From positions 1,216,804-1,280,803 of the forward strand of contig NW_022985443.1 of the NCBI RefSeq assembly GCF_010093595.1: 64,000 nt of DNA. Direction: 5' to 3'. The notes beneath the pieces were generated by a model. The model saw only the letters and a list, made by a program, of their open reading frames with translations. It was not told the DNA's origin and ran no database searches. The translations under genes were made by a program, and so were the position numbers. Source of the DNA: Mytilinidion resinicola. Its lineage: Eukaryota > Ascomycota > Dothideomycetes > Mytilinidiales > Mytilinidiaceae. Shown here piece by piece: positions 1 to 64,000 of this stretch (position 1 is the first letter of the stretch; every line of letters starts with the position of its first letter).

Positions 1-23
1 AATCACCATCCTTACCGCATAGC

Positions 24-2518
24 ATGCGCTTCGGCACCACCCTCCGCAAGACTATCTACGCGCCATGGAAAGACAAGTACGTCGATTATGACAAGCTGAA
101 GAAGCTGCTCAAGGAGAGCGATGGAGGGTCATCGGTTGAAGATGATGACGACCAATGGACGGCCGACGATGAGAGCGCATTCGTAGACGAGCTGCTGAAC
201 GTGCAGCTGGAGAAGGTGCATGCGTTCCAAGCGGACACTTACCAGAAGCTACGGGATCGGACGACGGCATGCGAATCGAAGCTGGACCCGTTAGCGATTG
301 GGCTGAAGAAAGATGCTAGCGATGAAGGGGAGGTCGATGCTGCGGATAAGAAGCTGGAGGTGGCCTCGCAGGAAAGGGAGAAGATACTGAAAGAGGTGTT
401 GGAGGAGTTGGACAAGATCACGAAAGACGTCAATGAGCTTGAGAAGTACTGTCGCATCAACTACACAGCGTTATATAAGGCCACGAAGAAGCATGATCGG
501 AAGCGTGGAGAAGCGTATAAGCTCAGGGCCTTCCTTGATACCCGCATTGCAGAGCTACCGTTCAACAAGGAGGACTATTCACCGTTGTTATATAGGCTGT
601 CGGCCATGTACTCGTTTGTGCGGCAGAGTTTAGACGGGAAGACGAAGGAATCACTCTCCTTCGCTGACAGCCATACGGGCGGGGAGAGCTTCACATCATA
701 CAAATGTAAGTCGAAATGGCATTCTACCAGAGTTAACTTGCTGATAATTCCACAGTCTGGGTCCACCCTGAAAACCTTCTTGAAGTTAAGACCGTCATCC
801 TTCGTCGCCTTCCCGTCCTTGTATACAACCCGCAAACCTCTAAAGTTGCCGAAGGCTTCCAACGCGACCCGACCCTCACCTCCGTATATTTCGATAACCC
901 TAACTTCAAACTATACACGGACAAGGTCAATCAAGCGCCTGATGCGGCTTCGCTTCGCCTACGCTGGTATGGACAGCTTGCAGATAAACCCGACATTCTA
1001 TTCGAGAAGAAGACAATCACCGACGGGAACAGTAGCGAGGAACAACGCTTCCCTATCAAGGAGAAGTACATTGAGCAGTTCATTAAAGGCAAATATAAGA
1101 TGGAAAAAAGCGTCCAAAAGATCCAGAACAGAGAAGGAGAATCTAGCGACAGCGCGGATAACTTCCAGAAAGCCGTCGATGATATACAAGCCTTCATCAA
1201 GGAAAACCAGCTTCAGCCTGTCCTGAGGGCAAATTACACTCGAACTGCCTTCCAGATACCTGGTGATGACAGAGTCAGGATTTCACTGGATACTGATCTA
1301 GCTCTCATCCGGGAAGACGCAATCGACACCGAGCGCCCCTGCCGAGACCCTGAGGACTGGCATCGCAAAGACATCGACGATGCATCCATGGAATACCCTT
1401 TCAGTGGAATTCGTAAAGGCGAGATCAACCGCTTCCCCTTTGCGCTGCTCGAAATCAAAGTGAAAGGCTACAAGAAGTACGAATGGGTCGACGACCTCAT
1501 GGATTCGCATCTCGTCAAAGGAGCGCCACGTTTTTCGAAATTTGTCCACGGTGTCGCCATGCTCTTTGAAGACAGCGTCAACAGCTTCCCTTTCTGGCGC
1601 TCAGACGTCGAATCTGATATTCGTCAGGAGCCTCAGCAGGCCTTCGAACAAGAACAGGACCGGAAAGCCAAAATGGCTGAAGAGGAGTTCGCTGTTGGAT
1701 CCCTATTCGGCACAAGACCAAGTGGCAGCTATAGACCCTCTATCAGCTCCCCCGTTAGCTCGCCCGCGGGCGCCGGTGGCAAATCCCTGAAAGATCGCAT
1801 TTCTGCGGGACGCTCTTCTCTCCCCTATGCTACGAGCCCCACTTCTAAAGAAGACGTTGCGGAAGAGGATTTAGACAATGAAGACTCGCAAATGCCTACT
1901 GCTGGCCTCACTAAGCCGAGTGGTATTCGCTCCTTCCTCCCCTCATTCTCCTCTTCCAAATACGCCCGCGCGCACCAAACTCCCAACGCTCGACTACCCC
2001 CGGGCGTCTCGAATCCAACCTCCTGGATCAAAGACCAAGGTCCCGTCCGTGTCGAGGCCAAAGTGTGGCTAGCCAACCAGCGCACATTCATAAAATGGCA
2101 GCACGTAGCCGTGTTGCTCGCTTCTCTGTCCTTGGGACTTTTCAACGCGGCTGGACCATCGAATAATGTCGCCAGAGCTCTAGCGGTTGCGTATACGATC
2201 GTCGCTGTGTTTACACTCGTTTGGGGCTGGGCGATTTACATGATCAGGGCGAAGATGATCAAGGAGAGAAGTCCAAAAGATTTCGATAACCAGATCGGCC
2301 CCATTGTTGTGTGTATCGGGTTGGTGGTGGCGCTTTGTTTGAACTTCGGGTTTCAGGTACGTTCTCTCCCATTCCTTCTTGATGACTTGGGATTTCATAG
2401 TAGCTGGACTAACATGCATGCTTAGTATCACGCTATGTTACAGAGGCAAGAGCAAAAACATAGTAGCGCGGTGCAAAATACAACTCTACTAGAGCCGCAG
2501 CGGATTGAGTTGTTGTGA
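24..2518 (+). CDS. Vacuolar transporter chaperone subunit, Vtc2/Vtc3-like (SPX-VTC-DUF202)
   Basis: Spliced model 24-705, 756-2356, 2426-2518 gives 791 residues. The N-terminus is an SPX domain whose opening (APWKDKYVDYDKLKKLLKE) resembles yeast Vtc2/Vtc3 more than Vtc4. A central triphosphate-tunnel VTC domain follows, with WVHPENLLEVKT, LRRLPVLVYNP, SLRLRWYGQ and FEKKT. A Ser/Pro-rich linker leads to three C-terminal hydrophobic segments of DUF202 type. The VTC complex polymerises ATP-derived phosphate into polyphosphate at the vacuolar membrane, and SPX domains sense inositol pyrophosphates. Vtc2/3-type subunits are regarded as accessory to catalytic Vtc4. Intron 1 (706-755) splits a Phe codon. 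The last intron (2357-2425) falls between Q and Y in the final helix, leaving a 30-residue last exon. The start lies only 23 bases from the window edge, but SPX domains normally begin at the initiator Met. Confidence 0.93.
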
Positions 2519-3425
2519 GAGAAGACATACTGGCTTTTGGAATTAGTGAAGGGCATAAGTAAGCTCTTTATTGTATTTGGACTCGTCGTGACGCTCAGAT
2601 GAATCTCGACGACGGATGTCGCAAAACTGGTAGTATAATCTCGTAATGAATATGGGTATGCTCCCCTTTCCTGCCACTTTTAGGTGTAACCCAATGGATT
2701 TTTCAAAATTCAAATGCCATGTCAAAGTTGATACAGTGGACATAAGGCTACCTACTAACGGACCGAATACCTTCCTTCCAACGGGGATCATTCTGGCAGT
2801 GGCGTCTAGCTTTCGCATGTGGCTTTCAAGCGATGGTATATGCGTGGGTCCAGATTAGTCTGTGCACACTGGCTTGCCACTGCTTGGAGTATCCCCATGG
2901 GTTGAGAAAAAGCCAGGCGCAATGTCAGGTTACCCACCGCGGAATCCGAGCTGCCTCTTAGCTGGCCGAATTTCCACTAGCTGGGCTACTCCTTAAAGTG
3001 GTATCAAACGAGCAGGAGTAAGTCCAGTCCAGTGGGATATTCGTGCGCATGATTTCATGGCCTGGTACTGTATGATCTAGTAAGAACCAGGCACGTGCAC
3101 TTTATTCCTGAACAACGGCGAATATGTTTCTTTCATCCCATTTTCGAGTCTGTATTGCACAATGTTGGTTATAAGCCGACATTCACCATTGTTAGTCACT
3201 CAACACATTGTGAATTCACGGCCATGACGGATTCACATAGCGCGGGTATTAGCGGTATATGTAATGGCTAGGTAATGCCTTCTTCTTCATTTCGTCACCG
3301 CCTTTGGTTATCAGTTTTAAGATTCTTCAACCTCCGACACAGACCTTCTCAAAACCCCACTAAAAACACCACTCTGTTTCCATCAAACCAGAACCACCAC
3401 AACAAGCTATCACCAAGCAACCAAT
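2519..3425. other. Intergenic region between VTC and RING genes
   Basis: About 900 bases with no ORF resembling a known family. The last 130 bases before 3426 are rich in CCA and AAC runs, typical of a fungal 5' untranslated leader. I see no RNA gene or repeat. Confidence 0.6.
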
Positions 3426-4340
3426 ATGCCGAGCGCAGATCCACACTCTGAGCGCTTCATCGAAGCCCTATTCGCGCAACCCAGCGACCCTTTCCCTGTC
3501 GCAATGCGGTTCATCGGCACCAAGATCCTCCACTTGACACGCAACGTACCGCGCACCGAGTGGCAACACGACTCGCAACAAGGATACAAGTACTCGCGCT
3601 ATTCAGAAGCTAAATCTGTTTTTACGACCGAATACCTGCGAACCCACCTCCCCGAGCAATACTGCTTCCTGCTCGATCTCGCGCAAGAAGGCACGAACGA
3701 CCACTGGGACGAGTTCTTCAACGAGATCGTCGGCCTTACGGTTGCCATATACACGTGGAAGCACAACCTGTGCCAAGCGTACGTCCAGCCTTTCAAGGCC
3801 CCAATCACTGTGGAGACCAGCAGCCAGCCTGTGGATGTTGCGAACCTAAGCCCGGACGATCGCGAGTGTTCGATTTGCCACGAGTCGCTGGTTTTCGCCG
3901 GCGCGGAGCCCGCTGTCAAGACACACTGCGAGCATACGATGGGCCGCGACTGCTTGAACACTTGGATCACCTCGGGTGCGGAAAACGCCAGCAAATGCCC
4001 TATCTGCCGCCAAGAATTTCTTAGCACCAACCCGCCTCAGCGCCGTCCCGGCCGCCCTACCACCAACGATGACTACTCAGACATCGTCGCCATGTTCCCA
4101 GCAGAAGCCCGCGTGCAGATTGCGGTGGTCGAGAGCTGCTTTGCGGCCCTGGGTCCGCTCGAGTCGATAACCAACGAATGCTTGCTTGAGCTCCAGGCTG
4201 ACCAGGCACGAAGCTCGACGATGAACACGCTGGGAGCCAGGCTGCATGCGCTGAAGTTCCATGAGCTGATTCATCACATCATGGAGCTGCTGAAGGAGCT
4301 GCAGCTCCCGAGTGCTATGGCAGGGCGGTTCATCCTCTAG
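3426..4340 (+). CDS. RING-finger protein, probable E3 ubiquitin ligase
   Basis: Intronless, 304 residues. The RING-like module lies at about residues 147-198: CSIC, a 14-residue loop, then C-E-H-T-M-G-R-D-C-L, and CPIC about 15 residues later. RING domains bind two zinc ions and recruit E2 enzymes. Seven of the usual eight ligands are evident; the position after CxHxx that is normally His or Cys is Gly. The conserved W (LNTW) and the CPICR ending are present. The N-terminal 140 residues and the C-terminal helical segment (about 220-304) resemble no family I can name. The leader is A/C-rich, which supports this start. The substrate is unknown. A non-canonical RING is more likely than an unrelated zinc fold. 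Confidence 0.8.
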   Translation: MPSADPHSERFIEALFAQPSDPFPVAMRFIGTKILHLTRNVPRTEWQHDSQQGYKYSRYSEAKSVFTTEYLRTHLPEQYCFLLDLAQEGTNDHWDEFFNEIVGLTVAIYTWKHNLCQAYVQPFKAPITVETSSQPVDVANLSPDDRECSICHESLVFAGAEPAVKTHCEHTMGRDCLNTWITSGAENASKCPICRQEFLSTNPPQRRPGRPTTNDDYSDIVAMFPAEARVQIAVVESCFAALGPLESITNECLLELQADQARSSTMNTLGARLHALKFHELIHHIMELLKELQLPSAMAGRFIL

Positions 4341-4508
4341 GTGCTATGTGAGCTGGGTTTTGTACGTCTTTTTCTCGCGAAATCTCATGGTCTGGGATCT
4401 TCGAGCTGGTCTGGACTGCCGATGGTGCGGTTTGACTACTCTCCGAAATATAACCCATTTGCTCCCGAATATCCTTCTCGTCTTCGAACGTGAATGAATT
4501 GAATCGGT

Positions 4509-5130
4509 TCACTTTTGCTCGCTCGATACCGTTGTGAGGAGTGGCCCTGCTGGGAGGTACCTGGCTAGTAAAGAGGTAGTCTGATTTCCGCTGCTTGATC
4601 ATAAGAATGGGCACGCGCATATAGCTCTGCTTGGGCTTCAATCTTGGTCGTTCGATACCGCTGTGAGGAGTGGCCCCGCCGGTGGATAGCTGGCCAGTCA
4701 AGAGGTAGTCTGATTTCCGCTGCATGAACATGAGGATGGGCACCTGGATATAACTCTACGCGGAGTTCAATCTTGCTCGCTCGATACTAAGGTCAGGAGT
4801 GGCTTACGGGGCAGACGATTGGCCAATAGTATGTTTCCCCAGGCTCCTAGATATTTGGATTTTACGTATTCGAAGTATGCAAAGGTTGGTGCAGTGGGAA
4901 TCAAACTACCCTTTGACTGCCCAGCCACCCACTCTGGGCCCACCCCTGATATTGGTGTTGAGCGAGCAAAACCAGAGCCCAAGTAGCCGAGAGGTAAACC
5001 AAATTTCTATTGCATCAACCTCATAGATATATCGCTTCTTAAGGTTCACTCTTGCTCACTTAATACCGCTGTAAGGAGTATCTCGGGCTTTAGGAAGCTA
5101 ACTAGTCAAGAGGCAGTCCAATTCCTCCTT
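4509..5130. repeat. Decayed tandem repeat with a 129-bp period
   Basis: Units sharing 'gctcgctcgatacc..tgaggagtggcc' and a downstream 'aagaggtagtctgatttccgctg' stretch are anchored at 4523, 4652 and 4781, exactly 129 bases apart. A fourth, more diverged anchor lies near 5061. Because 129 is 43 codons, the minus strand reads through the first two units as a 43-residue protein repeat (core QRKSDYL). No family is recognised; it may be a minisatellite or the remains of a repeat-protein gene. Confidence 0.75.
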
Positions 5131-5321
5131 TCTGGTCTACTCCGTGTTTGAAATCTTCAAGTAGAAAGAACCTTATATGATTTGTAGGTGCTAAATATGC
5201 TAGATATACACTCAAATACTCCGACATAGAAAGACCCCGTACCGGTATTTTGCGCCCGGCGCTGCGGTCCAGCTGCCTCGGCATGCTGAATGGCGATAAA
5301 CTGCGACAAAATAGAACTCAT

Positions 5322-8300
5322 TCATCCAAGCCAAACTTTGTACAAAGTGACCAGGAGGACCAACCCCAGTATACCCAAAATGATCGGATTATTCGCAAGG
5401 TCCGTGTTGATGCGCTCATTCCGTCTCTGAATTTCGAGTTGCGTTGTTTCAAGACCTCCGCCTCCACCGCTTTGTTTAGCACCTTCTGGAAAACGGTCGA
5501 CTGCTGTTGTCTCATGCACAAGTTTCTTCTCAGAGAGCATTTCCGCTTTGATCTGCGGTACTGTTTTGGCTTCAACATCCAGCTCAGCCTTCACATCCTC
5601 CTTCCGCACAGCTAGCGGCGGTTGAACAGCCAGCGGCGGCGGCGGCGATGGCAACGATCTTTGCCTATCGGCCTCCACAACAAGATACCGTTCCAAATCC
5701 TCATGCTCATACTCCTTCGCAATCTGACTGACAGTCTTGCCCTCCGAATTCTTCAAATGCACCGGCGCGCCCGCCTCCACCAGCCGCCTCGCCGCCCCCA
5801 GATCCCCCGCATACGCAGCCCACGCGAGGCAAGTGAACAGCGTGCTCGTATTCGACTTGATCTCGCAGGACGGCTGCGCGAGGAGGTACGTCGTGATGCT
5901 GATCCAGTTCGCCTTGAACGCGATCTCCCACGCCGGCTCGTCGCGGAAGATGGCGATGTTGAGGTCAGCGCCGTGCTCGACGAGCCGGCGCACAGCCGCG
6001 ATGTTGCCGTTCTGGCAGCCAAGGATCAGCGCAGTGCGGTCGAACGTGTCGAGGATGTCTGGGTCGGCGCCGGCGTCGAGCAGCATGCCCACCACGTCTG
6101 GCCGGTTCTTGGTGACGGCAAGGTGCAGCGCTGTGTCGCCCGAGTCCGGGCTGATCTGGTTGATCTCGGCGACTGAGGTGCGGGCGATTCGCTCGCGAAG
6201 ATTGTCGCTGCTATGTTGTTGGACGGCCATCCAGAGGGGTATCTCGCTGTTTATTGAGAAGGTGTCGGCTTTGTGGACCGGTCGAATGCGACCCTCGTCT
6301 TCTTCCTTCTTCCGAGCCACTTGCAGCAGTTCGAGAACTGCTTTTTTCCCAGCATCTTTGGCGGATTTCGCTGGTGTTCGGCCGGCATAGTTTTCGATAG
6401 TGGTAAGAGCTCCATACTCAAGGAGAACTTGTACAGTCCTAACGAAACCTGAACGCGCGGCATCGTGGAGTGCTGTTTCTCCTGATCTAGACCCTTGGGC
6501 ATTGATGTCAAGGCCCTTGCATCTCTCGAGAATTACGCGGAGTGTCCTGAACTGGTTGTTGCAAGCAGCGGCGTGGATGATTGTACGTCCAAATAGATCT
6601 CGGAAGTCGTACTGAACGTTGTGCTCGAGAAGAAGCTTGACTGCTTCAGTTTCACCGTAGTCGATGGCTCGTTGGATGGGTCGCCCTCCCTGATCGTCTT
6701 GTGTGTTGGCATCAGCATTATGATTAAGGAGTAGCCGTAACTCCGGAATGAAGCCACTCAAAGCTGCATATTCCAATGCTGTATACCCTGCGCGGTCCAT
6801 TGAGTTGACGTTGAGTCGGGGATCGTTGACCAGCATGTCAAGCGCTACATGATTTCGTCCGTCCACCGCAAAGTGTATGGCCGACCATCCTGCCTAAAGG
6901 TGGCAACTGAAATTAGTATATGTTTCTAAAACAGAGATGGTGGGGGCAATTCTAACTATCTTCTACTTAACCAGTTCTTCGAGACTAGTGGCCGAATCGA
7001 CAGGTAAGTGCCAGGCAAAGTTACGAGTCGATTCAGTCAACGGTGGTGTCTCACTGCAGTCTGTGTACAATCATAGGTTTCGAATTTAAGTGTTTGGCTT
7101 GTGCTCGTGATAGACGTGGGTAAGTCTCTCTGTTGAGCTGGTAACTTGCCTAGCAAGTCGGTCGGACAATCAACCGGGGATACCGGATCTCGCTTTGAGA
7201 CTCAAAGCCCGTTGAAGTAGACCGAACAGTTTTCGATGAGTGCACACAGACTGTAACGAGCAAACTGGCACTAGGGAGTTTGATACTTGCAAGGAGAGTT
7301 TACTTACAGGCTCATCCGTACACAGATTTACATCAATATCAGATCTTTCGAGAAGCAGTCGCATAATTTTGCCGAACTCATTCGATATGGCAATCATAAG
7401 AGCCGACCTGTTAGACCGGGTTACATAAAGCTGGTTGATCGCTATGTCCTTTTCTTTGAGCAATCGGCGGACGATATCTTCATGGCCTGCTGATGTCGCT
7501 CGCAGCAATGGAGTCGAACCCCTAGAGCAAACAGTGTTGGCTGAAGCACCCGAAGAGAGAAGAGTTTCAGCCACATCCAAACGTGCTTTAGAGGCGGCGT
7601 ATATAAGTGGTGTCGTTCCTAGAGAGTCTCGCGCGTCGATTTTAGCACCCTCGGCGATTAGGTGAGCAACAATCTTGTTAACTCCAAAGAAGGACGCAAT
7701 GTGGAGTGGAGTGACGTCCGCTAGTACGTCCCAGCTCTCACTCGACCAGGTATCCGTGTACCAAAGAGCTTGAACCGCAGAGGCCAGATACTGCTTATTC
7801 CGTAGAAACATGAGAGCCTGCGGAGTTACGAGTTCTGAATCGCATTTCCGTGCATGGTGGCCCCAATTTAGAGCGGCGTAGCCAAGGAAAGGGTGATGCA
7901 ACAAGCGCTCTTCGTATAGGCTTGATTCGTCCAGCCCATGGCAGGGCCCCTCGGCGAAAGTTTCAAGCTGGAGGTACGCAATGCAACATTCCGCGATTTG
8001 AACCTCTCCATCTGGGAACAGCGTTTCCCGGCGGTCTTTGAAATAGCCTTCGGCTGTTTCATGCACAAGCCTTACGTTTCCACTTTCGTCAATCTGAACA
8101 ATGCCGGCACTTAGAGACATGAGGGCCTTTGCCGAGAGGATATGGTCTCGCTGAATATCTCTTACGCCGCGAGATATCGCGGTCGCATGTTCTAATTCAA
8201 CGACCTTCAATGGTCTCTCAGCATAGGTCACCCACATGAAGAGTTTCTTGACCGCTCGTTGCCGATTTGGCGTCAATTTCTCAATTCGCATCATTGCTTG

Positions 8301-9937
8301 GTCGTAGATACCGTTGATTTCCTTTGGTAGGTGTTTTAGCGCTTCTTCTAGATCTCTCTTATCAACGCAATCAGCCAGAGCGTTCATGTGGAACGTTGCA
8401 AGAAGAAACCTATCGAGTCAGCTTGTTTTATCATTACGGGTAATTCGGGCCTGAACACGGTACGTACATCTTTTTCGCTTTTGCGATAACCGTCTTCAAA
8501 ATACGCTCTCGGAGCCCCGGACTTCTTTTGACAAACTGCGAGAGATCTGGCTCCATCTCGATTCTCTCATTCACATAGCTTTTCACGTCCTCTGGGTGGG
8601 CGGATATTTCTATGTTAGTACTGTTGAACCGCTTCGTTGACGTGTGCCCGCTATTTCCACATCCGATGCCCTTTTGAAGGCAATCTTCGCAGACATCCCA
8701 ATCTTCACAATCGTCGCAATGATGGTAGACATCCAGGTTCTTTTTCCCGCAGCCGTCGCAAGATATAATGCCATTTGTGCCTCCGAATCGAGTAGCAATG
8801 CTGTGTAGTTTTCGTGAAGTTATCATAACTTGGGGATAATTCCCTTTCGCGGCCTTGAATTTGTCGAATTTTCTGAAAGTCTCAAGGAGTCGTAATCGTT
8901 TTGCGTCATCGCTGAGTTCATCCAAGGCATCCAGTATGATGAAAACCCTTTCGTATTGGCTGATGGCGTCATCGAGGACGTCTACCAGTTGAGATAGCGT
9001 TGGGCTTGTACTGTCTTTTCGGTGCTTCTGATACAGCTCAAGGAGCTGTTTGGAAATAGAATCGTGGGATTGGAAGACCTGTTTTAGTAAGCTGGCGATG
9101 AGGGGCTCTAAGAATTGTGTAGTCGGGTTGTCGAAGCTACAAAACGCAATCAAGACGATTGCATTCTTGCCTTCATCTTCATACTGCTTTCTGAGATGAT
9201 TGACTGCCATCGATGCGATGACGGTTTTCCCTATGAACGGTCAGACTAAGAATCATAAGCCTGGCATGTTCCGCGTTACCTGCTCCGGGGTCTCCATAGC
9301 ACCACAACCAAGGCTCTGTGCCGAAAGCCCATCGGCGAAATTGTGCACCCTGGAAGAGCCACCCTCCTGTTCCAGGGGACCCAACAGTACTTTCTTGCTT
9401 CTGGCGGAAATTCAGTGGAGATAGCCAGTCGAGGATCTCCTTGAACTCGCTATCGGTGGTCTTCCTGACCACTTCCGATATGCCTTCTTGCATCTCGTAG
9501 GTTTGAGCAATTTGGGCCTGATTAAGAACAATACTCAAAGAGGACTTCAGACGTTCTATCCGGGCGACTATCTTTTCCACTTGCCCTTGGTCGTAGGGCC
9601 ATCGCACGGCCTGGATAAACTTGGCCCGGCGTGAGTCCTTTGTAGTCAGCCGGTCCCAGACGTCGCTGATCGCTGTGCTGGTCTGATCAAATATGCCGCC
9701 AGGGGCAGCAAGCGAATCGATCGGCTTCAACCATTGTCCATTTTGGTCTGCTGATAATGGCGCGAACTGGATTTCTAGGTTGCGCAGCGTCATCCATAGC
9801 AGCGTGAACTCATCGCAGAGTTTGCGGCGGTCTCTACCCCCCTCTTTAATAGTGTCTAGTATTTTGACAATCTTGAATGCACCATCTGCAAGCTGGACGA
9901 TGCTTGATGCCAAGCCGACCGCCGTGATTGGATCCAT
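5322..9937 (-). CDS. NLR-like STAND protein: Helo-like N-terminus, NACHT with ZZ-type finger, ankyrin repeats, C-terminal membrane helix
   Basis: Spliced complement model 9937-9280, 9230-8468, 8409-7308, 6893-5322 gives 1364 residues in frame throughout. Residues 1 to about 200 resemble the fungal Helo-like N-terminal domain (MDPITAVGLASSIVQLADG). The Walker A motif GDPGAGKT is created by joining exons 1 and 2; Walker B is FIILDALDEL near residue 318. At about 376-415 a Cys-rich module (CDGC, CDDC, CEDC, then C and H) of ZZ type sits between the NACHT core and the downstream KKMFLLATFHMNAL segment. Ankyrin repeats run from about 705 to 1230. The extreme C-terminus is a hydrophobic helix ending KVWLG. 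STAND proteins of this kind act in fungal non-self recognition and regulated cell death; the ligand here is unknown. The third intron (6894-7307) is 414 bp, far longer than the others (49 and 58 bp). Confidence 0.88.
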
Positions 9938-12900
9938 GGTACGGGTGACGCCAAGGTACGATGCAGGAGAAAGCTATTTTGGCACATCCAATGACGGGAG
10001 TTGGTGTCTGAGATTCAGATGACCATGGATACCGCATAGAGGAAATGGGTTCAGCCGCTTCATGCGATCTCGGAAATGGTTTGAGTCTTCATCAGGGATC
10101 CTCCCATGACATCTGAGGCTCCGTCCGTCGAAGTCGTGATGCGCTCTGGGGCGAGTGTTCGGCCGCTGCGCTGGATTCCACTTCGTGGCACAATAAAGCT
10201 GTCCGTATCTCGGACGCTGGACATGCAGGAGGTGGCCTCCACGAGGTATGTCGTTGCAGAAAACCATGGTGTTCTACAGACAAGTTTCAAGCTCCGCAGT
10301 GGGTGGGGGCTGACTTTCCACAACCCTTGTAGGTGCAGAATCCTCGGCGAGGTAGAGGCACCTGGGATTAGCCGCTGACTAACTATACCACTATTGGCTT
10401 AGTTACTGCCACATGCTATCCTTTTAGACAGGAGGCCTGAAAGTTTGATGGGATATGTGTGCTTTTCACTGAGCCTCTTGGAGCTGAATTGATTGTGAAG
10501 TTGTGGAACTTCCAGCAATGCTGATAGGAAGCGCGATTATTGAGTTCTCACGTGGCATTAATTTATTTCCTCCACAGCAGGCGTGGGAAATGATTTCGTA
10601 GCTTGCAACTGGAAATCTATCTTTTGAGTATCACATGGTCATCGAATCAGCATGCTAATTTCTCATAATCAACTTCCCATACTAATAATCACGTGATTCT
10701 CCCACCAATCCATTTCTTACCCACCTCACCCGGTAGCTTTTCCAACGCGCTCCGAACTTCTCCGGGTTCTCTACTAGTATCAAGTTTGGGATCGAAGTCT
10801 TGGTAAGTCTGATTCTGACGGAGTACGTATTCCTAGCCAGCTAGCCTACGGAGTGTGGTACGGCTAGCGTCGGCTACCTTAATATAGAACACGGTTCCTA
10901 TATTTAGCCCTCACAGTTCTACGGTACGGCTACGTAAGCCTCCACACACAGGAGTATATATACGGCGTACGTAGCCTAGATAGATGCTCATCCAATACAT
11001 CACTTACCTCGTTCAATGCATTGTTTCACCTCCATCCTCAGATTCGACAATGATACGGGACACTGTTACGACTCTTTTATCATAATACGCGTCTACGAAG
11101 AAGATTGAGCCATATCCGGCGGCTTCACGATACCTAATCTACTTGCAACTATATGCCTTAATCCATAGCTCCTCAGACATAGGATTTGGCATTACTAGCT
11201 GTGCTACAGGCTCCAGGTCCGCCAGGGGCGTCCTTCGGCCCTTTATAAAGCTAAAAGTCAATTGCGCACTGTAGGTCTCAGGACCTTTCCTGTTTCATAT
11301 TTGTACCTAGTCGCTTTCAATCTTTATCCTATGAGGGTTTATAGTCAGAGATTACTTGTGCCTTTGCGATCAAATCTAGCACACCTACCACTCAGGAAAC
11401 CACCGCCCCGATGACTACCTCAACCCCACTCTATACTCCTTCTTTCTAACACCTGTATCCTGCTTCCCGTGACCGATAAGCTTGTGGCGAGAGATAGGGC
11501 GGCGGCTCTGAGGGAGGGGAAGTTTTCAACGCGGAATATGAAGAAGACGAGTTGAGACTATGAGGAGGCGGCCGACGCGAAGAGAGATACTAGCAGCGGC
11601 GAGGGAGCAGACCACTGGCGTGGAGGGCTGGCTGATCAGCTTAATGTGTCTCCTACAAGTCCATTGTTATTCTCAGTTGTCCTCCTCAACATCAGCAGCG
11701 GCCTCATCATCAGCAGGCAGCAGCAGCGCATCCCTACCGTCCCGAGTCGTGCTCAGCTGCAGCCCCAGCTATGTCACGGCCTCGACGTCGTCCTCACCAA
11801 GCCATCGCGCCTCGAATCGACGCCTAGCCCTTAGCACTGTGGCACACAGTAGCGGCGATAACGTCCTCCCCCGTACACGCTGTCCGTCTTCCTTATGCCG
11901 CCGATAACGTCAACCAGACCCTCACCCTCACTCTCTTCAGTATTTCCGGCGCCTGCGTCTTGAAGCCTGCGTCCCTGATCCTCCCACTGGGTGTATTCGG
12001 CAAGCTATCGGAGGTTGTTGACGTCGACGGAGAGGCCGGCGATCTGCTGAAGAAGTCGACAAGATGGCGTCGACGAGAGAAAGCGAGCTAGGCTGACGAT
12101 GGCGTTCAGGTCTAGCTTTCTAGCCGTTGACGTGCTGCGAGAGAGGATAGAAGAGAGCGGATTGGCGGAGCAAACGGGAGGCGACGACAAGCGGTAAGTC
12201 ACAACAAGGGAGCGAGAAGAATGATTAAAGAAGAGTTGCATTGATCAGTGAGACTATTCAGAGGACCGGTTGAACCACAACAACCATAAAAGAGACCGAG
12301 AGAGACTGGCGCGACCATACTACCCTAGAACAGAAGGGAGGGGAAAACACTTACGGAAACCCATGAAGTCATTAAGAACGATTCTTAGCACTTCCATCTC
12401 TCCTCTCCCATCGGTCATTCCACACCTATCATGGGCGAACTCCCCGCGCTACCCGGATCTATAGCGTCTCATTTTTTCCCACCTCCCCGGGCGCGTACGG
12501 TCGGCCAGGTCATGCCTCAGTGCTTCACTTCCTCAGGTTGATTGAAGATCACGCAGCCGGGAACGGGTCGTCGAGAGTCCAGGAAGCTGAAAAGCTGGAG
12601 GGGAGTGTAGGGGAAGTGTAGGGGAAGTGGAAGGGATGGAGGGAAGAGGGGGTGGGGAATGAGTGGGTAGTTGACAGAAGTTGGGTATACAATAGGGCAG
12701 TATACGAGGCGGAATGAGGACGAGGTGAGTTAAAGAGAGAGCAAACATGGAGAGAGTCGGTTGTCGATTGTCGATGGTCGAAAGCTAAGACGAGAGTCGT
12801 TAGCTGAGATCACGATGGGAGCGAGACGACTTACTGGGGCAGAGGAAGTTGGTGCGATACACGGTGAGCTAGGTGAAGGTCAGCATTGATGATGCAGAGA

Positions 12901-13672
12901 AGACCCATGATCCATCGCAAGTCCCAGCCAGTTCTCTCAGTCTCGTCGTCGTTGTTTTCGGTTGGAGGAAAACCAGGAACGGGTGGCGAAGGCTTGAATT
13001 TATAGTCGGGCGTGTGCGGGAATCGGCCGCGGCTTGGCGCGGTTGCCTGGAGCCTGCCCGGCGACAGAACCTCAAGAAAGTCAGCCCACGTGTGAAATCC
13101 ATGTGATGTTAATATTATCGAGGAAAAGAAGGGCACAGGAGCAAGAAAGCAAACGCGCGAGACCTAAGCGAAAGGCCTCACAGGAGTTGGGATGGGAAGG
13201 ACTAAGAGAGACATTACGGGAGTAAGTGAGCCCTAAAGAAACACAATTAGGGTCTTCGAATTGAAGCAAATTACTACAGAGTGTCTGCTCATCCATCCTG
13301 GCTTACTGCATCTCAAATTCCGTCACTCCTCTTGGATGACTCCAACACTATCACAATCCGAAGCAAGGACGAGTATCAGTCTCACCATCGAGGTCTTGAA
13401 CACTTCTCGTTTTGTATCATACAAGTTTGCGCCAGTCTTACCGGGTTCGTTCGTTCTTTCTTCAACTACCAGATCTCTTTCTCACCAATCGACAACTGCA
13501 GTTCACAAACTCCTCTAATCATTCCTCAATCTACACAGAAATAACTTTCAAAACAGCGTTCAACTATTCTCGTCTCTCTCTCCGATTTCCAAGAACAGAT
13601 GAAATGGGCAAATGAATTTCTTCCTCAAAACCTCACATATCACGTGACCCCTACCATCCACTCCCCCTTTCC
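9938..13672. other. Gene-poor interval
   Basis: No convincing coding region in about 3.7 kb. 9938-10700 is the upstream region of the STAND gene. 10800-11060 may be an LTR relic (separate entry). 11400-12250 has short open frames without family resemblance. 12500-13230 is strand-asymmetric, with pyrimidine-rich stretches on the minus strand. No tRNA or rRNA is visible. Confidence 0.5.
10800..11060. mobile_element. Possible solo LTR or decayed copia-type LTR end
   Basis: The segment is full of short TACGG, CTACG and GTAGCC words in both orientations. It has a 'gtatatatacggcgtacgtag' promoter-like stretch and ends 'ctcagattcgaca' followed by 'atgatacggga', which loosely resembles the initiator-Met-type primer-binding site next to fungal copia LTRs. 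No gag-pol remnant follows and no second LTR was located, so this is a tentative call. Confidence 0.3.
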
Positions 13673-14347
13673 CTACCTCTCCCACCCCTTCCCCAACTTC
13701 TCCACCGCCTCCTCCTCCGCCACCACATCCGCAAACAAACTCTCCAAATCAAACAGCGTCGCCTGCTGAATCTCCCGACTCCGATCCCCACTCCCCTCAT
13801 CCACCACCACACTCCTAAACCCCCACCCCACCGCATCCACCGCCGTCGCCCGCACACACCCACTCGTGCTCACCCCACAAACCACCACCGTATCCACCCC
13901 CATGCCCTGCAGCACCCCCGCCAGATTCGTCCCAAAAAACGCACTCGGGTTCTTCTTCAGCACCACCACGTCGTCCGGTCCGGGCGTCAGGCCCTCGAGC
14001 CACGCGTCCATGCCCCGCGTGTCACCGTCTTGCCAGATGCTGATGCCCGGCGCTTTGACGGCTTGGATGGCGCCGTCGAGCATCTTGGGGTGGTTGTAGC
14101 GCACTTGGGCCCAGAGGACGGGGGTGGCGCCGGTGCGGGCGGCGGCGAGGAGGCGGCGCATGCAGGCGGGAGAGGTGGAGCCGGCAGGGTCGGCGAGGAG
14201 GGAGAGGGGGGAAGTCGGGGACCAGTAGGCGCTGCAGACGTCGATGAGGAGGAGGGCGGGGGAGGTGCCCCAGCCGAGGCGGGTGTGGAGGTTGGAGGCG
14301 AGGGAAGAGGCGTAGGAGGGGTGGGATGTTACGAGGGGGGCTGTCAT
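13673..14347 (-). CDS. Isochorismatase-fold cysteine hydrolase (N-carbamoylsarcosine/maleamate amidase-like), cluster copy 1
   Basis: Intronless, 224 residues. The isochorismatase-like fold is clear: ALLLIDVCSAYW supplies Asp36, VVVLKKNPSAFFGT supplies a Lys at 131/132, and VCGVSTSGCVRAT supplies the nucleophile Cys164, making an intact Asp-Lys-Cys triad. The long GxRxAxxL form and the TSGC motif match the N-carbamoylsarcosine amidohydrolase branch, which also contains maleamate amidases; it hydrolyses amide bonds of small substrates. There is no signal peptide, so a cytosolic location is expected. It is the left end of the gene cluster, and a perfect TGCCGGCCGGCA palindrome lies 106-117 bases upstream of its start. 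Codons are strongly G/C-ending compared with the second copy at 24777. Class assignment is firm; the substrate is inference. Confidence 0.92.
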   Translation of the reverse strand: MTAPLVTSHPSYASSLASNLHTRLGWGTSPALLLIDVCSAYWSPTSPLSLLADPAGSTSPACMRRLLAAARTGATPVLWAQVRYNHPKMLDGAIQAVKAPGISIWQDGDTRGMDAWLEGLTPGPDDVVVLKKNPSAFFGTNLAGVLQGMGVDTVVVCGVSTSGCVRATAVDAVGWGFRSVVVDEGSGDRSREIQQATLFDLESLFADVVAEEEAVEKLGKGWER

Positions 14348-14452
14348 GGTGGTGGCTAGGATGTAGTAGGCTAGGAGAAGGGAATAGATGAGAGGTGTGT
14401 ATGTTGCAGGTAGGTGAGGTGTGTTGGGGCCTACTGTTTATGCATGAACAGA

Positions 14453-14464
14453 TGCCGGCCGGCA
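14453..14464. promoter_or_regulatory. Cluster motif upstream of hydrolase copy 1
   Basis: Perfect 12-base palindrome TGCCGGCCGGCA, followed 12 bases later by a further TGCCGG half-site at about 14476. It is of the CGG-inverted type that fungal Zn2Cys6 dimers bind, and it recurs upstream of four other cluster genes. Confidence 0.65.
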
Positions 14465-14642
14465 GTCTGGAATCTGTGCCGGAAGCTTTGAGAACGAGTC
14501 ACTAATATACAGAAAAGTCAGGCTTGAAGCTTGAGTGTAGCGAAGTCAGATTTATGGTTCGTCTATTACCGGGTATTATAGCTAAAATGTGCGCCCCATC
14601 AATCTCATCACTCTAACGACAGACGAGATTCCTCAGACGTGT

Positions 14643-16357
14643 TCAGAGCTTCCCCCTAATCTTGATCTCCAACATCCTCGTAGGGATGTAGATCATAGTT
14701 CCAAGGACGAGCGCAAACTCGAATCCCAAATCTCCTGCTTTCTCTGCTATTGGGCCCGTATACCAGGTCTGCGCCATACTCGGCACTACCAGCGCAAACG
14801 GGATGATCAGCGCGGCGAGGGCTGCAAGTCCACTCGGGAGTTCGCTGGCCACATTCCAGATCTTGTGGTCATACGCTGCCGGGTCGGCCTTGCGGAAAAT
14901 GAACCATTCGCTCAGCAAAATGCCCGTGAAGGCGGCAGCCCAGTAAGAGATGACGCCTAGGAAGCTTTCCAGGGACTCGAAGAAGGATTCTGCGGCTTTG
15001 ATGCCAACGCCGAGGTCAATGGCGGTGATGAGGATGACGAAAAGAACACGCGGCACTTTGACAAATTGCGGCCAGATGATCTGGAAGTTCAGCGAGACGG
15101 AGTAGAAGCCTGGCGAAATTTGTGCCACGACAGAGAGGGCGAGGAGGACAGCAACGAATTTGCCAAAGCCGCCTGCTGGGTGCAGCATGACTTCGAGAAC
15201 GCCGCCGACGGAGTCGCGGTCGTAGGCATCAGCCCAGGATGGGACATTCGGCACTGCACCACCGATTGCTGCACCGAGACACATGAGAAGAACGGACGGG
15301 AGGCAGATGCCCATCCAGCAGTACATGAAGATACGCCACCTATAGTGACACTGATTAGATATGGTCACTAGACAGTACGGACTGGAAATGCCTACTTCGG
15401 TGCCTTGGGGGAGAAGTAAACAGCAATATCTCCCACCGTCGAGCTATACGGAAGCATGTATCCAGCGATAAAGCTGATGAAAATCATGACAGTCTGTCCA
15501 CTTGGCGCAACTGGTGGTGCCTGCTCCTTCAACTTATTGCCGCCGCATCCAACAGCTACGAGAATGGCAATCAGAGCCGGTATCCACGCATATCGTTCAT
15601 ATTGATGGATGAAGTTGAAGCCGAAGAATGCAGGAACCATGGCACAGATACCAACAACAACGATTCCGACAACCTGGCTGATGGAATCGTTTGATACAGC
15701 TGCTAGAGTTTGTCCGGCAGTGACTAGGCAGATGATTTGGTAACCGCAGAGAGAGCACATGTTCAAGATGACGACGAGAATATTTGGGTACATGCTATGA
15801 TGCGTTAGAACTGGACTCGATTGAAGGAACACGATATAAAGCATGCGACTCACCCAAAGCTATATCGGGCCTGAATCATTTGACGCATGCCTGTACGCGG
15901 CGAGATAGTCTCAATGTACGCAGGTGGTATGCAAAGCAGGAAAGAGAAGAAGAAGATGAGAAGACTGCAGTCTCTCAAGCTTAGTCCAAAGGCCAACGTT
16001 CCGAGCATGCCGGTGACAAGGCTGATACAATGTTAGCTTCAACTCTAATGTGTATCGAGAGATGCAGACTTACGGTAGAGGACAAATCAGACTGGTGAAC
16101 CACACAGTGAAGATTTTGTTGTATTGCAAATCGGTTCGTTGGTCTTCGGGCACGGGCTGCACACCACGAAGCTCGACACCAGTTGCGGAGAGTAGTTTCC
16201 AAAGTTTAGCAAATATCCCTTTGCTCATAAGAGGTGACTCGGCTTCGATGATCTCTACGTCCCCGGAAATAGGAGTGGAGGTATCGACGACATGGCCCTT
16301 CTCAATGTCGGATCCGGCCTTTTCGTTAGGAGGTGTATTTGTTGATGCTCGTTGCAT
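14643..16357 (-). CDS. Purine-cytosine permease family transporter (NCS1, Fcy2-like)
   Basis: Spliced complement model 16357-16074, 16021-15854, 15794-15396, 15339-14643 gives 515 residues. After a hydrophilic N-tail of about 75 residues come the NCS1 hallmarks TGMLGTLAFGLSLRDC, SPRTGMRQMIQARYSFG, an LNMCSLCGYQIIC segment, and about twelve hydrophobic helices. Fcy2-type proteins are plasma-membrane proton symporters for cytosine, adenine, guanine, hypoxanthine and sometimes pyridoxine-like or other N-heterocycles. The position between a hydrolase and a dioxygenase, with the shared upstream motif, suggests uptake of the pathway substrate. It could instead be an export or intracellular carrier. 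Family assignment is firm; the transported molecule is not known. Confidence 0.93.
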
Positions 16358-16982
16358 GGCTGCTTGATCGACCAGAAATGGGCTTGGTGGAAAAAGCGAA
16401 GGATGGTCCCGGTTACCAGTTCGTTGGGTGCAACGGGAGGAATGGCTTCTGCATGGCCTTATTTTATGTTCTCGCTAATAGGCCAACGCGGGAGCAATGG
16501 CAGTTGCCCGGGACCGCTATCAGATATGGGGTATCTTGTTTTGCCGGCCGCTGCTTGATATACATGATAGGACCCTGGGAATGTATCGGCAGTTCCACGC
16601 GTAGCACAGCGCTAAGAGATTCTCGACTAGCATAGGCCTAGTGGCTATCGAATTAGCGTAACGTTGCGAACACTATCATTTCTGTTATCGTGGTCACTCA
16701 CTCAGTCGTACGGGTTTGACTCGGAACACGATCTTAGGTGTCGTGAAACATGAAGGTGTTGCAACATAAGACACCCGGAAGTGCGATGCTAAGTCATTAT
16801 CGTAGTTCGGAGATATCCACGGCGAGCTCAGTACTTGCAATTCGGGGATAGTCGACCTTGTGTAACACGTGACTTTCCAGTCACTTGCCACGTTGATTAT
16901 TTTACGAAGCCTGGACGCTTCCAAAGTATATACTGTTGCGCTGTAGAGACGGCCGAAGAAACGCGACATTTTTCGTCGCCGA
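16358..16982. other. Upstream region of the permease and 3' flank of the dioxygenase
   Basis: 625 bases without a recognisable gene. It carries the cluster motif at 16542. Short open frames near 16333-16635 have no family resemblance. Confidence 0.6.
16542..16551. promoter_or_regulatory. Cluster motif upstream of the permease
   Basis: TGCCGGCCGC, about 185 bases upstream of the permease start at 16357. It shares nine bases with the palindrome at 14453. Confidence 0.6.
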
Positions 16983-18678
16983 CTACGCTGGCCGAGTCCC
17001 AAGAGCAGGTAGACCGCTCTCCGCGAGCGCTTTGTTCACTTCGGCAAGATTTTCCAAAAAGTGGCCCTTCATGTTGTCCCAGAACTCCGGCCGTTGGATC
17101 TTGATCGTGTTGTGCCTTTCCATGGCGAACTTTGTCACGGAAAAATGAGAGCTGAGGTGTAGCATAAAACCAATGCTGCCAACCCCCACTAGCATGGGCT
17201 CCAAAGGCGTGGTGGTGGCCTTCACCCACGCCTCATACGACTCCCCATGTGGCATGTAGCTATGCTCCAGAGTGAGTCCGCCTGCTTCTTGTTCTCGAGC
17301 GCTACCGCCGTATTTTCCGCAAATGAGTCCACCAATTTCGGTGGCCATGTTACGATGATAGTACTAGCGTATCGGTGATCAGCAATAATTGACTCATAGG
17401 CGTGAGATATACGTACAGGTGGTCTGAATGTGTTTGTTGCTGTGGCCCACTTGGGAGTGAAAACAGCGAATTCGGTGAGTGATACTCCGTCCCATTTCGA
17501 CTTCGCCATCAGGACTGTGTAGATGGTGGGGTCAAGTTGCTCTTTCATCGATGACGACAGAGCAACGAACTTCTCGAGCAGGTACTTGTACGGAACATAG
17601 CTGAACTGGGGTGAGCGTTCTTCCACGTACAAGAAAGATATACATTACTTACTTTCCATGCCACGCCACCACATCAAATGGTGTCCATGCTTGGTCATAG
17701 CAGTAGAGCTCTCCGGTAAGCTTGTGAACTATAGTCCACTTCGATTCGTCAATATCAAAACTGGCGACTGGCATCTCGAAGTCTCTAGGATGCGCCAGAC
17801 CATTCGTTCCAACGGGTCCCATTTCCGGAAGCTCGTAGTGGCTACCGAATATCTCCTGGATATAACCATGCACTGCTCCATCGGGCAACAAAACTCGGAA
17901 GCGGATGCCAGCTTGCATGACAAAGATCTCTCCAGGCCGTACCATTACCCGGCCTAGTTCTGTTTGGACGTCTAGCCGGCCAACTTGTGGAATGATCAAC
18001 ATATCACCGTCGTTGTTGCAAAAAGCCTCGTTACCCATAGATGTATTGGCAGCATACATGTGAACCGCGACACCTTCCCTGATGGTGGGGTCACCGCGGC
18101 CACCCATAGTCTTGATTCCTTGGTAGAAGTTGATACTCTGGGAGGCTTCTGGGATGTCTAGTGGTCCCCAAGTATACGTGAGAGGAGTATAATGAACGTT
18201 TGGATTTTGCGGGGCGAAGCATGCTTCGAGGTCTGGTGACAGTGCCATGCGCTCGAGTGGTCGATGAGCGACTGAGGGTCGAACCCGGTACATCCAGACA
18301 TGCTGTAACGATTGCCGAGAAGAAATGAAAGAGGTGCCATTGAGCTGCTCAGAGTACAAATCGTACCGGCATTTCTGTGGTACGTTCTGACCACCTGATG
18401 GTAAAGCGCCAGGTCTACGAAAGTTGTTAACGTGAGTCTGATGCAATTGCTCGTCGAACTACTTACACAGCTTCTGTAGCAAACCGATTGCCAAAGCCAG
18501 TCTGGTATCGATACGGATCACCCGTCCTTGGCTCGGTGGTGAAGGACCCAGCTGCAGATGCTCCGAAAGTAGGGCTGAACGGTGTGGCTGCTGTCGTAGC
18601 TGGAGCTAGGTTGTCCAAGCCGCTAATATCTCCCATGCTTGCTAATTCAAAAGAAGTGGAAACTGGCTTCGAGAACAA
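16983..18678 (-). CDS. Homogentisate 1,2-dioxygenase family ring-cleavage enzyme
   Basis: Spliced complement model 18678-18467, 18414-17653, 17600-17417, 17363-16983 gives 512 residues. The homogentisate dioxygenase fold is recognisable throughout: YQTGFGNRFATEAVPGALP, QNVPQKCRYDLYSEQLNGTSF, the DGDMLIIPQ cupin, GTNGLAHPRDFEMP, FDVVAWHGNYVPYKY and TFRPPYYHRN. Putative iron ligands His389, Glu395 and His425 are all present, spaced 6 and 36 residues apart as in the human enzyme (335, 341, 371). Known members open homogentisate to maleylacetoacetate in tyrosine catabolism. Here the second-shell sequence is divergent (ATEIGGLICGKYGG rather than the usual SEFMGLI), and there is a roughly 55-residue N-terminal extension. 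No fumarylacetoacetase or maleylacetoacetate isomerase lies alongside. I infer a pathway-specific paralogue, possibly acting on another hydroquinone or hydroxylated heterocycle. A shorter start at Met15 is possible. Confidence 0.92.
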
Positions 18679-19051
18679 GGAAAAGATAAGAAGACGTTTC
18701 AGTGGCTACAATATTGCAGCAGCCGCGTATATAGCCCATATGGAGCCCCATTTCGCCACCAGACGGTAATGTAGGCCGCGGTCAATGTTTGCGGGGACTT
18801 GTGCCGGAGCCTGCAGTCTGCCGGCCGGTGATACTGTGAGGCCAGCCCCAGATCGACATGCACATAAGTCCCGGCACAGCCTGTCGCACTTAGTGGTGAG
18901 AGTCAGGGAAACGCGATAAGGGTCCAGGCCATGGATCAAACAAGAGTGGGTTGCAGTTCAGATAAGACCGATGGTGCCGGGGCTGGATAAAACCATCGGC
19001 CGGCCAGCAGCCGGCAGTTGGAATTGTGGAAGCATTGTGGAAGCATTGGAC
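18679..19051. promoter_or_regulatory. Divergent promoter between dioxygenase and zinc-cluster regulator, with two cluster motifs
   Basis: 373 bases separate the two outward-reading starts. TGCCGGCCGGTG lies at 18819-18830, about 141-152 bases before the dioxygenase start. TCGGCCGGCCA lies at 18996-19006, only 46 bases before the regulator start. Extra TGCCGG half-sites occur near 18802 and 18974. The arrangement suggests autoregulation plus control of the structural genes. Confidence 0.6.
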
Positions 19052-21220
19052 ATGATGAATGAATCTCGTTTGGAGGAGAATCGTGCCAGGCTGAGCAGGG
19101 CCAGTGTTGCATGTCGAAGGTGTGTGAATTGAAGCTTGAGCGACGTTGGACGGAAAAAGCTCGGGCCGGCTGACTTGTTCTCGTCCAAAAAGATGCCGGA
19201 GACTTCGAGCCAAATGCCATCATGACAATGGAGTGCCTCCGTGTACTGGATGCATCAAGGCAGGCCCTCAGGAAAGAGACTCATGGTAGGTGCTATATTC
19301 CGGAGTGTTTCACGATGTAAAGGTCCTAGTGTTGATTCTAATCAATTCTCTAGCTCTTTTCCACCACGAGGTCACAGCCATCGCGATCGAGAGTTTCGAG
19401 CCCCTCGACGGAAGTCAAAGACAGATGCCCCTTTTGTACCACAACCACGTCCTCAACCGGGGTCGAGACGTGCCACAACCCCCATCATCCTCGAAACCCC
19501 ACAGACGCTATCTCCAATCGGCTCGAATACTACCAGTAGTCCAGAAGCTCATCCTTCTTGGGAGCTATTACCTCCTCATGATGAAGTCGTTGAGGGATGC
19601 AAGATATTCTGGACATCTTTGATCCAAGTTGGCTTCATTCCGAAGCGCCTGTTTCTCGAGCGTCTGAGTAAAGACCGCTCGTCGATCAGCCTGTTCTTCA
19701 TACTCAGCATCTTGAGCGTGTCTGCCAGATTTACGCCTAGTCTTATCAGACGATATGGAGACTGTTCAAGTGCTGGTGACTACTTCATCCGTCATGCGTC
19801 GCGGTTGGTGGGCCAGGTCCTTTATGAGCCTACTCTGGAGAACATCCAAGCGCTATTCCTCCTTGCACTAGCGCAGTACGCTCAGGGAGATCGCACGCGT
19901 AGCTCTATGAACATGGGCATTGCTGTCAGGATGGCTGGCATTTTGCGTCTGCACCGAGAAGAGACCTACATTCTCCCAGAGCACGTTTCTACGGATGAAG
20001 CGGTGCAATCAGAGATGGCGAGAAGGACCTTCTGGGTCTTGGAAACTCAGGACCATCTGCACTCCGGGCACGCTTCACCCTTGCCTTTTGCACCCTCTGA
20101 CATTACCGCTTTACTTCCGTCGGACGAGAGTGACTTCGCATTCGGAAGAGTCCCCAAGCAACGTGCTGCGCTCGCTGGTACCAAGGCCGCAGAACTAAAC
20201 CCACAACTGACCTCTCTTCCTTCACGCTCGTTGTTTGCGACTCTATTAGAAGCTCATAGTCACTGGGGCAATGTAGCAAGAAAAGCGTGTCGGACTGATC
20301 TTTCCAACGACTCGGTAAAGCCTTGGGACAGCGGTAGCGACTTTGCTCGCATCATCCAGACTCTAAATGATTGGGAGGCCGGTCTACCGGACAAGCATTG
20401 CTGGTCAGTCTGGAACCTCCGAGGCTATTGCGCTGAAGAGCTACATTTGGCGTATATGTCAGTTGTCATGGCCACCAGGTTGAACCATGTAGTAATTCGA
20501 AGGATCTACCTGGATGACATTCTTGCTGCTGCTTCTGGGACCTCACAGGACGATGCTCCACCAACTTTCTGGCGCAACGTCGCAGAAGACATGTTCACTA
20601 ACGTGTGCGCTCTCCATGAGCGTATCGGTACATTCATATCTCTCCGTTCGGAAAACGAAGGGTTCCCGGCTATGCTGTTATTTTCTCTTTACGTGTGTGG
20701 AACTCTCGCCATCCAGCTCCTGAAGTGGCCTCATCTGGCCCCTCGGCATGCCCCAAAAGCAGAATCAATCGCAAGTGGCTCCCTGGAGATTTTGGGCGAT
20801 CTGCAGCATATATGGCCACTAGCATCACGATGGACAAATTCTCTCCGCAGATCAGCGGCGTGTCTCCAGAGCAGAGAAGGTATTGATCTACCAACCTTTC
20901 TACCGTCCACGCAGTTCGAAGATCGGATGGCGAGCTCTGAGGATTTACAGCTTCCAGGCATGCACGTGGCCAACTCACCAAGAGATATCGACACAGCCAA
21001 TCTTGAAGTGCTCAGCATGGCTGTGTCATCTCGGTCGCAGATGGAAATGATGGGTAGCAACGAAGACATGATAGATCCGTCTCTCACCTTGACACCCACT
21101 ATTCGTCCCCTTGGTGATGCTTTCGAGACAGAGCTCGCAGAATTTCTACTCGGAAGAACACATATGGGAATGATGAACGATTGGGTGTCTGAACGTTTCA
21201 GCGTCACGCAGAGCTTTTGA
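19052..21220 (+). CDS. Zn2Cys6 transcription factor with fungal-specific regulatory domain, likely cluster activator
   Basis: Spliced model 19052-19119, 19193-19285, 19354-21220 gives 675 residues. The zinc cluster is split over three exons and appears only after splicing: Cys21, Cys24, Cys31, Cys40, Cys43, Cys54, with CRRCRRLRAKC and PPCTGC cores. Starting at the first ATG of the long third-exon frame (19241) would lose the DNA-binding domain. A basic linker (RRKSK) precedes the middle homology region (about residues 120-400: FWTSLIQVGFIPKRLF, LFLLALAQYAQGDRTRSSMNMGIAVRMAGILRLHRE, RRTFWVLE), typical of PF04082. Such proteins bind CGG-containing repeats as dimers. The CGG palindrome in the shared promoter and before the structural genes makes this the best candidate regulator. 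The spacing between Cys43 and Cys54 (10 residues) is slightly long. Confidence 0.9.
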
Positions 21221-21798
21221 TGAAGTATCCCCCAGAGTATCGACCCACACAGCGGTCAACCAGAAGCCCAGCACGCATACTGGCCATTCCTACATACCTA
21301 GCATAGATCTACCTTTAATAGAAGACTCTGGCGTTAGCACACCTATAGTGCTCTGCGTAATTACCTTCTTCCAAGTACCTCTTCGGTGGCATCCTTGAAA
21401 TGACCGTCCATTTTTGGAGAAATTCTATGTTGATCTGAATTGTTGAGAGGACGAAGATCAAGTTGGAGTTGGGAATGGACTCATAAGCCCTAACCGCTTT
21501 CAGATTAGCGAATGGCTATGGATTTGACAAAGGGTCACAACGAACCTCAGCACTCCACCTTACACCGACGCTTTTCTTCTTCCCCAACACTCGAGATCCA
21601 AACCGCTTGTAACTACTCAATATCAAAGCCGTGACGTCTGTTAGTCGACGCTGATTAGGGGCACCACTACTGATTTCGGTCCATCGGGATGGCCAGCCTT
21701 GTTGTCATGTAATAGAACTCGGACGCGGAGACATCAGTCATCAGTTGCTACACCATCCCCAGTTACACCCCCAAGAACGGCTCTCGCCAGAGTGAGCT
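21221..21798. other. Intergenic region between the two regulators
   Basis: 578 bases; no coding region and no TGCCGGCCG copy. Contains the 3' flank of the first regulator and the presumed promoter of the second. Confidence 0.6.
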
Positions 21799-23040
21799 AT
21801 GCCCGCATCTCCAACAACGTTCACAGTACCGCCCACTGGCCCTGGAGCCCCGAAGCTGCGATCATCTTGCGATAGCTGTGGAACAGCCAAGGTCAAATGC
21901 GATCGTAATCAGCCCGAATGTGGGCGCTGTGCTACTCTTGGCCTGGCTTGTGTATATGGGCTATCCCGCCATTTTGGCAAACCACCAAGGAAGAGGCCTG
22001 CCATAGTTCTTGATGAAGGGGCCGCCAGATGCAAGAAGCGTACGACACATATCGACGAGAGCCGCAATCATCACATCGCCTCGGACTATACACAGCCCCA
22101 AAGTTTCAACCAGTCTGGGCAACTTGAATTCTCTAATTCAACGCCTGACATGCATTCATCTACTTCCGGCCTCGTGAATCCGTTACGCATGGACGAGCAG
22201 GATCAATTTAGCTCAGCTATTTTCCCCTCACTGTTCCTTGATGAATGGCCTCAGATGGATGGTTTCGGGTTTGGTCTAGAGATCCCCTCCGTCCCAAAGA
22301 GTTCTGCCACAGAGGGCCGACTATCAGCTTCCGCATTGGAGCCCGTTAACTCCATGAGGATGGACACCGCCTCTCACAAGTCCCATAGCTGCCCACGGGA
22401 GTCGTACGAGGTTTTTCGGGATTTGATCTGCCCGGCACCTGATCTTCACGTACCCGAAGCACATTCAGATCCCGTTTCAGCACAACTAGATCAGGTACTC
22501 TGCTTCACCAGAAACGCCATCGATCGTCTTACCCAAATTCTAAGATGTCCATGCGCCAGCTCCGGGCACCGGGTCATGGTGCACGCCTCTACTATTTCCC
22601 GAATACTGATGTGGTACCAACAGGCTGCGGGGTGGACCTGCAGACCGTCTCAGCCGTTAGGATTGGTCAACTCGCCAACGTCCAGCAGTGTGTCTCCATA
22701 TTCGCCCCCTTCATATGATACAGCAGCCGACACAGATACAGTAAGCACACCCACACTGGCTCAATGTACTGGATTTGTCGTCGAGCATGTGCCTGTTTCA
22801 ATGGGGACGTTCAGCATTGAAGATCAGAACATGCAGGCTGCTATCAGGACCCAGTTGGTCTTAAGTGAGCTTAAGAAGATGGCTAATTTGATTGACCTCT
22901 TCACATCGCAAGACTCCTGCGAATCCTCCGCCAGTGGCATTGCTGGCTTGCATGCACATCTGGGAGCATGGCTCCGGAGTGAGCATTCGCGGACTGTCAG
23001 AATTTTGACGACGAGGCTCAGTGCTTTGAACGATATTTAG
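21799..23040 (+). CDS. AflR-like Zn2Cys6 regulator
   Basis: Intronless, 413 residues. The zinc cluster at 24-51 is canonical: Cys24, Cys27, Cys34, Cys41, Cys44, Cys51, followed by YGLSRHFGKPPRKRP, the post-cluster form seen in aflatoxin-regulator-like proteins. The C-terminal half matches the AflR domain (PF08493): LTQILRCPCASSGHRVMVHASTISRILMWYQQAA and a late SELKKMANLIDLF helix. AflR-type proteins usually control secondary-metabolite clusters. A second, structurally different regulator beside the first suggests that this is a dedicated pathway. No cluster motif lies in its own upstream region, so it may sit above the other regulator or act on another site. Confidence 0.92.
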   Translation: MPASPTTFTVPPTGPGAPKLRSSCDSCGTAKVKCDRNQPECGRCATLGLACVYGLSRHFGKPPRKRPAIVLDEGAARCKKRTTHIDESRNHHIASDYTQPQSFNQSGQLEFSNSTPDMHSSTSGLVNPLRMDEQDQFSSAIFPSLFLDEWPQMDGFGFGLEIPSVPKSSATEGRLSASALEPVNSMRMDTASHKSHSCPRESYEVFRDLICPAPDLHVPEAHSDPVSAQLDQVLCFTRNAIDRLTQILRCPCASSGHRVMVHASTISRILMWYQQAAGWTCRPSQPLGLVNSPTSSSVSPYSPPSYDTAADTDTVSTPTLAQCTGFVVEHVPVSMGTFSIEDQNMQAAIRTQLVLSELKKMANLIDLFTSQDSCESSASGIAGLHAHLGAWLRSEHSRTVRILTTRLSALNDI

Positions 23041-23108
23041 ATTTGCTTTAACCTAAATAGAATGTTCCGGCTTTGGAGCCAATATTTCAGTTATTCCTTA
23101 ATTTTCGG

Positions 23109-23133
23109 CCAATCAAATGTGAAATTTGATTGG
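23109..23133. promoter_or_regulatory. Perfect inverted repeat holding two opposed CCAAT boxes
   Basis: CCAATCAAAT, five-base loop GTGAA, then ATTTGATTGG: ten-base perfect arms, about 70 bases after the AflR-like stop and 250 bases before the NmrA-like start. CCAAT boxes bind the HAP/CBF complex. The hairpin could equally serve as a 3' processing or terminator-like element. Confidence 0.5.
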
Positions 23134-23386
23134 CGAATGAACACGCATTGGCTTCGGTTTTCGGGAACCGATAGAGAAACCCCATTGGCTGGGTTGCTGG
23201 TATTCAGGACAAGCGACCCTAGATACATCAAAACAACAGGTGAGTTTCTTTTTGATTAAGCTTGGGTCCTGAGCTAGATTATCTATATAATGCGGAGATC
23301 GCATTCTCATTTCTTAGTGGGAAATAGAGCTCGTCGGCACACATTCCTCTCCTCATCTACCTTTGATACCTTACCACCCAAGCACA

Positions 23387-24606
23387 ATGGTTCATATCGC
23401 AATAGCTGGTGGCTCGGGTGGTATGCAACTCTGTATTCCAAATGAAGTAGCAACTAGAGCTAATTTTCCCTTCTAGAAGTTGCTAGTGAGGTCATCGACG
23501 CTTTGGTAGCCGCGAAGAAGCATGAGATTACTATCCTCAGTAGGAGAGTGAGTATTGACCCTGGCCCTTCGTCTTTCCGCGGTTATGTTACTAATGTGCG
23601 CAGGAGGCGCCTACTGGAGACAATAGAGAGGGATTGATATGGCGAACTGTAAACTACGACGATAAGAGCGAGCTCGCCGAAGCGCTACAGGGAATCCACA
23701 CCGTCCTGTCTTTCATCCAGCTCATGACAGATCCGAATCAACAAGCCCAGAAGAACCTGATCGATGCTGCTATACTTGCCGACGTCAAGCGATTTGCTCC
23801 AAGCGAATATGGAAGGTGTGTTATCGTGTCGCCCTGGCGCTAGGTCAGTATTTAACGTCTGCAAAGTTCGACCACAGTGGATATGCCTTGGTGGGCTAGA
23901 AAAGACGCGACCCAAGAATATCTGAAACAAGTCAACGAGAGTGGAAAGGTAAAGACCAATTCCACTTGCTCTGACTGTCGCATTTGTGCTAACTCCGCAG
24001 CTCAGACTATCGAGTATACTTTGTTCCAACCAGGCATGTTTCTCGACTATCTGGCATTTCCATACAAGACAGCCAAACACCTTACTCCGCTAAACACGAT
24101 GATTGATTTTGAGAACCGGCGTGCAGTTGTCGTTGAAGGCCACGACGCCATCATGACTTTCACTACAGTCCAAGATCTTGCTGCAGTTGTGGCGAGAGCA
24201 GTTGACTACGATGGAAAGTGGCCCGTGATTGGTGGTATCAGCGGCAACAGAATTCCGGTCTCACGAATTCTCGAGATTGGGGAGAGAGTTCGAGGTTTGT
24301 CTCACCTCCCCCATATCCTCGAGCTGCTCTCATAATATCACAGGTCATCCATTTGTTATTGAGAAGGTCAAACTGGAAGATCTTGAGCGTGGAAATCTCA
24401 AGACTTCGTGGTCGCTCGAAACGAGCCATCCAAGCGTTTCTGGAGAACAGGCCACGAGTTTATTGAAAGCTGTTCTCATTGGAATTTTGTTAAGCGGCGC
24501 AAAGGGTGCTTGGGATGTGTCGGATGAATACAATCAGCTTTTGCCAGATTACAAGTTCACCCAGATCGACGACTTCCTCGCCGAAGTCTGGAAGGGAAAG
24601 CCGTAG
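23387..24606 (+). CDS. NmrA-like / isoflavone-reductase-like NAD(P)-binding protein
   Basis: Spliced model 23387-23420, 23477-23547, 23604-23815, 23867-23948, 24006-24294, 24344-24606 gives 316 residues. The Rossmann start MVHIAIAGGSGEVASEVIDAL holds the glycine-rich loop. RFAPSEYG, DMPWWARK, YTLFQPGMFLDYLAFPYKTAKH and TFTTVQDLAAVVARAVDY are hallmarks of the NmrA/isoflavone-reductase family of atypical short-chain dehydrogenases. Members either reduce aromatic or phenylpropanoid substrates or act as redox sensors. The exon 4 start was taken at 23867 (after GCAAAG) because the closer CAG gives an immediate stop. The fourth intron is 57 bases and open, so its retention would not shift the frame. 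Upstream there is a CCAAT inverted repeat but no TGCCGGCCG. A role as the pathway's reductase is inferred from position. Confidence 0.85.
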
Positions 24607-24639
24607 TCTTAAATGTTTCTTGGGCGAATTCGCTCACAG

Positions 24640-24651
24640 TGCCGGCCGGCG
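24640..24651. promoter_or_regulatory. Cluster motif upstream of hydrolase copy 2
   Basis: TGCCGGCCGGCG, 126-137 bases upstream of the start at 24777; eleven of twelve bases match the palindrome before hydrolase copy 1. Confidence 0.65.
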
Positions 24652-24776
24652 ATGTTGCCGTGGTGGCTCCACATATCACCAACGTCACACATACTTTCTC
24701 ATGTACAACCCCATCAACAACATCGGAAATCTCATATATTTGTCGTAGAGCAAGCATATAAAGTCACACCTTAGCC

Positions 24777-25498
24777 ATGGCTGACATCTCCCCCGCCGAT
24801 TATCCTGAGTACACCAAGAACATTTCCAACAAATCTCAGCCTCCCCTCGGCTTTGGAACCCGTCCAGCCCTGATCATTGTCGATGCTCAAAAAGCATACT
24901 GGAATCCCGATTCGCCTCTCTATTTCAGTCACTATGAGAATGCCGCCGCTGCACCCGCCTACATCAAGACCCTCGTATCGTCCGCTCGATCTGGAAAGTG
25001 TCCCGTAATCTGGTCGCGAATACAATATGAAAACGCGTCACTAAGGGACGCAGGGTTATGGGCGAAGAAGAGGAACCACCTAGACTGTTTCCTGTCTAGT
25101 GATTCGAGGGGTCTAGGAGACTGGATTGAAGGGCTTGGTCCCGAAGGAGACGATGTTTTTATCACGAAGAAGTTCGCGAGCGCGTTCTTCGGCACAACAC
25201 TTGCGACACAATTACAGATGCTCAATGTAGATACTCTGGTGATTTGTGGTGCTCATACCAGCGGGTCCATTAGACAGACAACACTGGATGCCATGCAAAG
25301 CGGATTTAGACCTATCGTAAGCTATTACTCTATCTTCTTAACTCTTCACGAAAGCTGATCCACAATATGAAGGTTGTAGCAGCGGCTTGTGCTGATCGGA
25401 CTCGAGAGACTCACTTCGCGAATCTGTTCGATATTCGCGCAAAGATGGGGGATGTGATTGCTGTCGAAGAAGCTTGCAAACAGCTGGAGAAAGGCTAG
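24777..25498 (+). CDS. Isochorismatase-fold hydrolase with Ser in place of the catalytic Cys, cluster copy 2
   Basis: Spliced model 24777-25316, 25373-25498 gives 221 residues. It is collinear with the copy at 13673: Asp36 in LIIVDAQKAYW, Lys131/132 in FITKKFASAFFGT, and ICGAHTSGSIRQT at the nucleophile turn. The residue aligned with Cys164 of copy 1 is Ser (codon tcc, one base from tgc). Amidases of this family need the Cys. True isochorismatases work without it, as a vinyl-ether hydrolysis needs only acid catalysis. Copy 2 could therefore be an isochorismatase-like ether hydrolase, a weak or altered amidase, or a structural partner of copy 1. The rest of the fold looks intact, with no other decay. 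Its promoter carries the cluster motif. Confidence 0.9.
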
Positions 25499-25774
25499 TA
25501 ACGAGCCCTCAATCAGGCGATGTTCGAGAATGTAACCTTCATTCTCACATAATCTTGACTCAATTTGCATTTGCTCGACATGATGACTGTGCTACAAGCC
25601 CGCCCGTGGAACCCTTGTCTCGCGCAATCTTTGAGCGAACACACGAATCCACGAACTCGCCAACAATTGGATATACATCTTCTTGAGGTCATCCACCCCC
25701 GCTGCCCCACCCTCGTACAGCAGCTTGATGCACCATCGGAGATAGGCGCCACCAACCTGATCCGGCGCCCAAAG

Positions 25775-25785
25775 TGCCGGCCGGG
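25775..25785. promoter_or_regulatory. Cluster motif upstream of the P450
   Basis: TGCCGGCCGGG, 115-125 bases upstream of the P450 start; it is the right-most copy of the motif in the cluster. Confidence 0.62.
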
Positions 25786-25899
25786 AGATACCCAGCAGTC
25801 ACTCACATCTATCATCATGCAACGAATGCCTAGAAATACTAGCCAAGTACTATCATATCGTCGTAGCGACGAATTTATTCCACCAAATTTGTCTCTGAA

Positions 25900-27868
25900 A
25901 TGGTGTTCCCTCTAAACGTGCTGTCTTTATCAGCAGCTCTGCTGCTAGTCGGCGTCTGCTACAAACTTTACACCAAGCTCTTCGCGGGCAAGTACCCGTT
26001 GCCGCCGGGACCGAAGGCGCAGTTCCTGGTGGGACACTATGGCATCGTCCCAGCTGAAGGACCGCAGTTTCAGTATGCCAAATGGTCGAAGGAGTTGAGT
26101 GAGTACATCTTTAGTCTATGTCACGTGGTTTGCACGTGATGCACAGAGCAACGACTAGTAAACAACATATTATGAGCTTGTGAGGTAGTTTAGGAGCTGA
26201 CAACGAAGACAGATACCGACATCCTGTACTTCGAGTCATTCGGCACGAAATGGATCGTTCTTAACAGCCTCCAAGCCTCTATTGACCTCCTAGATAAAAG
26301 GGGGAACAACTATAGTGATAGACCGCGCTTTATCATGAATGACCTGTCCGTCTTCTCTCTCTCTCTCATACCTCAAATCAATACAGTCCCCTTTCTACTT
26401 CCAATAAAGCCTCATCCCCACACCCAACATCCAACCCCCTAGCTAACCTCCCCATAGCATGGGCTGGGCACCAACCCTCACATGGCTCCGCTGGTCTCCC
26501 AAAATGCTGCAACACCGCAAGCTCCTGCAACCCCCCTTCTCCAAATCCAAAGTCTCCCAATACTGCCCCCTCCAGCGGCGCGAAGCCATCAAAGCCGCCC
26601 AATCCATCCTCCGCACCAACGCCGACCCTATGGCGTGGAACAACGCCATCCGCCGCTTCGCCGTAGCCGTGGTGATAAACATCGGCTTCGGCGTCGAGAT
26701 CGAAGACGACAAGAGCCCCTTCATCAAGCTCGCAGACGACGCCGCGATGGCGATTAGCAACGCAGGCGCGCCGGCGAGTAGCATCGTCGACCGATTCCCC
26801 GCGAGTACGCTGCCCCTATCCCGTTTACACTCCCCCCCCCCCCCCCCTCCTCTCCACAATACACCCCCTAACCCTCCACCTAGCCCGCTTCCTCCCCTCC
26901 TCCCTCCCCTTCATGGAGCGCAAGCGCTACGCCGAAACGTGGCGCTTCGCCATCCAAAACATCACCAACATCCCCTTCGCCGCCACGCAGTCCGCCATGG
27001 CCGCGCAGCGCCCTCGGCACTGCTTCGCCGCAACCCGCCTCGCCATCCACGCCGCCAACGCCGAGAAGGGCATCCCGAACGACTTCTCCCTCGACGACAT
27101 CAAAGGCGCCGCCGCCGCCATCTACATCGCCGGCAACGACACCACCCAGACCACCATCGCGCTGTTCGTGCTGTATTTGATGCAGCACCCGCCCGTGCAC
27201 CGCAAGGCCACCGCCGAGATCGATGGCGTGGTGGGTAAGGACCGCCTGCCGGAGTTTAGCGATGTCCCGAATTTGCCGTATCTTAATCTCGTGCTGCACG
27301 AGTGTTATCGCATGAACCCGCTCAGCCCGCTGGGGATCCCGCACGCGAGCGTCGCTGAGGACGTGTACAGAGGCATGCGGATCCCGGCGGGTACGATTGT
27401 GTACCAGAACGTGTGGGCGATGACGCACGACGCGGCGGTGTATTCGCGGGCGTTTGAGTTCTGGCCGGAGCGGTATCTGAGTAAGGAAGAGGGGGGAGCG
27501 GGGGAGCCGTTCCCGGTGGGGAATTTTGGGTTTGGGAGACGGGTGTGCATTGGACGGAACCTGGCGGAGAATAGCATGTTTATTATGTTTGCGGTGCTGT
27601 TGGCGACGGTGGAGTTTGGGTGGCCGGTGGGGCTGGGTGGGGGGGAGGAGCAGTATGAGGTGGAGTGGAGTTTTAAGGGGCAGGCGTGAGTTTCTATTTT
27701 TTTTTTTTTTTTTTCTTGTTTGATGGATGAGGGGATGATGAGAGGGGAATGGAGAGAGGAAGTGAAGGCTGACGTTGACGCAGACACCCGTTACCTTTCA
27801 AGTGCAGGATGGCGCCGAGGAGCGAGAAGGCGGAGGTTTTGTTGATGAATGCGGATTTATCGTTCTAG
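25900..27868 (+). CDS. Cytochrome P450 monooxygenase (OrdA-like)
   Basis: Spliced model 25900-26098, 26213-26345, 26458-26804, 26884-27685, 27784-27868 gives 521 residues. An N-terminal membrane anchor (LNVLSLSAALLLVGVCYKLY) and hinge PLPPGPK are followed by WSPKMLQHRKLLQPPF, the I-helix AGNDTTQT, the ExxR motif ECYR, and the haem loop FGFGRRVCIG. P450s insert one oxygen atom using electrons from an ER reductase. The sequence resembles the O-methylsterigmatocystin-oxidoreductase-like group common in fungal pathways. Intron 2 needs a weak donor (GTCCGT at 26346), and intron 3 carries a 16-base C run. The last intron carries an 18-base T run. The 28-residue final exon, including HPLPFKCRM, is well formed. 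It is the right end of the motif-linked cluster, and hydroxylating the pathway substrate is the likely role. Confidence 0.88.
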
Positions 27869-28185
27869 GTCTAAGGAGGTGGTTGAAAGATTATAGAGGC
27901 ATGACAAGAGAAGAGATGAGATGAATGACACGATGAAAAGCGGACATAAGATGAGAAGAGGAGGATACGATGTCTCTTACAATGCCAGTCTGCGACATGA
28001 TTCCCTAGACGTATGAATCGAAGACACTGATGGCTCTGTGCTCGGCAAGTTGATTGCAAACCCCCTTCAATTATGCACCATTACCACCCCTCTCCATCCT
28101 ATCGAACCCATCTCTCCCGATCAATCCGAACTCTTCCAGGCTCCCGAACTCTCCCCTGCCCTCTCCTATCGTGCTTCCTTCCCCC

Positions 28186-28849
28186 TCAATAACCCCTCTT
28201 CTTGCTATCCGACCCGGGCACAAACCTCACAGGCACGAAGTACTCATACACATCCCCGGCAGTATAGTACCCACTCGTATGATCCAGCACCCCAATCGCC
28301 CACTGCCCAGTCCTCTGACTTCCATCAATCGCGTAGAGTGTCACGTTCGTGTGGTAGCCTGCCGTTGTCAACGCTAAGTCTAGCTTGTGATTAAGGGGGA
28401 GAGGGGTAAGCGGGCCGCGGACAGTGCGCTTGGAGTGAAACAAAAAAGACGCGGGCGACTTACCGTACGAATCCTCCGGCGCAAGCGCATGCACCGCCTC
28501 TTCGCCGCCGGTGAACGAGCCGCAGGGGCTGGTGGTGCACGGGTAGACGACGACGTCGATGTCGATGGTGTGGGTTTTGAAGTAGGCGCCGGAGCAGAAG
28601 GTGAGGTTGAAGGGCTGGGGATGCCGGTTAGTGTATGCTTATCGGAAAGCAATTGGATCGGGATAAAGCGGGGGAAGAGAGGGATGGGGAACTAGGCACG
28701 ATGAAGAGATAGAGATGGCATACCTGGCCAAGCGTGAGAGTAGCGTTGGACGCAGGACTATAGATCCCGCTACGGCCGACTTCGCATTGTGTGGCTGCGG
28801 CTAGGGCAGCGAGGAAGAGGGTCGCGCATAGCGAGCGTATGGAGAGCAT
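28186..28849 (-). CDS. Small secreted protein of unknown family
   Basis: Spliced complement model 28849-28724, 28614-28464, 28379-28186 gives 156 residues. A signal peptide is clear: MLSIRSLCATLFLAALAAA followed by polar TQCEVG. The mature part has about four cysteines (TQC, TFCSGA, YPC, SPCG), several N-x-T/S sites and a Tyr/Asp-rich C-terminal half (HTSGYYTAGDVYEYFVPVRFVPG) ending in the basic SDSKKRGY. I do not recognise a domain. The acceptor of exon 3 was taken at 28380 because it preserves phase. Size, secretion and cysteines would fit an apoplastic or effector-like protein, but nothing shows that function. No cluster motif lies upstream, so it probably lies outside the cluster. Confidence 0.7.
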
Positions 28850-29469
28850 GGTTACTGATTGCAGGTTTTGTATGTTGAGGTTGTTGGTTGTAGGGTGTAG
28901 GTCGTTCGTTGTCGAAGAGTCAGAGAGCACAGGTATAAATAACGTCCGTTCCTCAAGTGAACGAACAAACAACAATCCAGGAAAACGTTTCTCGGGCAAT
29001 TCCTTCTCTCTTTATCTACGAAAACACAACGCGGCCCCACCCGCGTAGCTGCGCTGATCATTGCCGATCCTGCAGGCACGCCCCTGAGCACCGCGTGTCG
29101 ATCACATGGGCCGCGAGGGAGGGATCTTCAGGTACGCCCGCCCGGCCGTCGCATTGCAGCTGTCCCTCGATGACTCCGTGGGGTGGAGTTGGTGCGATTT
29201 GGAAAAAGCTCCCGGGACGATAATGTGGATGCGGAGCGGTGTGGGCGGGTTGACGGGGATCGGATCAGGGGTGAGCTGTGCGGTGGGACGTGAGCCAAGA
29301 AGATGGATTGGGGGCTATTTATGGATCGGTATGAGAAGTAGAGATGTTGGATTGTGTTCGGGTGAGGTGGATGAGGTTGTATGGGGTGATTCGGGAGGTA
29401 GGATGGAGCGGGAGTTGTAGGTATGTCCATGTCGGTGTGGGGATGTGAGACTGTTTCTAGGATTTTAAG
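28850..29469. other. Intergenic region upstream of the secreted protein gene
   Basis: About 620 bases. The first 120 bases contain the probable leader and TATA-like 'ggtataaataacg' sequence (on the + strand) of the gene at 28849. Short frames beyond 29100 show no family resemblance. Confidence 0.5.
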
Positions 29470-30400
29470 GACGCGTTGAAGGACCTCAGACAGTGGCTAC
29501 CTAGGGTAGTTACCCTATTCGTGGAGCGTTAGATAATGGGTATGAAAACACGACATTGTCCACAGGATCTTGAAAATATACTGAAAGACCTCACACAGCG
29601 GTTTACGAGCACAGTTGCTGTGGTTATGTAGCATCGTTTAAGCAGGGGTGTTGAACCATGATATCGTCTCCAAGATCTTGACGATCTATCAGAGGACTTC
29701 ACACAGCGCTTTACAAGCTCAGGCACTATAGTCACAGAGCAACTTTCAATTGAGGATCTAAGGACGTCAGATCGTTTTGCGATGTTAGTAAATGCACTGA
29801 AGGACTCCACACAGCGGTTTACGAGCACAGATAGAACAATCGTATAGCAACGGTCAATCAAGGACCTAAGAACGTCAGATCGTTTCATAATATTTGAAAA
29901 TCCATCAGAGGACTCCAAGCAGTGGCCTACGCGTACAACTAGAACACTTTTAGAGCATCGTTAAATCAAGGCTGTGAGCACGGAGACTCCATTGAGGGAC
30001 CTCAAACAGCGGCCTACTCTTGCAGATAGAACAATTTTATAGCATCGTTCGATCAAGGCTGTGAGAAAGTTGTTCATTCGGAAATATTTGAGAGTCATTG
30101 AAGGACCTCAAACACCGGCTTGCGTGTGTAGATTGAATAGTCCGATAGCATCGTTCAATCCAGTATTTAAGAACATTAGATAATTCACGATATTTAATAA
30201 TCCCTTGATAATCCCTTGACGGACCTCAAATAGCGTCTTACTCGTGTAGATACATACGTACTAGAGCATCGCTCGACCAAAGCCACTCAAACATGACATC
30301 CTTCACAATATCCCAGAACCCATCAACGGACCTCAAACAGCGGCTCAAGATATGCAATCAACAAAGCTTCAGAGCCTCATATAGTCATTATAAACTAGCC
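29470..30400. repeat. Decayed tandem repeat array, about 108-bp period, nine units
   Basis: Each unit begins near '(g)gacctca(a)acagcggc(t)tac' and continues to 'gcatcgttcaatcaagg'. Anchors lie at about 29483, 29588, 29696, 29804, 29912, 29999, 30105, 30223 and 30330; three successive intervals are exactly 108. Unit-to-unit identity is moderate and later units vary in length. Since 108 is 36 codons, the minus strand of the first four units reads as a 36-residue repeat (core KRSDVLRSSIESC). The array lies just downstream of the protease gene. Confidence 0.85.
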
Positions 30401-30506
30401 TAACCGCAATTAGCTCCCAATCCAGCTACCGCTCTAAGAAGCCAGCCAGCTAATGCATGCATTACCATACCAGTCGTAACCCCCTTTTCCGCCTCTCATT
30501 GACCGC

Positions 30507-32789
30507 CTACGGCAGCATAAAGCCGTCCCCGCTGAGCTTATTCTCAGTCTCAATGCTGAAAGTCTTCTCCAACGCCTCGAACACCTTCGCGTCGGCCACC
30601 CCCCGCTTCCTCAGCCCACTGCCACCCAGCGTCCGCGTAACGTCGCGCTTTTCGCGATATCCCTGTGGGCCGTAGGGCACACACTTCCCCTTGCCGCCCC
30701 ACTGCGCGTCCGCGACGCCCTTCCAGATTTCCGTCACATCAACCGTCATTTCAGACGTGTAGTAGAGCCGGCAGTCGGCCTCCTCGTAGCGGAACTGCAG
30801 CGGCGTTCCGCTATCATCGCCCTCGCGCAGGCCGTCGCGGACGTTGACGCCCGGGGCCACCGCCGCGCGCGAGAACGGGGTGTCGGAGTAGTAGTCCTTC
30901 AGCACGCTCGTGTTGTACCGCTCCGCCTCCTCTGGGGCCGCGAGCATAACCGCCTCCTGCGCGAGCGACTGGATGTAGCCCCACTGGTAGTTGTTGGTGC
31001 CCTTGACGCCGCCGACGGCCTGGATGGCGGCGGCGTTGGCGCGGCCGCCCATGGCGATGGCCTTGACGCCGGCTTGTTGGCGCATGAGCTCGGAGAAGAT
31101 GGTGCACGTGGACGCGCAGTAGCCGTCGTAGACAATGACGATGTCGGCGGCGTCGAAGGGCTGCTGGGTGAAGTTTGAGCGCGGGCCGTAGCCGGTGATG
31201 TTGATGCCGCCCGAGTTGTAGGTGATCAGGACGTCGGAGAGGTTCCAACGCGCGATGCCGGTGTAGTTGTCGCCGTTGTAGACGCGAGGGGAGTACTTTT
31301 CTGGCCACGAGGTGAAGGGCTCGTAATTGACGTCGGCGTCGGTGTGGTAGTCGAAGTAGGAGGACTGGACATCGAGGACCGTGCTGTTGATTGTGTGCAA
31401 TGTTCTGGGGTATTTGGAGGCCAACGCGCTGAAGGACTGGCCGACAAGGTCAGCGGCTTCATGGGCACGGAACCGGGTGGCACCGTAGGGCAGAATTGAG
31501 GGAAACAACTGTTTGAACAGATCGTAGCCTTGCAGGATGGTACCACCGCCGTTGGCCGAAACGTCGACGATCAGCTTCTTCTTGCCGTCTTTGAGGGCTT
31601 TGGCGACAAAGTTCTGCGTTGTCTCTTGGAAGGGGATTTCAGCGGCCTCGTTTCCGACAAAGTTAGGGACAGAGAGAACAGCCACGTCTTCGTAGTCTGG
31701 CGAGTCGACATAGTAGCCGTTTATGAGGTTCAATGGACCCTGGACAACGATTGGGGGGTACCCTGGAGGTGACTCAGGCGTTGGTGTTGCTGCTGCTGCT
31801 GCGGTCGCCACGGCAGCACTACTGGCGGCTTCAACCCCAGGAACGGCTTGGATGTTGCCTCCCGCAGCTTGGCCGGCATTGGCGTAATAGAAGTAGGTGT
31901 TCTGCAACTTCTCCCCTGAATCAATGCCTCTCATGCTAACCAAAACACGGGCGTAATTGTCAATAGTTCTCGAAGTCCCGTTCGCGAAGGTGAAGGTAGT
32001 GGTTGCACCAGGCCATGCCCAACGACCACGACCTCCCCCTGTGAAAGTTCCAGTACCACTGCCAGAAGTACCAAGAGAGACCTGGGCGAGTTCGTAGAAG
32101 ACGTTGTTGTACAGCGCGTCACGGTCCTGGAGAGATCCCCATTGGCTCCAGTCCTCAAGAAAAGTGGCTGCGTCTTTACCGTCAATCTTGACAATGGCAG
32201 AGGGAGTGTACGAGATGTTCTTGAAGTGCTGGCCCAGCACGTCGGCGTAGGCGAACACTGCGGGCACCTTCAAGCCATCTTCAGAGACGGAGACCAAGGG
32301 GACGGTGCGGCCGAAGTTGAAGATAGCACCGACAGAGTCTGGGACAAGCGAAAAGTGGCCATCGTGGGCTGATTGGACCAGCTGGTACAGTGCAAAGCCA
32401 AAGTCGTACTCGCCTGTGAAGGCTCCACTGTTGACCTTGGCTTCGATGTCATCTAATCCGGCGATGATGTCGACTGCGTCCTGGACCTTTTGTTTGTACT
32501 CGGCAGGCGGGTTCTTAAGGAAGGCTAGGGTGCTCTGCCAGTTGATATACGGCCGAATGTCTCCTAAGAGCTTCTTGGCGGAGGTGACATTGAGAGGTAC
32601 GCTCTTGATGCAATCGTAGGCTATCTGCGCCGGGACCGTGGGGACAGGGTTGGTCTGGGCAAAGTAGGCAGAGGACACAGCAGCACACGGTGCCGTGCTG
32701 TTGGTAGGAGTCGCGCGAGTGTCGAGGATTGGGCTCGCAGAAGTGATGGAGAGGAGCCCAATGACGGCGGAGAGGGAGGTGAAGCGCAT
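30507..32789 (-). CDS. Secreted S41-family peptidase-like protein (CPAF type)
   Basis: Intronless, 760 residues, taking the start at 32789 where a signal peptide begins (MRFTSLSAVIGLLSITSASP); the frame extends 37 residues upstream without such a signal. The N-terminal region carries ALYQLVQSAHDGHFSLVPD, whose His matches the position of the catalytic His in CPAF-like S41 peptidases. A Ser/Ala/Thr linker precedes VQGPLNLINGYYVDSP. The tail-specific-protease core has KKLIVDVSANGGGTILQGYDLFKQLFP, and IVYDGYCASTCTIFSELM has a Ser in the nucleophile turn. Many N-glycosylation sites support secretion. These fungal proteins are widespread but their substrates are poorly known. The C-terminal 80 residues include KR-rich sites. 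Loss of activity cannot be excluded from sequence. Confidence 0.87.
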   Translation of the reverse strand: MRFTSLSAVIGLLSITSASPILDTRATPTNSTAPCAAVSSAYFAQTNPVPTVPAQIAYDCIKSVPLNVTSAKKLLGDIRPYINWQSTLAFLKNPPAEYKQKVQDAVDIIAGLDDIEAKVNSGAFTGEYDFGFALYQLVQSAHDGHFSLVPDSVGAIFNFGRTVPLVSVSEDGLKVPAVFAYADVLGQHFKNISYTPSAIVKIDGKDAATFLEDWSQWGSLQDRDALYNNVFYELAQVSLGTSGSGTGTFTGGGRGRWAWPGATTTFTFANGTSRTIDNYARVLVSMRGIDSGEKLQNTYFYYANAGQAAGGNIQAVPGVEAASSAAVATAAAAATPTPESPPGYPPIVVQGPLNLINGYYVDSPDYEDVAVLSVPNFVGNEAAEIPFQETTQNFVAKALKDGKKKLIVDVSANGGGTILQGYDLFKQLFPSILPYGATRFRAHEAADLVGQSFSALASKYPRTLHTINSTVLDVQSSYFDYHTDADVNYEPFTSWPEKYSPRVYNGDNYTGIARWNLSDVLITYNSGGINITGYGPRSNFTQQPFDAADIVIVYDGYCASTCTIFSELMRQQAGVKAIAMGGRANAAAIQAVGGVKGTNNYQWGYIQSLAQEAVMLAAPEEAERYNTSVLKDYYSDTPFSRAAVAPGVNVRDGLREGDDSGTPLQFRYEEADCRLYYTSEMTVDVTEIWKGVADAQWGGKGKCVPYGPQGYREKRDVTRTLGGSGLRKRGVADAKVFEALEKTFSIETENKLSGDGFMLP

Positions 32790-35700
32790 GATGAAAGCGG
32801 TGGATGAAGGAAAGGAAGAGGAGATGAAAGGTAGAGAGGTCAGCACGCAGCCATGGACTGTGAGGACTATATGAAAGGCGGAGCGGAAGAGGCACGCCAA
32901 GAACCGTGTTAGGCAGCCCAGTCAGATGGGCCCGAGCACGGGACAGGTCTGTGGCAGTGGCAGCAACCTCAAGGTTAGGAAGATAGTGAGGTTGATTGAG
33001 GACGTGAGGGTCTCTGGTGACGCAGGCGACTGTCTTATGGAGAAAAAAAGTGAACTAGCTCGTCGACGCACCGCCTCGGCGGGCCGTGCTGGTTGTTTAG
33101 GGGACCAAACAGCCATGTCCAACCGCCAATCGGAAGCACAGCGCAGCCTAATCCCGCCCCATGACGGTTGGCAGCGGTGGAGCATCGATCGTAGCTCAGG
33201 GTGGAGCTATGGGATCCCAGCACCGCAGCGGTGCATGGCAGATGTCATAGGGCGAGCGGAGCGCACCGGGGGGACGCATTAGGGACGACTTTTGGAGCAG
33301 AGGGCCGTAAGGGGTCTACAGGGCAGGACAGCGCCTGTCCCAGCACCCAAACAGACGCATGAACACGCTGGACTTGGCTTCCCCGTGCTCGTGGAGTGAA
33401 TTGTTTGGCAGCGAGGTCGATTCGCGGTTGCGGCGCCGCCACGCCGCACCGCTTGGCGTTTCAAGTGAGGGCAGCGGAGCCCCTATCAACGGCTCTCTCT
33501 TCCCTGCGAGACGCCGTCGCTCGACCAACCGCAGTTCAACCATGGCACTGTAGCACCACCCATTTCAGCCGCCAGCCTGCATCTCAACCCGCTCGAGGTT
33601 TGCCCGAGCACGATTCACGCCGCGTGCGCCTGTTTCAGACACAGCAAACCCAGACTGCCGCCTCGGTGCATCCCTGGCTGGACTTGATCCCAACCACCCG
33701 CGCCGAAGCAGAGATTGAGAGTCTCGCACAATTGCACAGGTACCCGTCTGTTCCGACCACCTACCGTGCCGGTACTGTCTCCAAGCGCCCGCCGACACCG
33801 CTTCGGCCACGCACAGCTCGTCACGCATGTCTTGGATACGACCACGGCGGTGCACTATCGTACGACTGATCAAAGAGGCAGGTTGAGGCTGGGTGCGTGC
33901 GGCTCTCATTACCTAAAGATCGTTGCCTGTGACGTCGTCTGCGCCTTCGTCGATCCTCCCCACATCAACACACGAGATTTCGACCATTGCCAAGCTTCCT
34001 TCGGCCTGAGTTGTGGCTGTACTCACTTCTTCCTTCAGTGGAGAGTACTGGGTTGATGCGTAGTATCGTGTGTCGAGCCGTGGCATGGCTGATTTACTGC
34101 TTCTGCATGCTTTGAGTCTTGTGCGACATAGACTTTAGTACAATTTCATTCATGCTTCAAATTCATCAGATATTTTTTCGGAGAGATTCCACTTCAGTAA
34201 TGCCGAGCCGACTGAAAAGCCCTCAGTAGCATGAATTCGCCTCTAACTACGAGGGAAGTACGATTTTGGTGTGCTGCTATATTTTCAGGTTAGTTCTTTA
34301 TTTGCTCACTTGACCTACCCGCTTAGCGAAAGGATCAATGAGGTTGAAATCCAGGCCTTTGACACAAGATTCTCGACAACCTTAAATCCTAACCACCACC
34401 GAAGGATGCGGCTGTGCACAGCACTTCAGAGTCTACACCTAACACACATCTCCGATCAGCATGTCAGCAGGTTTGCAGGGTACACACCATTTATTACTTC
34501 ATTCGCACTGTTTCGCAGCGAAGCCATTCTGTATACGTACTAAAAGTCGGAACTTTGATCTTCCACCACCTTCGCAAACCCTGTGCACAACCTTATACTT
34601 CCCTAGGAGTGAGGATCTGGACACAAGCTTGCTATTCAGAATCTGAGGTCCTCTCAATTCTCATCGATATCACAAGGTCTACGATAGTCACAGCACACAG
34701 CCACTATTGACGGAAATCGGCATTGGCGTTTGCGGCCTTACCGTCGCAACGGCCGCCGATCGTCCGCCCCCAAGCCAAGGCTGAATTGAGACACCGGATG
34801 TCAGCAGCCTACCCGGTCCGCACACACGTACGCTTTATGGCTATGCACTAATTATCAGCCTTCTTTGCGGTGGCGTGTAAATTGTTTCGCGACAACTGTA
34901 TCTGAACTGTTTGCAAACTTTCAGTTGTGGTTTTGAAAGCATGGCCTAACTCGTAGATGTCACGTGCAACCAGCACTGGATGCGATGTTTCATGCGAATT
35001 CTGACTGGTTATTCGTCCACTCACTACCTACCCAAACTCTCCGATAAATTTCCGGACGCTTAGACGATTGCGTCTATCTCAAACTAACCTTGTTTCGCAA
35101 CAGGCATGTCGGTGTCCCTCCTCTTATCGTAATTTACGACGCTCCCAGGCGACTGTAGAAAGATAGGGAGAACACAAGATCGAAGCATACCTCAATTTTG
35201 TAAAATCTACAGCCTTTCCTTCGCAAGTCTATATTGCTCACCTGATATAACAACGCCCTGTTCCATCGTATGAGCCGTTTCATCGAGAAATCTCGGAAGG
35301 ATTGCTGCAATCCTGCTTTGCGTTTAGAGTAGTTATTCTAAGATCTCTCTCCATCCAACGCATGCAAGGTAGGAACTGCTAACGCTACAAAACCACCGTT
35401 TGCATCGGGCGATTGCGATGCCCGATTGACAATGCGACAGGAACAGCGCGTCGGGGAGCAAGCGCGCGGGGTGCGTGGATGAGGTTCGTCTCTTCGGGAA
35501 CACGCTCATCTATCCATTCTGACGACCAATATGCCACATGCATCCATCGCCCCCGCTGGCTATCGGCAGCAGCTAGACAGCTGCAGCGCGCCCGCCAGGC
35601 CCTCAAAGCTATCCAGATCTCTCCCTTCAGCTCGTGCCCAGCTCGGCGTGAAGGAGGGACTCCGCAGCTGAAACCGCACTTTGGCGTGGCTGACATTGAT

Positions 35701-36947
35701 CGCCTTGGTAAGCAAGAGTTCATACCTCCATGTATCGGGGTCCCAGAAATTCTATATCCGCAATAGTCTTCCTTCTGTATCTTGGCTCCTACTTCGTTCG
35801 CTACGTGTTGATACCTATATCTGCGCTCTTATTAACTACCGTAATGTTTGTTTATCCCGGGTATCCATTGTGCATCGTGACGCAAAGACGTGGGGTTAGC
35901 ATCTTTTGTTGCAAACGGACTCTGCTCTGACCGATATCTAGAGGTTCTGTTCTTACGAGAAGTGGATGTTTTAACATCTTAGTACCTACCACAGAGCGCT
36001 ACGCACTAAGGAAAACGCCGCTATCTCGGCCAACGTAGTAATGAGAGGTAAGTAACTTGGGTGTAGCAGGCATACAGGCATACAGGCCCCCAAAAAAAAT
36101 AAAAATAAAAATAAAAATTCAATTTCACCATCTTCTACACCTCAATCCCCCCGCGCAACCCACCCACCCACCCACACCAAGTCTCTCCACCAACCAACCT
36201 CCAGCTCTCAGAACACTCCACTACAATACCCTTCCTACCAAAGCTACGGTACTAGCTAGCCACCCTTACTCCCGCCATCAAATCACCCACCACCACCACC
36301 ACCACCACCACCATCGCGAAACCACCTGCACCATCTAGATAAACCTGCCAAACGAACCTGCATCTGCACATCTCCCTATCCCAACCTCTCCCCCTGCCAA
36401 CCTCCCCGCAGCAAGTTACTCGGGTATCGGCAGCACAGGGCGCGCCCGTGTCCAGGGGAGAGGGATAATTAGTGGGCCGTGAGGAGGCGAGAGATGGAAG
36501 GGCATGGTTCTTAGAGGGAGTTGGTTTCAGAGCTTGGATCGTAAGAGTCACGAGTTTTTTGGACATAGAATGGTGAGGGGGTGGGTAGTTTACCACGTGT
36601 TTGATGCGGTGAGAGGAATAGGGAAGTGGCGCATTGGAGAGGGGGGGAATGGGGCGAAGAAACGTTATGATGACGGTAGAGGCGTGACGGCAGAGACGTG
36701 GATGAGATTCCATCGTGAGGAGGTGGGAAGTCGGTGTTGTTATATCCGCCTACCGTAGCACCCACCTACTCAAACCCTCCCATCATCACCCCCCCCCCAA
36801 CCCTACCCACTTCAGAAACCCATCAAACACATTTCCATACTCATAAAATGGATCGATATACCCGCACTGACTATCCTTTATTTCCTTCCCAGTTTCCCAA
36901 CGCCAAACACCACTCAAATCTCGCCTACTAAAACCTAATAACTATCA
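32790..36947. other. Long gene-poor interval with simple repeats
   Basis: About 4.1 kb. I found no frame resembling a protein family. 33390-33870 has an open but compositionally odd frame. A/T-rich simple sequence (aaaaataaaaataaaa) lies near 36090-36118, and a CAC/CCA trinucleotide run lies at about 36285-36315. C-rich runs recur near 36790. 35385-35770 is open on both strands but without motifs. No RNA gene was recognised. Confidence 0.5.
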
Positions 36948-39713
36948 TCAAGCACCCCCAACCCCGCCCCCATGCTCCTTAAGCTCCGCCTTACTCACCT
37001 TCTCCACCTCCCGACTAAGCAACTGCCTCAGCTCCGGAGAAATAACTTTCTCTTTATCGGCGCCGATCCCCTTCGCAACCACATCGCCAACGCTCTGCCT
37101 CTGCTTGCCCCTATCCGTGCCTGTTGACGTCGACGCGGCGCCGGAGGCCGCCCACGTCGTTTTCGGCGGCGGAGAAGCGGAGGCAGATCTGGTGGATGAG
37201 ATGCGGCGGTGAGCGGCGGGCGGGAGGGGGAAGTTGTCCTTTTTGTCGATGGTCTCGACGGTGCGCTGGAAGCGGCGGTAGAGGGATTCGGCGCGCACGA
37301 GGGTGGATTGGAGCTCGATGGTGCCGGAGAGCTCATTGACTGTTTTAGATTAGCAACCATCTTGATACTACTCCAGACATCCGGAAGAGAAAACTCACTG
37401 TACTTCAACACCTCATCAAAATGCTTGAGATGTTCCATAATGACATCCCGATGTCTCTCCAGAATCGCTAGCGCGATGAAGATGTGGTAGTTCGAGGACA
37501 AGTAATCTGTCCACAGCCCCTCCCACAGCCTTAGCACGTCGACCCATTCGAACTCGCGCTTATACCACACAAGCAGCATGCGGAAGAAGAAGAAAAAGTT
37601 GGTCGAGTCGGCGGATTGTAGGTGCAGGTAGAGTTTGGGATCCATGAGCTGTACGAGGTGGTCGAGGGTGAGGAGCTGCTTGCGCATGCCGGATTGATCG
37701 CGAAGGAAGTTGCGTTCCTTGGAGGTTATTAGTATTAGGGAGTATGAGGAGAGGGGACAGTGGAGTTACCATCCGTTCCATAAAGCCGACAAAGCCCCAG
37801 AAGGCGGCGGCGTCATCTTGCATGACAGCGTAGATAGGCGAGAGGAGATCGCTCATGCCTTGTACGTAGCCAAGGTCTTTGTTGTACTCATTGTACGTCA
37901 AGAGCATGTCTTTCATCTGCTCGAGATGCACATTCGTGCCAACATCTGCGAATGGTGAATCGGGGTCTGGATGTGGGATGTCTTCTCCCATGAAGATTGG
38001 GATAGTGCGATCGGTTCGGTGCACGTCCTTCTCTATAGCACGGATCCCATAGAATGGGACAAGTCAGTCTCGTGATCTCCGGAAAGAAGTTTTGGGGATG
38101 TGTACCTATCCTGTTCTTCTGCTCTTTCCACCACTCCTCTTCTTCCGCGGTGCTGTGTCCCTCGATCATTCGCTCCCACCAGGCACCCTTGAGTCTAATA
38201 TACTCGTCCCGACGGCTGTTCATGTTCGCATGGCGTTCCTCGGTTGAGCTATCCCATTCATAGACACCAAGCAGGAACATCCATGCTTCTTTTCGAACAC
38301 CGTCATCCGGATGTAGGCCACCATGGAAAATCCGCTCCTTGACTTCATCCGGCGTAATCTGCAGCCTTCCGGTTTGTGCATCGAAGAAGTCCTTCCATTC
38401 TTTCAAGGTAACTGGTTTCCTGAGATCGCTCATCGACAGTTTTCCAGCCTCCATATCGAGAATCTCAAACTCGCCAACTGAGCTCTCCTCCATCTCCAGC
38501 ACGTCATTTGCTGTCCATATCCTTTGATTTCTTTCTCTTTCACTTTGCTCTTGAATCCCCATTGCCCATCTCGCCAGATAAATCTTCGCACTGTCGAATT
38601 CCTCTTGCAACACCTGAACCTCAGGATTCTGAATCAACCGACGAACCTGCGGCGGAACCTTCGGATTCTCCGCAACCGCCTGCGCCGTCCTCCTCGTAAA
38701 CGTCGTAACCTGGCTCAACTTCTCCAAGAAATTCCACTTCGCCTCCTTCAGCGTCTTCGTGATAGGATCCATCCCCCCATCCCTCTTCGCCGCAGGCGGC
38801 GAAGCCGACGACGACGCTCCGCCATCAGTGCTATTCCTCGGAGACTTCGACGTCGTCGCCTTCCGCCCAAACGACACCTTATCCTCCTCCGACGGATCAA
38901 TAAGATAAATACTCGGCTCCGCCCCCGACCGCTCCACATTCACATATCTCTTCAACCACCTCAGCACCTCATCGCCGCCCCAAAACATCCCCCCGCCATC
39001 GCCGAACGGATCAAAGCTCTCCCTCGCCAGCTTCTTCCTCTGCAGAATTGTCGACTGGCACTCGCTATCGTGGAAGAACAGCGCCGGGAAGCTCTCCCCC
39101 GCTTTCGTATTCGCGACCAAACTCCCAAACCACCACCCGATACTCGGCGGGCGCACTAGCAGCGAGTAGATCTCGCTGACCGGCACCGCAAACGCATACG
39201 TGCCGACGGAGTTGGCGTGCGTCGTGGTCGTCGGCGGGGGCGGGACGAGGTAGGATTGCCGAGGGGGCGACGACGAGTCTGACAGGTCCACCTTCACATA
39301 TGTGTCGTAGGAATCGCCGAGCGACGATTCCGGGACCCAGGCGAGGAGGAGGGATGAGGCGTGGACGCTGCGGGCGGAGGAGGATGATGTGGGGCGGGCA
39401 TCGTTCGATTCAACGGGTCCCTTTTGCTGGACTAGAGCTATGAAGCCGGGGATGTTGTCTTTGGCGGAGGGCGTGGGGTGCACGTAGACCTAATTTATGA
39501 TGGTCAGCTTGGAGTCTGAGCTGGGCTATGTGATCTCTAAGGCGCTCTCGCCACCGGCCCGGAGCTCACCTTGCTCTTTGTATACAGCAGCTTCACACCC
39601 CTCCCGCTGCTGGTGTGTCTGATGGTGTTGTACTCGCCCTCCTCGTCGTCGCTCATGTCGTAGAAGGAGGCCGTGGGAGACGGCGGGCTGTGCGGCGGTG
39701 TTGGAGAGGTCAT
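36948..39713 (-). CDS. TBC-domain Rab GTPase-activating protein, Gyp7-like
   Basis: Spliced complement model 39713-39570, 39489-38106, 38032-37770, 37717-37399, 37339-36948 gives 833 residues. The N-terminus (about 30-190) is the Gyp7-type DUF3548 region (GVKLLYTKSKVYVHPTPSAKDNIPGFIALV and a PPSIGWWFGSLV segment). The TBC domain starts near residue 385 with FHGGLHPDDGVRKEAWMFLLGVY. The catalytic arginine finger is in IEKDVHRTDR and the glutamine finger in YVQGMSDLLSPIYAVM. Gyp7 stimulates GTP hydrolysis on Ypt7 and related Rabs at the vacuole or late endosome. The C-terminal 120 residues are low in complexity and end in a helical EKVSKAELKEHGGG tail. Every splice is in phase and restores a conserved TBC motif. 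Confidence 0.92.
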
Positions 39714-40201
39714 GGTGAATGGGGCAGCTGGAAGGCGCGAGGTGGGCAGGTGAAGTCAGGAACGAGGCTCGGGCAGCTAGAGCCAATGTAGCTACAGGCA
39801 GAGAAGGTTGCGAAGCTGCCTCGAATACACCTCGTATGATTGGTGATGTGGGAGGATGGTGAGGAGAGCTGGGAGGCGGGATGACGTTGGCTCGTGACGC
39901 GGGGCGAGGCAAGGTGCGTGGCCTGCCCCTCAGTACAGAGGCACCAGCAATTGGGATATCATGCACATAAGGGAAAAAGTCAAGTAGGAGGGTATAGTAT
40001 GGCTCTTATTACTTATTAGCATCCATAGGACAGATATACAGAGCCTTCGAATGCACCGAATGAGCACCTGAAGCATGCAGCTGTAACAAGCCACATATCA
40101 AAGGAAACCGGAAACTGTCCGAACAACTTCAAAACGCCGTGAATGAATATGCTGAACGCTCCATAGAAACCCAAATCCCATAAGAAGCCTGAAGTAACAG
40201 T
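39714..40201. other. Intergenic region between Gyp7-like and Mso1 genes
   Basis: 488 bases containing the Gyp7-like promoter and the Mso1 3' flank. No other feature seen. Confidence 0.6.
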
Positions 40202-41116
40202 TTATCGCGGCCGTGGCCCATTCGGCAGCCCAATTCTCTCGCGGCCTCCGCCCCGTGGGCCTCCATATTGCCTTCCCGTGTCGTAAGCTCCACCACCGAA
40301 CTCGTCATCAGCCGGGTTCGACCAAGGCGAGTTGGCTGATACGTTTGAGCTCTGATTCTGCGTTTGCCTGCCCCCGCCGTATCCTCCTCGCTCCTCTGGG
40401 TATGGTGCTGGTGCAGCCTGTCTGGCCGATCCAGCACTATTGCTTCGATCGTATGGATTGCGCATCCCCGCTGACCCTGCACCCGGCGTCGACGCAGGAC
40501 TGGAGTTAGCAGACGCGCCCTGCAATGGGCTGTTCGACCGTCCAGATCCCCACAGCCTCGCCTTAAGTCTCTCTTGTGCGGTCGCTCCAGATCCACTGCT
40601 TGGCGGCGGTGATGGTTCAGCAGGCGGTCGTCCAAATGCGCTCGCCGGTTGGTAGCTTCCTGCCCGCTGGCTTGGGAGCGGTCGTGGTGCCAGTTGCGGC
40701 TCCGCAGAATACGATTCGACGGCACCTGGTCGTCCGGGCATGCCGCGCCCACCGCCACCTCGTCCCTGTGCTCGTCGCAGCGACAGCGGCTCCTGCTGAG
40801 GCGGCGGCTGCTGTGGTTGCTCATCCCATAGACCACTCAATCCACCGCCGCGGCCCATGGGGGGCTGCTGTCCGGGCTGTCTCCCCAGCGAGGAAACGAA
40901 CTGTGTGGTGGGCGCTTGTTGCGGTGTCCCTTTTGGGTCTGGGGGCAGCCATGGCGGAAAAGGCCTGCCCTTCTCGATGTAGTATGCCCTCAGCACTCGC
41001 GAAATATGGGAGTCATCTTCGGTATCGCCGTCGCCTTCGCTGTCCAGGAGATTTCGTCGTAGAGAGGTGTATCGTGATGTCGTGGTCGTGAGGAGGTTCG
41101 AGAGGTATGACGACAT
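40202..41116 (-). CDS. Mso1-like Sec1-interacting exocytosis protein
   Basis: Intronless, 304 residues from the Met at 41116; the frame also allows nine extra upstream residues, but the domain begins at MSSYLSNLL. The first 60 residues match the Mso1 N-terminal domain: MSSYLSNLLTTTTSRYTSLRRNLL, then acidic GDGDTEDDSHISRVLRAYYIEKGRPFPPWLPP. In yeast, Mso1 binds Sec1 and supports SNARE-complex function during vesicle fusion at the plasma membrane. The remaining 240 residues are a disordered, Gly/Pro/Gln/Arg-rich tail with RGGG clusters, as is usual for filamentous-fungal homologues. Confidence 0.88.
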   Translation of the reverse strand: MSSYLSNLLTTTTSRYTSLRRNLLDSEGDGDTEDDSHISRVLRAYYIEKGRPFPPWLPPDPKGTPQQAPTTQFVSSLGRQPGQQPPMGRGGGLSGLWDEQPQQPPPQQEPLSLRRAQGRGGGGRGMPGRPGAVESYSAEPQLAPRPLPSQRAGSYQPASAFGRPPAEPSPPPSSGSGATAQERLKARLWGSGRSNSPLQGASANSSPASTPGAGSAGMRNPYDRSNSAGSARQAAPAPYPEERGGYGGGRQTQNQSSNVSANSPWSNPADDEFGGGAYDTGRQYGGPRGGGRERIGLPNGPRPR

Positions 41117-41721
41117 GTTGGACGCTGAGGGCCGAGACCTCACGGTCGAAAGAATTGGGTTCTTTGCTGGCGATTGTAGGCTCTCGCAGTGAGAGGTGTG
41201 CGTTACGTGGGCGATTGTGGACGTGGCGGTGGGGTCGCAGGTGAAGATGAAGGGAGCGCTGTTTGGAGCGGCCAGGGAACTTGCAAGCGAAAACCACTGC
41301 GGAGCCTCTCGACCCCTGCACCGCCCTCACAAATTCAACACCACATCACGTTTCAAATTCGCATCATGTATAATCGTATTGGAGAGAGATACTGTTTACT
41401 CGCCTAGGGGTCCATTCATATGTTTACTATGCTATCAAAACGAAAGGCAAATCAGGCTGATCTGCAGAGCGTGGCAGAGCGTGGCAGAGCCGGGCTAGAA
41501 TCATAATTCACTTTAATCAGGCTAAAAGTATATTTCTTAAAATTGTGCTCGCAATGACGAAGATATGTATACTGAAGCAAGCTCGTTGAGGTGCTTCGAA
41601 CGGTGGCGTTGAGCCAGAAATCTATACTTAATGTTGAACTAATCCACAGTTACCGCCCAATGCAGCCTGATATACCCAAAACTCCCAGTCACCCCCAAAT
41701 CCATGCTATGCAAACATCAAC
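41117..41721. other. Intergenic region
   Basis: About 600 bases between Mso1 and the p-aminobenzoate synthase 3' end. It has a small GTGGCAGAGC duplication near 41471. Nothing else seen. Confidence 0.55.
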
Positions 41722-44667
41722 CTACTCCATGGGGTACGCAGGGTGGCCAGGATCTGCCGCGAACGCCCCCAGTGTGGCCCCAAGTTTGACGAACATCTCG
41801 TCATACTCTCCTGAAGGAGTACTCTGCGAGGTGACGGCACCCCCCGCACCAATCCTCCACACCTCCCGGGCCTCTTTGCCCTCTCTTTCCACTCTCTCCT
41901 CCTCCCAGCATACTGCGGTGCGAATGACCACCGAAAAGTCTCCTCCGCCGCCTACGTCTAGGTAGCCCAGCACCCCAGCGTACACCCCACGGGGCTCATC
42001 TTCCTCGATCTCCTTCAACAGCTCACAAGACCGCTTCTTCGGGGCCCCCGTCATCGACCCCGGTGGTAAGGAGGCAGCCAGGGCGCGGATACCATACGCA
42101 CCGGTATTAGCCCTTGTTTTGACCGACACGTAGTCCGGCGGCTCCTCCCAGTCCTCCGGGGTGCGGGCGTGGTCGACGCCGGGAGGCACGCCTTCGACAA
42201 CAGATACCAACTGATACACCGTTTCGTACTCTTCTACCTCCATAAGATGCGGGACGGTGACGTTGGCGCCGAACACGCCGTGCATCTGATGACGCGTGAG
42301 GTCGACTATCATTAGATTTTCGGCGCGCTCTTTGGAAGACTGTAGGATCTCGTCGGCGTGGGCGCGGGTGACGTTCGGCCCTTTCCGTACGGTGCCCTTA
42401 ATGGGCCGGCATTGCGTGCGCCCTTTGCGGTCCCAGGACATGAAGCGCTCCGGGCTGCTGCTCACGATGCTCACGCCGCTGCCCATGTCGCAGTTGTTGA
42501 AGCGGATGTAGGCCCCGAAGGGCGCTGGGTTGCGGTCCATGATGTTACGGAAGAGCGTCCAAGGGACATTTCCCGGTGCCATCATTGGATTGCCGTGGCT
42601 TTTCCAGTCTTTAAGGTCGGTAGGCGGGAGCAAAAAAGTCGTCTGTTGGGTTAGACACAGCTCGTATGAGTTACCCGCTGCGATCTTTTCCTGGCAACTT
42701 TCGACCATTGATTCATATCCTTTGCGCGGTGGCGGAGAGCACAGCCCGTCTTTGATCTTTTCTCGAAGTAGAAGGTGGTGAAGGTGCTTGGCCTGAACGT
42801 CAGGTGGATAGAGCTTACGAATATCTGACACTATGGAGTGCAGTCCCAAAGCATAGAGCTGAGGTTTGGGCAGTGGAGGGTATGACTCTGATAGGGGCCT
42901 GATACGATTGGGGGCGACGAACATGTTGAAGAGAGTCTCTTGAGTGTCGACAACCCAGCGCATGTCGTCAGCCGAGCGGATGCTCTGGACGTATACCTTC
43001 TTTATGGCGTGATCGATGACAATGCTGCGTGTGATGAAAGCAAATTGGAGGTCGGGGTTTGTGTTTTGGCGTGGCGATGGCTTGACGCCTATCGTATCGA
43101 GGCCAGCTTCGTATGATGCATAGCCCATAAGGCCGCCCCAGAAAGGGGCAAAACGAGGTCCAGCAGGCTCTTTGATCGGTCTCAAATCGTCCATTAGCTC
43201 TCTGAGGTACTCCCAAATATCTTCGACACGGTGATGATAATAGGTCTTCCCTTGGCCTGTCTTCCAATACAAGGTTTTGCTGTAGACTGAGTAACTCAAC
43301 CGGATTGTTTCGTCGGGGACGAAGACGCCGACGATACTGTATCGACCCGTGCCAACTTCTGATGTTTGGAGTCCAGGTTTCAGTCCAGATTCAAGAACCA
43401 CTGCTTGACTCTTCGGATCATGTATACAGACTAGGCCACACACTTCAGAGACTCGCAGCTGTCCGCTACCGCAAGTCTTGACATGGACAGTGTCAGGCCG
43501 GAGCCACGGCATCGTTGATTTGGTGCCATTTTGCGCCATGACGTCTTCCCCGAAATATTTTTGCGAAGTTTCGGAGGTTTTCCTAGAAATGTCGTACCCC
43601 TTTTTGAGAATGTTCAATTTTGACATATGCGGGTATTTTGGCGCTAATTTGATGTTCGCGGTCTCTTTCTCCCACTCTTGACGCAGTGCCTTCTCAGCCA
43701 CTTCGAGGCGTAGCAAATTCGCACTTTGAACCTTGGTTGTTGATAGAAAAGAGGTACCGGGGCCAATTCTAGATTGAACAGCATCGCCGCAGTTATCCAA
43801 ATTCAGCACCAGGCGGGAGCCCGCCATCGTGTCGGTCTCTTTGCCATCTCTGGAGTGCTCCTCTTCGCTTTGGTTCGTCTCCGTTAGAACAGGTGTACTG
43901 GAATTCCGAATCAATTGCTTCAGTCGAAGTATCTTGTTATTTGCAATCCAGCACTGAGCCTCTCTCCACCAGTTACCAACCGCCCTCGCGCCCTCCTCGT
44001 TGGTGCAGATTGATTCCGGATGATACTGAACGCCCCAAAATGGCTTATGCAAGTGTCTGGTTGCCATGAGGACTGCTTTGTTCGGCGGCACATCCCAGTC
44101 CCACGCCAAAGGCTCCAGGTCAGGACACTGTTCCGCGGGTTCCCAAAGTTGCTTCGGATAGGCGACTGAGCTCTGGGTCTGAATCGAGTGGCCGATATTG
44201 ACGCGCAGGGAATGGTACTGAGTTGCCTGGACTTCACCTATGCCTTTGAAGATGGAGCGTTCATCATGCAGGAATTCGGTAGTCATGACACCGTGCCGGG
44301 GCTCTGGCAGTCGCTCGATGGTTGCTCCAAAAGCTAATGCCAGACTCTGATACCCTAAGCAGACCCCAAGAACAGGTAGCATATCTTTCTCGTCGAGGCT
44401 CCATAATTTTCCAATAAGCCCAACGTCGTGTTCAATTGATGGGTCTCCCGGTCCAGGGCCGGCGATGACGGCATCGAATGTAGAGAGGAATTCCAAGAAG
44501 TCGCCATGACCAGTGCCGGTATATCTCTCATCATCAATGTGTATAACAGTGACATCGGCTCCGAGGCTCTCGCGGGCATGATTGACAATGTTGTTGGTGA
44601 AGGAGTCATAGGCGTCAAGGAAAAGGATGCGAGCCGGGGTTGGCACTGCTGTGATGCCGGGTGCCAT
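41722..44667 (-). CDS. Bifunctional p-aminobenzoate (aminodeoxychorismate) synthase
   Basis: Intronless, 981 residues. Residues about 12-240 form a class I glutamine amidotransferase: GPGPGDPS, nucleophile Cys103 in GVCLGYQS, and His216/Glu218 in YHPES. The chorismate-binding component follows: SYELCLTQQTTF, FGAYIRFNNCDMGSGVSIVSSSPERFMSW, the PIKGT motif whose Lys marks aminodeoxychorismate synthase rather than anthranilate synthase, and PPGSMTGAPKKRSCELLKEIE near the C-terminus. It converts chorismate and glutamine to 4-amino-4-deoxychorismate for folate synthesis. The fused arrangement is that of fungal ABZ1/PabA-type enzymes. An insertion of about 200 residues with low conservation (245-440) separates the halves. 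No lyase or secondary-metabolite genes are adjacent, so a housekeeping folate role is likely. Confidence 0.95.
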   Translation of the reverse strand: MAPGITAVPTPARILFLDAYDSFTNNIVNHARESLGADVTVIHIDDERYTGTGHGDFLEFLSTFDAVIAGPGPGDPSIEHDVGLIGKLWSLDEKDMLPVLGVCLGYQSLALAFGATIERLPEPRHGVMTTEFLHDERSIFKGIGEVQATQYHSLRVNIGHSIQTQSSVAYPKQLWEPAEQCPDLEPLAWDWDVPPNKAVLMATRHLHKPFWGVQYHPESICTNEEGARAVGNWWREAQCWIANNKILRLKQLIRNSSTPVLTETNQSEEEHSRDGKETDTMAGSRLVLNLDNCGDAVQSRIGPGTSFLSTTKVQSANLLRLEVAEKALRQEWEKETANIKLAPKYPHMSKLNILKKGYDISRKTSETSQKYFGEDVMAQNGTKSTMPWLRPDTVHVKTCGSGQLRVSEVCGLVCIHDPKSQAVVLESGLKPGLQTSEVGTGRYSIVGVFVPDETIRLSYSVYSKTLYWKTGQGKTYYHHRVEDIWEYLRELMDDLRPIKEPAGPRFAPFWGGLMGYASYEAGLDTIGVKPSPRQNTNPDLQFAFITRSIVIDHAIKKVYVQSIRSADDMRWVVDTQETLFNMFVAPNRIRPLSESYPPLPKPQLYALGLHSIVSDIRKLYPPDVQAKHLHHLLLREKIKDGLCSPPPRKGYESMVESCQEKIAAGNSYELCLTQQTTFLLPPTDLKDWKSHGNPMMAPGNVPWTLFRNIMDRNPAPFGAYIRFNNCDMGSGVSIVSSSPERFMSWDRKGRTQCRPIKGTVRKGPNVTRAHADEILQSSKERAENLMIVDLTRHQMHGVFGANVTVPHLMEVEEYETVYQLVSVVEGVPPGVDHARTPEDWEEPPDYVSVKTRANTGAYGIRALAASLPPGSMTGAPKKRSCELLKEIEEDEPRGVYAGVLGYLDVGGGGDFSVVIRTAVCWEEERVEREGKEAREVWRIGAGGAVTSQSTPSGEYDEMFVKLGATLGAFAADPGHPAYPME

Positions 44668-45945
44668 TTTACGAAGCTGAGAAAGTAAATGGCTTGAAGC
44701 GTGCTACTTGGAAGTTTTCCGAGGTCACCGGAGTCGGCGGATCTGGTTGTCTTGACGGATATTGTCGGAGCGGAGAGAAAAGAAGACGGCTGAGACCGCC
44801 CAGATTCAATTTCGCCTTCAGATCCACTCGAAGCCGTTTTTGGCTACTCTTGACGACTACTAGTAGTGGTTGTAATCCAATCTGATGAAGGAATGAGAGG
44901 TCGGATTCAATAGTCAAGCGGACAAAGATCGGGGACCTCGCATCACGGGACTGGTGTAACCGAGGGATATTGACGCCCAAAGAGCGGTTCTCAGCCCAGA
45001 TAGGCTTGCAACGACAAGCGCGCTGCTTGGGCTATTGTGAGCTAGGTGGAGAGATGGATATGTAGAGGCTTGTGGTGTTGCGGACGGGAAGGGGAGGGCG
45101 GACGTGGAGGACTATTTTGAGCAGCAAAAAGGATCTGCAGGGTGAGACTATCTAATGCAGGGTCTCGGGCCTGGACCGAGCGTTGAAGAGGCCAAGCATG
45201 CCGAAGACCGCTGTGCCGGTCTCGAGAGTGCTCAACACCATCGCCGACGACACACCTTGCCTCATACTTCACGTTTCAACTTTTGTCGATATTCTGCAAT
45301 TGGCCATCAACACTGTGTTTCTCGTCATCTACATTTACACCAGGGTCACTTCTGAATGTCTATCGACGTGCTATACGCAAGTCAGCATCGTGTGCGGACT
45401 CCGGCCGCTCGGACATCTACCACTCAATCATGACCGTAAGCTTAGAGGCTCCATCTAGGGCTCTTAGGCCATGCAGGACCTCATTTGCGCGGTAAGAAAC
45501 AGGACTTTACTATGGTGAGAGCTAGTAAGCTACAAGAGATGTTTTGGTGCTGGACATGATGGCTGCCTCAATACCTGTCCACGGGTATGTTCCCTCGATA
45601 CCTATTTCACGAAGCTGCCACCGAAGAAGGGGCTACAGAGATACACGCAAGACAATTTGCAGCCTTTGCAGCTACAATATGACTTCAAGATGCCCCGCCA
45701 GCTCCATTACGATTGAGAACGTCACGGGATTACCAGCTGGCAAGCCACCTCAGCAGTGCCACGAGCACCGCTGGCGACTCCTACCGACGCATGATCTACG
45801 TAGCTCTCAATATGTTACCACCATAAATCCGGGCTTGAAGGTTCTACTACTTTTCCTAGCCTTTAACTACAGCCCTACAGCAATACTTTCAGCGAACAGA
45901 TCCACCAACTAAGCATCATATCTGTGAAGACCGAGCGCCTCAACA
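44668..45945. other. Intergenic region
   Basis: About 1.3 kb with only short frames and no recognised domain. The first 300 bases should hold the p-aminobenzoate synthase promoter. Confidence 0.5.
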
Positions 45946-46128
45946 ATGTGCCGCAAGGCTCATAGATACTTTTCCTGCGGCCATCGCGACCAGCAGTTCC
46001 TCTTTCAACACTGTGGCCAAGCCCGCCGATTGGGCGTTCGATGCCCCCGACCGGAAGAGAAAGAGCAGTCGATTCCTGGCCTTTGTCCGGCTTGTCGCGA
46101 GGACCCAAGGGATCGTCCACCATATTAA
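45946..46128 (+). CDS. Small cysteine-rich, zinc-ribbon-like protein
   Basis: A 60-residue frame beginning MCRKAHRYFSCGHRD and ending IPGLCPACREDPRDRPPY. Pairs CGH, HC, RC and CPAC could coordinate zinc. The arrangement resembles small Cys/His-rich proteins repeatedly seen in ascomycete genomes (an initial MC(R/K), then a SCGH, then a final CP.C), whose function is unknown. It is short and has no splice sites; composition rather than length supports it. It may be a truncated copy of a longer family member. Confidence 0.5.
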   Translation: MCRKAHRYFSCGHRDQQFLFQHCGQARRLGVRCPRPEEKEQSIPGLCPACREDPRDRPPY

Positions 46129-46915
46129 CGAGCAAGTTCCTCCAGACAGCTTGGACGAAGGTCTCACGCACTAGTTGATGAAGAGTCGACTGCTCTACAC
46201 TGAGCGTGATTGGTAGCTTCTTTCTTGGAACAATAGGATAATGAAATCATCTCAACCGTTTGTTTGCCATGTGAGTCTTTGTTTTTTTCATTGGTAAAGG
46301 CCGATTTGAGTGGCATGACTACGTTGTTCTCGCCGCTCAGGTACACGAGGAAAGCAGGTAACCGCATGGCTATATGATCGTGCCTCGTGCTTATTATTAA
46401 TTGTGCTTCTGAAGAGAGTGATATTCACGCAGACCGGCGCTTGTGTTTCCCATGCATTGAAATTTGTCTGCTCCCATGCTCGCAAGAACCCTTTAAACCC
46501 TAACAACAGCCCTTCTTTGTCTCCGAACAAGGAGTATGCGCTTGCCAGGGCCAATGGAGGCGTACGCTTTTAGCCGTTGCTGAGAGTAAGGTCGATCATA
46601 AGTAGTGATGGACAATAGGCATTGTTCGACTCCGATCATAGCCGTTGTCCTATCTATGGACTTTCAAAGTTTCATCTACAATAGCCTATTGTCGCTTTCT
46701 TTCTCCCCACCTTGTTCGAAATACAATGCCTTTGTCTTTGTAGGTCTTGTTGTCTACCAAACCGTCCATCAAAGTAATCTCTTAACCTCGCCATCTAGCA
46801 TCAATCGTCGTATTGTCCATCTCAAGTCGAAACTTTACGTTCCCAATCACAAAGAACAAAAGTACTTGCAGTTCTACAATTTCAACCGATCTTTTCATAT
46901 GCGTCTTCTAAAGAA
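46129..46915. other. Intergenic region upstream of the F-box-like gene
   Basis: About 790 bases, A/T-rich, with probable 5' leader from about 46640. No gene recognised. Confidence 0.55.
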
Positions 46916-49135
46916 ATGAGCGCCCAAATAAGACACTTCCTTAATGGAGCCCCTCTGGAGATACAAGGTATGGTATTGGCCTATCTAAGTTATGAAGAAA
47001 TTGCCGGCTTGAAGCAACTAGGCGATCTCACTCTCCCCCGTAATGTGGGATACATGGAAGCATTAAATCGCGAACCTTTTACCTATCGAGATTACAGCGC
47101 CTACATTGAAGACTGGCAAGGCGAGGAAAATGCTATCTTGAAGTGGACACGAGGGGTTGCGGTGGAGCATGCACAAAATCTGCGAAACAGGGATCGTCTT
47201 GCCAGGATCTACTCAAACCCGGCTGCATGCCGTGCGGTTCGCAGCTATACTCTAAACCCGACCTGCAGAAATGCTGATATCATCGAAATGAGCCGTAGGT
47301 TCTCGCACCTGACATCACTAGACATTAGCTGCGTAGCCCACAAAGGCCAGAAAGATTACGTAAGGCTAACCAACCGGCGTGTTCTTGACCCAGCTGTCGA
47401 AGCCGCCGTCCGCCTGATCAGGCCCATTCCTGAGGTAATTGACCCAGCTGACGTGCCCATCATTGACCCAGCTGTCGAAGCCATGTTCAATAGGCTCACA
47501 ACCCTCACTATCCCAATCAATTGGCACTCGAACCACATCGAAGCGGAAGATGGGAGCCTCCAACGTTGTGTAGGACACCGTCAGTTCCTCCAAGATACAT
47601 ATACCCACACTGATTGGCAGTCGGACGCCCTTAGTGCTATTATTATGAGACATTGTAAGTCCCTCCAGACTCTAAATATCGTTCCTCCATTCCACTATCA
47701 GGATGATCGGACAGCCACGGGAATGCTACGTTACAATCCGGACGATTCTTTCGAGTGTTATGAATGTCTTCATATGACAGCCTTACTAGGTAACGAGCTC
47801 ACAGATGCGCTTCAGTCATCGCGCCGAACCCTGAAAACTATCAATTTTGTAGGAGCTCACCAGTCCGTCAGGAGCTTGTACGTGCTGCTAGAGTACTTCA
47901 ACCCTCCCGGGGACTGTGGAATTCGGCTTCCCAATCTCCAAAACGTTGGCTTTACGTTTGGAGCGTGGATAAAATACCTGCTCAACGACATAGACTTTGA
48001 GAGCACGGAATGCGTGGGGCTTGAGGCTGAGGCCAGGGCTGAGGATTTTGGTCATCCAAGATGGGACCAGGATTGGCTGCGATCTTCCACTCCTATGGAT
48101 GTTATTTCTCTCTTTCAGCAGATACAGGCCGTGCAAGCACGCCACCATGGCCGCTTTAAAATCACTTCTCTAGACGACATCAACGTCGTGCTTGATCCGG
48201 CAAAGTTGCTCAAAGCCTTTCCCGTCGAGACCACATGGGAACATGATTTCACAGCTATCAGTCAGCCTAGAACCATCAGAGACGCAGTCGGAGCCCTCCA
48301 ATGGCGACCGAGATTCACTCTTGCACAATCAGCAAGCACTGCGCACATGTGGGCATTTGATGCAACAAAAAGACAGCTTCGTTTCGACGAGGTCCACGCA
48401 ATTTTCAGGGACATGCGTTCTGCTGGAATCCCGCTCATCCTCCAACTCGGCCAGTTCGGCGAGTTCATTACCCTGCCGTCGCCGGACTGGGGCTTGGTTA
48501 AGTGGAACCCCGACGAAGCCCTGCGTGGCTTCTTCACCAATCGCCTTTTTCTCGACGCCTTCATACATTTGGTAGACGAGTTAATCATCGATTACGCAGA
48601 CGGCATCAATATGGGCCCTAGCGGCGTTGGTTTAGGGGACGGAAACGTTCGCCAACTACGACAGTATGGTCGAGACGGACACATCGCTCCGATCGCACAG
48701 CCACGACGCCTTGCCGGTGGCGAGGGAACCGTTGATCTTGTTCTTTGTGAGTATGTCGAGAAATCTCTGAAGCGCCACAACAGGTTGTTGTCGTACTTCT
48801 TCAGGCATCACGGCGCCAGAATGAAAAGCCTCAAGCGCATCCGAGTTCACTATCCTCTCGCTCTCGATAATTTCAGGAGGAGAGCTACACCACAACGAAA
48901 TGCTAGACGAGTGGTTGAGCACGGTCGTGTGAAGCCAGCGTGGGAACTTGATGGGTTCGGAGAGCTCTTTCATAACAGCGATAGCTGGCATCCAGACCGG
49001 CCGGTGCTCTGGCCCGGGGGTGGGCAACAGGCGGCGCGAGACGGGTTTGATACTAGGCTTTGGATTCGGGGAGATGTGAGGCTTGGAGATGCTCCGCTTG
49101 AGTTTGGCGCTGGGCGGAATAAGATGGTTTACTAG
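46916..49135 (+). CDS. F-box-like / leucine-rich hypothetical protein
   Basis: Intronless, 739 residues. The start (LNGAPLEIQGMVLAYLSYEEIAGLKQL) resembles a divergent F-box: a Pro-Leu-Glu-Ile opening, then a Leu-rich helix. F-box proteins link substrates to SCF ubiquitin ligases. The middle has spaced Leu-rich segments (HLTSLDISC, RLTTLTIPIN, SLQTLNIVPP, TLKTINFVGAH) that look like irregular leucine-rich repeats. An internal duplication of DPAVEA occurs at about residues 157-190 (DNA 47388-47480). The C-terminal 250 residues are unrecognised but evenly conserved in style (FVDELIIDYADG, RRLAGGEGTVDLVLCEYVEKS). Such large orphan F-box proteins are common in dothideomycetes. No substrate can be inferred. 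Confidence 0.7.
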   Translation: MSAQIRHFLNGAPLEIQGMVLAYLSYEEIAGLKQLGDLTLPRNVGYMEALNREPFTYRDYSAYIEDWQGEENAILKWTRGVAVEHAQNLRNRDRLARIYSNPAACRAVRSYTLNPTCRNADIIEMSRRFSHLTSLDISCVAHKGQKDYVRLTNRRVLDPAVEAAVRLIRPIPEVIDPADVPIIDPAVEAMFNRLTTLTIPINWHSNHIEAEDGSLQRCVGHRQFLQDTYTHTDWQSDALSAIIMRHCKSLQTLNIVPPFHYQDDRTATGMLRYNPDDSFECYECLHMTALLGNELTDALQSSRRTLKTINFVGAHQSVRSLYVLLEYFNPPGDCGIRLPNLQNVGFTFGAWIKYLLNDIDFESTECVGLEAEARAEDFGHPRWDQDWLRSSTPMDVISLFQQIQAVQARHHGRFKITSLDDINVVLDPAKLLKAFPVETTWEHDFTAISQPRTIRDAVGALQWRPRFTLAQSASTAHMWAFDATKRQLRFDEVHAIFRDMRSAGIPLILQLGQFGEFITLPSPDWGLVKWNPDEALRGFFTNRLFLDAFIHLVDELIIDYADGINMGPSGVGLGDGNVRQLRQYGRDGHIAPIAQPRRLAGGEGTVDLVLCEYVEKSLKRHNRLLSYFFRHHGARMKSLKRIRVHYPLALDNFRRRATPQRNARRVVEHGRVKPAWELDGFGELFHNSDSWHPDRPVLWPGGGQQAARDGFDTRLWIRGDVRLGDAPLEFGAGRNKMVY

Positions 49136-49638
49136 TAAAGGGTATGTAGGTTAACACGAAACGCTTCCGCACATCGCATGTAACAATAACCGGAAAGTCT
49201 CGGGACAGGCCACTTCGAACGGCCACTTCAATAATAACGGAGCAATTTAACTTACTCACTAGGCTATTGCCGAGCCTGTGGCTGACCGATTCAGTTGTCT
49301 TTGCGTGCCGGAACAAAGAACGAGGGGCTGGATTACCCATGGTGCGGGCTTGGTCGATGGCGAGAGAACGCCCAACCAGCGCCAACAGCACGCAGCACAG
49401 CGACGACGGCCACCACAACCGATAGAAAGCGCCTCCAACGACGCGCGCCAACCTCTCTCCCTTTGCGCCGGATATCCCACTGTGCCGGAGACGACAATCG
49501 ACTCTATTTATATATAAAAGTACAGTTGACGCTCATACATTCTTCGCCCTCCGCTGGAGGTGACCTTAAACTGGGTTACGCTTGACTCTGCCATCTCCTC
49601 TGTCAGCTTTGTCATCGTGCCAAAATCAAGACGCGAGG
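49136..49638. other. Intergenic region between convergent F-box-like and HET genes
   Basis: 503 bases, 3' flanks of both genes. Short frames without motifs. Confidence 0.55.
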
Positions 49639-51492
49639 TCAACCTATGTGGATTGACTGGCAGTCCGCTTCAGACCACACTTCTCCTTTCATAATTCCAT
49701 GGACATATGCTTCTCCAATCAATTCCCACGATCCAGATTCGGATGGCCGTAACAGGAAAGGCACAGCACCTCCTTTCAGGACGAAAATGCTGTCTCCGGG
49801 TTCGGCTATAGAGGGTGCCAAACAAATATACCCTGTCTTAGAAACGCCCATCCTGCGAAATCTTTGAATTGCCATGAGCTTGTTGTGGCGGTGCAAATTT
49901 CCAGTGCCATTGCTTAGATATTGGACGGCAGAGTCGACAAAGTTCACCGCCTTGTAGAGGCCCATGTAACGAGATAGGCCCAGTCTTAGCCAGAGGTGGT
50001 TTCTTGTAAGCCGCCTGTAGTGTTCGAAAAAAAGAGACTTCGCTTCCTCGTAGCTTATGCCGTAGTGGCCTCCATAGAACGTTTGCCAGTACGCGTCGAG
50101 GCGAGATTCTCCGGTCTTGTACAACTCATTCGATTCCGCGTGCGTGATATCCATCCAAGCGAGCGTCCTCTCGCCGTCTATCTTGGCTTTCTCTGTCGCA
50201 TCGTTGACTTCTCCAAAGTCACACGAGGGCCCCAGTTTCTCCATGCAGTCGATATAGACGCCTGAGACTATCAATTGTCTTCCATTTGCTGTAAGCAGCA
50301 GCTCATAGTCGGTCGAACTCGAGGCCGCGAAATCGTTCTTGGGCAGTGAATCCGACGGCTGTCTGAGATTTCTCTCACATAAAGCGTATACTTCGTGATT
50401 TGACGACCAATCAGGTACCCAAGACGGAAGTCCAAGAGGGTTGAGCTTATCTGAACGCCGAGGGATTGTTAAAATGTCAAGGTTCCTTGAGTGCCTTATC
50501 ATTGCCACTGCTGTTTTTTGGAATACGTGTAGTGGCGTCTGTGTTGGAGAGTAATTTATCTCGATGTTGAGCCCAGATTGTGCTGCATTTGAGGAGAGCC
50601 CACACAGTGCGAATATGCGATCTCGCGGGTCGGTTGCTAGGGATTCTTTGGATAGCCACAAGAGGTCTAACAGCGGAATATCTTTCCCTCCTTGAATAAC
50701 CGCCCTGACTGCAACGATAAGTGTCCAGGTGCTACGGGATCCGCCCATGTTCGTAAATATGTACTCAAGGCCGAATGTACCAATGAATCGCATCATTTCG
50801 ACGAATTCATCCCATCGGATTGAATGGGAGCCACATAGAAGCTCCACTTCTGATGGTACTGCAGCCTCCTGAATGATCCAGACCCGTTGAAACCATGGCC
50901 GATTCAACAGGGTCATGAGCGCCCTGAATGAAGTATTCGCATGTATAGCAGATATGGGTATCTCATATCTGGCGACATCGTTTGGCGACATCTGCTCAAT
51001 TCTCCGATTGTCTCCGTTGGCGGCCATCAGGTATGCGGAACGAAGCAGTTTTGCCATGAGCGGAATCACGATATCCATCTCATCGCCGTCTCCTAACCAA
51101 ACGACTGTTCTTCTGGACTTCTTATATATGGTACGCATCTCGCGAACCTGTTGAGCTTTCTCGACGCCGTCTTGTTGATTGATGCAAATGGCGTCTACCC
51201 AAAGGACTCGAATTTGTTCATCTAACCGTAGCCTCTGCAGAGCATGCAGCAGGTTCGCCCCGACGTCGAATCGGCACCCATCACAGGAGATTGCATATGA
51301 TGGCTCTTAGGGCCCCCAGCAGTATGAAAGCGCTTCGTATATGGGTTCATCGCAAAGCTGGACGTGGCGAATGTTGCATCTTATCTGGTTCGGGAACAGG
51401 GCTTCGGGTAAAAGCTCGATGATTCTGATCTCCGCCGACTCTCTATCCGTCGACAGAGGTCGATAACAATATCTGGCGTCCTCTGGCATCAT
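49639..51492 (-). pseudogene. HET-domain (heterokaryon incompatibility) gene interrupted by one in-frame stop
   Basis: A single reading frame runs from Met at 51492 (MMPEDARYC, YRPLSTDR) to a stop at 49639. It carries the three HET (PF06985) blocks: YEALSYCWG, VLWVDAICINQQD and RRTVVWLGDGDEMD. It is broken by TAA at 51309-51307, immediately after SYCWGP and before EPSYAISCDG. No GT-AG intron can remove the stop without deleting conserved residues, and the frame is unchanged on either side, so this is a point nonsense mutation. The first downstream Met is at 51138, which would lose the first two HET blocks. HET proteins trigger death of incompatible fusion cells. The rest (INYSPTQTPLHVFQKTAVAMI, LDILTIPRR, LPSWVPDWS) is intact, suggesting recent inactivation, a polymorphism or a sequencing error. 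Confidence 0.82.
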
Positions 51493-53153
51493 GGACCGCC
51501 AAGTTAGCCAAAATAGTGCGTTTAGAGTGAAGGATAGGAGGGTTTTCGTTATCGAAGCGGGGGAGACAGCTGAGGCGCGAACGGTCGCCGCTAATGGAAC
51601 GATCGACAACAGGTGGTTTTCCGCCCTAGGCGGACACATGTTACTAGACTGCAATGGTGCCTTTTGATAGCATCAGGTAGCCTTCATTAATCTTCATACC
51701 TCTAGAATTATTACCCCTTTTTTTCCAGTTCTGATTTCGTTGCGTCCCTATACCCTGATCGCATTATACCACTATCTAGCAGTCAGTCCGCCAAATCGCT
51801 CCGTCCGCTTTGCACCACGTTGAGGATCTCGTAGGTCGATGGGTTGTTCGATGTTCAAGACAGTCTTTGCGTGAGTGCCTCCTACGTCTACCCATCAGCA
51901 CTTACTTCCAGTCAACTTCCTCATAGTACCCATATAACACCTCCAAACCTCTTCATGCTCCCCTTTGCGCCGCCGCTACCCTATCCACTAACACCTCAAT
52001 TGTTCCCCGCAATTGTCAGCCTCGCCCAGCCAGTATCACCAACAACACCGCAAACACGCACCCTCTTCTCCCTTATCCTTTCCCTCCATCTCCTCACCAC
52101 CCCCCGCGTAACCCCAACCGCACTCTCCCTTGCCTCGAAGCAAACCCTTGCAACTCCACTCCAGGACCCGCCACAGAATCCACGCGTCGGTAACGAAGGG
52201 GCTGCTTCCGATCCACGAAGACTCAACCCAGAGGATCACACTCTTCAGCACGTAGCAATAGCCTAGCCCGATCAGCATATGTCTCGTTGGTCCACTCGAA
52301 ATCATCTTGCTTCACTCAATGTTCGACTGCTAGGGAGTAGCGGTGAAGGTTACGGCAGGCACGTGTCATCTCTTGTATATAGCCCCACCTTCCTCAGGAC
52401 CTCTCTCTCTCTTCTGCATCATCATCATCCAATGCATCACGTACACGGCATACAGATCCTTGTTCCATGACAACGACGGCACTGTCGTTGCTAACACAAC
52501 ACTTTAGTACAGCTTGATACTCGAACTTCAGCGTTCTCCGCCAACAGCTCGGCGACGTGGGAACATGGTCGCTTGATCTCCAGCTCGTGTGTCCATCGCT
52601 TGGTCGTCTCCGTCCGGGTGCGTTTGAAGATCTCTAGGTAATAGCTGTCGATTCTCGCACGAAAGTCACGCTCAATCTTTAGCTCGCTCTTGGTTTCACG
52701 GGACCTGTCGCTGGTCGCTGGAGGCTCCCCAGTCCCAAGATGTCAAGGTTTTCTTCGGCCCTGCTCGGCAGTTCTCCAGTCCCTGGTCAATCGATAAATT
52801 TTATTCATCCCCGAATTTTCCGCAAGCTGAGGGCCGTGATGGTGGGATTGTGGTCTGGTGACTATTGGGCTTTGCTCATCTCCTCAACTCAGGTTGCAGC
52901 ACTACAACCTAGGATCAACAACTCATATGCCAGAAAGCTACTCTCCGAACATCAGCTGTAGAGAACCCAGCTGAAATCTCAGCTGTAGAGAACCGAGCTG
53001 AAGCCTCAGCTGTGCAGGGCTCATCTGAACTTACTAGCGCGCCACCCTGGGGGTGGCCCCCTTCCTTCCCCTAGTATATATACAACTAGCTAGACGTCTA
53101 TAGAAATCAGAGTTCACATCAATTTTCAACCTGAGTCCTCACGACATGGCTGT
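51493..53153. other. Gene-poor interval
   Basis: About 1.7 kb. A minus-strand frame at 52036-52305 has a plausible amphipathic/hydrophobic composition (HMLIGLGYCYVLKSVILWVESS) and may be a gene fragment, but I cannot assign it. 52960-53010 has a small AGCTGTAGAGAACC duplication. Nothing else supported. Confidence 0.45.
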
Positions 53154-54260
53154 TCAAGCTAAAGCTTGAGTTCTGAACACAAAGGATTCGGGATTTTTAG
53201 TGATGGCGGCTTGGGATTGATGTCTTGCAGTTTCCGAATTCTCTGAGGCGACAGAGCGTAGGTACTGTCTCGCGGAGTCTGAATAGTCAGTAAAGGAAGC
53301 TAAACAGAGCGAGAGTTGCGTACCGTCCGAGCCACAGTCCCTGATACGGTCCGTCTCTTCCTTCTGCAGCTGAACGAACTCTCGCCCGCCGAACCGCTCG
53401 AAGACGTTGTTGAGGTCTGTCTCGGTGATGCTAAAATGAACATTGCCGACACAGATACAGTGGAATGGAACGCCACTCACATTGCTGGGAGGCCCCTCAG
53501 CACGCGCCTGGCGATTCCTCTCCGCTGAGCGATGTTCGGAACGCCTGCGAGCCTCTGGCCCGCCGGTCCAGGAGGAGCGCGTTGTGAGCGCGACATTGTC
53601 GACCCCGGGACGGACGGCCTGAAGGACGAGGCGGGCTGGTTTGTGCGGTGGCAAGGAGGGCAATATAGCTTTCCGCTGGCTTAAGGGGAGGGATGACGCA
53701 AGGCCGCTGTGAGCTGGGGAGCTCGTTGCCGTCGACACCGGGGCGGTCTGATGAAACGGGCGAGTTTGTGCGCTGGAAAAGGAGGCTGACATGTAGTTTC
53801 GGTAGCTGGTGGGAGGCAATCGACGGGGTGTGTAAGGGCTGTGAGCTGGTGATTTGGGGAGGTTGTTGTTGTCGATTCCGGGGCGATCTGAGGAACAATG
53901 CGGGTGGTGTTGTGTGGTAGAAACGGAGTTCGAGATTGGTCTCCGCCGGCTTAAGAGAGGGCTGAAGCGAGCTATTGGGCGAGGCTTTCGAAGATCTCTG
54001 TGAGACGGCGAACTTGGTGTTGTCAACTCTGGGGCTAACGCGATTTGAGGCACGAGGCGAACGGTGTTGTGCGCTGGAAAGGGGGCTTCGAAGTGAGGTT
54101 TCCGGCGGCTTGTAGAAGACATTCGGGGAGACAGTCGCTGAGGCGTGTGAGGCCGACTGTGGTTTCGTGAGATTGTCCTCCTGGTGTTGAGGTTGTCGCA
54201 GCTGTTGGGCGGGTTCGGGAGGAGATTGGGCGATGGGAGGTGCTGCTCACGATGTCGCAA
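53154..54260 (-). CDS. Hypothetical Pro/Ser-rich ORF with a partial RRM like Rsd1/RBM39
   Basis: Open for 368 residues. The first 240 residues are low-complexity Pro/Ser/Arg/His and follow the repeat units at 53600-54100. Near residue 268 the sequence becomes HCICVGNVHFSITETDLNNVFERFGGREFVQLQKEETDR, which looks like the first half of the second RRM of the CAPER/Rsd1/RBM39 splicing factors (RNP2 plus helix 1 and strand 2). The RNP1 block expected next (GYGFVQF-type) is absent, replaced by unrelated DCGSD sequence. A 45-base in-frame intron (53279-53323, gtacgc...ttcag) is possible. It may be a chimeric or decayed gene fragment; expression is uncertain. The start is arbitrary because an overlapping frame continues upstream to 54487. 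Confidence 0.4.
   Translation of the reverse strand: MRHREQHLPSPNLLPNPPNSCDNLNTRRTISRNHSRPHTPQRLSPRMSSTSRRKPHFEAPFPAHNTVRLVPQIALAPELTTPSSPSHRDLRKPRPIARFSPLLSRRRPISNSVSTTQHHPHCSSDRPGIDNNNLPKSPAHSPYTPRRLPPTSYRNYMSASFSSAQTRPFHQTAPVSTATSSPAHSGLASSLPLSQRKAILPSLPPHKPARLVLQAVRPGVDNVALTTRSSWTGGPEARRRSEHRSAERNRQARAEGPPSNVSGVPFHCICVGNVHFSITETDLNNVFERFGGREFVQLQKEETDRIRDCGSDGTQLSLCLASFTDYSDSARQYLRSVASENSETARHQSQAAITKNPESFVFRTQALA
53600..54100. repeat. Decayed tandem repeat, four units of about 140-150 bp
   Basis: Read on the minus strand, units near 54060, 53905, 53770 and 53640 each run 'gcgcacaa(ac)..cgcctcgt..cctcag..c(c)ccgg.(g)tcgaca', usually followed by 'ccagctcacag'. They encode the repeated RPG(I/V)D..(N)..(L)..S(P)AHS peptide of the overlapping ORF. 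The units are strongly diverged. Confidence 0.6.
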
Positions 54261-54719
54261 GGGGCGAGGGCGTACCTTTCGCCATGGCCTATTGATTTAT
54301 AGTGATGCTTTATGAAGCTGCTCGGCTGTGATATGAAGTTTTCGAAGTGGCGGACGCAAACTGCTGAGGTTTCGCCGTGGTCTGGCGGCTGGAGGCCGGG
54401 GAGATGGGAAGCGGCCGGGTTTACGATGTCGCCATGCTCAATGCCGTGTGTTTGTTGATGCTTTGATGATATATCCTGCTTGCTCATGACCAGCTAAAGA
54501 CATGCCCGATGTTCCCCGCCATGAAGTCACAAATTGCCTGCCCGACAGCGATCGCAAGCAGAGAACTCAGCAGTAGTCCAAGCCCTCGACCGCTCCGCGC
54601 CAGCCAGTGTGCATCTATTACCGTTATGCAGATTCCCGGTACCTTCTAGCGAGTGTCTACACATCCACAGAAGGTCTCGCACAGTGTCAGCCTCCCTTGC
54701 CGGTTTTGCGGTCAGGACT

Positions 54720-55090
54720 AGACGGCGAAGAGCTCACCAGTAACCCACGCCCACGACACCGCAGCGCACCACAACATGCCCCTCCCGACAGCTCAATAGT
54801 CTTTACTCCTTGTCCATGAGCCTCCGTAGCTGGGGGGCAAGTCCTGCGCAGTGAGGGCCACCATTTTCAAGTTGTGCGCGCGGGACGGGACGGCGAAGAG
54901 ATCAGGGATGGGAAACGACCACGGTACCGCAGCGGACGACAACATGCCATTTCCAATAGTCCAGCAGCCTGTGACATCTGTCTTTGAGTGCCGGTAGGCC
55001 TACAAGAACCCTCATGCAGTGACGACCCCCGATTTTGACCGTTTGTGGGCGAGATGGGACCTCACACTACTCAGCGGCGGTCAACGCCCA
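54720..55090. repeat. Decayed tandem repeat, period about 170 bp
   Basis: 'gacggcgaagag(a/c)tca' recurs at about 54721 and 54891, and 'caccgcagcgcaccacaacatgcc' (about 54758) recurs as 'accgcagcggacgacaacatgcc' (about 54926). A third, weaker unit ends near 55100 ('cacggcgccacaacgcgcg'). Confidence 0.55.
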
Positions 55091-55099
55091 CGGCGCCAC

Positions 55100-56830
55100 A
55101 ACGCGCGAGGAGACATGTGTTTTGGCCCTTTTTTGAGGTGCATTATGAGTTAGAGGATACAGCGTTGCTTGCCAAAACATTTGGGCAGTGACGGGCGCGC
55201 GACAAGGGCGGGTTTGGCCGTCTCAGTCCGCCAAACTGTCTGCGGCGTCTCTAACGCCAGAGGCTTCATGGGCTACAACACCACGACGACGACGGTGAAG
55301 CGCCCTAAGCAAGTGTCAGAAAGGAGTAGAACAACTTCAGTACTATTGCTGGGTAACTACACACATGCATGGCCAGCCCTTCTACATTGTGCGCCCGAAA
55401 CGCGTCTGTCGCACTCAACACCACAAACCGCCTCACACAACTATCACGACGCATCAACAAAGCGTCACAGCAAGCAAGTCACAAGCAGAAGAGGCAACCA
55501 AGTCAAGTTCTTCTTCCAGTCCCCGCACCAGGCGAGGAGATGAATGAAAAACATCCGATCCAAACAGCATGAAAGCCGATGGGATGCTGACCAGGCATCT
55601 TAACAGGTATGTGCAGAACCACTACTGCCTGTGTGCTTCGGGGTGTCAGTCCAAGTCTTTGAAAGAACAATCTACTGAAAGATGATGTTAGCTGTTTCAA
55701 ATGGACGCAAAAAAGAGCAAATGGCAGCGACGGCGATGGCGATGGCGACGGTGGTGGCGGAGGCATCCCCCCCAGTCCCCATAGGAAACTGGGGGAGATG
55801 AAAAAAGAGAGAAAGAGGATGGAGGAGACAGGAAGGACGGGGGGTGGAGGGGTTCTTATAGGAAACGAAATGTCGCCAAGGCGCTAACGCGTGATCCAGC
55901 CTGCCCACTCCGTCGAGTGAAGTGTGCGCGCGCGCCGGACTGCGCGGGTGGTTGCCTGGAGTTCCAGGAGGTTCCATGGTGATCTGGGGATGGCTGTGGA
56001 CGGTCTGCAGTCTCGTCGACGGCCAGCCTCTTTTGATCTGGGAGAAGGACAGCAGGAATGGGTGGATAGCCCATATTGGGTGTAGGTCTAGCATCCAGAC
56101 AGCTTCGATCCCAGGTACCCCCATCTGTGCTAGGTGTCGGAGTCAAGTATTGTTGTTCAGTGATCCCGCTCCACCACCTGTGACCTGCCGGCCTGCCCGG
56201 GCAACGATCGTCCGATTGTTGATCCGATCCGGTAAGCGAATTCCTTCTGCCACTATAAGAGGGCCTCCTCGCACTCTCCTCCTTCCTTTCTCCAACGCTA
56301 ACGTGGCCTAGGAATCACCGTCGCCGTGCCGTCGCCTTTTTTGGTGTTGTGTTTCTTCGCGGTTGGTCCTTTGGCCTTCGTTTGCCTTGCTTAACAGCTT
56401 GGCAGGCTTCTTCGGAAGTTCAGCTATACCTCAGTCTTTGGAAACCGTTCCTGGGCCGCTGGGCTTGCCTATGTCCAGGAGCACTGTGTCGCTCGTATTG
56501 CACTGCCTCGAGCTGACGCGAAACCTTTTTTTCATTGATCTACTCAGCTTGTCTGGGTCTTCGAAGAAGAAATCATCCTTGCCTTCCTGCGACTGCTTCT
56601 TGTGACCTGCTCGCTGAAGTTCGTGATGTTGTTGTCAGGCAGGCGAGACGGAGGACGGCTGCCCGTTTGGTGGAGGAGCAGTGCGAGCGGCACACCGTCA
56701 TGTAGCCCTACCCATATGACTCTTAGATGTCAAGCAAGACGTTCTATAGATAGGAGACTAGCTCTCTCATGCGTGTAGAGCATGGTGTTGACGCGGAGGG
56801 CCGCGGTGGAGGCAGACTTTAGCGCAACGG
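55100..56830. other. Gene-poor interval between repeat arrays
   Basis: About 1.7 kb without recognised coding sequence. G/C-rich simple sequence (GGCGATGGCGATGGCGACGGTGG type) lies near 55730-55760. Open frames near 55672-56124 and 56363-56605 lack motifs. Confidence 0.5.
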
Positions 56831-57750
56831 CGTCGTACGAGGGCACCATGTGTGCTACACTTCAAGCCAATGCAGTGCTCTATTACAGTATGTCTTCCTA
56901 TTACCTTTGCGTAGCTTCAATGTCACCGCGTAGAGCTTGGAGAGTCTGGACGGTTGGCCCTGGCCGGCGACGGGCGCTGGCTACGGGCGACAGCGTGCCT
57001 TCATCCGCCATTCTCCAGGCCCCCGCAGCTTCATTTCGACTTTCCAAAGTAGTTTGCTAGAGGCCGTCTCTACTACGGCCTGAACTGTGTCCAAAGAGCC
57101 CGCATCTGTGGCGTTGTGACTGCGGGTGTGGATGCTGGCTATGGCGACAGCCTTCCTTCATCAGCCCACGTCTAGACCTCTACAGCTTCATCCTGACTTC
57201 TGATAACATCTTACTATGGGGGCCTCTACTATAGCTCGCCCTATGTCCAACGAGCCCACATCTATGGTGTTGAGACTACGGGCGTGGACTCTAGCAGCGG
57301 GTGGCAGTGTGCCTTCACCCGCCCTTGTCTTGACTCCTACAGCTTCATCTCGACTTTCCAAAGCTTCTTGGTTAAGATGGGCTCTCCTGCGGCCCACCCT
57401 GTGTCCAACAAGCACGCATCTATGGCCTTGTGACATCGGCCATGGACGCTGGCAACGGGTGACGGCGCGGCTCCGTCTGCCTTCTTCTACGTCTCATATA
57501 GTTTCTTATAGAGCTTCTACAACGTCTTAGTCAAGGGCGCGATCATGACGGCCCGCCCTATGTCCAACAAGCTCTCCTTCATGGAGCTGTGACCACGGGC
57601 GTAGACGCTGGCAGCGGGCGACAGCGTGGCCTCGACCGCCATTGTCCAGACCGCGCACAGCTTCGTATAGCATCTTCATCAGGAGCGCGACCTTGACGAC
57701 CGCCCCAGTGTCAAACAAGCCGGTCCTCTTAACAGTGCGGCGACAGGCGC
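56830..57750. repeat. Decayed tandem repeat array, about 157-bp period, at least five units
   Basis: A GGCGACAG-type anchor ('gctggc..cgggcgacagcgtgcc') recurs at about 56988, 57144, 57302, 57459 and 57618 (intervals 156, 158, 157, 159). Each unit then has 'ttcatc(c)gcc..t(a)cagcttcat(c)tcgacttcc', 'cggccc(g)ccctatgtccaac(a)agc' and 'catctatgg..ttgtgac'. The period is not a multiple of three, so no protein repeat is conserved. Confidence 0.8.
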
Positions 57751-58399
57751 TTAACTCAGCGCTCTGACGGCAGTTGTGCGCCTAGCTCTTGAAAGATATC
57801 GTGCCCCCTTTGCCTTGAGACAAAGCCCATAACGGCCTTTCTAAAGTGGTCCTGCTCTCCAATAGCCCCTCTTCCTCTGGCCCGGCGCGGCGTGAACAGC
57901 GCTGGCCGCATTCGCGCTCTCAAGGGCACCAAGATGGGACTTCGACAGGACCAACAACTCGCGGAGGAACACACTTAGAGCACACAGCCTACAAGACACT
58001 TGCGAGACACTGGCTTCGCGCCGCACTGCCTTGGACAACAGGGACAACACTTAGCAGGCTTCCACAGCTGTAGTAGCGAGTCTTACGCCTCCTAGAACGT
58101 GAGCCAACACTTCCGTGGACAGCGCATGCCTGGAACGCCTGGCGCTGTCGATGGATGAAGCTGGCCTGCCACCGCGTTCTCAGCGGGCTAAACACCATGC
58201 AGTTACCCCTTCGGGATGGTGAGCTGCTTGTCCCGGCCTCACGCACACTTGTGGGCCCTGCGCGGCAGCTGGGTACTACCACGGGGCAATTCTCGGGGCG
58301 GACAGGGTCTGTCCACGCCCGCGGGGGTGCCCAGAGAGCGTTCGTCTCAGGGAGACGCAGAACAAGACGCCTATGTGGAACAGACAAGCCAGAGGAGCA

Positions 58400-58860
58400 T
58401 CTTCTGCATCTGAACTCATCATCAGACGCACTGCGACCCTCGAATATGCCCTTGTCGTGGCGGGCACACAATTCGAGCTCGTCGTCGACGGCCGCGTTGG
58501 ACTCGCGCACAACCAACCGCCTCACCAGCTATCGCGAGCTTCAAACAACTTGACAGCCGCGACCAACATTCCACTGGATTGACAGATCGTCATCCGATTC
58601 TTCCCCAAGCTCCTCTGCGGGCGCCAGATCCAGCAATTCTGTAAGCCCAACTTCCGCTAGTCCGCACACTTCCAGATCTCTTCGACGGCCAGACACACTC
58701 CGCGGCAGCTTCGAAACATTGACATTGCGACAGACCATCATCCGCCACTTCTCAACCTCCTCCGCAGCCACCAGATTCCGCAATCCCACAAACCCAAAGT
58801 CCACAGGTTCGCAGACTACCAAACCTCCTCAACAGCGGCCAGAGAAACTCCATTTCAGCT
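58400..58860. repeat. Decayed tandem repeat, 150-bp period, about three units
   Basis: 'cgacggccaga' at 58684 and 'agcggccaga' at 58834 are 150 bases apart. The flanking 'cgacagaccatcatccgccacttctcaacctcc', 'gacagatcgtcatccgattcttccccaagctcc' and 'gaactcatcatcagacgcactgcg' blocks align. On the minus strand 150 bases give a 50-residue amphipathic repeat (LEVCGLAEVGLTELLDLAPAEE). Confidence 0.6.
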
Positions 58861-61800
58861 CCAAACACCTCCACCACAAACTCTTCTCAGCAAACAACAC
58901 GCCCTCCCAAACCGCTCTCACAATCCTCACCGTTCTCCTCGCAAACCTCCTAAACACGCACCCGCCACGAGCCATTTTACGCACGAGACGCCAACCTGGC
59001 TGGCACGGTCCGACTCCCCGTGAGAGGGCTTCTTGCGCCTCCTTCCAGAGTTTGCCATGCGACGGTGGAGCGACGGCGACGGCCTCTGTGTATATTTTCG
59101 TAGCCTCGACTGCGGCAGCCGCGCCTACGCTGCCCGAAACGCCCCGCGGGCATAGCCTCCAACGCCGCAGCGCCAATGGCGGAGAGAGCTCGCCAGACAA
59201 CGAGGATTGGGCCTTATTGGGGGATCATCTAGGCTGGAACGGGAGAGCATATGGAGAGGGGTGCGTTTCCGTCTGTGTCTCTCCGAACAACACACTTGCT
59301 GATACACAGGCGAACGGAGACGTACGGGGCCGGGCCATAGACAGCCAGGAGACCGCATCCAAGAAACGACAAGTCCAACGCCGACAACTGCAGGAGGCCA
59401 GGCGATCTAGGCCGAGCCATATGCATCAAGTGTTACCAGCAAGATACCACTGCCTGGAGCGGACAGGCGGACAGCCAAAACCCAGGATATGGCGACACAA
59501 TTGAGACTTCGGATAAAAGACTACGAGAAAGCGCCGGAGCTGACAAAGAGATAACAGGGCATCATCTCCATCCAGCACGCAACTTAACGGAGAACCCACT
59601 CGGCTTGTCGCCTGGTATAACACCACACGAGATATCCATCGAGACGGAGAAGGCAACAGACAGTGTGTAGCCCGCAGCCCGACTCGATGGATTTTAGCGT
59701 AGTGACCCGAGGCCACGACACTCGACCCGTTCCAGTGGATATTGGCACATCGGCTTGGTCGTGAAACTGGTTGTGTACCGTCCAGCTGAGGCAGAATGAC
59801 AAGATCCGGGCGTATCCACAACAGACAAGGATTCGGACCGCATTACAATCCAGGGCGGTGACAATTCTCTTCCTCGTTCTCCTGACGGCACTTGCTGACA
59901 GGGCTCCAGATATCCGAACGATTTCGGGGCGACGTATAAGGACAGACCTTTTGAGCATGAGCCTAGGCATCCATAACACAGGGACCGATCGGTGGCCTTC
60001 AAACTCGAAACAACATTGTCAGAGATTCCAGTTCCGTAAACAGTTTGAACAGTTTGCTCCAGCCTGGCCTGCGCATCACGCGGCAACAGCCTATGGACAT
60101 CATAGGTTACACGCGGGTTCAGATCGCTCATCCACCGTGAGGAGATTGATCACTGGATAACGCCGCCAGGGAGGAGGTAACGACGGTCGGACGATCATAG
60201 AAAAAAGGATAAGACTTCTGGGCTCAGAAACAACATTTCAAAACCACTACAAAAGGGGCCTGAATCTTGATGTTGGACCGAAGACAAGAGAAACAAGCTT
60301 GATTGAGAGATCCTTTGACTAGGCTGATAAACATTGGAAGACGACTTGGACTGAGGCTGATAAATCTTTTACAGGAAGGTACGAAGACTCGAACTTAGAA
60401 CGACAGTTCGTTGAGGAGACGAACGATCAAGTGACGTTGAGAAAACTTCGAGTGGAAATCCATGGGCGACCACCCGGCGAGAAAAGAAAGACGAATTGAG
60501 AAAGACACCCCAAGAAACACGACTATTGAGAAGAGCGTTGAGATTTTTGGGGTGGAAGGCCATCGGCGACCACCCATCGGGAAATGGAAAGCAAGGAAAT
60601 GGGTTGCACCCAGAGGTTCATGAACTGTGTTCTTGAAATATGAGTGTGAACGCTTATCAAGAAAGTCCAGCTAACCGTTTAGTAGGCTTGACTGGACATA
60701 TCGAATCCCGCCTTGGCCAGATTTACATGGAAAAAAAGGTATAGGGGTCGCAAAAGACTGTATGAATCGAGCTCACCTGAAGATATTGATTATTGACGAA
60801 GAATTAGGACTGGAAAAACGAAAACGAATGTACCAAATCGAAGCATTAATCTCCATTCGACCTAACGGGCTCGAGAGCCAGGATGATTTCTCAGAAATTT
60901 GAGCAAGAGAACCGTTGATGTAAAAGAAATACTGCAAAAGAAGAGATATTTCAAGACAAAAAGCATGTTCTGGCCAAACTAATGATCAGACCGGATGAAA
61001 CCTTTCGAGACGTTGATCAGAGAAGAGAAATCTAGATTGATTGAAGATATCGTGTGAGAACGAAGACGTGCAGCAGTAAAGATAAACAGATGCGAGGAAG
61101 AGCGCATCAAGCAAAGAGAAGGAGATACTGGACTTGAGTTATGATCGAGTCCGTACGACGAAAGAAAAGGCTGGCCTCATTTGATATTCAACTATACGAA
61201 TGGAGCGGAATGATGTCAAGAATGCTTTGTTTGAGAAGCGGACTTAAGAACTTCAGAGGGAAATCGGAATTGAAGACGTGAGAGCGGACAAGAGACGGAG
61301 ACAAACTTCGTGTTAGAAAGGAAGCGAGCAGGATGAAGCCAGGAAAATGTTACGGCATCTTGAACGACCTACCTCGAGTACAAGGATACCGAAATTACCA
61401 AGTCACGATGCCAGGGATGGCATCGGCGGTATACGCACGTGCAACATCCCCAACGGCTATAAGCGTATCTCGAAACATTGATGCTCCGATATTGAAGTCG
61501 AGTCCATGCTATCATTTAAAGCATTGTCAGTGGGATAGATGAGCCAATGTGTGCATAGATGTAGTCAGAGAACATTCTATCATTAGGTTAGCATGTCCCC
61601 TCCAGCGTGGAGAAAATACTAACCTGCTGTATTCAAGGAACCCCGTAGTCAACGTACGTCTAAGAGTCAGCAAGAAAGTATAAACAGTTTTCTTAAGAAG
61701 TCCTCGTATCAAGGGGTCATGTGACCCGGGGAATATGCTACATTGCCTCGCCTTATCTGCTGAGAAAGGAAAAAGAGGCTGAAAGTAAAGGGCACTATTT

Positions 61801-61931
61801 CCAAAATGGCCCGTAGACTCCAAAGAGTAGACTCCAAAGAAAAGAAGAGATCCTGAGCTCCGACCCATGCAGCACTAGTACTCGGACACGAATACTTACC
61901 AACGGAAGAGAAGGAAAGAGACGGGTCTGGT
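58861..61931. other. Gene-poor interval with an A/G-rich stretch
   Basis: About 3 kb. 58861-59504 is open on the plus strand but shows no domain. 60200-61340 is strikingly purine-rich on the plus strand (GAAGA, GAGAAAG, AAGAC words), with a loose duplication of 'gttgag..tggaa..ccat.ggcgaccaccc' at about 60437 and 60538. Nothing identifies a protein or structured RNA. Confidence 0.45.
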
Positions 61932-62889
61932 TCAGAAGAAGCGCCACCAGATGAAGACGAAGATGATGAAAATAAGAGCGCCGACTGGTCCGTACTATCA
62001 GAATGTTAGCCGCCATCCCATGATTAAATCATGGCCATGTCCCCCGAGAATCCCGGCCATTCTGGAGTCAGGTTATCTCCGCTTACCTGCTTCAGCAACA
62101 GCTCCCAATTGATCCTTACGGCCGCCCGCTTGTATTTCCTGCTATCCTCCTTCAATCTTGCGCTCTGTTCGCCCATGCGGTTCAAGCTATCGCCTCGGTA
62201 GAGAAGGTCTTCGATATTCTTCGTCATAACCTTGGTCACGTCCTTGAGTTCGTCGTTGAGCTTGTCCAGGTTCTGGGTTGCGCGGCTATCCTGGTATGTC
62301 TTCTTGGTACGCTGGATGAAGGTATCAAACTTTACGAAGGCGTATGGGCGGCATGACGCCGACAGGTACTCGGCGGCGGGGTAGAGGGTGGTGAACTCGG
62401 ATTGGAGGTCGGCGAGATACGTGAAGGCGAGCTTTCGCGGATACGACCTGTCGCAAATACAAAGGAAGACTAATGAGTCCTGGAGGAGGTAGCTGTAGGG
62501 AAAGAGTTCGCCAGTCAGCGGTGTCGTTGGTGGGGCTCCTCCGCAGCCAGCGGCCAGACCGACCTCGACAGGAGGTGAGGAGGAGATCTACTCACTGGTA
62601 CACGTATCGTCCGCTCTCTATGCTTGCTTGCGGTGCAGAGTTACGGTCCAGACGGCGCAAGACAAGCTTCACCTTGCCTTTGACCTCACGGAACTCGGCG
62701 TCTGTCTTCGGGGGTGTGAGTGTCTCTGAGCGGCTGCGAGGCAGGGAGAAGGGGACATCGTACCTCATCTTCGTCTACTGAGGCTGCGAGGATCAAGCCT
62801 ATCGCGGTGTCAGCCTACCAAGAAGCTCCGTGGTCGAGGATGCGAGGGTACTGACCGTCAAGCCTCGATATGAGGGTGTGGTTGATCAT
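61932..62889 (-). CDS. sec22: Sec22-like R-SNARE (longin domain, ER-Golgi)
   Basis: Spliced complement model 62889-62856, 62798-62764, 62705-62596, 62492-62087, 61994-61932 gives 215 residues, the usual Sec22 length. The longin domain starts MINHTLISRLDG and LILAASVDEDE, continues through LRRLDRNSAPQASIESG and FLCICDRSYPRKLAFTYLADLQSEF. The SNARE motif contains VTKVMTKNIEDLLYRGDSLNRM with the zero-layer Arg in LLYRGDSL. The tail is KYKRAAVRINWELLLKQ, then the membrane anchor YGPVGALIFIIFVFIWWRFF, supplied by a 63-base last exon. Sec22 drives fusion of COPII and COPI vesicles between ER and Golgi. Two tiny first exons (34 and 35 bases) and five exons in 960 bases make this gene easy to misannotate. 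Every splice preserves phase. Confidence 0.95.
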
Positions 62890-64000
62890 GGTGTTGAGGC
62901 ACGTCTGTCACCGCCGGATGCCCGAAGAGCAAGCACGATGGAAGAGGAGGATGGGGAGACCCTGTATGAGAGGGTGCGAGGATTCGGAGGAGGCAATCCA
63001 CGCGATGTTGTTGTCGTGATGGGGGTTGGAGGGGTGGTGTTTGGCTGTTTCGAGAAACTTTGTGACGAGGGAGCTTTGACGGTTGACCCGCTTCCCGGAA
63101 ATCTGGCTTCAGGCGAGCGTTGAGCCCAGGCACCGCATCATCATCGAGATACGTTCACCCAGGAACGCGTCTGCATCGAATTCCTTTGTTCCTTAATCGG
63201 CCAGCAGCTACAGAGGACCGCCCCTTCTATAGCTGGTGAGCGATTCGAAGAGGCAGCGACGGCCATCACCATTTCCGCAGCACAGCCGGGCCCCTCGAGA
63301 CTCACCAAACAGCATTGCGAGCATCCAATATTCTCGAAAGACGTTTCTAGCTGAGCAGTTTGTCAGAAGCCTCAAGAGTCGACAGTTAGATGCCAACATG
63401 AAAGGGGGCTGTGCGTATACGCCATCACGACAGCGAAACTTCCAGTACGAGGAACAAACTGATGGTGAAGAGACGTCGAGGAACCGCACCCCGGCAATGC
63501 TATTGTTCTTATCCCTTTGTATGTTCTCACCCTCAAAGAAATCTGATGGAGGACAATAGGATTGAGATTCCTATATTACCAATAAATTGCTAACGTCTGT
63601 CCAAGCGTGCCGGGACGCACAGCGTAACGGGACGGGTTTGCACTTTGGACCTTCGCTATCTCTAATTCGCAGGGTTATAGACCTATAATTGACGTATAGC
63701 GTATGGATACGTCCGGTGAACTAGCGCGGATACAAAGGTATCAAGCCACAAAAGTCAGCCGCAAAAGCGGGATAATCATGAAAGTAACGCCTTGCGGTAC
63801 CGTGCTTTTAGCGGATCAATCTCAGCCTTGGTAAGAATTAGTCCAGAAAAGGGCTTCCTCCGTTCTAATCCCACCTATCCCATCTGTGGATTGATTTCCG
63901 CGCTAATTCACCGGACGCATCCATACGCTGTATTAATGTTCTGCAGCCTTTTCTGCCCAAAAGCACTAGCCTCCGACGAGGGTTGCCGCAACGTCAGTCA
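62890..64000. other. Upstream flank of sec22 to the window end
   Basis: About 1.1 kb. A plus-strand frame at 63236-63559 is open but unrecognised. Near the end, TAATTGACGTATAGCGTATGGATACGTCCGG (63687-63717) partly recurs inverted as CCGGACGCATCCATACGCTG (63911-63930), hinting at a short inverted-repeat element. Confidence 0.45.

Follow-up and report, generated by a model that had tools for sequence, protein, structure and literature searches.

The fungal L-tyrosine degradation (TD) cluster, hppD-hmgX-hmgA-fahA-maiA-hmgR, is, in the passages that define it, a regulated catabolic cluster with a ring cleaver of the homogentisate dioxygenase family (Greene et al. 2014, PMC3914699), and in these respects it resembles an eight-gene locus of the dothideomycete Mytilinidion resinicola described here. 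However, the eight genes include an amidase, a cytochrome P450 and a permease instead of a 4-HPPD or a fumarylacetoacetase, while their ring cleaver, termed HGD2, is only 39% identical to the canonical copy of its own genome and has both second-shell histidines replaced. Membership of the TD cluster was therefore rejected, as the 4-HPPD and fumarylacetoacetase families are missing among the eight genes (Pfam); for fumarylacetoacetase, this agrees with the first-pass annotation, which had noted that the usual homogentisate partners are absent. The gentisate catabolism (GC) cluster, as outlined in the same source, likewise serves aromatic catabolism, its ring cleaver being a dioxygenase and its regulator a C6 transcription factor, but its gentisate dioxygenase and salicylate hydroxylase (PMC3914699) represent families that are both missing among the eight genes (Pfam), and this assignment was also rejected. 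The Fusarium FDB1 benzoxazolinone cluster shares an NmrA-like protein, a Zn2Cys6 regulator and an amidase function with our locus. It was rejected because it has PF01425 amidases, a metallo-beta-lactamase, a dienelactone hydrolase and a salicylate hydroxylase of its own, and because the words homogentisate, isochorismatase, dioxygenase and P450 occur nowhere in the main text of the paper describing it (PMC4726666). In the relevant part of PMC2409186, the homogentisate dioxygenase and isochorismatase families are named apart, with no cluster. Consistent with the earlier statement that no described fungal cluster with this set is known, we found no description of a fungal dioxygenase-isochorismatase cluster among the papers listed from the open-licence literature, a scope outside which most subscription papers fall.

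The bacterial nic pathway resembles the logic proposed below in that an isochorismatase-fold amidase with an Asp-Lys-Cys triad (NicF) acts after a ring-opening dioxygenase, but its ring opener is of another family, and nic-type hydroxylases are missing among the eight genes. Similarly, the fungal nicotinate hxn clusters represent co-regulated catabolism of an N-heterocycle, but their set of molybdenum hydroxylases and a cyclic imidase is missing among the eight genes (Pfam). As set out in the following, the locus probably serves to open the ring of a nitrogen-containing aromatic compound, and its genes appear to be jointly controlled.

Gene models were built by hand from the DNA, and the resulting proteins were scanned against Pfam; all coordinates refer to the window, the 64-kb stretch of DNA that was analyzed. 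The reverse strand carries iso1 (13673..14347; PF00857; 224 aa, one exon), an isochorismatase-fold amidase resembling N-carbamoylsarcosine and maleamate amidases; a cytosine/purine-type permease (14643..16357; PF02133; 515 aa; four exons, 16074-16357, 15854-16021, 15396-15794 and 14643-15339); and the homogentisate-dioxygenase-family ring cleaver HGD2 (16983..18636; PF20510 and PF04209; 498 aa; four exons, 18467-18636, 17653-18414, 17417-17600 and 16983-17363). Divergent from HGD2, the forward strand carries TF1 (19052..21220; PF04082; 675 aa; three exons, 19052-19119, 19193-19285 and 19354-21220), a Zn2Cys6 and fungal_trans regulator whose zinc cluster was read by eye, Pfam having no match there. 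It is followed by TF2, an AflR-type Zn2Cys6 regulator (21799..23040; PF00172 and PF08493; 413 aa, one exon); an NmrA-like NAD(P)-binding oxidoreductase (23387..24606; PF05368; 316 aa, six exons); a second isochorismatase-fold protein, iso2 (24777..25498; PF00857; 221 aa; two exons, 24777-25316 and 25373-25498); and the cytochrome P450 (25900..27868; PF00067; 521 aa; five exons, 25900-26098, 26213-26345, 26458-26804, 26884-27685 and 27784-27868), whose model has a weak donor at the second intron. The HGD2 and iso2 models are 100% identical to NCBI proteins of M. resinicola. By eye, the intergenic gaps contain no extra gene, the list of open reading frames offering only overlapping or short frames there; the models and their Pfam families thus agree with the earlier view that the eight genes lie together with none unrelated between them.

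HGD2 is covered over its full length by HgmA_N (341.5 bits) and HgmA_C (113.1 bits), and a search of solved structures matched it to the human enzyme 1ey2 with 376 bits. The iron triad is retained as His375, Glu381 and His411, equivalent to His335, Glu341 and His371 in human numbering, the alignment offset having been checked. However, the second-shell residues His292 and His365 are replaced by Gln332 and Glu405; a passage of PMC4019311 suggests that these histidines help in deprotonating the substrate hydroxyls. The predicted structure of HGD2 (mean pLDDT 68.7, below 50 around the active site) was not used as a basis for active-site claims.

In a tree of 88 rows, from which 38 metagenome rows and 75 of the 80 bacterial loci were left out, HGD2 falls in a fungal clade of 74 rows (SH-aLRT 100). 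This clade contains all 27 named rows that have a linked isochorismatase or P450, while the canonical copy and seven basidiomycete rows, none of them linked, fall outside it. Within the clade the iron ligands are conserved (His335 in 74/74, Glu341 in 73/74, His371 in 74/74), but His292 is replaced in every row (Gln in 73, Leu in one), as is His365 (by Glu, Asp or Gln). Both second-shell histidines are present in 26/26 canonical comparators, tabulated together with the clade in a table that left out 56 of the 80 bacterial loci, and also in 80/80 bacterial loci (best 80 of 243) in a separate count that took all 80. The 38 metagenome rows, tabulated apart, have Gln (32) or His (6) at residue 292. 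Since the group comprising the third M. resinicola copy and the basidiomycete rows retains His292 yet has Glu at 365 in 8/8, substitution of residue 365 alone is no marker of the HGD2 clade. A recent bacterial import of HGD2 was rejected, as the best bacterial locus is 43% identical and all 80 (best 80 of 243) keep both histidines. Because both second-shell histidines are lost, we infer that HGD2 would act on a substrate other than homogentisate; the label 'homogentisate 1,2-dioxygenase' carried by many listed proteins of this clade is probably wrong.

The M. resinicola genome has three mutually distinct loci of the homogentisate dioxygenase family, which rules out that HGD2 is its only homogentisate dioxygenase, a possibility raised against the cluster reading at the outset. 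The canonical copy, on contig C5, adjoins a fumarylacetoacetase frame; the third copy is on contig C10, where, by eye, it adjoins a maleylacetate-reductase-like Fe-ADH frame. HGD2 is closer to this third copy (44% identity) than to the canonical one (39%). 4-HPPD-like exons were found elsewhere in the genome, the fumarylacetoacetase family is absent among the eight genes (Pfam), and contig C7 has no fumarylacetoacetase match among the matches listed. Thus, of the separate hmgA-fahA-maiA locus that had been suggested as a check, the dioxygenase-fumarylacetoacetase part was found, but maiA had no match above the cut-off in the genome when exons were searched singly.

Among solved structures, the best relative of iso1 is the N-carbamoylsarcosine amidohydrolase 26st, followed by 3ot4/3uao, presumably NicF, the maleamate amidase of Bordetella. 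iso1 has the Asp, Lys and nucleophilic Cys of isochorismatase-fold maleamate and N-carbamoylsarcosine amidases (Asp36-Lys131-Cys164, all present). Among the isochorismatase profile matches listed, Asp and Lys are each present in 120/120 and Cys in 114/120, and some iso relatives bear the source-given name 'Maleamate amidohydrolase'. In iso2, Ser takes the place of the nucleophilic Cys; six other listed proteins are nearer to iso2 than to iso1, and five of these lack the Cys as well (Ser in three, Ala in one, Glu in one), while P0199 keeps it. Isochorismatases act as hydrolases without this Cys. The catabolic order first envisaged, with a maleamate-type amidase, gains support from iso1, by its triad and by 3ot4/3uao as its second-best relative, but not from iso2, which lacks the nucleophilic Cys.

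The cluster P450 matches, with 45% identity over 91% of its length, a Thozetella protein that its source lists as CYP621A2 and that is apparently encoded on the same contig as an HGD2 of that organism; as P450 families are delimited by more than 40% identity to a named member, the cluster P450 is a candidate for CYP621 if that label holds. In the sections that treat them, CYP621A genes of Fusarium are reported to neighbor genes resembling those of riboflavin biosynthesis and to belong to no predicted cluster, and the function of CYP621 is stated as unknown (PMC12940212); CYP621 is elsewhere placed under xenobiotic metabolism (passages in PMC5985579 and PMC10785452). Several relatives of the P450 carry the name O-methylsterigmatocystin oxidoreductase. 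Relatives with 53–60% identity to it come from many fungi, which to judge by their names are mostly Sordariales, and have no HGD2 on the same contig among the matches listed. The solved-structure search gave no relative for the permease and only a weak match for the NmrA-like protein (ytfG, E 3e-5).

The locus had been described as a motif-linked eight-gene cluster. An TGCCGGCCG-type motif is indeed found upstream of six of the eight genes (iso1, permease, HGD2, TF1, iso2 and P450), but not in the promoters of the NmrA-like gene and the AflR-like TF2. Upstream of iso1, the motif occurs as TGCCGGCCGGCA (14453..14464) at a distance of about 106 bp; the permease has TGCCGGCCGC (16542..16551) at about 185 bp, HGD2 has TGCCGGCCGG (18819..18828) in its gap to TF1 at about 183 bp, iso2 has TGCCGGCCGGC (24640..24650) at about 127 bp, and the P450 again has TGCCGGCCGG (25775..25784) at about 116 bp, all upstream. 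A related site with a weaker match, TCGGCCGGCC (18996..19005), lies about 47 bp upstream of TF1. Thus, the motif stands some 106–185 bp ahead of five structural genes and also beside TF1. On both strands of the window, TGCCGGCCG occurs at six places versus 0.6 expected: five are promoter places of the eight-gene set (14453, 16542, 18819, 24640 and 25775), and the sixth (6379) lies outside it, inside another reading frame. All four places of TGCCGGCCGG in the window (0.15 expected) are within the eight-gene set. As TGCCGGCCGG has 90 strand-matches in the 47.1 Mb of the genome, versus 76 for the reversed pattern, it is not rare as such. However, of its 87 distinct places, four fall within 11.3 kb at one locus only, the eight-gene set (Poisson scan, about 1e-4, computed with 86 places). 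Places with two sites elsewhere in the genome are, by eye, two frames on contig C2, one alpha/beta-hydrolase-like and the other MFS-like, and a repeated sequence on contig C13.

Linkage in other fungi was compared for the dioxygenase, isochorismatase and P450 families, with at least 120 matches for each, and was inferred from equal-sized contigs and organism names in the match lists; P0011, which has no contig, was left out of the count. Among the matches listed, 30 contigs carry relatives of at least two of the three (HGD and iso on 18, HGD and P450 on 13, iso and P450 on five, all three on three). For these three families, the scattering of orthologues that would have argued against a cluster is thus not what was found. 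Where gene numbers are positional, linked genes are 1–5 apart on 8/8 contigs. On chromosome-sized contigs, some of the co-location will be due to chance, and one linked pair, on a 7,280-base contig, was paired by equal size alone. In the basidiomycete Plicaturopsis, the genes share a 4.1-Mb contig, but their numbers (96456, 70110 and 48632), presumably of the non-positional JGI type, are uninformative on nearness. Among the matches listed, 47 of the 74 HGD2-clade named rows have no linked partner, which, the listings being partial, is no evidence that it is absent from the genome. Judged by these contigs, HGD2, the Cys-type amidase (iso1) and the P450 are the core that recurs in other fungi.

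We consider the chances about even that the genes of the locus are co-regulated and together break down a nitrogen-containing aromatic, around a core of HGD2, iso1 and P450 that recurs in other fungi. Judging from its family, the permease would import a small aromatic or heteroaromatic substrate; a heteroaromatic one is our inference. The P450 would hydroxylate it to a para-hydroxylated arene, and HGD2, whose iron ligands are in place, would open the ring at its Fe(II) centre. As the ring or ring-attached nitrogen would end as an amide, the product would be of the maleamate kind, and the Cys nucleophile of iso1, within its observed triad, would hydrolyze this amide to release ammonia. iso2 may be a non-catalytic partner subunit or a Cys-independent hydrolase like the isochorismatases. 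TF1, whose gene diverges from HGD2 and shares with it a promoter containing the motif, is the best candidate for the activator that binds TGCCGGCCGG.

Other readings of the locus appear less probable. HGD2 might belong to a duplicated homogentisate- or gentisate-type pathway and cleave a non-nitrogenous para-diphenol (homogentisate, gentisate or a substituted hydroquinone), while the isochorismatases would take an incidental substrate, an ester or an enol ether. Its family is certain (Pfam E 4e-102; 376 bits to 1ey2), its iron ligands are intact, and the Fe-ADH frame by the C10 copy suggests that paralogues serve in other aromatic contexts. We nevertheless regard this as unlikely, as both second-shell histidines are lost clade-wide, the canonical copy and a fumarylacetoacetase sit separately, no fumarylacetoacetase family is found among the eight genes (Pfam), and a Cys-type amidase is linked repeatedly. 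A 2,5-dihydroxypyridine (nicotinate-type) pathway convergent with bacterial nic, in which HGD2 yields N-formylmaleamate and the two isochorismatase-fold proteins are deformylase and maleamate amidase, seems decidedly doubtful: 26st is closer to iso1 than 3ot4, iso2 lacks the Cys, the eight genes include no molybdenum hydroxylase or flavin monooxygenase (Pfam), and the bacterial 2,5-dihydroxypyridine dioxygenase differs in fold from homogentisate dioxygenase. In its favor are the presumed NicF (3ot4/3uao) as second-best solved relative of iso1, the name 'Maleamate amidohydrolase' of several iso relatives, and a purine/cytosine-type permease that suits a small N-heterocycle.

The AflR-type regulator and the P450 relatives named O-methylsterigmatocystin oxidoreductase would fit a role in secondary metabolism, with the P450, the dioxygenase and the isochorismatases as a small set of tailoring enzymes for an aromatic natural product. 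However, polyketide synthases, peptide synthetases and terpene cyclases are all missing among the eight genes (Pfam), and the permease is from a nutrient-uptake family; we give this explanation little credence. That the genes are chance neighbors without joint function, as the missing motif at the NmrA-like and AflR-like genes might suggest, is highly improbable given the motif density and the recurrent linkage in other fungi.

Returning to the catabolic cluster for a nitrogen-containing aromatic, the repeated co-occurrence of dioxygenase, amidase and P450 is indicative of a catabolic route in fungi, and supplies context for a P450 group whose function is, in the part of PMC12940212 that treats it, stated as unknown. 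More tentatively, fungi may have a widespread, undescribed oxygenolytic route in which HGD2, with its Gln/Glu second shell, would open the ring of an amino- or aza-arene to give a maleamate-type amide directly and a dedicated Cys amidase would deaminate this amide, in some cases with a Cys-less isochorismatase partner. Such a route would be a eukaryotic counterpart of the bacterial dihydroxypyridine-maleamate route, with unrelated ring-opening chemistry.

Gene models built by hand with GT...AG introns and then scanned with Pfam agreed with the families that the first-pass annotation had assigned to all eight genes at window positions 13673–27868: two isochorismatase-fold proteins (iso1 and iso2), a permease, a homogentisate-dioxygenase-family protein (HGD2), two transcription factors (TF1 and the AflR-like TF2), an NmrA-like protein and a P450. 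The borders drawn for the set also appear approximately right, since the flanking frames are, by eye, of unrelated look: ankyrin/NACHT-type on the left and one resembling a secreted peptidase on the right. Further out, 14 kb from the cluster, a 993-aa frame (41722–44703, minus strand) has, by eye, the look of a two-part p-aminobenzoate/chorismate-utilising synthase and is probably a housekeeping gene.

One of the region's proteins matches, at 100% identity, a protein listed under Mytilinidion resinicola, a member of the Dothideomycetes. The contig bearing the window (C7) belongs to a genome of 47.1 Mb in 44 contigs, in which HgmA_C family matches fall at three loci (the window, C5 and C10); the window dioxygenase is thus not the sole genomic copy, a point on which the cluster proposal had been made to depend. 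It shares 39% identity with the C5 copy, 44% with the C10 copy and 60–73% with its nearest named relatives, which belong to scattered fungi among the matches listed. We rejected the window gene as hmgA because the C5 copy has a fumarylacetoacetase reading frame ~0.5 kb away and retains the canonical second-shell residues. The separate hmgA-fahA-maiA locus that had been sought was therefore recovered in part, as an hmgA-type gene beside fumarylacetoacetase on C5, while a search of the genome exon by exon gave no maiA match above the cut-off. This absence is in keeping with PMC3914699, where Baudoinia is the only Dothideomycete of the set with hmgA and maiA orthologues or xenologues; the C5 copy adds hmgA to that distribution. 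Exons resembling 4-HPPD were found on C7. The C10 copy represents a third type and, among the matches listed, is most similar to basidiomycete proteins; with its neighbours (G000:C10:389500-396500, locus L006), by eye iron-ADH/maleylacetate-reductase-like, zinc-ADH-like and MFS-like frames, it perhaps forms another aromatic cluster.

In a tree of 88 rows (quick search, LG+G4), 74 named fungal rows among the matches listed, including the window copy, formed one group with an SH-aLRT of 100, the HGD2 clade. Seven basidiomycete rows were adjacent to it, the C10 copy lay just beyond, and the C5 copy was further out, as were five bacterial rows; the tree program flagged the C5 branch and one bacterial branch as long. 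The closest kin of the window copy (support 99 and 100) were Talaromyces marneffei, of the Eurotiomycetes, and Pleurostoma richardsiae, of the Sordariomycetes. As these belong to other classes, the kinship fits either fungus-to-fungus transfer or an old paralogy with many losses.

In the alignment HGD2 retains the iron ligands. At the position of human His292, the clade has Gln in 73 of 74 named rows and Leu in one; at His365, Glu (64), Gln (6) or Asp (4); and at Glu401, His in 67 of the 74. These positions are His, His and Glu in all 80 bacterial loci, and the C5 copy and the human enzyme read likewise. Glu at 365 also occurs in the C10/basidiomycete group (8/8), which retains His292, so that it is Gln at 292 that marks the HGD2 clade. 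His292 and His365 are suggested, as reported in PMC4019311, to assist deprotonation of substrate hydroxyls. The loss of both second-shell histidines while the iron ligands stay is best read, at the level of sequence, as pointing to a changed substrate for HGD2.

Linkage in other fungi was assessed by pairing the listed dioxygenase, isochorismatase and P450 matches by equal contig size and organism name. At least 30 contigs among the matches listed carry at least two of these families, a count that takes in the window's own contig and one 7,280-base contig paired by size alone; at least 18 combine dioxygenase with isochorismatase, at least 13 dioxygenase with P450, at least five isochorismatase with P450, and at least three (Pleurostoma, Saccharata and Plicaturopsis) all three. 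Gene numbers are present in both names for nine of the 30 contigs, and in eight of the nine they run along the genome and lie close together: Cadophora (11027/11031), Thyridium (4299/4302), Diatrype (6193/6196), Anthostomella (139570/139600, in steps of ten), Stachybotrys chlorohalonatus (9061/9064), T. marneffei (2489/2492), Cirrosporium (5186/5187) and Sporothrix curviconia (2900/2905). The JGI-type numbers on the 4.1-Mb contig of the basidiomycete Plicaturopsis (96456, 70110 and 48632) are far apart, and nearness is not readable from them; such numbers presumably do not follow position. Short linked contigs include two named ones below 26 kb (13,187 and 25,836) and one of 38,894, and in Pleurostoma relatives of the dioxygenase, iso1, iso2 and the P450 all lie on one 711-kb contig. 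The dioxygenase-isochorismatase pairing looks fungal, because none of the 80 bacterial dioxygenase loci, examined up to 6 kb on each side, has a clear isochorismatase nearby; one (L031) has a marginal match (E 2e-6). P450 relatives P0245–P0282, from many fungi, mostly Sordariales by name, and 53–60% identical for most rows, had no HGD2 on their contigs among the matches listed, and in these fungi the group may serve a second purpose.

The 9-mer TGCCGGCCG occurs at six places in the window, both strands counted, against 0.6 expected. Five are in promoters of the set (iso1, permease, the HGD2/TF1 intergenic region, iso2 and P450), about 106–185 bp from the structural-gene start codon; a weaker site lies ~47 bp upstream of TF1. 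The sixth, at 6379, is outside the set within another reading frame, in a minus-strand stretch (5322–9973) of ankyrin-repeat and NACHT-like frames resembling, by eye, fungal NLR-like proteins. Upstream of the NmrA-like and AflR-like genes no such site was found, so the earlier description of eight motif-linked genes holds for six, over which shared control would extend, and fails for these two. All four places of the 10-mer TGCCGGCCGG in the window are in the gene set (0.15 expected). Genome-wide it has 90 strand-matches against 37 and 39 on the two strands for the backward-read control, and is therefore only mildly enriched; nowhere else across the genome do four TGCCGGCCGG sites fall within 11 kb, and by a Poisson scan the probability of such a cluster anywhere in the genome is about 1e-4. 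Motif copies at G000:C13:16625 and 19811 (L089), 3.2 kb apart, lie in repeated sequence with near-identical surroundings, so that part of the genomic motif background is repeat-derived. Two TTCCGGCCGGCA sites 643 bp apart (G000:C2:210642-211294, L088), near frames that by eye are alpha/beta-hydrolase-like and MFS-like, are possibly a second target of the regulator acting on the cluster motif.

Iso1, with an Asp-Lys-Cys triad, and iso2, in which Ser replaces the nucleophilic Cys, are 40% identical, and their alignment was the query for relatives. Among the 120 matches listed, Asp and Lys are kept in all and Cys in 114. Seven of the listed proteins, iso2 included, are nearer to iso2 than to iso1, and six of them lack the Cys (Ser in four, Ala in one, Glu in one); the exception, P0199, scores nearly equally to both. 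This fungal Cys-less group comprises iso2 (window 24777–25498), P0139, P0187, P0211, P0225 and P0236; in Pleurostoma, a Cys-less protein lies on the contig of the other cluster relatives. Judged from its residues, iso2, which shares the common promoter motif, could be either a partner subunit or an enzyme of Cys-free chemistry.

Known members of the homogentisate-dioxygenase family convert the ring carbon bearing the iron-bound oxygen into a carboxylate. Were nitrogen to replace that oxygen, or to lie within the ring, the product would be a maleamate-kind amide instead, and an amidase would thus belong in the pathway. The genes, the motif, the triads and the same-contig linkage of the three families are observed. 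In the general scheme, to which we give an even chance, a substrate would be imported, para-hydroxylated by the P450 and ring-opened by HGD2, and the resulting amide would be hydrolysed by iso1; we infer every one of these reactions. Candidate substrates would be 2-amino-5-hydroxy-arenes (e.g., 5-hydroxyanthranilate), hydroxyarene carboxamides and 2,5-dihydroxypyridine, although a pathway for the last, with its ring nitrogen, seems improbable to us. Our searches of an open-licence library turned up no description of such a cluster, and PMC12940212 states the function of the CYP621 P450s as unknown. Catabolic clusters around the homogentisate-dioxygenase family are already known, and the present gene combination is a variant of these, the novelty of which would grow if the amide chemistry were shown.
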